From Pomacea canaliculata (taxonomy: Eukaryota > Mollusca > Gastropoda > Architaenioglossa > Ampullariidae): a stretch of 64,000 nt of DNA. How positions within the stretch are numbered: position 1 is the stretch's first letter; every line of letters starts with the position of its first letter. Positions 1 through 64,000 of the stretch are shown piece by piece. The translations under genes and the position numbers were made by a program. Location: assembly GCF_003073045.1 (NCBI RefSeq), contig NC_037591.1, positions 20,369,319 through 20,433,318 on the forward strand, written 5' to 3'. Below the pieces are notes generated by a model that worked only from the letters and a program-made list of their open reading frames with translations, had not been told where the DNA came from and did not search any database.

Positions 1-1824
1 CAGTGCTGATGTACAAGTTGTACACTAGTACATTATTGATGTTATATACAGGGTGAGGTCTGCTTGCCTGCCAATAATCTGATGATTAAAAACTTCACAG
101 GTAAATAAATGGATTGAGAGCTGTGTGTAAGACTCTTCTAATATAGAGCTGTGTTCAAAACACTTCTGATACAGAATTTTGTGTACCTTTATTTGTTTAA
201 CTTTCAGAAAGATGCAGTATCTCAGATAAAAAAAAATCCATTTATCACACGTTGAAAGATTGATTAGAATCTAGGAAGTAGGGGTAGAATTACCCGTCCC
301 TTGCAGGCATTATTTTACTGATCCCATGAAAGATATCCGACCTGCTGAACATATTAATTATTGTTGGAGAGACACGTTTATTACAAGCACCCACCTCATT
401 GTCAACAGCAGAACTGAGAGACGGTGAAGCCCGCGGTCAGACAGTCCCTCCACCTACTGACACCTTGCAGGTATCTTCGCAATAACGAAGCAGGTGTAAG
501 ATCGGAGTTGCCAGCAGGAGCTGGTGGTATTGTTGTTTTATTGCCAGATAAAGAGCTTGCCGCGCACCTGGCCGCCACTGATAACATTCACAGCCAGTCT
601 CAAGTCACTGAACATGCAAACAGCGGCGCAACTCTAATTACAGGTCATAAGGTCGTGTCAGATGGCCACCCGGCAATTGTTCATATCTGTTGATGAATAC
701 ACACTCCACACGATAGTTTAGTCTGGAAGGCATGTGGGCTCATCCTTGCATGTTGCTGTCTTTCTACGGCACACGTTTCATTAAGACCAGGATGTTAGTG
801 AAAATCTTCACTTGTGAGAAAAAAATATTTCCATAAAGTACTCACCTTTTTTTAAGCTTTTTATGGTTGCAGGCAGGTGTGCATGATGACAGGTGCTCCC
901 TCAGCGTCCTGAATGAAGTACCAGGCGGCGAGGCGACTCCTCCTCTTGTTTTAATTAATCTCCTCGCCTTGAGCTCACCCAGACGACAGGAGGGACCCGC
1001 ACCCAAACAGTGATCACCGAACTTGAAAGACCGACCACGAAGGAAAGAGAATCAAACACAACTCTATCATCCATCTTAATGACGATTCCACTCCCTACCC
1101 GTATGTTCAACACGGTGTCATTGCGCCCACCCGACAGCACGAGGCGTGGACTGCTATTGCGGGTAGACCTGTGCTCTAGTCACTAGTCGGGGTGCGCAGC
1201 TGTAGGGTGACCACGCGCGCAGCTACCCGCGGACTGGGAGACAATCAATAGCAGGTAGCACCGCACCCCGGGTGATAAATGACAACGCTGGTCATCTAGC
1301 GATAATGATATGCGATAAAGATTATATTAATGTTACAGATCGACGGTGACAATGAGACAAAGGTGATGATGGTATTAGAATAAGAGGGGAAGGAAAAATG
1401 GCTGCGGCGATGATGTTGATGATGATGATGATGAAGGATTGTTATAAAGGAAATTATTATAACGTCATAAGGGACACACTATTATTATTATTTTAAAAAG
1501 GAAGGCATCTTATTCATTATTATTAAGAAAGGATTATAATTCTTATTAATGATCATTATTAAAATAATGGTTTTGATATTTTTGAAGAACAAAAAGAACA
1601 AAAACGAGGGCTTACTCTACCAAGTAGTGGGAGACAAAGCCACTGCCCTGCACTGTACCTGACACAACTGTCACACGCAGCACCATACCCTGCAGCCAGC
1701 TGCGTAGAAACTACAAAGGGTGGGCCGAGTGGGGAATCGCCCCCTCAGAAGAGATACCGAGGAAGCAAGAATGTCAACATGTAGTCCCCCTACCCCAGCA
1801 AAGTCCCTCCTACCCCACTGCCTG
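1..1824. other. Region without a supported gene
   Basis: No open frame here has a recognisable domain, and the frames present are short and mutually overlapping. A GAT-rich simple repeat lies near 1395-1435, and the stretch 1480-1570 is very AT-rich. I see no RNA gene. Confidence 0.6.
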
Positions 1825-2250
1825 TGTAGCAATATGAATCGTTGAGCCATATGAATCGTTGAAGCGAGGCATTCGAAGAGAATGTACTGAACCTAACAAG
1901 AAATAAAATACTAAAAAGTTAAATTTAACAGTTGATAAACAAATGAAACGTTTAGGTTCAAATTATTATAGCTTGCAAGTGATGTGGATAGTGGACTATT
2001 TTTGTTTGATATCCCTGCGCGAGTGGGTGTTTGATCGTCTGCTAAAGAGTAAATACACGTCAAATTTAAATAAAAACAACATGAAAAAGCTAAACACATA
2101 CAACTCACGCTTTATTATTGGTTTTGATTTAGTAAAATACCACGAAAATGTCTGCTAATTCATTCAACAACCCTAGAAGATCCATAGTTTCTACGCATGA
2201 GCATGCCTCGCTTCAACGATTCATATTGCTCAACGATTCATCCCGCTACA
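1825..2250. mobile_element. MITE-like element with 48-bp terminal inverted repeats
   Basis: The left end begins TGTAGCAATATGAATCGTTG and the right end, read on the minus strand, begins TGTAGCGGGATGAATCGTTG. The two ends match over about 48 bp with only a few differences. Each arm carries the motif ATGAATCGTTGA twice, so the termini contain a short internal direct repeat. The flanks both read CCTG (1821-1824 and 2251-2254), a possible 4-bp target duplication. The 330-bp interior is AT-rich and holds no transposase; the two short open frames inside it are not credible genes. The structure fits a non-autonomous DNA transposon (MITE). The superfamily cannot be assigned from this copy alone. Confidence 0.75.
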
Positions 2251-3152
2251 CCTGCACCAGTGCACCCAGCAAGCAAACTACTTTGACAAAAATCCTAAGA
2301 ACCCGCGATCGCTAAGCGACCGACGAAGAGACAACGGTGGGCTGGGTGAGTGGCTGAGTGTGACAAACAAGTGTCGTGACCCGCTTGACCTGCGAAAGTC
2401 TTGAAATTGGAGCCTGGGTAACGGTCCATTAAGTCTGTTAGAACTGTTAGAACGAGTGCTGTTTACTCATGAGTCACTAGACTGTCTAGCCCGGCGCTCT
2501 TTTAAGAACCTAGTATTAATTGTAAAGCCAATCATCAGCAACGAAGCAGTAATGGTAGTCAAGACCAGCAGTTGTATTGGTTGTTGCCAATTAACTAATT
2601 AACTAATGTCTGACAACACAACCGTGAGTGAGTCGTGCTCACGTCTGGAGTGAGTGAAACAGAAAGCAAACAGAAATACCGACACCTGGAGGCCAGCAAG
2701 TCCTTGCTGTAGCTTCACATTCTTTAGAAAATGAGAATAAACTAAGGATGCACAGCATAAACCAGTTTATTTCATGTTTTATTTGTTCACAAAGACACTG
2801 TTTGAATGACTGCTGTGGGCGACAAGAAGAGCGTGGGCGGGTGCGGCGCGGCAGAGGAACGAACCTGTCACATTCCACATGCAAGCACACGCATGAAGCA
2901 GACAGAGAGACAGACAAGACGAACTGACTGACTGAGAGCACCGACAGGTATTCATGCGGAGACCTGTTCGATGACATGCTCAGATGATCAGCAAGAACAG
3001 AATGGCCACCGAGAGCTGTAGCAACGTGATACACAAAGTTTATTGCCGGGGTTAGGGTTGTGAGGTCACTGTTACTAGGTTTAGGGTTTAGTCTCCCTGG
3101 TTATGCTTGTGACATAACTGTTGTCTCCTCCCTTGCCCCCATCTCTCATATT

Positions 3153-3295
3153 GCAGTTCGTGTTAGGTTTACTGTGTTCATTATTACAGTACTGCTGTGC
3201 TTACTGTGTTCATTACTGCAGTACGTGTTAGGCTTACTGTGTTCATCATTACAGTACTGCTATGTTTACTGTGTTCATTACTACATCACGTGCTA
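3153..3295. repeat. Short minisatellite, about 66-bp unit
   Basis: About two tandem copies of a roughly 66-bp unit, each made of two related halves built around TTACTGTGTTCATTA and CAGTACTGCT. The copies differ at several positions. The overlapping open frame is only translated repeat. Confidence 0.65.
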
Positions 3296-5368
3296 CACTA
3301 TTGATCTGACGACCACTGACGCCCCCAGTACCTGAGCGACTCGAGCTCTGTGGAGCGAGAATGTCTGACGTCTTGAGTTACACTCCCACAGTCTGTCCAG
3401 ACGCCATGCGTACAGCTGCGAGGGCCGTTGTAGTCGTGGTGGTTGCAGCAATGCCGGTAACTAATCAAACCAAACTGCTGCCTGATATAGGGATATGTCC
3501 ACCTGCTTCATGCTCTCTCCCCACCTTATTCATTCATTTTTCTTTCATTCAGACATGCATTCCGTCTCTTAACTCGCACGATCTTAGTTCCCTGATTCTT
3601 TCCCCTGTTATTGTCGTTCTCACCAAAATGTATTTGTTTCCGTTAATTCTTGAAGCAGGACCTAGCGAACCAACCGTACACCTGTGTCTCTCCCTGTGTT
3701 TTCCTGTCTGCCTATCGGGCTATCCCAACCTGTGTGTTTGTCTGCTTGTCTGTACATCGGCAGGGAGGATGAGGCTTAACTTTTTCTAATTTATACCTGC
3801 AGCAGTCGACGCTGCTCTTGTTTAGTCTTTGAATGTGCAGAGGTCACCAAAGTTCTAGCCACCCCTCCCTGTGCTTGCGGCCCCACCGCGGTCCGGAGAA
3901 GGCCCCCGACAATGAATAATGAAGGATGTGCGTGCGTCAAGGTAGTGAGCTTGCAGCTAGTACCACGATGATGGTACACCAGCAGGTGGGTAGGCAAGAC
4001 GACTGACCTCAAAACCGCGCATCCAGCTTGGTCAGCAGTCACCTTCCTCTCTTCCGCTCCTCCCTAAAGGTCACCGAGGGCAACAAAGCCAGGTGTTCAA
4101 TTATGCACTTTGTTGAGGAGATGTATTTCTTTCCTTAGGTAGTTTAAATTCTTCTCTTCAGTAGAATAAAGAAGAAAGAAAAAAAATTAAAACAGAAAAT
4201 GCGTTGTAAATAATTTACGTTGCTCCTTCCTTTAACGGCCCGCGTAGTAAAGGGAGATTACTCTCCGTGCGTTTTCACAGTCGATTGCGTATTTAAGTCC
4301 CCTTCCTTGCGCCTGAATTGCTGAATGGTTTGAGACACTGTTCCACAACTTCATACATATTGCCAGAAAAACGTGAAATTTTCATGAGTGTAATACCCGA
4401 ACTGCCTGTTGCAGCAGTCGCTTAGCACGCTCGTCACAACATTCTCAGGTAAAAACATTTTTTTAATGGAGCTGCAGCTGGGCACTGAGAAAAAAAAAAG
4501 TCAACAGGATATGTCCTCATTGTAGTCAGAGAACCACCCTGATCTTCTGTTGTACCATTTATGTTGTGTTCTTGTTGTTGCAGCTTCTGAAATGTTTTTG
4601 TCTGCCATTACATCGTGTGTGAGTGAGGCAGTGTCATCCAGTCAAAGTAAAATATCACTTAGAAATACGAACTAGCAATAATGTGTGTGGATGTAATAAT
4701 GTTATCTGGAATATAAAAATGCTGTTAATGTATATACACTTCTGTGATATTTCTTTTTTAAACTAGAAGGACACAATTAGACACAAACAGGAAGTTGTAA
4801 ATATATATAGAGTGGTGTTTATGACTGTCAAGTGACAGTTTAATAAGTTGCTATCACTTCATGTGTTCACTGTGACTACAATGTCCTTATGAAAATACTC
4901 ATCGAAATTCCTTTTAATGTACACTGTAGTGTACCCTTAGTAGACCAGCCCATCGGCAGACTTCAAAGCAGTAGTGTATACCTGGACTGAACTTGACATA
5001 GGACCCCATGTTCGAGTGCTCGCCCCTGCTAGGTGCAAAGCGCTACACACCTGTCTAGTCCGACATACCTGTAGTCCTACCTGTCAAGTCCTATGCACGT
5101 TCTGCCTGAGAGATCTGGGACACCTTTCCTCTATCAACGGCGTGACCTGTGACCCAGAGCGTCGTCTGGCTATAAGTTAGTTGCTGGTAATCATGCTTTG
5201 CTGCATATCGCCCTCTGTGACCCTTCCGACCCCGACACCCACCTGACGGCACCTGCCTGAGTACAGCTTGTGGGGGACGGCACCTCCTTTCCTGACAGGG
5301 ACCTCTCATCACTAAAGTCACTGCCACAGATCCGCTGCCTTGTAGGTGTGTGGTGACAGTACCTGCCT

Positions 5369-5412
5369 GTTGGTGTTGGTGTTGGTGTTGGTGTTGGTGT
5401 TGGTGTTGGTGT
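5369..5412. repeat. (TTGGTG)n microsatellite
   Basis: A hexanucleotide TTGGTG is repeated about seven times without interruption. It explains the Thr-Pro, Cys-Trp and Asn-Thr runs in the overlapping open frames, which are not genes. Confidence 0.9.
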
Positions 5413-6511
5413 GCTTATTCTCAGCATTTTTGGACGACAGTGAAGCCATGGCCGCCAGAGATCGGAACACCAGGAGTTTTCCAAGCAGTGCATTTGAATA
5501 CTGACTGGACAGCTTGGCAAAAGAAAGGTGTGTAATTTCCATAGCAAAGGAAGGTGTTTACTGTCTCGCTAGCCGAGTGCAAGGTAAAGTATTTAACTGC
5601 TCTGTTAATACCCTGACTTGTTGTGTCGCCTGTCGTGCGGTAGATGTCGTCGTTAAGTTTGTTCACACTATGTATGTTCACAGGTTGCACGAGGCAAAAA
5701 AATGGCAGCACACAGACCTTGTACTGCTGGCTTAGACAACTAGTTTATTGTCTCTGAACCTGACAAAGCACGTGTGATGTGCAAGACTAATGCTTTGCTG
5801 TGTGTTTACATGTTTTTAATGCTGTAACCTGTTGACTGGATATCTCCCTCACACTCTCTCTCTCTCTGTGCTTTGTTTTGGTATGTCTCTCATGTTGAAC
5901 TGTCCATTATGTGTACTTAGTGTGTGTTCATACATCTCTGATGTACACCTTTGTACTCACGCAGTACCCGAGGGCACACAGGAAGACTACATTATTCGCT
6001 ACACTCAAGGTGTGTTTTATTCCACAGCGGCAGGTGGATGATATTGCGGGTGGGTTTATCTGGAGGTGAAGGTGGAGGCTGTTTGTAGGCTTGGTACGAA
6101 GTTGTCTACTGATTTAAATTATCATCGTGTGAAGAGGAGACTACAACGGGTTCATCTCGTTTACAAAATGAAGATTATAATTTTATTCTATTTTTAAAAC
6201 AAAACAAAACAACAACAAACAAACCGAACAATCAGTTTCAGAACCATCCCATTCACTCATCACATCTCACATCAAACAGGGAGATGTCGGGTAGATGACG
6301 CTCGAGTCGTTATCAACGCCTTGGTGTCACGACACACAATCGTACAAGGGCGACAAGCTGAATACACAGCAGTATGTGGGACAGACAGATAACTCGTCAC
6401 GCTATCCTCTTCTGTCTATAACTGCCTCGTGTCACAAAGTAACTCGTGACACGTTTGCCGAGCTGTTTTCAGGGCAGGAGGACACACATTGCACAAAACT
6501 ACGCGGGCACT

Positions 6512-6580
6512 TGATGATGATGACGACGACGATTATGATAACGATGACGACGACGACGACGACGACAACGACGATGATGT
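6512..6580. repeat. GAC/GAT trinucleotide repeat
   Basis: An imperfect run of GAC, GAT and ACG triplets that explains the poly-Thr/Met tail of the overlapping open frame. Confidence 0.85.
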
Positions 6581-7517
6581 AGTAGGATCTGCTACACATA
6601 CTGGAAGTAAGATTATTAAAAATGTTCAGACAAGATAAGGAAAGTGCGCGGTCCCTGAGGGGTTTAGCCGGAACTGTCAGACAGCCCTACTCAACGGCCG
6701 ACAGTAAAAACTTGACAAACAAGGTTTCGTGCTTTCCTCTATAGTCGAGAAAACAAGATAAACAGACGTATTGAGCAATGGTAGCTAGCTTGACAAGTCT
6801 TAATGAAACCCTTGAGTCTCGCTGAGAATAAGAATGGCAATAGCCGGGTACAGGGTACCGCCCTCCAGCCACGACAGGGTGTGAGTAAAGGGGTGTGAAC
6901 TTGTGTGTAAAGGTGTGTCAGTATATATTTAAAGCTGTGTGTATGAGAGAGAGAGGAGTGTGTGTGTGTGGATGGCATGGGTGTGAACTGTGCAGAGTGA
7001 CTGACAGTGTACTGTAATGACATTCTGCTGGTGTGTAATTTCAACAAGGATGAATCAAACATTGTCAGTCGCATATCTTTTCTCTTCCATGATTTTCTAC
7101 GACTGATGCTGCATGTGCGACATGTTACAATTTCTCTGGCAATTTTTTAACTTAATCCTGATTCCAAATAACATAAATTTCATAAATTTCAAGATAGCTA
7201 ACTCTGGAGAGAAGTTATTCCGCTTTTAGTTCGTTCTCTATGTCAATAAAAGTTCTTGATAGAACATTTTCAAAATAATTGCAGGTACTGCTGTTCGTCA
7301 ACAGCAAACACTCAGCCTCTGATGTAACTGGAATTTCAGTTGTCAGGACTGAAGTATTCAGTCCAGTGTTATATTGAGTTTTGTATTTTGTCTTTCTGTA
7401 CGCTAGAGTCAACGTGCTGTTATCATGTTATCATCAGTGCTATTATCAGTGCTAGAGTAAGTGCACTGTAGCTAGCTATTACTTGATTGTAAACATTATT
7501 CACACTTTCCTTGCCAG

Positions 7518-9113
7518 ATGAAACCAACGCTGAAGAAGCTTGCTGCAGTCGTTGTGATCTCCACCACAATGACCTTTGTCCTTCATTTTTACCTCGTCAG
7601 CGTTCCCGGCAATGGCAAGTCTGTGGTCACCCCAGTGTCCGAGCTTCCAAATGGGAAAGTAAAGCAAAGAGCCGGCAGACGACCAGAGCGAGCAGCTGCT
7701 GACACAGTTGTAGAGGACAGGCGAGGTAGAGAGACCAGGAGGAGGCCAGGTGAGAACTCACACGTGCTGGACAATGTAGTAGACCACGTGGTGGAGAAAG
7801 GTACTGCCCAGCTCCGGCCTCGAGGTGAGCCCAAGATCAACGACACTGACAAGACGTTTGATCACAAAGTGCGCAGCGGGAGGGAGGTGGTGAAGAGATT
7901 GAAGGAGGCGAACCAAGGAAATTCTGTGACTAACCGACCAGCAGTCAGAAGATTCAGAGATTCCGAATCAACAGCTGTTAACAAATCGTCTGGCTTAACA
8001 CAGCGGCCCGTAATTGCTAGAGGAACACGCATGACTGCAACAAGAAATAAGCAACAAGACAAGGTGGCCATCGAAACCCGACCTTCAGCGGGTAAACATT
8101 TAAGAAATGCAACAAATTTGAAACAAAATATTTCTTCTGTAAGAGGTTTACCCCAGCAAAGTGTTGGTAAAAGAAACAACACTAGAGCGGGAAGCAAGTA
8201 TCTTATTTACCTCTGCGACTCAAGAAAGCCGTGTGGAGGCTGGGGCGATCGCCAGCGCGGGATAGTCAACACGTATCTACTGGCCAACGTGACGTCACGA
8301 CGCTTCGGCATCAACATGACGTTCCCTTGTGACGTGCGACAGTTCTTCCAGCCCAAAGACGTCAACTGGACCATCAGCGAAGCCGAGGTTGCCGGGAAGT
8401 CTGTCCGTGTCATAGATGCCGTGGACAGCGGGACGTTCCAGCACGTGCTTCTGACCATCGACTTCAACGAGGTGTACCCCGAGGACGTGGTGTTTCTGAG
8501 AACCAACGTGGAGCACTACTGGCCCATTCGGTCAAATGTCTTCTACAAGAAGCTGCTTCCTCCGTGGGCCCAGCATGGCCGCCCGGAAATGTTCCGCAGA
8601 GGATGGAGCATTTTGATGAACCCAACCAAACACATGCAGGATCACGTTCACTACGTCCTCCAGGAGTGCTCCTTCTTCAATAAAACCTCGCCTTTCGTGT
8701 GTGCGCATGTCAGAATAGGAATCAGCAAGTCCAACCCACGAGATTCAGAGAAAAGAAATGACATCATGTCTTTAGGTGCATTGTGGGAGTTTGTGGGCAA
8801 ATACATCAAAAATGGCAGCCACTTCTTTCTGGCGACAGACTCCTCGGACGTTCGAGAACATTCCAGAAAGATGTTTCATGCTGCGCATCACGACACAGGG
8901 GGCAGGATTCTGCACGTTGACAAGCAAGGGTTGAATAAAGATGCGTGCTTAGGGTTTGAGTCTGCCTTGCTTGACCAGCTAGTGCTGCTGCACTGTGACA
9001 TCCTGGTGACCACCAACAGCATGTTCAGCTACAGGGCCGCCCTCATCCGGGGCACCAACAACGGCCTGTACCACTTCGACAAGGGCAAGTTGCAGCCTCG
9101 GGTGTTGCACTGA
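7518..9113 (+). CDS. Fucosyltransferase-like type II membrane protein, copy A
   Basis: 531 residues in one uninterrupted frame. A short cytoplasmic head is followed by one hydrophobic signal anchor (about residues 8-27), a long basic, Thr/Arg/Asn-rich stem (30-225) and a conserved C-terminal domain (about 226-531). That domain holds CGGWGDRQRG (about 237-247), HVRIG after a Cys (about 396), FFLATDSSDV and TTNSMFSYRAAL. This order recalls the GDP-fucose-binding motifs of fucosyltransferases (GxGDRxRG, HxRxxD, ATD, SxSxFS), but the HxRRxD motif is only partly kept. Inference: a Golgi luminal glycosyltransferase, possibly of the GT11/GT37-type fold; donor and acceptor are unknown. The ATG directly follows a splice acceptor (TTCCTTGCCAG), so an untranslated upstream exon is likely. 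A paralogue lies tail to tail at 11353-12777. A candidate poly(A) signal AATAAA is at 10049. Confidence 0.68.
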   Translation: MKPTLKKLAAVVVISTTMTFVLHFYLVSVPGNGKSVVTPVSELPNGKVKQRAGRRPERAAADTVVEDRRGRETRRRPGENSHVLDNVVDHVVEKGTAQLRPRGEPKINDTDKTFDHKVRSGREVVKRLKEANQGNSVTNRPAVRRFRDSESTAVNKSSGLTQRPVIARGTRMTATRNKQQDKVAIETRPSAGKHLRNATNLKQNISSVRGLPQQSVGKRNNTRAGSKYLIYLCDSRKPCGGWGDRQRGIVNTYLLANVTSRRFGINMTFPCDVRQFFQPKDVNWTISEAEVAGKSVRVIDAVDSGTFQHVLLTIDFNEVYPEDVVFLRTNVEHYWPIRSNVFYKKLLPPWAQHGRPEMFRRGWSILMNPTKHMQDHVHYVLQECSFFNKTSPFVCAHVRIGISKSNPRDSEKRNDIMSLGALWEFVGKYIKNGSHFFLATDSSDVREHSRKMFHAAHHDTGGRILHVDKQGLNKDACLGFESALLDQLVLLHCDILVTTNSMFSYRAALIRGTNNGLYHFDKGKLQPRVLH

Positions 9114-11352
9114 CTGTGATGACAGTGTGTTAGCTATACTGTAGACTTCACTGGGCACCAAGCTATACCAACAGTGAACTATACCCCTGAGGTCTGGCTA
9201 AACTCCAGCTGAGTGTTGCATTTACCGAAACTAAATCCTCAAACACTTTAAAAATCTGATATGTATATTGTTACCTGAAGCTGTTAACATTGTGTTCTAA
9301 ATATATGTGTGATGTGTGAAACTTTTTTTATATGAGGTTGTTATTGGAAAAGTGATTAACAATTATGTTATGTCGGATTTTTCTCTGTGTATTGTTGACA
9401 ACATCTATGAGGAGAGTCCCGTGTCTGCACAGGAGGAATGCACAATCCTCAGTCCACTCATTCCAGAAATTTCGTCTGGAGATGTATGCAAATTGTAGTC
9501 TTAGCTTGTACATATTTCTAATTTTCGAGTGAGTTCTGAATTTAAATTTGCTCATTGAACTGTTGATAGCCGAAGCCTGTGACAGGGAGGTCATGAGGGC
9601 AACTCTGTGTTTACTTCACAGACTTCACAGACATACAAGTCAGTGGTTCACTTCCCGTCTATCTCTTGAAATTCCTCGAACATGTTGAACTGGTTAAGCT
9701 GTTGTTTCATGTTGTTGTTGCTTCTTTTGTTATTGCTTCAATTTATCATTGAAAATTATTTGTTTTCAGTAAAACGGTGACTCATTTTAAGTGTATTTAG
9801 GGTCCTTCAACAAAAATACAAAATTAGTTTTTGTTTGTGATATGACCCTTCACCCTTGCATAATTTGTGTTTGTGGACAGTCACTGGGTATCTCGTATAC
9901 AGAGCTTTGCTATACACTCTTCACACACCCTGCAGATCACGCCCTACCTCCCCCCATCTGTCTCAAACACACATCAGACATAGAGGGAGAGATAAGGCAT
10001 GATTCCCTTCGTGGTAGAGAGAGAGAGAGCAGGTAGATTACCAGTAGAAATAAATAAAGAAGAGTTGGGTCCCACACACCTGTACAGCAGACACCGGCTA
10101 ATACCATCGCCAGGACAGCTAAGGACGCAATGACCTGTCAATCTGTGCTCACATGGTTGTGAGCGTGTGTGCATGAACGCTAGAGAGTGTGTGTGTCACT
10201 GAGATTTGTAACTTGTTTATGTGTGGCTGTGGCAGACGACAGTTATAAAAGCCTATAAACGCTGTGAGGACGGGCGGAGGTGACGAGGCCGACACACCGC
10301 GACCTTCTGACCCGACCTCTCCATGGCGTCGGCTTCTGTAGGGAGGGTCAGGTCGGCCCTCAGTCCCCTTCAATCTTTTGTCCCACATGCATGGGGGAAA
10401 TGTTTAAATGAATCAAAGAGCATTCGCATACAAATAGCGGACACTGTTCACAAAGACTGTTATAAAGACTCTGTGCTGTGTGTGACTGCAACAAGAAAAG
10501 CCATGACATCAAACCTCATGTTGGTGGAATTCCTTTCCGAAAAGACCTGACAATAATTATGGTCGTTTCCAGATTTCTCTACTTCATTTTGCCGATAACA
10601 AATGAGAAGAAGGGGATGTAACAGAAGTCTTCGTTTGCCAGAAGATACCGAGTGTTTGATAAATTATTCTAATTAATATTGTTTAATGAATTAATTTGAC
10701 TGTTGCATAATAAAATTTTGTTTTTGTTTTCCATTGACAAATCACGATTGAAACACTTTGTGTGCGTCTTGAAAAGTTGACACAACACATATTTTATTGC
10801 GCTCATGTTTCTGTAACAGACTGGAGAACTGGGTTTGTCCCTTCTATGATGCTTATAACATGGTTCACCACTTCTATCACAAAGTGGTTCTCATGGTGCA
10901 CGTGACAAGTCGCTCTAGCATCAACATGAAACCTTACTGTCGACAGTGTCCACAGCATAATTCACTCACCTGTGGCAGAGTACACATCACAAGTCCCTCC
11001 TTTCCAGCAATAAACTGGAAGTCACTGGCTTTGAGCAGTGCACACAATTCACTCTTGTCTTGCACTACACACAGTTCTATCGCCTGTCACAGTGTTCACA
11101 ACACACATACACACGCAGTATACACAACACAACTCTTTCTTTTCTCACAGTCCACACATCACAGTTCACCCCCACTCTACTACTGTACACACCGCTATAA
11201 ATAATTTACAACTAAATTCACTGAGTCTGCACACCCGGTGTTTACCTCCATAAATTCCTGTCAGATGCAGTTACCGAGCTCATATCAAGACCTGGTGTTT
11301 CCTTCTCTGCACACAAGACAGTAAACTCCATCCACTAGGTCACGTGACTGTA
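9114..11352. other. Intergenic region between the convergent fucosyltransferase-like genes
   Basis: No gene is supported. Candidate poly(A) signals for both neighbours occur: AATAAA at 10049 and 10053 on plus, and TTTATT at 10793-10798, which reads AATAAA on minus. A GA run at about 10016-10031 and a TATAAAAG motif at 10244 are the only other notable sites. Confidence 0.5.
10244..10251 (+). promoter_or_regulatory. TATA-box-like motif
   Basis: TATAAAAG matches the TATA consensus and is followed within 30 bp by a GC-richer stretch. No gene model starts downstream on this strand, so this may be a chance match. Confidence 0.2.
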
Positions 11353-12777
11353 CTAGACAGAGAACTTGTGCAAGCCGTTGTTAGAGAGTCGGTAGAGGTT
11401 GTCGTTGGAGCCGCGCACCACTGCAGCAATGTAGCTGAACATGCTGTTGGAGATGACCAACACGTCACAGTGCATCAGCACCAGCTGCTCCAGCAGCGCC
11501 ACCTCCAGGCCCTCGCAAGAGAAGGGCAGCGCCGCCTGCAGGTCCACGTGCACGATGCGCCCCCCAGTGTCCACCACTCGGTCGCCAAAGCGCTTCCGGG
11601 TCAAGTTTCGCGCCTCCTCGGAGTCGGTGGCAAGAAAGAACCTGCTGCCGTTGTTAACATACGGGTCCACAAACCTCCACAGGTCCAGCACCTCAGTGAG
11701 GTTGTGGCGGAAGGCGTCGTTCTTCATGGTAGAGCTTCGACCCATCCGGAAATGTATGCAGACGAAAGGTTGAGTCCTGTTATAGTAACTGACTTTAGAC
11801 AAGAAGGCGTCTAGATGCTCCTGCAAGTGGTCGCTGGGCTTCATCAAGATCTTCCAGCCATTCCGGAACATGACACTTTGAGAATTAGTCGACCACTTAG
11901 GAAATATCTTGGGATAATACAATTTGTTGTTGCGGAGGTTGTAAAAGTAATCGACGTTTGTGCGAATGTAGATGACCTCCTCAGGGTACTGTTGGTTGAA
12001 GTCGATGGTGTTCAGAAGCCGGTTGTACCCGCCACTACCGTTCATGTCGTCCCAGTAGCGGACGGACTTACCCTGCAGCTCCTCGTCTGGCACGATCCAG
12101 CTGTACTTGTTGGGCACGTACAGCTGCGTCAGGTCGCAGGGCTTGCTCATCTTGATCCCGAACCGTCGTCCCGTCACCTGCGACAGTAGGAAGACCGAGA
12201 GAAGCCCCCGCTGTCTGTCTCCCCATCCCCCGCACGATCTTTTTTTGTCGCAGATGAAGATCAGGTAACGGTGGGACAGAGAGGTGGCGTTGGCGACGTG
12301 CAGCATCTGAGTCCCGTTGGCAAATTGCGGGCGAGTTGTCCCACCTTGTACAGGGGGCGCAACACTCAGCGTGGAGTTGCTGCCCTTCCTCGAATCTGGA
12401 CGTTTGGCACTCGTGGAGGTTTGTCCTCGGTCTGCTGTTTGACCAGCGCTTTCTCCTTTCCCTGGGGTAGGAGGCTTTCCATGGCTGATGCCATGGCGAG
12501 TTGTCCTGTTAGAATGAAACTGCCATTCATCATGCTGATTTTGATGGAAACGGTCTTGGTCTTTACCAAGTTCATGCTCCACGAAAGGACTTTGTCCAGG
12601 TGATGAGGTGTTTAATTTCCCCCAAAGCTGCTTTTTGACCTTTGGCCCTGAAAAACCTGACCACCATGTTCTCTCGTTTTCTTCTTTTGTGTTAAGGTGA
12701 TGTCTTTGCCAGAAGATGTAAAGCGAAGCAAAGAATAAGATGGTGTACACTCCAGACACGACGAGCAGACATGTCAT
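11353..12777 (-). CDS. Fucosyltransferase-like type II membrane protein, copy B
   Basis: 474 residues from the ATG at 12777. The frame is open slightly further 5-prime, but TTTGCAG just upstream looks like a splice acceptor, so I start at the first ATG inside the exon. A signal anchor spans about residues 2-22 (TCLLVVSGVYTILFFASLY), followed by a Ser/Thr/Gly-rich stem to about 170. The catalytic-like domain carries CGGWGDRQRG, CIHFRMG, FFLATDSEEA and ISNSMFSYIAAV. All of these align with copy A at 7518-9113, including the spacing; by eye roughly two residues in five agree across the domain. The stems do not align. The same inferred role applies: a Golgi type II glycosyltransferase with unknown acceptor. 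The gene is convergent with copy A, about 2.2 kb apart, which fits an inverted duplication. Confidence 0.68.
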   Translation of the reverse strand: MTCLLVVSGVYTILFFASLYIFWQRHHLNTKEENERTWWSGFSGPKVKKQLWGKLNTSSPGQSPFVEHELGKDQDRFHQNQHDEWQFHSNRTTRHGISHGKPPTPGKGESAGQTADRGQTSTSAKRPDSRKGSNSTLSVAPPVQGGTTRPQFANGTQMLHVANATSLSHRYLIFICDKKRSCGGWGDRQRGLLSVFLLSQVTGRRFGIKMSKPCDLTQLYVPNKYSWIVPDEELQGKSVRYWDDMNGSGGYNRLLNTIDFNQQYPEEVIYIRTNVDYFYNLRNNKLYYPKIFPKWSTNSQSVMFRNGWKILMKPSDHLQEHLDAFLSKVSYYNRTQPFVCIHFRMGRSSTMKNDAFRHNLTEVLDLWRFVDPYVNNGSRFFLATDSEEARNLTRKRFGDRVVDTGGRIVHVDLQAALPFSCEGLEVALLEQLVLMHCDVLVISNSMFSYIAAVVRGSNDNLYRLSNNGLHKFSV

Positions 12778-15700
12778 CAGCTTATTCTGCAAATGAGTTA
12801 TATCTAGATATATGACCAGAATGTCCAGAGTGTAAAAACTAAAGTGGAATTATTTCATTTTAAATTAAAATATTAGCATACGAAATGTATTAATTATTAC
12901 ATAACTACATATAAGTAATTTATGTACAGTAATGATCATTCAGGTCTCTCAAGTATTAATCTACAAGTTTTCGCTGACTTCCTTCTTTTCTCCATTTAGA
13001 CAAAGATTGCTGATCATCCTTACCTTACTAGAACATTACTATTGAGTGTCGATCACACTAACGTTTTTCAAACAAATATTTCGTATAGTTATAATGAAAC
13101 AGGTTTTATTAAATATCTTCAATTTTTATGAATAAGTATTACCGAGTCCCCTACATTGTAAAACACATCAAAGAATTTAGCACTTTCTTGTATCTTTTCT
13201 GGGTATCTCGAACCTTCGGGGCTCTTGTGTCACCAGGAAGTCAGACGAAACTTTAACCTTGTTTAGTCAGTTGCAAAGTAATAGACGGGGTGCACACGAA
13301 ATTTGTATTATAGGTTAGAGTTTGAATTAACGAACAACATTCTTTGAAAAATAGTAATACAGAAGCAAGAGGTTAACACATACCGTGACCTCTACTACAT
13401 CATTCACACCACACACTACACACCTGCATGCACACACCTAGACATGATTTTGTTTATCCTTTTTATGTTTTCTGTCTTGCTCAGCCGGTAGGTAGTCAAC
13501 CATGTCACCTCCTTATGTCCCTAGTTAGAAGAAGAAGTACTGGCAACAACATGTACAAGAGGTAAGACGAGAGGGTCGATCCTGTGTAGCTTCCACTTAC
13601 CGCCATACGGGTGTGTCCACGGCCCGCCTCACCTGATGAGTGTGAGTGTCGGGTGGAGGGGGAGGCAGTGCTCCACTGGTAGACGAGTCACACACAAACA
13701 CACCGCGTCACCTAGTGAGTCGGGGGACCAACCACAAACCCTCCCTGACCCTCCACACACACCTTGCTGTTTCCTCCACCTATCGTCGTGCCACGGACCA
13801 ACGACTGCGGGGTGGTGGTGTGTCGTCTGCCAGCTGAGACTGTGAGCCAACATTTGTACAAAGTGTACACACTCCCCCACTGCCGCCCTGTCTTCAGGTG
13901 GCAGTCACCAACTGCCTGTTGCTGGCTGGAGACACCTTTCCCTGAAGTCGCACTCGCTATAAAATGTAATTGAAAGGCCAGGTCTGAATAAAGGGAATGT
14001 AAATATATGCAAGCTCTCCCTTACATCGTTCTGACAGGTACACGAATACGAGAATCTGTTAGCTTCTCTCTTTAGAAGCAAATAAGAAAAACAAACAAAC
14101 AAACTCGGAGAGCAGAAAAGAAATAAAAGAAAACAAAAATGTAAGAGTTAGGAAATTCTAAATAAATAAATAATCTACTTTTCTCTTTTTAATTTGCTTT
14201 ATCTATTCTATTTGTACGACACCAGAGACACCCTCCATAATTTTGTTTTCTTTAACAATAGCATATTGCATCAAAAGAACCATATACTTCATACTGCGTC
14301 TGATCAACAAAATCAAACATTGATTATTGTATTGATTCCAAAACTCAAACTGTATTCAGCTTTAGATTATCTAAATCATTCCAGAGTATACAATATTTGT
14401 TTTTAAATATTGTCTTTATATACAATTTCTATGTTGGACCATGTCTTAATTCTCTCTTGTATGTGTGTGGGAGAGACTTCAGTATCATGTGTGTGTGTCA
14501 CTGTGTCCTGTTTGTAACCATCCCATCTCTACTATCATGTTCACCGAGGTTTTATTTTCTCGTCCACGCGTTCTTGGCTCGGTTTCACCAGAAACTTTTA
14601 TAGTTTATACGTAACCACGAGGGAGGGGCCTGGACATCCCACATACGTTGAAAGAGTGTCATTGTCTCCGATCTTATTTTTAAAGTTCAAAGCACTCACA
14701 GTCTTGTATCACTCACAAACGAAAGAAATGAGAGTGTGACCCCCATATGATACATGTCCTGTCTGTCCTGTGTACAGAACTACACCTAGCAACGCCTGTG
14801 TGTCTTCACTCTCATCGTGAAGCTCTCGGACATTCTTGGTAACCAGGCAACACCTAGTGTCAGGCCTCGTGTTAATGACACTAAATAGCTCCACGTCCAT
14901 GGTCCTCACTCCCAGCTGTCCAAACTGAGGTTCATGAACTACACAGGCACTGCTGTCGGTCGTTCTGTACAAATGTGAACAGATATGATGTGGTGGCTAA
15001 ACTGTCATATTTCCTTTGCAAGTGATAAAAATTTTGAAAGTATTCAACCTGAAAGCTTTATCGAGACAAAGATACACAAGTGTACGGCAGACCTGCTTTG
15101 CTTTGTGAAAACGGTTTCAGTTTCAAATGACGAAATGCCAGTACATGTAAGTTCAGTGAACCACCTCGACAAGTGGTAAAGTTCAGATAATGTTTCAACA
15201 ATTTAGTAAATGCATGCTATGCCGGTGTCACATTATGTGTGTCCGCCTTTGTCAACATCTATAAACATGTGATGGTAGCTTGCAGACAGTAAACAGCAAA
15301 TATAAATGTCGTGATTGTCAAGCTTCATGTTTCTTTTTGAGAACTACTTTCAGAAACATTTATTTCATCATTGTGAATAGACCGTCATAGTAAAGTGCAA
15401 AGTTCAAACATTTTTAACACCATGAGTTATTTGTATTGCGCAGAAGTGCCACCACACACAAGCCAAATAATCCCTGGGGTTAGGATAAATTATTCAAGTC
15501 CGGGACAGAATCTAGGCTCTACATGTTAAAAGTGCACGAAGAAAATGAAAATAACCTTGACATCAATGAGTAACCATTCACACTGTCAAAAACATTTATA
15601 TGAGCTAATTATTACAAAAAAGGGAAAAGGTCCATTGACATGTGGTTACCCGTTACAAAAGCTGTCACACAAACATAATTTATCTTCTATCTTCAAAGCC

Positions 15701-18700
15701 AAGCAAAACTCAGTGTCAGTCTAGTAATTATTTTGTTAAGTCTTCGTCCTGATGTTAATCCTAAATACGGAATGAAATTCCAAATCCGGTATTAGTGACC
15801 TTTTGATCAGTGCTCAAATGCTTTGGCAGCCACTTCACCGGCACATTAGGCCTCGTTCTGATTTCAAGATGGCGCTACAATGACAATGTAAGATCTTCGT
15901 GGCATAAGCGGTTAAGACAGCGGTTAGGCAGAGAAAGTCCACAGAGACAGGTGTGACAGGCTGTGTGCTGTGACAATCTGTACACCTGCCCAATCATGGC
16001 CCCCAGTGCCTGACCCACTTGGCTGATGAAGGCGAGGGTTGTGAATACTCTGAGTGTCCTAAAACAAGTAAGGCAAGACGGGTTATGACACCGCGCTCTC
16101 GACAAACAAGCCTCGGTTAGGTTATTCGAGACTTAGTTATAGCGACAGAACCTCGCACACTCTCCGCCTCACCCCTCATGTCTCGCCTTTCATTACAATA
16201 TCAGTCTTCTGATGACTGTTTCCTAACATAACTCATGTACTGTGATGTCGACCGATTTATTAACAGTACAAGCCATATAGTGTGATTATTTCTCTCACTC
16301 TATGCCTATTTTATCTTTCAAAACATTCCCATCTTATTGTATCTCGCCATAGTGTGATCTGCAAACCATGGCACAAATATCTGACTAAACTTACCCTCTG
16401 ACCATTAGTCCATGTCCTGTCCTTATTAGCCTCTCACTATCTGTCACCTCTCAGGCCTGTCTCTCAGGTCTTCTCTGGCGTTGGATGCTGGTGACCTCTC
16501 ACCTCAGACACTAATGATGTCGCGGTCACCCCCGGTTTCGCCGGATGCACAATCGCAGTCACTCAGCCGCCACAATCACACAGCCACTCGTTCAACCAGA
16601 GGCGGGACACGATGATGTTCGTGATGAGATGAACGGTACAATAAACAATTTATTTACACACAAAAGATGGATGAAACAGCGGCACACACACCACGGCCAT
16701 AGCGCTGGGGTAGCCAGTGGGTCAGTCGAGTTGCTCACTGACACCTGTAAGGTGAGTGATTACGTAAGCAGAGAATTTCAGATCCAGTACAGGTGAGCGC
16801 CTCTTGCACTGCGACAAGTTTGTTGTTCAAACGTGTTCATGTTCTTTGTTCGGGTGTCCTGGGGTGTGTGGGGTACGCGCGTGCATGAAGCGTGAGCTGG
16901 GGGAGGTGGGTGTGGTGGTGTGTATGTTGACGTCATCAGCGAGGAGCATAGACGATGACACTTTCCTCAGTCACACTTGTCAGTGAATAGCTTGTCTTGT
17001 CAGGGACTTTGTCGGTCAGTTCATGTCAATGAGGTGTTTGGGCTGTGCGTCGTCTGATTTGTTGTTTTCCTTATTAGCTTTTTTTTTTTTAATCCTACAT
17101 GTGTACGTGTTATCTTTCCTCAGTTATCAGATTTCTTTTCCAAGATTTCTTCCTTGATAACTGAATTCTGTTCTGTTACTAAACTCCTCACTCGACCACA
17201 ACATTCATCCTTGGTTACTGGATTCCTTCCTCAATTATAAATTTTGTCCTTATCTTCTGGAATTTTTCCTTGGTTATTGAATTTCTTGATTAGTTTGATC
17301 GTTCATGTGTTTGAGTGAACATCAGAACAAGCAAGCGATGGACAGACAGAAAACGCATTTCAGACACACACCAGAACAATCAGAAGTATATTACTAGCCG
17401 GCCAGACAGCCAAGCAGCCAGCAGGTTGTAGCCACATCAACCCCAGCAGCGACATGTTGCTGTGCGTGTACCTCCAGCATCCTCGGTGTCTGCAGTCGCC
17501 CGTGATTGATGATGATGCCGGAGCACGTGTTGCAGGAGGAGTCTGCGACACCTGGCACCGCGACCTGACTAACGCCATCGTCACGTGCTGCACTGGTCAC
17601 TTCCGCTAACGTGTCCTTGCTCGCTGTTTGCTGTCGTTAGTCTGTCGACACACACCGTCAGCGCACGGCGGGCACAGCTCCAACACATCCATCCCTCCAG
17701 GAAGACGAGGCTTGCAGTCGATCACTAAAACAAAAATTGTGGTTGTGGGATTTGCTTATGAATCACTGGGTGAACTCTGTGTTCAGTCAGGCTGTGTGGC
17801 TTGCAAGGCATCCATGCTCAGCTTCAGTGTCGAATGGTGATCCATGAATGTCAAGGTAAGTCTTTCTGGAAAAATACTTCTCGTTGTCAGGCTAACATGG
17901 AGCCTCTCTTACAATCCATTCTTTGAGAAGAGGAAAAAAAGTAAAACAGACTAGAATTTCTTTATTCACGTAAAACATACTTCAAAAGATGTATGTCTCC
18001 GTAACGATATCTTTATAGGTAAACAACCATGTGCAGTGCTATAGAAAGTTAACATTTCAAAGTCTCAGTGTACACGTCAGTACAAAGATGCTCGGTTTTG
18101 GTGTGGAGGGGGAAAGGGACAAACTCCATGTTGACATTGAACGACGCTCACACTCCAACATTATGAAACAAAAGGAGTGAGTGTGTGAATGCATCCACAC
18201 ACACTCACACACGGTATACACGCATCACAACAAATGCAGTGTCGTTCAGAGTTAAATGATAAAGCATTACTTAACAAGAAAAAAAAACTCACAGAAAAAT
18301 ACACCTGCTGGTTTCGCAAGAAATTATTGAAAATATTCGCTAGAAAATATTTAAAATAAGATAAACTTTATAATCCTATTAATACCATTCAGGGCTGGCA
18401 GTATACCAAAAACGCCCGTCTGATGTGAAATATTTTATCTCTGGCAACAGAAAGTCCACAAGAGGATTAACACTTGCATCCGTGAGTTTGTAGCCGGCGT
18501 GTGGCTGCGTGAGGTCAACGGACAAAATGTGTTTCGGTCTGGGACAACCCGGGCCCCTGGCGGCATTGCGGAAACTCTTCGGTGGTGAGTGATACACTGA
18601 TACCCACGACTCTCATTATCATTTCTCTAAGTATGTATGTACAACTATTGCCTTCTTCCCCCTCTTAACAACTATCCCCTTCCTTGATTTCTGATGCTTC

Positions 18701-20497
18701 AACAAGTATTCGTCGCAGTATACAGACGCGCTTGCACGTCCGCACCCACGACGGTCGCACGCTTGCGAGTAACTTCACCCTCTGCTGCAACAGTCGTGGC
18801 AACAGGTGGTCCTCAGACAATGTGTGCGGCAACTTGTGGCGGTTATCTGCTGCAGATGTGAAACATAGATTGGTCAGGCAGAGATGTGGTGAAAGTCTCA
18901 GAGTCCAATGGATGTCGGAGCAGTGAGCTGTAAGTGTTTCGCACTATGCAAGGTGGAGCTAACTCTCTCATCTCGTCCTTGATTGTCTTTCTGAAGACAG
19001 TGGACATCAATCTCTCTAAGAGGCCAGGCGGAAACACTGACGACCTTCGTTGATGTTACTCTTGGTAAGTGGATTATACTTGGAATAAGACTCGCAGTCG
19101 CTGAGCTTTCCGCTCCAAAGGTTACAATGTTCTGCGTGACTTGCCGTCCTGCCTGCCAGAGATGTAGTCCCGCAATGTCTCCTTCCGCGCCTCAGCGCAG
19201 CCATGTGTGTCGTTCTTAAGTGCAGTTTAATGCTTTTTTGTAATGTATCTCTCTCATTCACCGAGGGCAAGAAAATACGACAAAGACCCAGAGCATAAGG
19301 ACACACTGATGTGCATGCAACAAATGTCAGGTTTGCGACACGTGTGCGTAACACGTCCATCAATTGCAACTACGCCATCTGCAGCAGCACAACAAAAACA
19401 ATCACTTGATTATGTCAACAACAGCATGGCGTACCTTTGTCACACATAATCCAACTCCAGTCAGCTGTCGTCATGACTCCGTGTAACCAGCGTGACGTAG
19501 GTCAACAAAAACAACTTCCGCCTTCACTGCTGAAAGCGATTCGCAAAGTGCTGTCCTTTCTTGCCCCTTCAGTAAGTTCTTGGCAAAGGTCGTCTGCAAG
19601 CTCGGGGTGGTCTAATCCCATTTTTTTACCTAAGTCCGGGTCCTTCACTGCCTGAGTTCCGCACTAACCGTCAACGGACGTTTAAGAGAAGAATCGTTTA
19701 AGAAGTGTTTTAATAAAAGACTCAGAACTATGATCGATAGCATCTTATTTCTACTATAAACATATGGTGCGCGTTGTTTGTATATTAAGAACTCTATACG
19801 ACTTCTAGGCATAATGAATTGTGGTATACAATGTCATGGTCGTCCAATGCCCCTTTGTAGCTTCATCATCGTGTGATCCATTGTAGAGGATGAGGAGGAG
19901 ACACTTGGATTAGATTCTTCAACGCGAAGAAAATTATTCGAAGTAAAATAAAATGCTGTCTAGCTTGGATACATCTAATGACTGGAAGCAGCTGGAGAGA
20001 TATGCCGGCGGTTAGTACTTTGCAGTGCACGACTGTGTGTTTTCAGATCCACGCATGCGCAAAGTATTGATCCTGTGTTGGCCACCAGGCCACCTTCTGG
20101 ATGTCGCACAGTGGCAGCTGCACAAACAGGTCTGGGACCAATCAAAAATAAAAGTAATTTTCACATCGTGCTCTGTTCTCTGCATCTTCAGCTGTTTCTT
20201 CATATTTGGTTCGACGAAGCAGTCATTGCAGTATTGTCTGTGCGAGTCTGCATCCCCGTGATTTGAAATATTTCAATGTTACCTGTGGAGTAACACAAGC
20301 GTGAACGCCGCTACCTGTCTATTGGTGACACGGCCTAGATGACATCGAGCAAATAGTTCGACGAAGGTAGGCTACCCTCCTTGTGAAATGATGGATAAGT
20401 CAGGAAGATGAAAATATAGCTGCACCGGAAAACAGTTTTAAGTAAGTCAACGAGTCTTCAAGGAGAAAATAATGAAGACTTTTTCATGCTTGTTTCT

Positions 20498-20553
<56 letters not shown>

Positions 20554-21053
20554 TTTCTTTCTTTCTTTCTTTTTTTCTTTCTTTCTTGATTTCCGCATAT
20601 TAATAGTATAAAGTTTAAAAGGTTTAGAGGTAAGACTCATTCAGTCCTCTTGTACTACAAGACTGCCTACCTGACTAGGATTTTCTTCTTTGTCTTTTTT
20701 CTGACTTCAATGGACTCTAATTTATCTGCTACTTCTATTTTAGAAGTATCTCTCGGTTGCCAAAAGAGAAGGATGCTGAGACCGCGTTAACACAAACAAA
20801 CAAGTTAACGATCAGGTGATAAACACAGTGTCAACCGACCAAGACTTCTAAATTGTTACTTTCCTCCATCTTATACCGTTATGCCGCATGTTAATACACA
20901 TCAAACACTGTATCTCCAATGGTGTGCATCATGTACAGGTCTGTACACCGTGACTAACCCTGACCATTGAGATATAAACTGTGGACTGGTCTCGTTCTAA
21001 AGACAATATACAGCGAGGAGAATGTATAGCAATAAGTCACCTACATACGTGTA
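12778..21053. other. Long region without a supported gene
   Basis: Only short, mostly overlapping frames are present and none shows a recognisable domain. Two weak exon candidates are discussed in the findings: a cysteine-containing plus-strand frame ending at 17609, and a minus-strand frame at 18379-18597. A T-run lies near 17080 and a TTTC microsatellite at 20493-20586. Confidence 0.45.
20493..20586. repeat. (TTTC)n microsatellite
   Basis: About 22 nearly perfect TTTC units with two small interruptions. It explains a lysine/glutamate-rich minus-strand frame that is not a gene. Confidence 0.95.
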
Positions 21054-22300
21054 TGTCATGAACCAACCTGGTTCAAGGCCACAACAACAGTCGAAGCGGG
21101 TATACATAATTACAGGGGGGCCGCGGTCCATGAAAGCGGACAGTGGAGGGAAGCCTCTCTGTTCGTTTTCATTGATGTGACAGGTCACCTCGATTGATGG
21201 AGGTGATATAGGCCCATGGTAAGGGGGTGTAAGGTGTAGTAGTAGAGAATAGCGCGGTGGTCAGTAGTGGCCTTAGTACTAGAGAGATAGCGTTAGGACC
21301 GGGGACGAGGGGTGGCGAGTAGCCACGTGGCCTGGTAGTATATAGTTAGGGTTAGAGGGTTAGTCGGGGCTTTTTCCCTCGTGTTCCAGCAGAGACATAG
21401 TCTCTGAGTGATTGTCAGTCGCAGGCAGCAGGTCTGAAATAGGGAAGCCCGTTCAGTCAGAACGTATCACTACCTGCTGGCACTTGTGATCTGGTGGAGT
21501 AGAGAGGAAGGTGTGCGCTGTAACCAAGGGTTAATTCTCCATCGACAAGTGAGGGAGTTTACTGTGTCCTGCAGCAAGACGTGCGAGGCAGCGGTTGGCA
21601 GACCCCACCGTGCCACCGGTCCAGTATGGTCATCTACAGAACAGCCTACAGTCATCTCTACTACGAATATCGTCGCTGCATCCATTGCCTGGGGCAACTG
21701 TGATGGGACAGTGACAAGGAATCGTCTAGGAGACCCGGTGTATGCAGGCAGCTGCACCCGTCTTCGGGAAATAACGACTTCCAGTTCAGGAGTCAGCGCT
21801 ACTACGAGTATCGTCGCTGCATCCGTTGCCTGGGGCAACCGTGGTGGGGACAGTGACAAGGAATCGCCGAGAAGCCCAGGTGTACGCAGTCAGCTACACC
21901 CATCTTCAGGGAGCAACGGGCGAAGCAGTCGAGTGGGACTATCAGTGCGATATTATTCCAAGACTGTGAATTGTGTGTCAGGGACGGACCGCGTGTCCGG
22001 ACTTATGTGCAGATACGTGCGGATACGTAAGATCATATTATTTTCTCAATTCATTGTTTAATTGTCTTCATGTCAACCTAATGTGCTTTTGTTTTAATTA
22101 TAATCTTTTACATGTACACTGTCGTGTCAGTTGAGTGTTGCGCACGCGGGTGTGACTGTTAGTCAGGACGCGTGCGGACGTGTGAACGGGCGGTTGAGAG
22201 GTGAGGGTGAAAGCGGGCGGAGCGAGCCAGCCAGAGTGACCCCTTTCCCCTAAGGGCGAGTGAGGCCCATCCCTCTACAGCCACGCACCGTTTCATCACA
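21054..22300 (+). repeat. 5-prime LTR
   Basis: 1,247 bp, starting TG and ending CA. It contains two tandem copies of a roughly 141-bp unit (about 21660-21941) and a TATATAG motif near 21347 that could serve as a TATA box. It lacks one of two related roughly 120-bp units present near the start of the 3-prime LTR. The open frames inside it overlap repeats and are not credible genes. Confidence 0.9.
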
Positions 22301-22302
22301 AA

Positions 22303-22320
22303 TGGGGGCTCGTCCGGGAT
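22303..22320 (+). other. Primer binding site, tRNA-Pro type
   Basis: TGGGGGCTCGTCCGGGAT begins two bases after the LTR. It is complementary over 18 nt to the 3-prime end of tRNA-Pro (including CCA), the same primer sequence well known from murine leukaemia virus. This marks the start of minus-strand DNA synthesis. Confidence 0.88.
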
Positions 22321-22585
22321 CTGAATGTTTAGGTTGACCATTTGTTTTCAGGTCCAAAGAAGAGGTCGAAAGTGCGAGTGTTGTCCTTCGTCCTATGTCG
22401 TATCACTCTTTATACATGACATGTTGTTGAACCTAGGATTCTGTGTGTATTGATGTATTTTACTATGCTAGCTAACTTGTGTGACTATCAGAATTGCTTA
22501 ATTAATTGCTGATTTGACATCAATGCGCATCGATTGTAAACAGGTTGCAAGTGGCCAGCAAGTAGCTGAAGCAGAATAAGTGATC

Positions 22586-25500
22586 ATGGTAGCTGTAGGG
22601 TCTCTAGAGTTAGTTACAATGGATAAGAAATTTTGTCTAACACGCAGGGAAAAGGGAAAGGAGTTGAAAGAAGCCGGAGTAGAGCGTGGGCTAGTAGGAA
22701 ACGATTTATGGCAGTATATAGACAGAGAGTTGGACAAATGGTGGGAAGAAAAAAAAGAGGAGAAAGATCGAGTCGAGCGCGAGCGAGAAAGAGAGTACGC
22801 TGAACGCGAGAGAGAGTACGTTGAACGCGAGAAAGAACGCGAGAAAGAACGCGAGAGGAGGAGAGCTGAGCGCGAGAGACAGCTAGTAGAACGCGAGAAA
22901 GAGCTAGTAATGCGCGAGTTTATAGAGATATTAGAAGAAATCTGCGAAGAGAAAGGTAAAACTGAGGAAGAGTCACGACAGTTTATAGAGTACAATTTAA
23001 AGGGCTGTCGCTGGGGAACGATAGCCGAAGAGAGAGAGGAAAAGGCTAGAGTAGAGGAGGAAGATAGAGTTGCACGCGAACGCGCGCTCGAACGGGTCAA
23101 AAGCCAGAAGGCTGAAAAGGAAAAGAAAGAGCGAACCAAGCGCGAGAAAGAGCGAGAATTTCTGCGAGAGGTGTGCCGGCTAGGCGGAGTCAGCTTAGAT
23201 GATAGTGATCCGGCCGAGGCAGGTACTTACAGGTCAGAGCGCGGGGTGGCGCCCGCTGTTAGCTGTTCTAGGTGTGGGGGTGCAGGGCATGACCCGAGGT
23301 CTTGTCCCCAACAGTCCGACAGGCTGAGGAGATCTGTAGGTGTGAAGTGTTACGACTGCAGGGTGGTAGGGCACTATGCGCGCAGTTGTCCCCGTGGTTA
23401 CGAGTTGCGTGAGGCTGTAACCACGAGGGGGGAGAAGCTAGCTAGCGAGGTAGATGCTAGCGACGCATACGCTAGTGACAGGAGTGCTACCGATGTACAG
23501 GTTAGCGACGTAGGGCCTGGCGATGCGGTGACCAGCGGCGCGTATACTAGTGGTAGAAATGCTGCTGATGTTAAGGTTAACGAAGTGAATCCTAGCAAGG
23601 AAGAAGCTAGAGGAGTAGAAACTGGCGAGCAGGCCAGCGGGAAGGAGGGGGTTTTCCCAGGAGGGGGGACTACCCGTGAGAGAGGAGGGTTAGGAGGTGT
23701 AGAGTTTCCTAATCTCCTCGTGAGCGAAGCCGGGCACAGTCACGCTGTTAGGCAACTGCAGGTACAGGACCAGGGTCTTAGGAAGGCGCGAGAGCTGGTT
23801 AGCGGTACTAGGGCATTGCAGGCAGCAGGAAGTGGCGATCGCGAGAGGCGAGTGCCGGTTGGTAGTGCGGATCTGCTGCAGGCGGGCGACAGCGGCCATC
23901 GTGAGATGCGAGCGCCGACTGTCGTTAGAGAACCGCTGCAGACAGGTGACAGTGGCAGTCTTGGAGACCAAGTGCCAACTGTCGTTAGAGGGCCGCTGCA
24001 GGCGGTTGACAACGGCCATCGTGAGATGCGGGCGCCGATTGTCGTCAGAGAACCGCTGCAGGCGGATGACACTGGCAAACTTGAGGAACAAGTGCCAGCT
24101 GTCAGTGAAGCGCAGTTGCAGGCAAGAGACAGTGACAGCCCGGAGGGGCGAGTGTCAGCTGTCAGGGAAGTGCCGTTACAGGCAAGGGACAGTGGCAGTC
24201 CGGAGGGACCAATGCCAGCTGTCAGGAGCGTGCTGTTGCGGGCCAAAGACAACGGTGATCCTGGAGGGTGGGAGCCGACGGTCTTTGAGGTGCCGTTGCA
24301 GACGGGAGACACTGGCAATCTTGAGGAACAAGTGCTAGCTGTCAAGGAAGTACTGTTGCAGCCTGGTGTCAGTGACAGTCCAGAGAGACTGGTGCCAACT
24401 GTCGAGAGAGGTACAGACTGGCACCGACTGGTACGAACCAAAGACGGCGATGATCCTGGAGGCCAGGATCCAAAGGTCTTTGAGGTGCCAGTGCAGACAG
24501 GAGACACTAGCGATCCCGAGTGGGGGGTGCTAGCTGTCCGTTGCGTCCCAGTGATCGCAGACGGCGAGTCGGGCTTAGGTGTGAGACCGGCAGTATCGCC
24601 AGCGAAGAGGGACGGGGAGGTGTGGGTGACTATACAGACAGTGGTTGTCAAAGTAAGCCCCACACTCACAGAATGTGCGGAAACTTTCAGAAGTGACCGC
24701 ACGGTCGGAGCCGTACAGATGAAGAGGCACGACGAGATGCATCGGGAGGTGCAGCAGCTGGAGGAAGCCATTCGTCGCAGTAATACAACATATGAAGCGG
24801 CGAAGAGACTGGAGCAAGCAAAGCAGGAAGAGTTGCAAGATTTGCTTCGAGCGATTGCAGACAGAGAGCGGGAACATAAAGACGCCCGAAAGGCTCTGAA
24901 TCGTGTGCGGAAGAAAATTAGAAAAGAGGAGAACAAACTCAACAAGTTAGTGTCTAAAACAAACGCCAACCTGGGTCGGATTCGGCCAGATCCGGACAGG
25001 AAGCAAGAGCTGGATAGAACAAGTCAGTCACGTCTACAGCGCAGAAAGGAGGCCAGCAATATGTATGCAAATGAGGAGAAGTTTGGTGACATGCAAAACC
25101 CTATTCATAGACTAGAGAAGAAGATGGGGGAACGCAACAAGAAGAAGAATGAAATGGCCAAGGCTGCATCAGCGTTATTAGAGGGAGCACAGAGGCTCCA
25201 CACAGAATCAGTTGAGGGTCAGGAACTCTTAAAGGAAGAGCAAGCCTGGTACGAAAACACGCTGACTGACATTCAGCAACTGATGGGGCCGAGAAAACAG
25301 CTGCTACAAGAAAATCAAGAGAAGCGGCAGTTGAAGCTCACCTATGCGATGCAGAAGCTGGAGCAGAGTGAGCTGGAGAGCTTACAGACACAACTTGCAG
25401 AGGAAACGAGTGACTCTGAGAGAGTCCGAGTAGGTGTGAAAATGCACTACCAGTTGGAGGCAAGGGTAAAATCGCCACAGAATGCATCAGACTGGCGGCT

Positions 25501-26557
25501 TGCGCAGAGACCTACAGCCAGGTCAGCAAGCCAGCGAACCCAGCGGGGTAAGAGGTCAAGAAGGCGTGACCGGCGAAGGCACGCGTCCTCACGGCTGGGG
25601 TCGGATAGGACATCACGTGATGTCAGCAAGAAAGGTTTGGTTACATCGGAAGGGATAGGTAAAGCGCTTTTCACCTCAGGTAGCCATCGCGAAAGGGTGC
25701 AGCGTGCCCGGAAGGGGGTGGGCGGCGCCTTGATGAGGACACCGCGAGTAGGTCCGGTGTGGGAACGTCAACGCGTTGCTCATGGCAACGCACAGGTAGT
25801 AAGTAGCCTGCGTTATCAGAAGTCGTTGCACCGCCAGAAAGAAGTAAACTGGCTAGGTAGGGATTTAGCAGCAGAAGTCGGTAGATCTCAAGTAACCTGG
25901 AGGTTGACAAAGGCAGAACTGCACAATAATAACCGACTGGTGATGGGGTCGCTGCTCATCCAGAAGTACGACGCCCACTTTACACACAGTCCGGGCGAAG
26001 TTCGAGGTGTAGGAACAAATAGCGTAGGAAGAGAATCGAGTTTGGCAATAGCGGAAATTGCAGGAGAGGGTGCGACAGGGGACACGGACGGGGAAGCCGA
26101 CCGTATGTCGCATGTAGATAGAAATCAGCCGATTGCGGTGTCGGCGAGGAACAGTAAGACGCGCGGTAACCAAAACAAAGCGGTCCGCGGTCAGGGTACG
26201 GTTGGTTGGCTATCAACGAACAGCGTCGGTAGGGTAATTAACCCAGGGGGAAGAGCGGTACGCGCTGCCTGTCAACCTGATCCGATCATCGATGGTTCAG
26301 TAAAGAAACTGTTCAGTGAGCAAGATGACGTAGGCCTTACACAGGGTAGGGTCAAGTTTAGTGATGTCAGGTCAAGTATAGTGCCGGACATACACGGGCC
26401 GAAGGGCGGCGTTAGTCATGTCACATGTGCGGGGTTAGCATACGGCTTGACAGCATTGGATAGTGTGCAAAGATTCATTCCGTACTGGGCCGAATGGGAT
26501 CTTTGGAAGCGAAACGACCGCAAGATAGAACTAGGCGAGTCGCGTGTGCGTGGGTAA
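22586..26557 (+). CDS. Gag-like polyprotein of the LTR element
   Basis: 1,323 codons from the first ATG (22586); a second in-frame ATG near 22619 is also possible. The N-terminal part is strongly charged, with Arg-Glu-rich helices (about residues 50-110 and 150-200) that should form coiled coils. Two CCHC zinc knuckles of the form C-x2-C-x4-H-x4-C follow at about 227-240 and 255-268, the hallmark of a nucleocapsid that binds RNA. Residues about 412-655 are a tandem array of a 20-residue unit. A second long charged coiled-coil stretch spans about 710-950, followed by a basic, glycine-rich tail. No capsid fold can be recognised by eye and no protease or polymerase motif is present. Inference: it makes a particle-forming or RNA-packaging protein supplied in trans with enzymes. 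Such a length is far above a typical Ty3/Gypsy Gag. Confidence 0.8.
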   Translation: MVAVGSLELVTMDKKFCLTRREKGKELKEAGVERGLVGNDLWQYIDRELDKWWEEKKEEKDRVEREREREYAEREREYVEREKEREKERERRRAERERQLVEREKELVMREFIEILEEICEEKGKTEEESRQFIEYNLKGCRWGTIAEEREEKARVEEEDRVARERALERVKSQKAEKEKKERTKREKEREFLREVCRLGGVSLDDSDPAEAGTYRSERGVAPAVSCSRCGGAGHDPRSCPQQSDRLRRSVGVKCYDCRVVGHYARSCPRGYELREAVTTRGEKLASEVDASDAYASDRSATDVQVSDVGPGDAVTSGAYTSGRNAADVKVNEVNPSKEEARGVETGEQASGKEGVFPGGGTTRERGGLGGVEFPNLLVSEAGHSHAVRQLQVQDQGLRKARELVSGTRALQAAGSGDRERRVPVGSADLLQAGDSGHREMRAPTVVREPLQTGDSGSLGDQVPTVVRGPLQAVDNGHREMRAPIVVREPLQADDTGKLEEQVPAVSEAQLQARDSDSPEGRVSAVREVPLQARDSGSPEGPMPAVRSVLLRAKDNGDPGGWEPTVFEVPLQTGDTGNLEEQVLAVKEVLLQPGVSDSPERLVPTVERGTDWHRLVRTKDGDDPGGQDPKVFEVPVQTGDTSDPEWGVLAVRCVPVIADGESGLGVRPAVSPAKRDGEVWVTIQTVVVKVSPTLTECAETFRSDRTVGAVQMKRHDEMHREVQQLEEAIRRSNTTYEAAKRLEQAKQEELQDLLRAIADREREHKDARKALNRVRKKIRKEENKLNKLVSKTNANLGRIRPDPDRKQELDRTSQSRLQRRKEASNMYANEEKFGDMQNPIHRLEKKMGERNKKKNEMAKAASALLEGAQRLHTESVEGQELLKEEQAWYENTLTDIQQLMGPRKQLLQENQEKRQLKLTYAMQKLEQSELESLQTQLAEETSDSERVRVGVKMHYQLEARVKSPQNASDWRLAQRPTARSASQRTQRGKRSRRRDRRRHASSRLGSDRTSRDVSKKGLVTSEGIGKALFTSGSHRERVQRARKGVGGALMRTPRVGPVWERQRVAHGNAQVVSSLRYQKSLHRQKEVNWLGRDLAAEVGRSQVTWRLTKAELHNNNRLVMGSLLIQKYDAHFTHSPGEVRGVGTNSVGRESSLAIAEIAGEGATGDTDGEADRMSHVDRNQPIAVSARNSKTRGNQNKAVRGQGTVGWLSTNSVGRVINPGGRAVRAACQPDPIIDGSVKKLFSEQDDVGLTQGRVKFSDVRSSIVPDIHGPKGGVSHVTCAGLAYGLTALDSVQRFIPYWAEWDLWKRNDRKIELGESRVRG
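23821..24550 (+). repeat. 60-bp tandem array inside the Gag-like frame
   Basis: About 10 to 12 imperfect copies of a 60-bp unit in perfect reading register, each encoding a variant of LQAxDSGxxExxxPxVxExP. Copies differ by many substitutions but almost never in length, so the frame has been kept open. One irregular unit occurs near 24410-24440. Confidence 0.9.
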
Positions 26558-26794
26558 GCACACCTCTAGGCTCTGTAGGTCGTGTAAATATTTATTCATG
26601 TATACGATTTTGAAGATTTGCGTTTGGGGTATCTCTCTACAGTAGGTAGAGTACCCAGTAGTTGGTTGTTTCATGAAAGCGGCAAGAACGTGTTACTGGA
26701 AGCGTGTCGCTCAGAATGTATGGAAGTTTTGATAATAGTTTTAGGCTTCACTGTTGTTTTGGCCTGATTTTTAAGCAAAACCCCAGGTTTTACT

Positions 26795-26808
26795 CTTGAG
26801 TAGGGGGG
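26795..26808 (+). other. Polypurine tract of the LTR element
   Basis: A purine-rich run (GAGTAGGGGGG) lies directly against the start of the 3-prime LTR, the expected place for the plus-strand primer. Confidence 0.75.
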
Positions 26809-28176
26809 TGTCATGAACCAACCTGGTTCAAGGCCACAACAACAGTCGAAGCGGGTATACATAATTACAGGGGGGCCGTGGTCAATGGAAGCGGACAGCG
26901 AGAGGAAGCCTTTCTGTCCGTTTCTACTTGAAAGATCGCCGTGGTTGATAGAGGCGATCGAGGCCCAGGGTAAGCGGTTAGATAATTACAGGTGGGCCGC
27001 GGTCCATGAAAGCGGACAGTGGAGGGAAGCCTCTCTGTTCGTTTTCATTGATGTGACAGGTCACCTCGATTGATGGAGGTGATATAGGCCCATGGTAAGG
27101 GGGTGTAAGGTGTAGTAGTAGAGAATAGCGCGGTGGTCAGTAGTGGCCTTAGTACTAGAGAGATAGCGTTAGGACCGGGGACGAGGGGTGGCGAGTAGCC
27201 ACGTGGCCTGGTAGTATATAGTTAGGGTTAGAGGGTTAGTCGGGGCTTTTTCCCTCGTGTTCCAGCAGAGACATAGTCTCTGAGTGATTGTCAGTCGCAG
27301 GCAGCAGGTCTGAAATAGGGAAGCCCGTTCAGTCAGAACGTATCACTACCTGCTGGCACTTGTGATCTGGTGGAGTAGAGAGGAAGGTGTGCGCTGTAAC
27401 CAAGGGTTAATTCTCCCATCGACAAGTGAGGGAGTTTACTGTGTCCTGCAGCAAGACGTGCGAGGCAGCGGTTGGCAGACCCCACCGTGCCACCGGTCCA
27501 GTATGGTCATCTACAGAACAGCCTACAGTCATCTCTACTACGAATATCGTCGCTGCATCCATTGCCTGGGGCAACTGTGATGGGACAGTGACAAGGAATC
27601 GTCTAGGAGACCCGGTGTATGCAGGCAGCTGCACCCGTCTTCGGGAAATAACGACTTCCAGTTCAGGAGTCAGCGCTACTACGAGTATCGTCGCTGCATC
27701 CGTTGCCTGGGGCAACCGTGGTGGGACAGTGACAAGGAATCGCCGAGAAGCCCAGGTGTACGCAGTCAGCTACACCCATCTTCAGGGAGCAACGGGCGAA
27801 GCAGTCGAGTGGGACTATCAGTGCGATATTATTCCAAGACTGTGAATTGTGTGTCAGGGACGGACCGCGTGTCCGGACTTATGTGCAGATACGTGCGGAT
27901 ACGTAAGATCATATTATTTTCTCAATTCATTGTTTAATTGTCTTCATGTCAACCTAATGTGCTTTTGTTTTAATTATAATCTTTTACATGTACACTGTCG
28001 TGTCAGTTGAGTGTTGCGCACGCGGGTGTGACTGTTAGTCAGGACGCGTGCGGACGTGTGAACGGGCGGTTGAGAGGTGAGGGTGAAAGCGGGCGGAGCG
28101 AGCCAGCCAGAGTGACCCCTTTCCCCTAAGGGCGAGTGAGGCCCATCCCTCTACAGCCACGCACCGTTTCATCACA
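26809..28176 (+). repeat. 3-prime LTR
   Basis: 1,368 bp. It matches the 5-prime LTR almost base for base except that it carries about 121 bp more near its start. There two diverged units of about 120 bp, each beginning ATAATTACAGG, stand in tandem (about 26858-27110). The 5-prime LTR has one unit that starts like the first and continues like the second, as expected from recombination between them. The rest, including the 141-bp duplication and the TG...CA ends, is shared. Confidence 0.9.
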
Positions 28177-28237
28177 GTGTAACTGTGGAGTAACAACTGA
28201 TCTCTTTATACTTTCACCTTTGTTGCCTCGCTGGTTG

Positions 28238-28432
28238 TACGTTCATATCTATCGTCTTGCTTACTGTCATTTAACATCTGTTGTATGCTAATTGTAATTC
28301 ACAGTACTTTCATATCTATCGTCTTACTGTCATTTAACATCTGTTGTATGCTAATTGTAATTCACAGTACTTTCATATCTCTCGTCTTGCTGACTGTAAC
28401 TTGACATCTGTTGTATGCTGATTGTCATTCCC
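28238..28432. repeat. Tandem repeat, three copies of a 62-66-bp unit
   Basis: Three adjacent copies contain TTCATATCT...CGTCTT and ACATCTGTTGTATGCT. The first two are very similar; the third has diverged. The array starts about 60 bp beyond the LTR element and is not part of it. Confidence 0.85.
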
Positions 28433-29585
28433 ACCATAACCGGAATGATTGTCATCTCGGCCACAAGTCCTACAATTCAACTTCACAACTGTGAGCAAAC
28501 AGTCCGCTCGCTCGTATTTCAACTAACAGTTCAGCCATCCGACTATCGATACCCAGTCAACCTCACAACAATGAGGTGTTATATATACATATAGCGATGA
28601 TCAATATGAGAGATTGTTAGATGTTAATGCTTGTTAACGGCAAATCCCCCGAGAGACAGTTTACTGTCGGTTGTTGACAGAACCTTAGACAGACCTTCGT
28701 CACTTGTTTGCTCTTTGTTCTGGTCAAACTGATTTTCGATTTTGTCGTGCAAACAAGCCATCCACAATAGCACAGACCTACATTTCCCCACCTCAAGCAA
28801 ATCCCAATACAGATATTTTCGAATCACCTTTTGATTCCCAGTCACGCATGACTAGAGCTGGACATGACTACAAGAGAAAAACACGAAAGCAGTGTAAACT
28901 CTACCAGAAAAAATGATTTAGAAAAATTAGGTACCTAAGATGTAAGGACCCAGAGTTTTATTCTGAACAATCTTAACAAGATTAATAGTCATAAAAGAAA
29001 GTAGACAGGTCCCTTCAGGACCAGTATATCCAGAACTGGATAGGAGAACTCGAATATAAACAAATTTATCCAAATTATAGAATGTTTAAAAGTACTTTTG
29101 TACTAGAACCTTACTTAAATAAACATGTACTGATATATTTTTAATATCTCAATACCATAGAGAAGGTGGTAGAATAGAGAATCTTGAATCTTGCTATGTG
29201 CGGGTTCATGACCTCGTTAGACTGGATGACAGCTGGAAAGTCGTCTAACGTGAAGCAGCCAACCACTGCTGACAGTTCAGCCACTGTCTAGTCAATCTAG
29301 TCAATCTAGTGTCTACAGCCGCCATCAGATTAATCACGTGACGTGCGACTTATCAGTTGTGACTCTCGCCTCTCAAGATCCGCTTTGCATTATGACATAA
29401 CGACATAACGACATAATGCTGCTGTAGACCTGCTGTACTTACAGTCATCTGCACTTTACAGTCATCTGCACTTTACAGCCATCGGCACCAGTCTTGAACA
29501 GAAGAGGCCTGCATGTCCTCCTAGTCACGACAGTAAGGAGGGAGAGACATCACTGACAATAAGTAAACATTTGTTTTATTTCTAG
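28433..29585. other. Region upstream of the calexcitin-like gene
   Basis: No gene is supported. Short direct repeats occur at about 29288-29310 (CAATCTAGT) and 29449-29490 (ACAGTCATCTGCACTTT). The promoter and first untranslated exon of the gene at 29609 probably lie here, since its first coding exon opens behind a splice acceptor at 29584-29585. Confidence 0.4.
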
Positions 29586-29608
29586 GCGGCGCTTCTTCCA
29601 ACAAGAGA

Positions 29609-31633
29609 ATGGGTTTGTTCGTGTCAGTACCGGATCTGTCAGAATTTCAAAAGAGGAAACTGCTACATGAGTTTACTACTTTCTTTGGTACGTATGACTT
29701 CTGGGTCTTCTGTCGTTTGTAGCATGTCGGTTATGTTCTGGAGACATGGGAGACTTGATAGAAAGTTATTTTCTGAATGCTGCAGATTAACGCAGAAACT
29801 AATGTACATTGCTAACATTACAATTACATTAACAAAATATGTGTCGCAGACATTAACAAGGATGGTGTCTTGGAATGGAAGGATTTTGATATGGCCAGAC
29901 AAGTGAGTTACTTTTGAGTGTATTTGTGGTCGTTGGAAACTCACCCCCTCCCGCTCATGCCTATAATTATAATCTTGCACTGTTAGTGTTATCTGAAGGG
30001 ATAGACAGATGATCATATCATACATTCCAGTCCCAATCCTAAGAGAAACCACAGATGTTTTAAAGAGAGCAGCTACATTTGCTTATTTGTGAGCTTAACA
30101 TACACCTCACTGTTCAACAAGCAAGGCTTAGGCTGGATTCTGACATCTAATATATGTTTACTGTTAAATATTTTAATACACTCTTTTAGCAAGTATTTTA
30201 GAACTAACTTAACATACCTATATGTTTTTTGAAACATGCCGCTGTTACAGTATACGCAGTTAGTGATTTGTATTCTCCAATGGCATCATCAACTTTTCTC
30301 TGGAATCAAAGACCCTTACAGCAATTATCTCCTGCAGTCCGTCTGTCTGTCTGTATGTTTTCTTGAATATATTAGTGAACTGACGTCTTTCTGAAACTTG
30401 TCTGTATAACGTTATATCTCAAAACCCACAGAGAATATGTCATTTGAGCGGCTGGAAGGAGGGATCGGAAAAATTCATCAAAACACAAGAACTCTTCATC
30501 GAAATATGGAGGCGACTGCAAGATGAAGGGGACAAAAATCTTGATGGTCGAATAAGCGCCGAAGAATGGGTAAGATTTTTGTTTTGTTTTGTCTGTTTGT
30601 CTGTATCATGCAGTTTACTTTGCGGCGATTTACCCTAGAACCTCAAACATGTCCACATGATACCCTATCCTTTAACAGTAAAAGTATAAGTATTTGCATA
30701 ATTTTAATAGTTGTGAAAGACTGTCTACATCTAGGAGTTACTTTTGTCGCAGCTAAGTATGTGGCAGAAGTTCCACAGAGAAAACGTGGCTGAGCAAAAG
30801 AACAAAGTGGACACAGAGAACAAGATACCAGACTGGCTGCAGCGATACGTCGAATACAAGTTCAACCTTTACGACAGAACGGGTGAGATTGTATTCACTG
30901 TGGTTGTTGTTGTTTTGTTTTTTTTCAAACAAGATTTTCGAGCACATGGTGGGACACCTATGTTTGTCCAGTTTTTCACGCACGTGTGATGCTTGGTGTG
31001 TGCAGGCGACGGCGTCATCGACACGGAGGAGTTCGAATATGTGTTGTCCGACTTCGGTGTGTCCTCCAAGGATGCCAGGACCTGCTACCTGCTGTTTTCA
31101 AATGTGGGTAGCGACACAGTGTACATTGCTCCATTATACTTACTGCCAATGACCATCGCGAACTGGAAATAAGATAGAACAAGGCGGGCAAGCAGGTTGG
31201 GGGGAGTAAATACTCATGTGTTCAGGAAGTGTATGTATGTGGAGTCGGGAAGTAACTACTAAAAAGGAGGGAGGGATGGAGAGGGAGAAGAATGAAGAAG
31301 AATTAAGGTAGTAAAAAAGATCGAATGACCCACAGACAAATGGAAGGACCCTGTAAGTGATGTAAATAAGTTTCATATGCAAGTGTCATGTGTAAGTGAT
31401 GTTAAAAAATGGCGTTTGCTGAGTGGCGGTGATGGTTGCGATAATGGCGTTGATGGCAGTCAATCAGATGTGTGGCGCTGTTACAGAACCACGAGAAGAA
31501 GGTGGACCTGGACTACTTCAAGACCCTGTCGGCTGAGTACTACCGCTCCGACGACCCTAGCGCCCTAGGGAATTTCATCACGGGAAAACTGGACTTCGAG
31601 CAGGGCAAGTCACAGGCAACAAACAAGAACTGA
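29609..31633 (+). CDS. Calexcitin-like / sarcoplasmic calcium-binding protein
   Basis: Six exons: 29609-29687, 29850-29902, 30432-30569, 30753-30882, 31006-31103, 31487-31633. All junctions are GT-AG with matching phase and give 214 residues. The product starts MGLFVSVPDLSEFQKRKLL. It has three intact EF-hand loops: DINKDGVLEWKD, DKNLDGRISAEE and DRTGDGVIDTEE; a fourth site near the C-terminus (NHEKKVDLDYF) has lost the calcium ligands. The order, the ICHLSGW segment between loops one and two, and Asp at position 12 of loop one match molluscan calexcitin and invertebrate sarcoplasmic calcium-binding proteins. Known role of the family: cytosolic calcium buffering or sensing in neurons and muscle. 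A poly(A) signal AATAAA is at 31765. An untranslated exon should precede 29586. The start choice is the first ATG in frame. Confidence 0.9.
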
Positions 31634-31764
31634 CCAGTCTGTCCACTGGCACCCGCCCTTGGATTTTTATACAACCGATAGTGTGGTCTGGACAGTTAGC
31701 CGTGTTTTCTGTGCGTACCTTGCTGAGAAACTTGTCATACTATATACTCTGATAGAGAGCTAGA

Positions 31765-31770
31765 AATAAA
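31765..31770 (+). terminator. Poly(A) signal of the calexcitin-like gene
   Basis: A perfect AATAAA lies 132 bp after the stop codon of the EF-hand gene. Confidence 0.6.
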
Positions 31771-31789
31771 TGTGTCTGCGCTGTATTAA

Positions 31790-34700
31790 CTGCTTCAGAG
31801 ATTGCATTTCTTCTGTAAATGGACATGGTTCTTACATCAGCAACTGCTGCCTGTATCTGTGTCACTGTCGCCTGTCATCGTCACGCTCCTATGATCTTGT
31901 GGACGACAAATGCTATCAGAGGAATATATCCGCCATAAATCAGTTCCGCCGTTGATACATTCCTGTCAGCGGCACAGTTTGCCGCTTGAAACGGCGATCA
32001 CTTAATTAGGTCTGCTTTTACAAAGCCTATATACACAGGCTTCCTTGGCGATACCTTTAGCAAATGGAACAGTACCTTTTTTTTCAAAAAAGTCTTTTAA
32101 AGTTAACCTTTACTTGGTCTAAAGTCACAAGCTAAAACTAACCGTTATCCATCACGAATTTGTCTATTTTAAGATTTTACCATTCGAAAAGTTGAATAGA
32201 CCTGGACATGTTGACTTATTTCATCGTATGCCATATATAATACAGACTTATTTTTGAGTAGGTGATATTTAAAAATAATAAAAGATCCCATAGCGTTTGT
32301 AAATTACCTGAGGTTTTATCATACATTTCCGGCTTTCATCTCATCACTTTTAAATAAGCTTGTGACTATTTTTAACAGTATTTTTTTTTATATTTATACC
32401 CCATTGTTCACATACAGATCAAACTCAGCACTCGTACAGTTAGTGAGTACACATTTTTTGATAATTTATTTTTTCCAAGCACCACCATCTTCACGGATCA
32501 CCAATTTCAGAGTGGCAGTAACCAATGTCATTATCAACAAGACAAAAATCACTATTTTCAGCACTATGTAGCCTAGGTTACATATTATGAGTAGACAAAG
32601 TATGACCGCCCATAATTCCAATAATAATAATAATTACTTGTTGATTCCTAGATTAAGGAATTCTTCATGTTTCTTTTCCTCACCAGCCTGGGTCAAGATT
32701 TAAACCCATTGCTACATTTCTCTCCACATTCACACATTACTTTGCATCTTACTCTTTTACATTCTTTGAAAGTGTGCTAAAACTTTACATAACTGTTTAT
32801 CTTAAAATCTGCAAATCTCTGGATGCTGTGGCAGAACACAAACTATTGGAAGCTGAACAATACAAGGCCAATGACAAATAAAAGGGTCTGGGGCAGAGAT
32901 TCAATGCCATTAAAAACAGCAAAAGAGAAATGTGAGCCTAAGTAAACAAGATGAAAGTCTTTAGCAGGGAGCTACATACAATTAATAAACCTCTTTGAAC
33001 TGAAGTTTTCATTCCAGAAGCTTCAAGAAGCATAACCATATTGCACCATTTTTTAAATAACACAAATGAAAAATCTGTCATGAAAGAAGTAAATTACAGA
33101 AACTTTACACAAATTACTAATCAATCATAAACTGTACTGAGAAATGGAGACAAATCTTTTAAACAAATTATAACAATCTGCATGTGGATTGTTAATAAAT
33201 ATACAGTCCAAAAACCAGGTTGACTGCTAAGCTGTTTAAATCTCAATACCACTGTACTGTTTTTAACTATGGTAAATGTTTAACAGTCTCCATATGCTTA
33301 AACATTTTTTATCTCTTATTTACATAGAAAATATTTGATCTTGTCTTCAAACTCTTACATTGTCCTTTTCAAAAAATAAAAAATATCACATCTCTATGAC
33401 AAACTAAAATTAGAAATACAGCCAACCTGAAGTCAATGTTGAGCTTAAAGTAGTGCGGCAGTACTGCAATAACTATTTCACCTCTAATTTTAAGTCATGC
33501 AGTCTACACTGTCTGCCCTTCTACATTTTCAGGACAGTTTCCTGAAGATTCACACATATAAACACACTGGTGATGTAACCACCACCAAAATAGTTTGCTG
33601 CTTTCATTTTAAAGATACACTTTTGATGGTAACATCTGACACATAATGCTTCTATGTTTACCCCTGTAGCTACAGTATACCTTTATACCTTTCTATTACA
33701 CTGCAACTCATCTACTTTTTTCCAGATCAATACATTTCTATTTTTATTATCTTCCATTAAAATTCTGATACTCCAAATAAAAATGGGGCCCAACTAAAAT
33801 ATCCTCAAGACCTTTTAAGCATACCAGGTGTTATATAGCATAGCTTATCACACACATTAGCTGAAAGCCTGTCTAAGCCCAGAGCTGCAGCTATGACCAG
33901 AAATCCAGTTATACAAGAGGTAACAGCACTCTCAGTCATAGGAACACTCGTGCGTGCAGTCACTGACTCACACACACACAGAGAAAATCTCTTAATTATT
34001 TTATTATCAAAGAGTGCATGATGGTCTGCACTGCATAATACACAGATCCTTTATCGTTAGTCAGCAGCATCACAGTATCATAGGATGTAAAGCTGAAAAT
34101 ATGTTTGCTGCTAGTTTCATTCAGCTTGTACTGCTGCTGCAATGGTGGAATATATCACTATAAACAGGAGCACACATACTTCTTTAGTCAAAGCATGTCA
34201 TTTGATTATATATGTCTAAAGTTTAAATCTCTGAACAGATAAAATGTTAACACTGACCGTGTTGATCTTCAAAATGCAAGAAATTAAATATTATTGCTCA
34301 ACATACTTCAATAAGGCATCAACAATAGATTTTAAAAAAAAAATAATCTCTAGCCTCCTCCAACAAAAAAAATATCCATAGATCTACATGTCAAAACAAT
34401 ATCATTATCAACAAAGAGACATTCCCCTCCTTATAAAAAAGTTGTAAGTAATCTAAGCTTCATTTTAGTTTTATACCCAGTGTAGTACATTATAAAAGCA
34501 GCAGTTAAACTAGAAAACAATGAAAATGCTTCAATCTTTCTTTGATCTTTTAAAAAACACTGAATATACAATGCAGCACCATATGCAATAAAAAAAAATC
34601 TTACAGGCTATCCTGAAAGAAGGAAATCCAAACTCCTTAAACTATTGTGCCATCCCTTGAAAAATCTATTTAAAAACTGTCATAGATTATGTAAGTGTTA

Positions 34701-35969
34701 CATTGTATACAACCACTCATTTCATGTTCCCAGTTTAGCTTTACTATGAAAACCCAAGTATAAGCAAGAATGCTGAGTTGTTTGCATAATAATGTGAAGG
34801 AATCTTATGAAGTTTATGAAAAGACAGTGAATTGTAATGTGTTTCTCACCTTTTCCTTTTTCTACAAGTAAAATAATACTTTGCCATGTGACAGATCAGA
34901 ATTAGAAAGTTAAAAATATATTGAATAAATTTAACATCTTGCTCTAATCAGAATGGAAGACTATTCCTTGAGAAAAAGCAGTCTACAGTGTCAAACTGTG
35001 GTATGTATAACATGTACCCAACCCACCAATCCATTGCATTACTGTACACTAGCTGACTTAAGTGCCTCATCTATTCTCCATTTTTCTAAATTTGGTCACT
35101 TTGGACGTAAAATAGGCAGTCAAACAGTAAAACATTAATCAAGAAAAATGACAGCCTTGTGCCCAAAGAACTGGACAAAATGAAGATAACGCTGAAAGAG
35201 GAAGCTTATGGTGACACCCATATAACAAAACAAAAAAATAAAATCTTTAAACTAAAGCTGCAGGCAAATGTTATCATTTCCACTGAAACTTAATATCATT
35301 TTTAGTTTATAAAAGGTAAACAGACACATTTCAAATTCCAAATCCTGCACACAAACAGTTGGGAGGCAAAATGAAGAATAAGGTTAATGTGCACGCACAG
35401 ATTCAAGCATGCATAAACATTCTTGACATATAAATATACTTTTCTCTGTTAAAGAGAACAGTTTAACCAACTACGGAATGTCTTTTCAGATTTGACTGAA
35501 TCTGTCATTATCTCCAACTGCACACGCACAACATTTTCTTTTCTTTTTGTCTCAGATTGCCCTTAAAAGTAAAAAATTAACAAAACTTGCGTTTAGTGTA
35601 TATTTAATAATTCCACATCTTAGTCACATCCATGAATTTGATACCATGCTGTGGTACTAATGCTAATATCAGTAATAAGAGAGTACTTGGAAGTTTAATA
35701 CTGAACATTTGTTTCCTTCTCTCCTATGCACCTACCTATTGCCCTCAAGTAAAAATTGAATGAAATGCAACAGATTTGTGAAAGACGGAGGAGAAAGAAA
35801 GGGAGAGAAAAAGGATGATTGCATATCAAATAAAGAGAGAATATGTGTGTGTGTGAGAGAGAGCAAGCAAGCTCAAAGGGAGATAAATGATAGACATGTA
35901 TGACAAACACAAAGAAGGAAATGAAATAAAAATCTTATATGTAGCAAGCACTTGGAATGTCAGCAATGA
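31790..35969. other. AT-rich region without an intact gene
   Basis: Composition changes to strongly AT-rich here. No intact coding frame is seen, only a decayed zinc-finger fragment at about 33502-33573. Part of the 33-36 kb stretch may be 3-prime untranslated sequence of the minus-strand zinc-finger gene ending at 35970. A GT/GA run lies near 35845-35870. Confidence 0.45.
33502..33573 (+). pseudogene. Decayed C2H2 zinc-finger fragment
   Basis: About 72 bp on the plus strand match, at close to nine bases in ten by eye, the coding sequence of finger two of the zinc-finger gene at 39649-41265 (its bases about 40078-39999). Shared blocks include CTGTCTGCCCTTC and TTTCCTGAAGATTCACA. Relative to that gene the fragment lacks two bases and has in-frame stops, so it cannot code. 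It lies in the opposite orientation to both nearby zinc-finger genes. It is best read as a remnant of a third paralogue or of an inverted segmental copy. Confidence 0.6.
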
Positions 35970-37310
35970 TTACAGATGTGCTATGTGTGTTCGCATATGC
36001 TTCTTCAAAAAATAATATGTAGTGAATGCTTCAGTGCATTCCAAACACTTGTATGGTTTTTCATTAGTATGCATCACAAAATGTCTTTTCAAATAGTAGT
36101 TAGTTGAGAAGGCATAATGACAGGTGGGACATTTGTATGGCCGCTCACCTGTATGAGTTCTCTGATGCTTTTTCAAGTCTGATGACTCTGGAAATGCAGC
36201 ATTGCACTCAGAACATTTAAATGGTTTTTCACCTGTGTGACCCCTCATGTGTATTTTCAATCTTGTCTTTGTGGTAAAGCCACTGCCACATTCTGTACAC
36301 ACAAATGGTTTAACTCCAGTATGGGTCATTATGTGCACAGACAAGTGGTTCTTGGTTATAAATGCAGCAGAGCAATGGGGGCACTTAAATGGCTTTTCCC
36401 CTGTGTGCATCCTGTTATGAACCTTTAAATTAAATTTAGTTGAATAACTTGCATTGCACTCCTTACATGGGTATGGTTTTTCTCCAGTGTGAACTCTCAT
36501 GTGTGTCTTAAGATTGTGCTTTGTGACAAACAAGGAGTCACACTCCTCACATCTGTACCGTTTTTTAGGGTTCTCTAATTTCTGTTGAGTACTTTTAGAT
36601 ACAGCTGCTGTATGTTCTTCTTTCAGAAATGATTCCAAACTAGCACTTCCTATTATATCATCTTTGTCTAGCTCATCACCATCATAAAAAGAGCATGGTG
36701 ATGACAGACCTGTTTCCCTCTTCTGCTGGCTTGACTTTAAGTTCTGTCTGGTCTGCTGAATGTCGTCCATGCTGTCCCCACATGTGAAAGAAGAAGAAAA
36801 TGAATGTGCAGACCCCTCGGCATCTCCAGAAGAAACCTTATCTGATGTGGTATCTTGGCTGTATTCTGTGATAAATGACTCCTCATCACATAACAGGTCT
36901 GTATCCAAAACACAATCATAGTCAGCGCTAACAGGAACACTTCTCCTTATTGGTTTTAAGCCAGCTTTCCTTGACTTACTGCATTTTCCTGACAACTGAT
37001 TGATCTCTGAACAATCAGGTTCACGACTTTTACAAATGATTTTTATGCTTCGCAGTTTTTCACTATCTGAACTTGAAATTTCACATGCTTTCTTACAGTC
37101 TATTCCTGACAGGGAATCATCTGGAGGCAGCAAAATTTCCTCATTTATGGATACACATAATGCATCTTGTCTTTGCACATTCTTATAACTTGCATAATTG
37201 GTTGGAAGTCGAACCTCAGCAGGTTGTCGACGAAGTGGTACATGTTTACATGGGCGCAAAGTTTTCACCAAAGGTTTAATCTCAATAGAAAGGTTTTCCA
37301 CCTCCTCCAT
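35970..37310 (-). CDS. C2H2 zinc-finger protein with seven fingers
   Basis: 446 residues from ATG 37310. Residues 1-250 are acidic and Ser-rich with no recognisable BTB, KRAB, SCAN or ZAD domain. About 251-446 hold seven canonical C2H2 fingers (C-x2-C-x12-H-x3-H) joined mostly by TGEKP linkers, ending THIAHL. Such arrays bind DNA in the nucleus, so a transcription regulator is inferred; the target is unknown. The coding part is one exon. It probably begins at 37391, behind a strong acceptor (TTCACTTTTGCAG). That leader contains a short upstream frame (six codons) and an in-frame stop before ATG 37310, which supports this start. The upstream promoter is probably near 38.3-38.7 kb. A second zinc-finger gene lies 2.3 kb upstream on the same strand; the two finger sets are not close copies of each other. 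Confidence 0.88.
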   Translation of the reverse strand: MEEVENLSIEIKPLVKTLRPCKHVPLRRQPAEVRLPTNYASYKNVQRQDALCVSINEEILLPPDDSLSGIDCKKACEISSSDSEKLRSIKIICKSREPDCSEINQLSGKCSKSRKAGLKPIRRSVPVSADYDCVLDTDLLCDEESFITEYSQDTTSDKVSSGDAEGSAHSFSSSFTCGDSMDDIQQTRQNLKSSQQKRETGLSSPCSFYDGDELDKDDIIGSASLESFLKEEHTAAVSKSTQQKLENPKKRYRCEECDSLFVTKHNLKTHMRVHTGEKPYPCKECNASYSTKFNLKVHNRMHTGEKPFKCPHCSAAFITKNHLSVHIMTHTGVKPFVCTECGSGFTTKTRLKIHMRGHTGEKPFKCSECNAAFPESSDLKKHQRTHTGERPYKCPTCHYAFSTNYYLKRHFVMHTNEKPYKCLECTEAFTTYYFLKKHMRTHIAHL

Positions 37311-38329
37311 CAGAACTTGTTTAATGCGCTTATGGTTTCCCTTGTTCTGTGGTTACAACCCTCAGTCCTTAAGATGTTACAGGAACCATTCCTGCAAAAG
37401 TGAATAGCTTTTCAATTCCTTAATAAGCAATCTTATGTAACTTATAGTGTAAGAAAAATATGTGGTAAGTAAAAGAAATAACAGAAATTCTTCAAACATT
37501 TTGTGCAAATAAAACATAAAATTCTATTAAAGAGGCTTATTGTTTTTGTGTTTTTTTTTGGTTGCTTTTTTTTGTTTTTTTGTTTTTTTTCAAAGTCTAA
37601 CTTTACCCAAGTTGTCATTGGAGATATTTATTAGGCAGTGCAGAGCAGTAGAAACTATGCATTTCACTTACTTTGTGAAAATCTGAATAAGTGGAAACAA
37701 TTGTTGTTTGTATAATCGTCCCATAGGCAGTAAATGTATTCCTTGTAATAAAGTTCATACACAATTCGTTGTGTGATATGGTTAGTATCTACTTTTACTG
37801 ATATATCATAAAACATTAAATATCTAGAGGTCATTACATACAAAGATCTAACTAGTAATAAAAGTTGTGATTTTTTTATTAAACAGAAGAAATGACAACT
37901 TAAATACTTGGAGACATTCAAATGTAGTCTGCTCTGCTCGTGTACTTTGTAGTTGTTATGACACCTAGCAGCTGTAAATAATCCTAAATTCACGAAGAAA
38001 CGGCAGGCAACTAAAATCTGTCGCTTTCTTACCACTTTCACATAGACGAGTATAATGGTACAAATCAACCACGCGAAACGATGACAATTGCACAAGCAAG
38101 CTTTAATTGAATGATACCTCTGATCAAATTAATTTATGACGCCATGAACATGAAGACAGCAACAGCTAAGCTATTAGTTTCATACTCCCTGAAACAATCA
38201 AGTTCAAAGGAGATTTACGGTACAACGCACTACTAATATTTGAAACTTTATCTGGGCTAATTTACATTTGTAGTTCGAGCTCAATTATGTTCGAAAATAA
38301 ATATTATCAATCTCTTTGAATGATGCGTT

Positions 38330-38660
38330 TCGGGTCAAAGCAGCCCGCTGCATGATGCTGACCCCTGTCACAATCCCATTGGCTAATTTTAACGAGGGCG
38401 TGACCCAACGGGCTCTGTCGTCTGCTATGTTCGGTGGCATTCGACATGCGATTGTCATTAGTGAATTTTATTTTGTATCTCGTCTAGAGCCGTAAAGTAA
38501 TTCGCCTTGCACTTTAAAAAAAAATTGTTAGTGGTGTTAAGAACGCCAGGAAAAAATTCCCAGCCCAATGCTTACAGCTTGTCTAGCTCGCAGAGGCGTG
38601 GTCTACTCTTTGTCTATGGAAGGCAAACCAAACAGCACCAATGGGCCCTTTGAAGTTTGT
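38330..38660. promoter_or_regulatory. Candidate bidirectional promoter region
   Basis: A GC-richer island in AT-rich surroundings, with a CCAAT box read on minus (ATTGG at 38378-38382), a second CCAAT on plus near 38640, and several CG dinucleotides. It lies about 1 kb upstream of the minus-strand zinc-finger leader exon and 250 bp upstream of a candidate plus-strand exon. Confidence 0.3.
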
Positions 38661-38905
38661 TGATTTTATGGCACACTTGTTTGTGTGGGATGGCGCGAAC
38701 GGTGTTGTTTAGCTCTCACAATCTTAATAATCCAATCATAAATCTGTATCCTCATGGACGTGTATATAGCTTATATATATTTATATACCAGCCTTTTAAC
38801 TTTGTGACTAGTAGGATGTAGGGACTTTGTTCAGCCATTTTCCAAAAACTATCAGTAAGACTACTACTAAGCCAAACTGAAACTAAGTTACAGTTTTTTT
38901 AACAG

Positions 38906-39028
38906 AGGTGGTTTATCTTGGGATAGTCTTCTTTTAATTATAATGGAAACTACTGGCAATTTGCATCAGCATACAGTGACCAAAAAGCTGCATGAGAACT
39001 ATGAGTTTATATTAAAATGCAGGACCAA
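38906..39028 (+). CDS. Candidate first coding exon of an unidentified plus-strand gene
   Basis: A strong acceptor (poly-T then AACAG) at 38905 is followed by ATG 38943 and a frame of 28 codons plus two bases. The frame ends at a consensus donor (AA|GTGAGT) at 39029. The peptide starts METTGNLHQHTVTKKLHENY and matches no family I recognise. No matching next exon was found in the window, so the gene would have a long intron running over the second zinc-finger gene, or the exon is spurious. Confidence 0.3.
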
Positions 39029-39648
39029 GTGAGTTAAGGGAAGTGCTATCAATTTTTAATTTACTAAAAAAATAGTATACCTTTTCATTTTTAGCCTTGG
39101 TTACTATTATAAAGTTTTTCCTTAAATTACAAAAATACTGTAATTCTCTTGTAAACTTCATTGTTAACACATATTTTGCACATTTACATTAATCAGTTTT
39201 TGTTCTTCTGAAATAATGTGAGTATGTTTAAAATGTGTATGCGTGCGTGTGTGTATGCATGTTATCAGTCATCCAAGAGACTGAGAATGATAAATAAAAC
39301 CATTCTGTTACACTCATTCAATATTATTAAATATTAAAAGATATAGCAAGTCTAAGAAACATTTGAGTAAATTTATTGTAAACTGTTTCCATAAAAATTG
39401 AAAATTTAACCTTCGAAGAATCATAAGTTAAATCAGGCTGTGTATGGAATGACAATGATGAACCAAAATCAACTAATGGTGATTAAAACTGTTACCGCTT
39501 GTCAACATTGCATAAACAATACTAAGTACATTTATATTGATCTATTCAGAATTTTCCTTAGTTTTAAAATGCATGCACCTTCACTTGCTCATTTATATGT
39601 AGTTTGCAGAAATCAGCTGTGTTTAAAAAAAATACTGCATAAAAATGC

Positions 39649-41265
39649 TTACAGTTTTTCGCCTGTATGTTTGCGTTTATGCACCTTCAAATAAGAACCC
39701 CTTGCATAAGATGCACCACATTCCTCACAAACATATGGACGTACACCTGTGTGCTTTGTCATATGTGTTTTGAGATAAGATGTTCTCGCAAATGCTGCTC
39801 CACACTCTTTACAAACAAATTTTTTAACTCCTGTGTGTTTCCACATATGATTTTTTAAGTAACTGAGACGTGCATAGGTGGCACCACATTCCTTGCAAGA
39901 AAAGCATTTTACCCCTGTGTGCTTCCACATGTGGACTTTAAGATAAGAAGGTCGATGAAAGGCCTTTCCACAGTCTTTGCAGACAAATGGTCGTTCACCA
40001 GTGTGTTTATACATGTGAATCTTCAGGAAACTTTCTCGTGAAAATGTTGAAGGGCAGACGGTGCAGAAATATGGTTTCTCCTTGACATGAGCTTGCATAT
40101 GTTGAAGAAAAGCTTTGACATTTGTAAGGCCAAATTCTTTCTGGCAAATACCACAGGCAAATGGTTTAGGCAGAGTTAAGGTCTGGGAACTGCTGGTGCC
40201 AATTTCTTCAGATGTATTAAGAACAGATGAACTTGATATCAAGTGCTGCAGAGCAAACAAAATGCACTGTTTCAAATCTACTATCAAATGAAATGTATTT
40301 CTCACAACAAAAGTACAAAGTACAGTGAAATTGTCATTTTACGCTGAGCCAACAACTAAGGCTATATTACGGCAAGGCAGCCATCGCTGTAAACAGATGC
40401 CACATGCAGTGTGCCCAAGATCAGAGCTGAACCCTGGACAGCCAACCTTCACTGTATTGGTGACAGGTGCTAAAAGTTGCATCAACCAAAGGTAAAAGAA
40501 ATGCCAAGCTTAATGTATCACTTGATTTTAAAATATTTTTAAAAATCCATGTCTCAGGAAAGTTATTTCATGCTAATCGATTAATCTACCAATAGACTCA
40601 ATGACTACTAGACGTGCAGTCTAAATGTTTTTAGGTCATAAAGGTTACAACAGAGGTTTCAATTTTCTAGCTCAGAGATTTAATGATACTAAACTTAATA
40701 ATTATAAATAATGACCCACTAGTTTATATTACTTTTGCACCATAAAGTTAATGAGTAAATGCCTAAATTGCATACATTCTGGGTGGGACAGGCTCTCTAA
40801 GGTTAAGTTTAAAAAATGCAGTGGATGCACCAGATCAAACTGTGTAAGTTATCAACCTTTCATTATTTTTAATGTTAATTCACACATGCTTTATTAGGCC
40901 AAAAATAAAAATATATGCACAAATAATAAAATCAGAGCTATATTCACCAAACTTCATGAGCATATCAAGATGTAGATCCACTCAAAACCCGTCTACTTAG
41001 CTAACAGGCATTAGTAAATTTAATGGGCAGATTATAAGTTGCTATATATCACCATGCATGAAAAGTTTTTAACAAATTATATCTTTTTGTTTCAGATATA
41101 ATGAAAATCCCAATCAAATAACTTGCTGATAATAAATTGTTACTTTCTTACTTCATCTAAGAATCCTGGATTCTGCCACTTTCCATCATGCTGAGAATTA
41201 GGACTAATGGTTTGCAGTTTATTTTCACCTTTGCATTTTTTATTACCGTAATCTTCGCCTTCCAT
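39649..41265 (-). CDS. C2H2 zinc-finger protein with six fingers
   Basis: Two coding exons, 41265-41152 and 40245-39649, joined in phase 0 by a GT-AG intron, give 236 residues. The first exon starts MEGEDYGNKKCKGENKLQ behind an acceptor (CTGCACAG), so an untranslated exon lies further upstream. The second exon holds six C2H2 fingers. Fingers three to six are very alike (YLKxHMxKHTGV), and the protein stops right after the last one. Finger one has 14 rather than 12 residues between the second Cys and first His, so it may not fold normally. A nuclear DNA-binding role is inferred; the target is unknown. The frame continues upstream of 40245 for 20 codons, but that part reads as intron ending in CTCTGCAG. 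Confidence 0.85.
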
Positions 41266-41266
41266 T

Positions 41267-44055
41267 CTGTGCAGAAAGAGCGCATAGCTTCATGAAAATA
41301 AACAAAATAAGAAATTTGAATTCTGGGTTACATTTAATTATGCAGTTTTCATTTTTCTCATAAAAACGGTACAGTCCGATCCTTGTCTGTAATTTTCTTG
41401 TACCTGATGAATGATGCTGTCACCATCTAAGCTTTTCTGGTAACAGTCCTAAACATTACCCGAATTTTAACTCTTAAATTCCTCCTGATAATAGTGGTAG
41501 AATCTGTTCCTCCAACAGTTTCAGAAGGGTTTATATATCCTTTCTTGCTTATCTCTTTACAATTTAACGTTAATAAACCACCGACTAAATGCTGACGTCT
41601 CTACGTAAAACCTGAGATCTGTCGACAGAATTACAAAACCAAAAACATAAAAAAAAATCTTTTTCTGGAAAAGTTTGTGGACCTCTCTCTCTCCTCTGTG
41701 TGCCTGTGTTATTATTAAGTAGATCGTAAGTGAAACGACTGTATTAGCGAAATCGAAAACTATAATTATAACAACACTGTTTTGAAAATTAACGCAAAAA
41801 GATATACTTTATTACTTTAGAAAAATCGTCTTTTTAGCGATAGCAGTGGCTAACAATTTTAAGCTACCTTCTTGCACGTTATAATTAAACCTCTTAATAA
41901 TCTGTCTTAAGTTGTAGGTTCTGCACAAAGTAGTATGTAACACAGCGAGTCTGTGGCTTCTCGTCGTTGTTGTGATCGTAGTTGTCTGCTGCTGTCACGA
42001 CTTCCGTAAAGGGGAATCACTCCAACATACAATCTAATTCGAGATTACACCTAGATGTGAAAAAATGGTTTGTTTCAAAAATACATTTAATCATTTCACT
42101 ACCATACATTTAAAACTAAAAATTAAATTGAACGTTTCTACCGCTTTTATCTTCTTCGCTTTAAATCACCCGATTTAGTGCGCGCTTTACTCGCCATGAG
42201 ATAGCCTCAGTTGCGACATGTCGAGAAGCTCTAAGTTTCAGTGATGGCGATACGTATTGAAGACTTGCCAATAAGTTATTTTTGCAATACTGTTTTTATC
42301 TTTCTTTCATTGTTAGCTCTATATAGAATTTATTAATTACCCTTTATTAATTACGTGCTGAAGAAATATTTAGAAAATAATTAAGATCGAGATCGTGAAC
42401 ACAGCAATGCTTAAAATCCACGCGCAAAGTAACTATTTTCCCCTCTGTTTGACCCCGAAGTGTAAGGTGTAAGCGTGGCGTCTCACACACGTTTTAGTAC
42501 GATGGTTGAGTGCAAGTGGTCGAGCAGTTCGAGTGCTGAGGTGCCATGTGCGTTACTGAAGTAGTTTTTCTCGCTTTGGTTCACCCCCCAAAAACAAACA
42601 ATACACGTGCCTTGACGGGATTCGCTGCGTGAGCCAGCAGAAACACTTTTATTGACGTCAGTCCAGTCTGTAATGTCGACTGATCAGTTGTGAGTTTGTG
42701 ATCTCCAAGCTTTTGTACGTGTTATCAATGGACACAGGTCAACGATTTTAACTTCTGAGCGCTATGAAGAAACCGACTAGGAGTGTGCCATGCATATTTT
42801 ACACTTGTAAATTGCGCACTCGACGTGAATACCAGAACACTTTATTGAACGCTATAGCTTTGAAGATGGTGATACAATTAAGCTCCTATATATGGACAAC
42901 AGATATCCATAAACCCTGAAGTCGAAGTAACGAGAAGCTTAAATCTTTGTACGTTTACACTCAGTCAAAAGTCATGTTATAGTCTTTACATTTCTGAAAG
43001 GAGCGAGCAAAAAAACTCCTTTTTATATACCTAATAATAATGTATAGAAAATTCAACACACAATGGACCTAAGTATTCTAGTACCAACTAGAAATACCAG
43101 TACACACTCACGTATATTTTCCAAAATTTTAATGTCAACAGACCTTTCGAACTCACCTACAGACACTGACACAATAAAAGAGCAAGCTGAAAATAATCGT
43201 GTATGCCGCGATAATGATATACGGAAGATTGCCTTAAAACAAAAGTGATAAGCATTTGCATACCAACTGCGTTTTTGGTTCTGCGAAGTGACAAACAGTA
43301 AATGTTAACATTCTTTTTTTTCGTGTGTATATAAACGTGTATGTGTCATTGCGAGACCTTTACATTAGAATAGTAAAAACTGTTATGAATCTAAAACACA
43401 ACTTATTCTTTTGCAGTTTATTTTTGATATTTGAAGCTCGGATTACGTCTTTGAAACCTGAAAATGTTGAAACTATCCGAACACGAACACTCAAAGAAAA
43501 TATACAATGCAACTTTTCCCGTTTTGCATATAAGGATTAAATAAACTGCTGGCATGTAGCTGGTCTTGGTAATAATGTCTTGCCAGCAGAGCTCTTTAAG
43601 TTGTTTATGTTATCTTGTTATCCTTCTTTTGTCGCATTAGATGGCAAGAAACTGATCCAGTGGTCGTCACAACCTCTTTCATTCGTTGAACCATGTAAAA
43701 AATGTCATACACACTTTCCACCATTCAGTCGGAACACTAAAGCTGTAATACAAATGTTTAAGACTGCAGATACTCTTTTGGTAATCAGTGAGACGAACGT
43801 TGAAAAGGTTTGTTGTTGCATCAGCGATGGCTAGAAATACCTGGGGCGTTGTTTTTCTCATGTTGACAACCGCTATGCTTTCACAGCTTCGTAAAAGCAA
43901 TACCTGGAGAGAGTTTCATGCAAACGATTACTCACTAGCCTGTTTCGAGCACACAAACAGTTCATGTGAAGTCTAACAGCTCAACATAAGCTAACCACGA
44001 GATCACAGTTCAAATAAGTAATTTAAAAGCCCTTCTTAACCAGGTAACAAGAAAA
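41267..44055. other. Region between the second zinc-finger gene and spermine synthase
   Basis: It probably includes the promoter and untranslated exon of the zinc-finger gene (GC-richer around 42.0-42.7 kb) and the 3-prime untranslated part of spermine synthase. TTTATT at 43417-43422 reads AATAAA on minus. Several plus-strand frames between 42.76 and 43.98 kb have no recognisable domain. Confidence 0.4.
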
Positions 44056-49287
<5,232 letters not shown>

Positions 49288-52200
49288 GATTGGTGATAAC
49301 CAGTAACAAGCAATCAGCTAGGCTACGTGATCAGATGAGTTCTTTTTTCTTTCTTTCTCTTTCCTTTCCTTTCCCTCTTTCTCTCTGCGACTGGAGGGTT
49401 TCCCTCTTCAAGTGGCGGCTGCGGTCCGGGGTCTGTCCAGTGCGCGGAGGATGGCGAGGTTTTTTAATAAGACCACCAGTGACGTGCCCCCGCTGGCGCA
49501 GTACGTTTAGTCGATGCTTAATGACAGTTTGCTTCAGCTGTGGTGTCTTGCCTCAAATTAAGCCAGACTGCCTGCTGCATTTATTAACGCCAACAAACGG
49601 GACTATTTTTTTACTACTAATATTGTAAGGCAATCTTGACCTGAGTCAACCTTCATCAACGATCTCTTTAACCAGCCTGTCGGTTAATAAGTGTTGATGG
49701 TTGATTTGTCAAACTGTAAAGTACATGCGGGCGTGCGTACTCACGTGTTTGAACATGGAAATATATGGTCCTGCTCCTCTGTGTGCGTGCGTGCGTGCAT
49801 GTGTGTGTTTATCTGTGTATGTGTGTCTGTGTGTGTGTGTGTGGTATGGTGCATGCTGACATAATTGCTCTTTCTCCATTTGATTGAGAAGAACTGTCAA
49901 TGGTGTTAGTATTATCGCTCCTTTTTAAGTTATGGTGAACTTAGTTCCATCATGAGAGATAGGAGATAACTATTTGAGTGATGCTGACATAAATGACTGA
50001 CCCATCGATACTTTAAGCAAGCCGACGATGAAAGCTTAGGATCAAAGACGTCTACAAGTACCGGGAAAAGCCTAGGGGATGGTGGAGTTTGGTGCGAGTC
50101 TTATAGTCAATGAATATAGTCAACCTGACCTCCATTTGTTTAGTCATTTAAGTGCATGAACTCCTGCGGTTGATGGCTTTACCGATGGACTCACTGCCAA
50201 ACATGGCAAACTCATCGACCTCGAGTCTGATGTGTGGGTTTGAAAATAGCAGGGAGTCCTAAATCGTGTCGCATTCATGTACAGTCATGTACAGTCCTGT
50301 ATAGTCGTGTACAGCCATGTACAGTTATACCTCTTTGTCTTCCAACTCAACATGTGTGCGACAGCAGCAGTGGTGGTGGTGGTAGTATTGAGGGCAATAA
50401 TGGTCTTGAGTTCAATGAGAGTCAATGTGTTGCTCTGCGACAGTTTGTTGCTAATATTTATTCACGAGTATCACGTGTCAGCACTGAAGAGGGCTGAAAA
50501 AAGATGGTGCCGAAGGTAGTGATGATGTTTTCTTTTTCTTTTTATACGATGGTGTCGGTTTAGTTGATGTCCAGGTAATGTTCAGGTCATGTCCAGATAA
50601 AGCTGACCTCGCGTGGGACTCCATGGGGTGCACAGAAAGGATAGCACTTTGTAGAGAGCGGAGGAACTAGATGATGGATGGTAAATGAAGTTTTTCAGTT
50701 TCTATGTTTTGGTCAGCTCCGTCTGCAGATAAAGCAAACAAAAAAATTCTCTTAAAACCTTGTGACAGTTAATCTGGCGAGCATGGCGAAGTGTCGCGGT
50801 TTAACAACGAAAAGAATGACAACTAGACAACAGCTTTATTCGGTCAAGTCTGCTCAGTCGTGTCAGTCATCTGTCAGTCTTCCTACTGGTAACGTCACAA
50901 GTGACGTGACTTACTTTCATTCACTCTTTCATACAATTAATATATACAGTTTATACACATATTGAGACAGACAAGAACAAAGAAGTAAAGTCCGATCAAG
51001 TGGGTCCAAACTCTCAATTGATCGGCTTGACAGAGAAGGACAGTCAACATGCAGATAAACAGCCATGAACATCTTTGTTTTCCGCTGGAGACCCAACCCC
51101 TAGACCCGGCAGGACGACATCTGTTGTTAATGAAATGGTCCTCATCACAGCCGGCTGGTCAATCGAAGTGTGTCTGTCATTTGCGCTCTGGTCTGTGACC
51201 AAGCCCCTCGTCATATTGCAGGTATCAATATTAAATTCTTTATGTAGTGGTCTTTAACCCTTTTAATCTCAGGCCTTTTCTTCTTGTTGTTTCGTAATTA
51301 ATCCCACCACAAATTTTCCCAGGCACCCAGAATCAGATTTTAAAAGCGGTCGGAGATTGGCTGCATTGGGAAATTTATTAGCCAGTTTGATCAGTTACGA
51401 CATATGTTCAACGGGTCTCACACAAATATGATTGTGATGTTTGACTCGTTTAGTCTGGGGACTACCATCACCAGGTCCCTCCACTGCACGGTCCTCAGTA
51501 GTAGCTGTCTGCAGGTTCACCCCGGAGGATCCAGTTCTCACACTTTGGCATACCCCACGTCCCTAAAGACTACCCCAGAGACTCGACATCTTATGTAATG
51601 TAGTACCTAGGTGTCTCAAATAAATGAAGGTACATCAACACAGACATTTCGGCTTATATAAACTATTAAATGGCAGATGACCAACAGGCTTAACAATTCT
51701 GAAGATTATAAAACTATTATCAGGTATCTGTCATGGAGTTTAGGTGGCACAAAGATCATGCCTAAACATTTAGCCCACGAGGGTGTTAAACATCGTGAAA
51801 GCTAGGCATCATTTACTTGTGTTGTTTTTGTTTGTTTAAAGAAACTAATCTTATGTGTGTCTAGTATCTGACACTTCCGCCGTTACTTTCAATCTGCTTA
51901 TTGTACTAAATGTAAAACAACCCTAATGATAATGACAAGGCAGGAAGAGAAGAAACGGACTGACTGACAATCTCATTACTTCTTTCGTCTTAATATTAAT
52001 TCATTTTAATGCCTCTTTGTGATTAGTCCACGGGCGTGAGCCGCTCCTGACGAGTTGGTGCAGATGATCGATACTCAGGGTGATGTCGGCGAGGACACAC
52101 ATCCGTAACAAGACAGGCGTTCAATATGGCGGCCACGTGGTACGTTCACGTGTAGCATGACTACCTACAGGACTACAGCTTTGTCAGGCTGGTAGTCTTT

Positions 52201-52392
52201 TGGCTCAGGCTAGAGGGCTATACTGTCTTATCAGACATTTTCTGCCTACATATTCATCTGCACAAACCCATGTGCCTTCACACACACACACAAACGCACG
52301 AACCCCGGCTACAATCGTTCACGTTGACACCAGCACGAATCTTCCAATGATCATCCATTTTCTCCCACCTCGATCTCTGGGTCGTTCATTAA
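49288..52392. other. Region upstream of spermine synthase without a supported gene
   Basis: The spermine synthase promoter should lie here, near the GC-richer 49.39-49.5 kb segment. Other contents are a GT-rich run near 49786-49843, an 11-bp tandem motif (TGTACAGTC-like) at about 50275-50330, and a GTG run near 50371. The short open frames lack domains. Confidence 0.45.
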
Positions 52393-52400
52393 CTCACCTC

Positions 52401-52673
52401 AGGGAAACGGATAGTCGAGTGGTTGGAGAGTGCTGACGTCCGAACTGAGAGCGTGCTGGTTCAATACCCGACTAGCGCAGTTAACTTACCCCAGTCTACC
52501 CAGCTGGTGGGAACGGGTACCTGACTCGACCCCAGGGCTGGGGAAGGTAAGGCAGCGAGGGAGAGATGGGCACCGCCCTCGTATACACCTGGGACCGAGA
52601 AAAGTGAAGTTTCTAATTCCCCCCACTCCAAACGACCTGAAAAGGTAAGGGAATGACCTTTACCTTTATTTAT
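52401..52673 (+). mobile_element. tRNA-derived SINE
   Basis: The 273-bp unit is flanked by the 8-bp direct repeat CTCACCTC (52393-52400 and 52674-52681). The head has an RNA polymerase III A box (TAGTCGAGTGG at about 52412) and B box (GGTTCAATACC at about 52459), spaced as in a tRNA. A unique body follows, and the tail has a short CTTTA-type repeat instead of poly(A). This is the structure of a tRNA-derived SINE moved by a LINE. The copy looks complete. I cannot assign it to a named family. Confidence 0.85.
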
Positions 52674-52681
52674 CTCACCTC

Positions 52682-53167
52682 GTCCACTCATTCACTCACG
52701 ATTAGGACACTCACGTGCACACGCATACACTCTCTTACACAGCTTTCGAGAACAATACTATAGCTTTCATAGGAACCTATATTTTGCCAGATTAACAGAG
52801 CATATTTTTAAGTTCTGTTCCAGTTCTTTAAAACCACTGGATCGTCTTATCTTCAAAACTGTTTTCTGTGGCAAGCGTCGTGTTGCTGGTGTTATCAGTA
52901 GCACGGCGACAGCCACCTGTAAAGGTACGTTAATGTTTACAGACGTTTACAACTGTAAGTACTTCATAGTGTTAAGATTGTACAAGTCAATGCATGACTA
53001 AGATATAGCTAATATGGTGAAGGAAACTGAATAACTGTAGTACCCACAAGATTTGTTTATCAAAATAACAGCCAGCCCCGCCTCTGCTCAAGTTGTCTTG
53101 TGTGAGCGTTTGTCAGTTGGCTTCAGTGCAAGTAGGTGTCCCATAATACCTTCACACTCTTTTTCAG
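52682..53167. other. Leader region of the ependymin-related gene
   Basis: No coding frame is supported. The stretch ends in a polypyrimidine tract and acceptor (CACTCTTTTTCAG) right before ATG 53168, so an untranslated first exon probably lies here or further upstream. Confidence 0.4.
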
Positions 53168-55094
53168 ATGCAACATACGATGTGGCTGTTCCTCTTTTTG
53201 GCATTATCTACCCAAACTGGTTGGACTTTCAAGATCTCGTCCTTTTTATCGCCTACAACTCCGGCATCTGACTTTTGCGTGGCTAAGGAGTTCATTGCAG
53301 GTCAAGCCATCATGTCAGGGACGCTGATCGATGGAAAGCAGACCATAAGCAAGGTGAGGACAGTCATCTTAGCTGACTAGTAGACATTAATCAAGTGTTG
53401 CAGAATATAAGAAATAAATAGTATTAAGCATCCTAATGACTAAATAGCCATTTCTTACAGAGGATGACCATGATGGCTTACTCAGCGAAGCTGAAAAAGG
53501 TTCAGTTCCGAGATCTGCCCTCTGAAAGAATGCCATATGGAAGAAGAGTGCTCTTTGACTACCCAGCTGTAAGTCAGTTAGCAAGTCTATTGACAATGAC
53601 CCACAAATGTTTGTGCTACGTCTGTAATTCTATTGAGCACACAAATGCTCCCCCTTCATCATTTCCATCTGTCTTACACTAACTGACACTACTGTCCTCA
53701 CTCTATGTTATTGCAATACTTACGAAGTCTGTGTGTGTACTTCATTGTACTGGGCTTGGGGTCACGGCAATCCGTAATAATTAAGGAGAAACAGTATGCT
53801 CTGTGTACAGGAAACTTTGTATACAGTCACTTACCACACCGACATCAACGCCACCTGCACCAAACGGCGGCTTCTTGAACCATTCAAAGAAGAGTGCATG
53901 CCAGGTACCGCCAACGGCCGCAGTATTTAAGACATGTGTGACGTCACTGTAGGACGTGTTTGCCGTTAACCACGGTATAACTAGATGACGTGCTTGGTTA
54001 CATCACTGACCTGTCGTGTGACGTTTAGCTGCTGTGACTATTGAGCGGTGAGGTCAATGTAGTTGTCGTACAAGTGAAATGTAGTTCTGTCTTAACTGTG
54101 TTTCCTGGCCATGACGATAGAAGACCTAACCTCAGGATGATCAAAACGTAACCGTCTCTAATGTTACCAGTGACATCAGACTTTTTTCTTGTTTGTGGAT
54201 GTAGAAAACTCCACAATCGTCTTCTCGGACACCCTGTACGGTGCAGGAGCCTTCACCACGGTCGGCTGGGAAATAACAGGAACGATGGATGGAGGGGTGC
54301 GCTTTCATGTGTCCATGACCAACGAACATCTGCCCATGTTTGAGGAGACGTATGGAGTCTCGAATGGAAGTATGTTCCCAGTTTGTATACATCTGCGTGC
54401 ACACACAGACACACACATACACAATTCACATCAACAGGTGAATGCACAGGGATGTGGTTAGTCTTCTTTTCTTCCTTTTTGTCCTAATTCCTCCATCCCG
54501 TCCTTCCTTCGCTGTGCGCAGACGGTCAAGCCTGACAACTGTCACGCACAAGTATTTAACTATAGCATGTAGAAAATAGAAAATTCTCAACCTGAATCCC
54601 AATTCATAATAAGTGTTTAATCAATGAGCCGAAATGTATCTTTGCTGGTTAGAGATAAATTTTCAGTGGATATACAGACGAAGTCTCTGTCTCTTTCTAT
54701 TTCACTCGCGCACACACACACTCACACGTGTACACACTATATTTCCTTCTTTTCCTCTTATCATTGTATATACATAAACTGGAAGATAAATATATGGACT
54801 TACACTAGTAACAATAAATAATTATATATCTCGGGTCGTTCACTTGCGCGCGGGCGCACACACACACACAGGAACATTATTTGTTTCTAAAATTATCTAA
54901 TGTGTATTGATCACTATTCACATACCTGTCTGTAATTAACAGACTGAAAAGAATACTATAACATTATCTTTGTTTGTTTCACAGGGCCCTTCTTTCAGAA
55001 TGTGTTTTTCTACAACGCGTCTCTGATTAACTTCCACCCTGACGACTACATCTTCAGGCCCCCAAAGAATTGTACTTTCGTCACCTGGTCGTAA
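53168..55094 (+). CDS. Ependymin-related secreted protein
   Basis: Five exons: 53168-53353, 53461-53568, 53811-53904, 54205-54369, 54985-55094; GT-AG junctions agree in phase and give 220 residues. The first about 20 residues (MQHTMWLFLFLALSTQTGW) form a signal peptide. The mature part has four cysteines at positions typical of ependymins (DFCVAK, NATCTKR, EECMP, KNCTF), a TLYTVTYHTD strand and an FFQNVFFYN segment. It ends with IFRPPKNC, close to the family ending of Phe-x-PP-x-C. N-glycosylation sequons include NAT, NST, NAS and NCT. Known family traits: extracellular glycoproteins with a lipid-binding-type beta fold, common and diversified in molluscs. The ligand here is unknown. The frame stops five residues past the last Cys. 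A candidate poly(A) signal AATAAA is at 56012. Confidence 0.8.
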
Positions 55095-58000
55095 CACAAT
55101 GTGTCCTACGAGGTTAATAACTGCCCCGAGTTCGCATCCTGTGATGCCTACAGAGGGCTGGTGCTGAAAGATAACTATAGTGAAGCGCGTGGTTGTGTAA
55201 AGTTAGGCGAAGGAGATAAAAGTTTTGCCTGAACATGCTTTTGTTATTGTCCCGCCACAAGTCACTTTCATCTTAGCCCTTCTCGTTTGCCCCTTTTACT
55301 CTTCTTTAAATTCTCTTCCTTTTCTCCAGCCACTTTATTCTCCCTCCTCTCTCTCTCACACAGACACACGTCAGCACGTGCACAGCTCACGTTTATTTAT
55401 CAGTTAAGTAATGTACATCTTCTGTGAGTCCACAGACAGCTTCTGTATTTTTCCTCTCTCTGTACCTGAGCATGCGTGTGTAATCCTTACGACTGCGATG
55501 ACTACCACTACCACGATCATTTCAGGTGACAGGTTGCCGAAGGCAATATAATCGTTAAAGAGACTGTGACGTGTCATCATCATCATCATTAGTTTTGTAC
55601 ATAGTCTACTCGGCAATATTGCACGAGCTGCGCTCTCGGATAAGTAAAGTGTTATCTTATATAATGTTTGCTGCGAGTCATTTTCAATCGCCTCAAGATC
55701 GTCATTTAGGAACTTTTAACAGAAAGGCAGATATTCTTAGAGCGGGCAGAAGGTGAGATTTATAGATTTTCAGATGTCACGTCATGGTAGAAAGCATCCT
55801 CATCAACAGCGGGTGTGTTCCAGAACTTCATTTGGAGTCTGACATGACACAGACGAGGATTTTTCTTCAAGTCCCTGAACAAGAACTCAAACCAACAAAC
55901 GTGAACATCTGTCAAGGGTTGTCCTCTCTCGTCTTGGAGGTTAGCAAGGAAAAACCACTACACTCCTCTCTCGGTGGTAGATCAGTCACTAACAGTGACA
56001 GCAGGCATTATAATAAACAGGTAACAGCTTAAAGTCAACTGCTTCCAGTACCTGGAAGCCATCCTGACTAAAGATTAACGCATCGGACTCGGTGATAACT
56101 TCTCTCTGCTGAAAGGATTTAGTAATGACATTCATAGACAATTGGTAATGTTTAGAGGTGAAAGCTCTCCAGCTCCTAGCTGCTCCATGGATCATCATTG
56201 CAAGAATGTGTACAACTAGGGGAAACATGTGAAGCATGTTTAAAGAAAAATCAATGATGATGATGATGTGAGAGACACTGTAATGTACAGACCACAGAAT
56301 GGGATGTTCCGCTAGTTATGACACCGGTGAGTTGGTCCACTCATGGATACATGTTGAGAAAGTATTTGTCATTTGTTTTCAAAACTGATCAACCTTAGCC
56401 TCACTCTATTCCCGCATTCTCCTCTCACAGAAAAAATTCTTCTGCCAATGAAAACTGACAACCCAGCTTTTTAGTAGTCTTTAATAAGCGGATGTGAACT
56501 CAAATTGATCATTGATGCATGAAAATCGTCAAAAGCACATGTTAAAAAAACTCATTAAAGCAGCCATGAACACTTACACAGCAAGACCAAATGACCAAAA
56601 CTGTCCTTATCTCACACTGAACATATAACAACAGCTAACAATATCTGATTACAAGTTCTTTATGGTAAACCATGGTAATAATACTGTTAGTGTAAACTCA
56701 ATTTTGTGTGTCTATCAATTGTTAACAAATACACATGGCACAAACAGTTTATGTGCTAAGTGTTTAACCAACACAAAATAAATTTTTTAATCTATATAAA
56801 TATTCAGATTGGAAACATTTTCAGGGGCTTGGCAACATATCAGATGTGATGCTTAAAAAAGATAGGGTCAAATGTGACTTGCACAAGTAAACAAAAATTA
56901 CAAATGTAAATTATCAGATCTTGAGTTTTCGACATAAAAGATAAAAATTATACATAAAAAGTTTTCTAATATCCAAGTAATATACAAATACCTTTGTTCA
57001 ATAATAACACATACTTCCTCCAGTATTCACACAAACTGACCAAATGGCATTTCCCCTGTACCTGATGGAATGTTGGCTGCTTCATACTGTGTGCACGCAT
57101 TTTAATAGGATGACTTGAAAACAAATAAAAATAAAACTGTCTTGTAGATGCTTATCTGTTGTCTCAATTACCATCTGTTAAGCTCACAGACAAAAAAAAA
57201 AAAAAAAACCACAACACATGGCTCCACAACTTTTGATGAGGTGGTTCATCACTATTATGAATTTTTAATCCCTCTGTGTGCCACTTAAGTAATTTAGTAA
57301 TGCTAATATTTGTCAAAACTCGTGTTTACAAAAAAATGTACTCCTTATTTTAGGTTTTAGGTTTCACACTTAATGACAACATATGTTAAGCCATATACCA
57401 TACTACTTACATATAAAACTTGCTTAAGCTTTTCCCTTTCAATAACACTGGAGGTAGCACAATGGGACAAGAAATGTGTATGTGACGCAATTAAAAGAAA
57501 CTTTCTGGTACTTTACTATGATACACAAAACAGTCAAATATGTATAAACCAAATTCATGTGGAAATTCTTATCATTTCTTGCATCTAACGGTTCTTTGAT
57601 TCAATAAACTTATGAAATGAGGGCCTTGGGCAAAGGAAATATTTTTCTTTATTATAACCTTACAGTAGAAGTTAAATGTCTTGCTGTAAACTAACATGAA
57701 CATCCTTAGAGTTCTATGCAAGCTAGCATGACATATGAGCAAACAGGTGAGAAGGTACATCTCTTAGGTACAAAGACAAATTGCGTCCCTCATATTGCTG
57801 TACAAGTCTGAGCTCTCATTCTCTCTAAATAGACAAAACACCTTCAATCTGAAACTCACTTGAGCTTGCTGTATGTCACAAGTATAGGTGCCTATTCCAA
57901 AAGGCACTGTCATTGCAGCCATCATAAACCACATCACACTTTGAAGAAAGGCCATGACAGGTAAGAGCACATTTCAGTCACAAATATAGAGTAGAAAGCA

Positions 58001-60607
58001 TGCATAAGGAGATTTCCTGCAAGTCCATATTCCACTGATTATTCCCCAACTGAAAGAGCACCACTAAGGTCTAGCCCAATCACTTTAGTTTTTATAATAC
58101 ACCTGTCTTAGCTGGAAAATACAAGCCTACAGAAATTTTTGTTGTCATGAGTTTTCAACTAGCTGGTTTTGTCCCTCAGTTTTCATGATTAGCAAAAGAC
58201 TGTTGTATAGCCATAGTGCACTAATATTAACTTTTGTTTAAACACTTTTACAAAGATGCAACACAATGGGCCAGGTATACAGCTAAATAGCTCATGAAAT
58301 ATAAGCTGTTTTTGCCATTCAGCTGTCTTCCACACATCTACCCTAGCCAAGATGAATAATCTTCATTTTCCCCTCCCTACCCTTAGTTACAGATCATTTT
58401 AAAGCTGGCACACCAAACATGTCCGTTGCCTACTATATTTCTCTTATTCAGGGTGCAATATACAACATTGATTTCAAACAAAGCCAGGTGCTTTATACAT
58501 TACACAAAAGAAATATATAACCATATTAGTGCCATTCCTTTTTGCAGGTGTTGTAGAGATAACCTTTTACCAGACATTTCCAACAGTTTTAAGAAACTTT
58601 CAATGGTGCTGAAGTTTTGGGTAAGCTTTGGAATGTTGGGAGAAAACCCTTAAATATTCTGGAAAAGATATCAAGAGACATAAAATTATAAGCTGGCTGT
58701 TTGAAAATGACCCTACCATCATGACTGGAGCATATAAAGCCATGTAGAAATGTACTTACAACCACGTTTGAATAACACATCCAAGTAACATACACGTCAA
58801 AGATGCCTGCACACTCTCATGACCACACCATAAAGTTATCTTTCCAGCTGCAGTCTTAGTACCATTCATGAAACCTCACGAATAGCATCAGGGTTTCCTG
58901 GGCACATGCTCAGTTTTCAATGTGCTGATGATACATGACAATTAAATACTTGGTTCAGACTGTCCAAACAGGCTTTTGTGCTGATTGGTTACAGCTTCTA
59001 TACTGATAGGCTCTCCACTGATGTTGTTCCTAAGGTCTGGCAAGTTTGGTACTAAATGTGCCAAAATAACGAAAGGATGAGACATTATATGAATATTCTT
59101 AAATAAATTCCTGTTAAGTAGGCTGTGCATTAACAAATTTATTCTCTCACAGAAAGAGAGAAAGTGAGAAACAGAAAAGACAATAATGATGAACCATAAT
59201 AACAAGAAAATTATATTTACATTTGTTCTGACTCACAATACTACATTCTTTCCCATCAAAAAGCTATTTTCTCACAAGCTCTGATCTGCAACAGCAGCCT
59301 TTCCAATCAATGCAGGCATTAAATGTGTGCTCAAGAATTTAGAAATTCAGGTTGTGCTATGTCAGCCTACAACGTGAATGTCATCAACACACACATCCAC
59401 ACATATGTACATGTTCTGACAGGAAGTTCGGATGCAGCCATGTTTTTTTTTCCTTCCCTGTTGAAACTGGAGAAATGAAACACAAACCACTCGAGAAACC
59501 GTTAAATATAGATCATACATCCCATTTTAAATGATCAAAATAATTTATGAAACTTAAAATTACAGCCCACTTTACTGATAAGCAAGATCTCTTTCACAAA
59601 TTGAGCACTTATTATTTTTAAAGTAATGCTCTGTTAGCATTATTAATCCTTAATTTCCTCTTATAAGCATATTTTGGTTCTGAGGACATTATCATGGAGA
59701 GCTCTTTAAGTGACATCCATAATGGGTAGTTGGTTTTATCTCAATAACCATCATTATTCACTTAAAATAACATGCAAATAAAAGGAGGATAATAAGTTAA
59801 TTATAATTTATGGCATGATTTACCAGCATCAAATAAGTTTACACCACTGGGAAGCATACTCTGAAGATGATTCACCAGGCAACATGTAAATGCATTTGCT
59901 AAAGTAGCATGAGATTTTCAGTAGTTATGGAATTTTTTAGTTTTTTTCTGTAATCAACCCTCTTCTTCCTCTCACAGCAAAACACACCAGGAGAATTGTG
60001 GCTCATCTACCGGGATACAGCTGCTACTAAACTTCAGTGTCTTGCACCATGTGCCCGCAAACCTTGCAGGACACACAAACTTTCAAAGCTTTAATTGTTT
60101 TACTGCACCTTGTTAAATTCCTGACACAAGAGTTCTTAAATCTGTGGTTGATGAATATTACACAGAGTTCAACACTTGGTTCCTTGAAACAAAGGTCATG
60201 CTTTTTCTATGTACATATTACATTATTGCACACAAGTACACAAGATGAGGAAAGTTGATACACATTATGCTGAAGGCAGTCCAACAATGATCTTTACAGC
60301 AGAACTATGCAAACCAGAAGAGATGCACTTGTTCAGAAATTGCAGTGGTCACCAACTGCAAGGTATATGTTTCTGTCTCTTGATGCTAAACCAGAAATAT
60401 TCAAGCCAAGGCTTCGCTTTCTGCTTCAATTAACACTTATTTCAACACTTTTTTGCTCAATGTGTTTATTCCAAAACCATAAAGCTGTCCTTCCTCTGGA
60501 AATAATAATGAATTGTTAGATGGCATGAAGGGGAAAAAAATGGCTGAAGGGCAACAAAACATGAGGTACACTATTTTCACACATATGACGGAATGTATAC
60601 CTCACGA
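55095..60607. other. Region between convergent genes, mostly AT-rich
   Basis: No gene is supported. 55.1-56.3 kb is mixed sequence with CAT/GAT triplet runs (55577, 56257). From about 56.4 kb the DNA becomes strongly AT-rich, with an A17 tract near 57191. Part may be a long 3-prime untranslated region of the minus-strand membrane protein ending at 60608; TTTATT at 60465-60470 reads AATAAA on minus. Confidence 0.45.
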
Positions 60608-63600
60608 TCACACCATTTGCCCGTTTCTGCAGGTCCCATTTGTGATCATCGCAGTCTTAGATGATCCATCATCTTGATTCGAAACACGCTGAACACCCTT
60701 GGGTTTCTGGCAAATGTGAAAGTAGATGCAGATGAAAACGGAAACCAACAAAGCCAAACTCAAAATGACTGCTACAAGAATAATCAGCAATAAATGAGAT
60801 GAGGACTCCACTGGGCTTGACATGCTTTTGTGAACCAAAGGCAGGGTGTCAGCACCTGTAGAACAGGAAATCATACAGTTAAGTAAATGACAGCAGTCCG
60901 GGACAATCAACTGTAACTCACTCAAGCTATACATCATATAGGTGACAAATAATGTGCATTTAATACACACAAGTATCAAATAAAGGATGAAAAGTGTGTG
61001 TGTTGGAAGTGGTGGTGGATGAATTCTGATTCAAAAGATTTTTTTTTTAAAAAAAAGCAAGCAGGAAAACATGAATTTGGCATTTTGCTTCTTTAATTTT
61101 AACACTTCTTATCCACTTGAAACTTTATAAAAGCTACATATACATTGCACTTTCACGCTATTCTTCTGCTACCTTTTGAGGTAACACTGATGTACATGCC
61201 AAAGTGATTATTTTTTTATTATTTATAGCAACAATTACCAAACACAGATTTAACAGCTACGTTAAATTTCCTGGAAAAGCATATGATCATATATATCCCC
61301 AGCTTTCAATAACTCTGAACACAAGAAGTTTTATTATTAACATTCTGGGCTAACTTAACATTTCTGTTGAGCTTATGATCCAGTTATATTTCAGTCAAAG
61401 CGTGTTGGTGATGTTAATGACCTTGGCATTTCAGGCCCAGTAATCTTATTTAATCTTTCATCTTTTAAAGCATAACTGATACAAAATATGGATATGTCTG
61501 ACAGCCAAGATTACTTGTACTTCAGAGGAGTAAACTTGTTGGTACATTTCTTCAACATCAGCAGCATCCCACAACAAAGTCAAAGAAACACCACAAGACT
61601 GAAAACACTACAACCTACTGTGTAACAATGAAAAACATTGCAGCATGCTTATTGAGAACTGTTATATGTTACAAAACAAGGCCAAGAGGTCTTCTTAATT
61701 CATGGAGCTATCGAACCAGCACTGCTGTTAAAAGAAATCTTGTATGTTATTGACAATTAAACTTAGTACTCACCTCCTATGTGATCCATAACAAAAACAG
61801 AGAAGATATTTGGTTTCTCTGTTTCATTCTGCACACCACCATTTTTATTTCGATAGAGCTCCAGCCTCAGGCTTGTTCCATTTGAGCACCATCTCTCTGG
61901 AAGTGTCTTTTCACATGAATATTCCTGTAATGTTAAGGTTACATATTGGAATTAAAATGGGCTGGTTTACCTCATCCAATAGCATCTGACTAAAAAGAAA
62001 TTTCCTTAAACAAATCTTTTGTGAAACAGGGAAAGCTAAAAAAATGTTATTACTCAGTGAAAATCAGTCACAAGACATATTAACAACAACAACAACAACA
62101 ACAACAAACCAGCCATAGAAAACATGGTTATCATACTGAAAGAGACCTAGATAAGGATTCAAGAGAATGTTATTAAATCAGAGATAAAGTGTAGTTGCAG
62201 CATGAAAGCCTTATATCACAAATAATCCAACAAAAATCTTTCAAAGCTATTACTGCATCCCAATCCTACTGTGACTTCATTTTATAGTACTGTAGTTAAT
62301 GTGCTTGACGGTAGAACCAACAGTTGTTGATCTGAGCCAATGACTGGAGACTCCTACCCACTCTGCAGAGATATACTTTTCAGTTATTAGGGGAGATAAC
62401 AAGTGGCAGTAAGGATTGTATTCCATCTTCCACACCATGCCCTATACAGTGAATCACTTACACTTCAGTACTCTTAGTGGGACTACAGAATCTTAACATT
62501 GTCGTCTTATTTTATCCCTTACCTAATACGCTAACATAAACTAGTCAACATAGATGGCTGATGTGTTTACTGTTACTAATTTTGACAAGAAACTGATTCT
62601 GATAGTGTGTTTGTATCCAAAAATAGCATTCCTGCAGACATGGCTACCCTAGGCCAAAATAAAGAGTACTTTCAAACAGGAAAAATAGTGTTTTCAACAG
62701 CACAAAGAGTATTTTTAGGTTGTAATGTTATACATAACACATCAAAAATCATTAGCCATGTTTCAGTTTCATGGATTAAATATATTCCCTATATACACTT
62801 TGAGGCCAAATTTAAATAATATAGGGGCCAAATAGAGAAGCTCAAAAACACATTTTTGTGGTTGACCATCATGCATTTTTTTTACCTTAAAAGCATACTA
62901 GCCACCCCCAAACCACAGGACATACATCAAAATCATGCTTAAAACCAGGTGTATAATTGTTATACAAGTGCAAGAGTCTGGCTTTTACACTGCATGATGC
63001 TGTAAACCTTTACATATTATTAAAATTCCTCACATTTACTACATGGTTTAATACATTCATTGCTAACCTCACCCATCAGCCAGCTGCACTAAATTCTTGA
63101 GAGGAACTTACCAACTTGTCTTTAGTCTGGTCTAGCTGTTGACTGAGAACAGTCAGTTTGTATGGCCAGTTGCTGCACTGACTTCTGTCGACTCCAGACT
63201 GAAAGATAAGGCACACAGTCCTGTTCTCCTCAAGACCCACATAGTCAAAGGTCAGTGTACAATGAAACAATGTTTTGTGGTTATTTGGGTTGATGTTGGA
63301 GACAGTCACCTGGCTGGAATCAAGCTGGAACTTGCTTCCACAGTTGGGCATAGAATCCATGAAGACTGCACAAAGTAAAATATAGGTCAGCTGAGTTATC
63401 TATTAAAATGTCTTTTAATTTCCCTCTCGGGAATGCAAACTGAAGCAAACCATTCAAAATTTTGTTTAAATATATTGCAATAGCTGCAGATGAATTGGAA
63501 ATTCCAATCTACAAGAGAAATCCCATCTGCACAGACTGTACTAATGATAAGACAAGTAACTTTGAACAAAACTATATTAAAATAAATAAAAACTCCTTCC

Positions 63601-64000
63601 ACTGCAAAAAAAAACAACTTGTATTGACTCTATCTCATTTAAAAATAGAAGACTTTGTATTATCTGCCCAAACAACAAGCTGATGTGTTAAAAACCACCA
63701 CTAAAGAGGAAACACTACGTGACTTTCCAGCTACAAAACTCATCACATTTATTTCTCTTGCCCTGTGTAGCCTGAATGTATCCTCTGCCAATAGCTCCCT
63801 GATATCAAATTTAAGCTGGAAATAATATTTAAGACAAAGAAGTTTAAAAAAAACTATAAACTAATCCACATTACAATCTTTTTTAGTTCTTGAAATAACA
63901 CTGACCTTGTCTATTTTTGTTGCGTATGTCGTATACCTCAAAATCAACTTCGACTGTCTTCATAGACGGTTTTAAACCATGTTTTGCAACACCAAGAGTG
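60608..64000 (-). CDS. Type I membrane protein, C-terminal part, extracellular CUB-like region
   Basis: Four exons lie inside the window: 64000-63906 (continuing beyond the edge), 63365-63112, 61924-61774 and 60855-60608. Phases match at all three junctions. The visible product is an extracellular region with at least six cysteines (NCGSKF, FHCTL, TVCLIF, SQCSNW, YSCEKT, RWCSNG) and several N-glycosylation sequons (NRT, NGT, NET). A single transmembrane helix follows (LLLIILVAVILSLALLVSVF), then a cytoplasmic tail of about 40 residues rich in Ser, Asn and Lys, ending CRNGQMV. The cysteine and beta-strand pattern is loosely CUB-like, which is uncertain. A receptor or adhesion role is possible but unproven. 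The start and most of the ectodomain are missing from the window. Confidence 0.72.
62081..62107. repeat. (AAC)n microsatellite
   Basis: Nine AAC/ACA units in the intron between the 63112 and 61924 exons. Confidence 0.85.

What the first reader, a model, noticed from the sequence alone, without database searches (positions are those of the whole stretch)
21054..28176. A young LTR element that carries only a very long Gag-like frame
Seen directly: matching LTRs, an exact 5-bp target duplication, a primer binding site, a polypurine tract, and one open frame of 1,323 codons with two CCHC knuckles. No polymerase segment is recognisable. Established: gag-only LTR elements (TR-GAG type) are described mainly from plants. 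A recent one in a mollusc, with such a large Gag, would be notable and implies a partner element that supplies enzymes.
Basis: partly seen in the sequence, partly recalled or inferred. Interest (0 to 1): 0.75.

Follow-up and report, generated by a model that had tools for sequence, protein, structure and literature searches.

The report
Capsid-less Gag-derived parasitic LTR retrotransposon
This is a young jumping element that lacks copying enzymes and a recognisable capsid, yet keeps one very long protein under selection; it belongs to a family that appears to depend on a related enzyme-bearing element in the same genome.

Summary
LTRs 21054-22300 and 26809-28176 differ by no substitution in 1,246 columns, flanked by GTGTA, with a tRNA-Pro primer site, polypurine tract and a 1,323-codon frame with two CCHC knuckles. 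Pfam finds only knuckles.

It is not a lone wreck. I read eight copies in its genome (window, L009, L013, L014, L030, L031, L035, L036), in two subfamilies, all pol-less in the same layout; five have uninterrupted frames of 1,260-1,325 codons. dN/dS between subfamilies is 0.53-0.59, intervals below 1.

One close relative (L029) shares primer site, leader, 3' tail and LTR but carries Gag, integrase, RT and RNase H in Gmr1-type order; its frames are broken here. Against it, our ORF is the Gag N-terminus without detectable capsid, then knuckles, 20-aa repeats and a long coiled coil, with a faint RNase H-like trace.

So 'gag-only' is partly right: a non-autonomous, apparently capsid-less Gag derivative, most likely mobilised in trans, its protein an adaptor to the partner's particles (inferred). 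New variant of a known kind.

The parts
21049..21053 (+). target-site duplication GTGTA (left)
21054..22300 (+). 5' LTR, 1,247 bp, TGTCATGA...TCATCACA; lacks one U3 repeat
22303..22320 (+). primer binding site, 18/18 to the complement of the tRNA-Pro(TGG) 3' end
22321..22585 (+). leader; with the PBS 96% identical (269 of 279) to that of the pol-bearing relative L029
22586..26557 (+). single ORF, 1,323 aa
   Evidence: dN/dS
22595..22774 (+). aa 4-63: 60% identical to Gag N-terminus of L029 (E 5e-14; profile match aa 4-106, E 3.1e-19)
22625..23182 (+). predicted long charged helices (aa about 14-199); no globular capsid in the single-sequence model
23264..23305 (+). CCHC knuckle 1 (a Cys lost in L009 and L014; pattern also absent from L035)
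23348..23389 (+). CCHC knuckle 2; intact in the six copies checked (window, L009, L013, L014, L035, L036); above Pfam cut-off in the 3 relatives scanned
23846..24385 (+). nine 60-bp (20-aa) repeats; number varies between copies
24662..25405 (+). two predicted helices of about 104 aa (aa 693-796, 837-940), likely coiled coil (model low-confidence overall, higher in these helices)
24692..24808 (+). aa 703-741: faint, not significant match to RNase H start of L029 pol (E 0.034)
25856..26032 (+). aa 1091-1149: match to RNase H end of L029 pol (E 1.3e-4; 0 of 1,000 residue shuffles as high)
   Evidence: weak by hhalign
26558..26797 (+). non-coding 3' tail, 91% identical to L029
26798..26808 (+). 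polypurine tract GAGTAGGGGGG
26809..28176 (+). 3' LTR, 1,368 bp
28177..28181 (+). target-site duplication GTGTA (right)

Best explanation
A non-autonomous LTR retrotransposon family derived from a Ty3/Gypsy-like element with Gmr1-type gene order. Its RNA is primed by tRNA-Pro and is reverse transcribed and integrated by enzymes of a pol-bearing relative (shown: shared PBS type, leader, 3' tail, LTR; inferred: trans-mobilisation). Its one protein keeps the relative's Gag N-terminal coil and RNA-binding-type knuckles but has no detectable capsid domain or enzymes, and has repeats and a long coiled coil in their place. Most likely it binds its own RNA through the knuckles and joins the relative's particles through the shared coil, an adaptor that gets this RNA packaged (inferred).
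For: Young complete element; same pol-less layout in eight loci; purifying selection on the ORF, with 0.26-0.50 in the Gag-derived coil; L029 shares the PBS of 5 pol-less copies, leader 96% with the window, tail 91-96%, LTR 93.8% with L014 and carries integrase, RT and RNase H; Gag N-terminal homology E 3.1e-19; no capsid by Pfam or in the fold model while Pfam detects SCAN in an intact relative.
Against: L029, the only close pol relative found, is frame-broken in this assembly, and the next pol scored is 64% (partial) or 53% identical (69 of 655 candidates scored), so a working supplier was not shown. Pfam also missed the capsid in L029's own diverged Gag, so absence by Pfam alone is not decisive. 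The knuckle segment shows no selection signal (ratio above 1 with small dS in 3 of 5 window-versus-copy comparisons) and knuckle 1 is lost in some copies. One out-of-frame control was as low as 0.65. No expression, binding or particle data.
Confidence: 0.55

Rival explanations
1. TR-GAG / RLG_Quinta type: the element supplies ordinary structural Gag to a shared pool.
For: Same overall plan; Quinta also carries Gag plus a domain of unknown function (PMC11302176, passages).
Against: No capsid domain found in the ORF; blastp against L029's Gag finds only the N-terminus, nothing below E 3 in the capsid part.
Confidence: 0.15
2. The protein interferes with or regulates the partner's particles, like a truncated Gag restriction factor (Ty1 p22 type; recalled).
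For: Shared Gag N-terminal coil without capsid would suit a dominant-negative product (inference).
Against: A purely inhibitory product would cut its own supply of enzymes (inference); no functional data.
Confidence: 0.13
3. The ORF is a passive remnant of gag-pol and only the RNA matters, as in LARD or ETn elements.
For: RNase H-like trace; repeat array shows no clear coding constraint; variable repeat number.
Against: dN/dS 0.53-0.66 with intervals below 1 in 4 of 5 window-versus-copy comparisons, the fifth 0.74 (0.58-1.00); frames of 1,260 codons or more in both subfamilies.
Confidence: 0.1
4. The coiled-coil part is a captured host gene carried by an LTR vehicle.
For: Pfam matches nothing between the knuckles and the ORF end; coil predicted.
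Against: Genome search of aa 665-1323, 67 of 67 candidates scored, gave family copies and many short or broken matches; no host gene was evident, but the short matches were not examined one by one. An RNase H-like trace lies behind the coil.
Confidence: 0.07

Closest known systems
TR-GAG elements (plants; also single-ORF Copia families in Ectocarpus)
   Same: LTRs and one ORF, no RT or integrase; depend on another element
   Different: They keep a recognisable GAG domain (PMC6022998 and PMC8704663, passages; PMC12477816, passage). Here no capsid domain is found
RLG_Quinta / RLG_Cereba pair (wheat)
   Same: Shared PBS, LTR ends and LTR parts between pol-less and pol-bearing element; ORF plus a domain of unknown function (PMC11302176, passages)
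   Different: Quinta's GAG homology is clear and Cereba encodes all proteins; here the capsid is not found and the close pol copy is broken
Gmr1-clade Gypsy elements
   Same: The relative L029 and an intact cousin L034 have integrase before RT and RNase H
   Different: The window element itself has no pol; no phylogeny was made to place L029 or L034 in the clade
ETn / MusD (mouse)
   Same: A non-autonomous LTR element using a relative's machinery (PMC6466679, passages)
   Different: ETn has no coding capacity

Membership tests
LTR retrotransposon | paired LTRs, target duplication, PBS, PPT | tested here: met
   also L009, L013, L014
TR-GAG | no RT or integrase domains | tested here: met
   (weak RNase H-like trace)
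TR-GAG | recognisable GAG (capsid) domain | tested here: not met
   only zinc knuckles by Pfam; homology only to Gag N-terminus. Pfam sensitivity is limited, see L029
autonomous/non-autonomous pair (criteria in PMC11302176) | same PBS, LTR termini, conserved LTR parts in a pol-bearing family | tested here: met
   L029: PBS identical to 5 pol-less copies (a variant of the window's), LTR ends alike, LTR 93.8% to L014 but 83% to the window, leader 96%
autonomous/non-autonomous pair | partner encodes working enzymes | tested here: inconclusive
   L029 frames broken in this assembly; cousins with long open frames only 46-53% identical
Gmr1 clade (for the relative, not the window element) | integrase upstream of RT | tested here: met
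Gmr1 clade (for the relative) | RT/RNase H phylogeny within clade | not tested
   no reference set at hand
LARD | long element, no coding capacity | tested here: not met
   ORF under purifying selection

The most novel reading that the evidence does not exclude
A satellite retrotransposon whose lineage has discarded the capsid and all enzymes and evolved a capsid-less Gag paralogue (Gag coil, knuckles, repeats, new long coil) as a dedicated device to load its own RNA into another family's particles, successful enough that eight copies were read against one close pol-bearing relative found in the genome held.
Probability: 0.3. Interest if true: 0.8.

Novelty: new variant of a known kind. Interest (0 to 1): 0.6.

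Why it matters
The Gag-bearing non-autonomous LTR elements in the papers seen here keep a recognisable GAG domain, which explains why the ORF is kept: it makes particles. Here the particle-building domain appears absent and the ORF is still under selection in two subfamilies. That makes a question directly testable: what can a retrotransposon protein without capsid or enzymes do for its own RNA? It also gives an example, if the host is an animal as the window's neighbours suggest, of a multi-copy pol-less family beside a rare pol-bearing relative of unusual gene order.

Tried and rejected
Rejected: C12 LTR pair 12.8 kb apart as an autonomous partner; flanks align at 98.1% over 6.9 kb, so it is a duplicated solo LTR. 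Repeat array as a selection test: pN/pS 0.73, 71 of 300 column shuffles as low, inconclusive. Retropepsin in the D(S/T)G repeats: no Pfam support and no hydrophobic context. N-terminal internal duplication: E 0.022 in low-complexity coil, not claimed. Fold search of the N-terminal model: best E 2.2, uninformative. Viral and prokaryotic collections gave no confirmed relative; PDB sequence searches gave only weak coil or knuckle matches or nothing. No tRNA gene, and no Rfam family at gathering score, in the window.

Full report
OBSERVATION. The element lies at 21054-28176, with a 5-bp duplication GTGTA on both sides. Its LTRs show 0 substitutions in 1,246 aligned columns, two single-base indels and one 121-bp indel. 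The indel falls between two imperfect U3 repeats (94 of 124 columns identical) that share ATAATTACAGG; the 5' LTR begins like copy 1 and continues like copy 2, so it fits a deletion between repeats, perhaps during reverse transcription (inference). Zero changes puts the 95% upper limit of divergence near 0.24% (Poisson, my arithmetic). The PBS matches tRNA-Pro 18 of 18 (passage in PMC12217144); the MLV PBS-Pro probe in PMC4587795 holds the same 18 letters.

ORF. The 1,323-codon frame is far beyond chance: longest stop-free run 1,325 codons against at most 220 in 500 shuffles. T is lowest at codon position 1 in 8 of 9 segments (in the first segment it is lowest at position 3). Pfam gives only zinc knuckles, below cut-off in the window copy and above it in the three relatives scanned. 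I scanned the main ORF and 23 other-frame pieces of 60 aa or more touching the internal region: no retroelement enzyme, a few unrelated families below cut-off.

FAMILY IN THE GENOME. The genome holding the window (440 Mb, 24 contigs, unnamed) could be searched only now and then; 4 searches were answered. The LTR query gave 51 matches with 40 of 199 candidates scored, so this is a lower bound. I fetched 20 loci: 3 are full pol-less copies, L009, L013 and L014; 17 hold LTR sequence without the internal region by blastn. Of those 17, 14 have a perfect 5-bp duplication around the LTR (ends were chosen among candidates near the blast ends, which favours a match; in L026 the LTR is split by about 4 kb). 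L010, L011 and L012 share the same duplication, and L010 and L011 align at 98.1% over 6.9 kb including flanks, so there are at most 12 independent solo LTRs. L021, L022 and L023 gave none.

The PBS variant found in other copies occurs 7 times in the genome. All 7 were read: 5 pol-less full layouts (L009, L013, L014, L030, L031), 1 truncated (L032), 1 pol-bearing (L029). For L030 and L031 only part of the 5' LTR was fetched. A search with aa 665-1323 scored 67 of 67 candidates and showed a second subfamily at about 71-76% identity. Two of its members, L035 and L036, have frames of 1,275 and 1,262 codons, with PBS, PPT and 3' LTR start seen; their outer LTR ends were not fetched. Eight pol-less copies were thus read. 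Five have uninterrupted frames of 1,260-1,325 codons (window, L013, L014, L035, L036). L009, L030 and L031 are broken by my reading, although one search lists a 1,271-aa frame at L009.

SELECTION. dN/dS of the window ORF (bootstrap 95%): L013 0.63 (0.48-0.87), L014 0.66 (0.50-0.89), L009 0.74 (0.58-1.00); L035 0.59 (0.49-0.73), L036 0.53 (0.44-0.67). Other pairs: L009/L013 0.76, L009/L014 0.87, L013/L014 0.70 (no intervals), L013/L035 0.57, L035/L036 0.60. In the five window comparisons the N-terminal coil has 0.26-0.50. Out-of-frame controls ranged from 0.65 to 1.07, so single comparisons are not strong by themselves; the L035 and L036 results at dS above 0.2 are the best evidence, though no out-of-frame control was run for them. 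The knuckle segment shows ratios above 1 with small dS in 3 of 5 window comparisons (L014, L035, L036). This may reflect mosaicism: from window 22901 to about 24100 identity to L035 and L036 is 84-99%, against 72-92% in most of the rest of the internal region.

RELATIVE WITH ENZYMES. L029 (with L033) has LTRs 1,235 of 1,247 identical with 54 gaps, duplication TCTGC, leader 96% to the window, tail 91% (95-96% to L013 and L014), and LTR 93.8% identical to pol-less copy L014 but 83% to the window. It encodes a Gag N-terminal coil plus capsid-like region, integrase H2C2 and C-terminal domains, then RT and RNase H. Its frames are broken. L009 shows 40 small indels between its own LTRs against 5 substitutions, so assembly errors may contribute in such copies. 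The order integrase before RT is that of the Gmr1 clade (PMC6238403, passages; PMC8220671, passages); Gmr1 is not in the mollusc clade table shown in those passages. In the genome L029's pol piece matches only itself closely; next are 64% (partial, one stop) and 53%, several lying in open frames near 1,500 aa (69 of 655 candidates scored). One of these, L034, has 736-bp LTRs 99.7% identical, a tRNA-Pro-like PBS and SCAN - integrase - RT - RNase H in one 1,505-codon frame; it shares no LTR or leader with our element at blastn level. The capsid part of L029 is inferred from its alignment to L034's Gag (36% over 214 aa, coil included, E 2.5e-27); Pfam and PDB searches do not find it alone.

WHAT THE ORF IS. 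aa 4-63 are 60% identical to L029's Gag start (E 5e-14); a profile match covers aa 4-106 (E 3.1e-19). The match ends before the capsid. A single-sequence fold of aa 13-284 is long helices to about aa 199 with no globule; the knuckle part is below pLDDT 50. Downstream, aa 1091-1149 match L029's RNase H end (E 1.3e-4; 0 of 1,000 residue shuffles as high); five other copies give E 0.001-0.021 there (L013, L030, L031, L035, L036) and L014 none. aa 703-741 match its start at E 0.034 (0.027 in L013, 0.010 in L014, 0.47-0.89 in L030, L031, L035, L036), in collinear order. The same six-frame test gave one antisense match at E 0.008, so values near 0.01 carry no weight, and hhalign scores the end match only E 0.0084, probability 4.8%. 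I take this as a hint that the coiled coil grew inside a decayed RNase H, no more. In my reading of the alignment the catalytic Asp positions (recalled) are not kept.

MECHANISM. Shown: structure, recent copying, shared cis-signals with a pol-bearing relative, selection on the ORF. Inferred: enzymes in trans; coil-to-coil joining with the relative's Gag; knuckles binding the element's RNA. The supplier may be L029-like copies in other individuals or an intact cousin; not settled.

LITERATURE. In searches for TR-GAG, gag-only and non-autonomous LTR elements no title or abstract start listed described an animal gag-only or capsid-less LTR family; several of these lists were capped (for example 20 of 3,067, 20 of 31, 20 of 38, 10 of 283). 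For the papers cited I saw passages or, for PMC6238403, also the abstract. The TR-GAG founding paper is not held. The library lacks most subscription papers, so this is not proof of absence.

Noticed in passing
21106-21140; 26858-27102: 3' LTR has two imperfect 121-bp U3 repeats, 5' LTR only one, although the LTRs are otherwise free of substitutions.
   Followed up: partly
21660-21918: Imperfect tandem duplication (100 of 118 columns identical) inside the LTR; repeat hits of the same kind appear in several other copies.
   Followed up: no
22303-22320; L035; L036: Two PBS forms in one family: TGGGGGCTCGTCCGGGAT (window, L036) and TGGGGGCTCGAGCCGGG (L035 and the 7 places), perhaps two primer tRNAs or a primer-templated change.
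   Followed up: partly
L013, L014, L009, L035, L036: Mosaic identity: internal region about 95% identical while LTRs are 84-85% (L013, L014), and 22901-24100 more alike between subfamilies than most of the rest; points to recombination.
   Followed up: partly
L034, C4:7551800-7560700: Gypsy-like element with one 1,505-codon frame, SCAN capsid and integrase before RT; several related pol frames in this genome.
   Followed up: partly
L010, L011, L012 (C12:31-85 kb): Apparently the same solo LTR in three places of a segmental duplication (98.1% over 6.9 kb for L010/L011; L012 shares the target duplication and following bases).
   Followed up: partly
G000:C6:6820498 (953-aa frame, one TAG): Distant 56% match to the coiled-coil part (69 aa); possible further family.
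   Followed up: no
7476-9113 and 11353-12849: Two long ORFs on opposite strands with an inverted 105-nt match (77%); one weakly matches glycosyltransferase family 11, below cut-off.
   Followed up: no
35970-37352 and 39649-40338 (- strand): C2H2 zinc-finger ORFs.
   Followed up: no
28260-28452: 63-67 bp tandem repeats just beyond the 3' flank.
   Followed up: no
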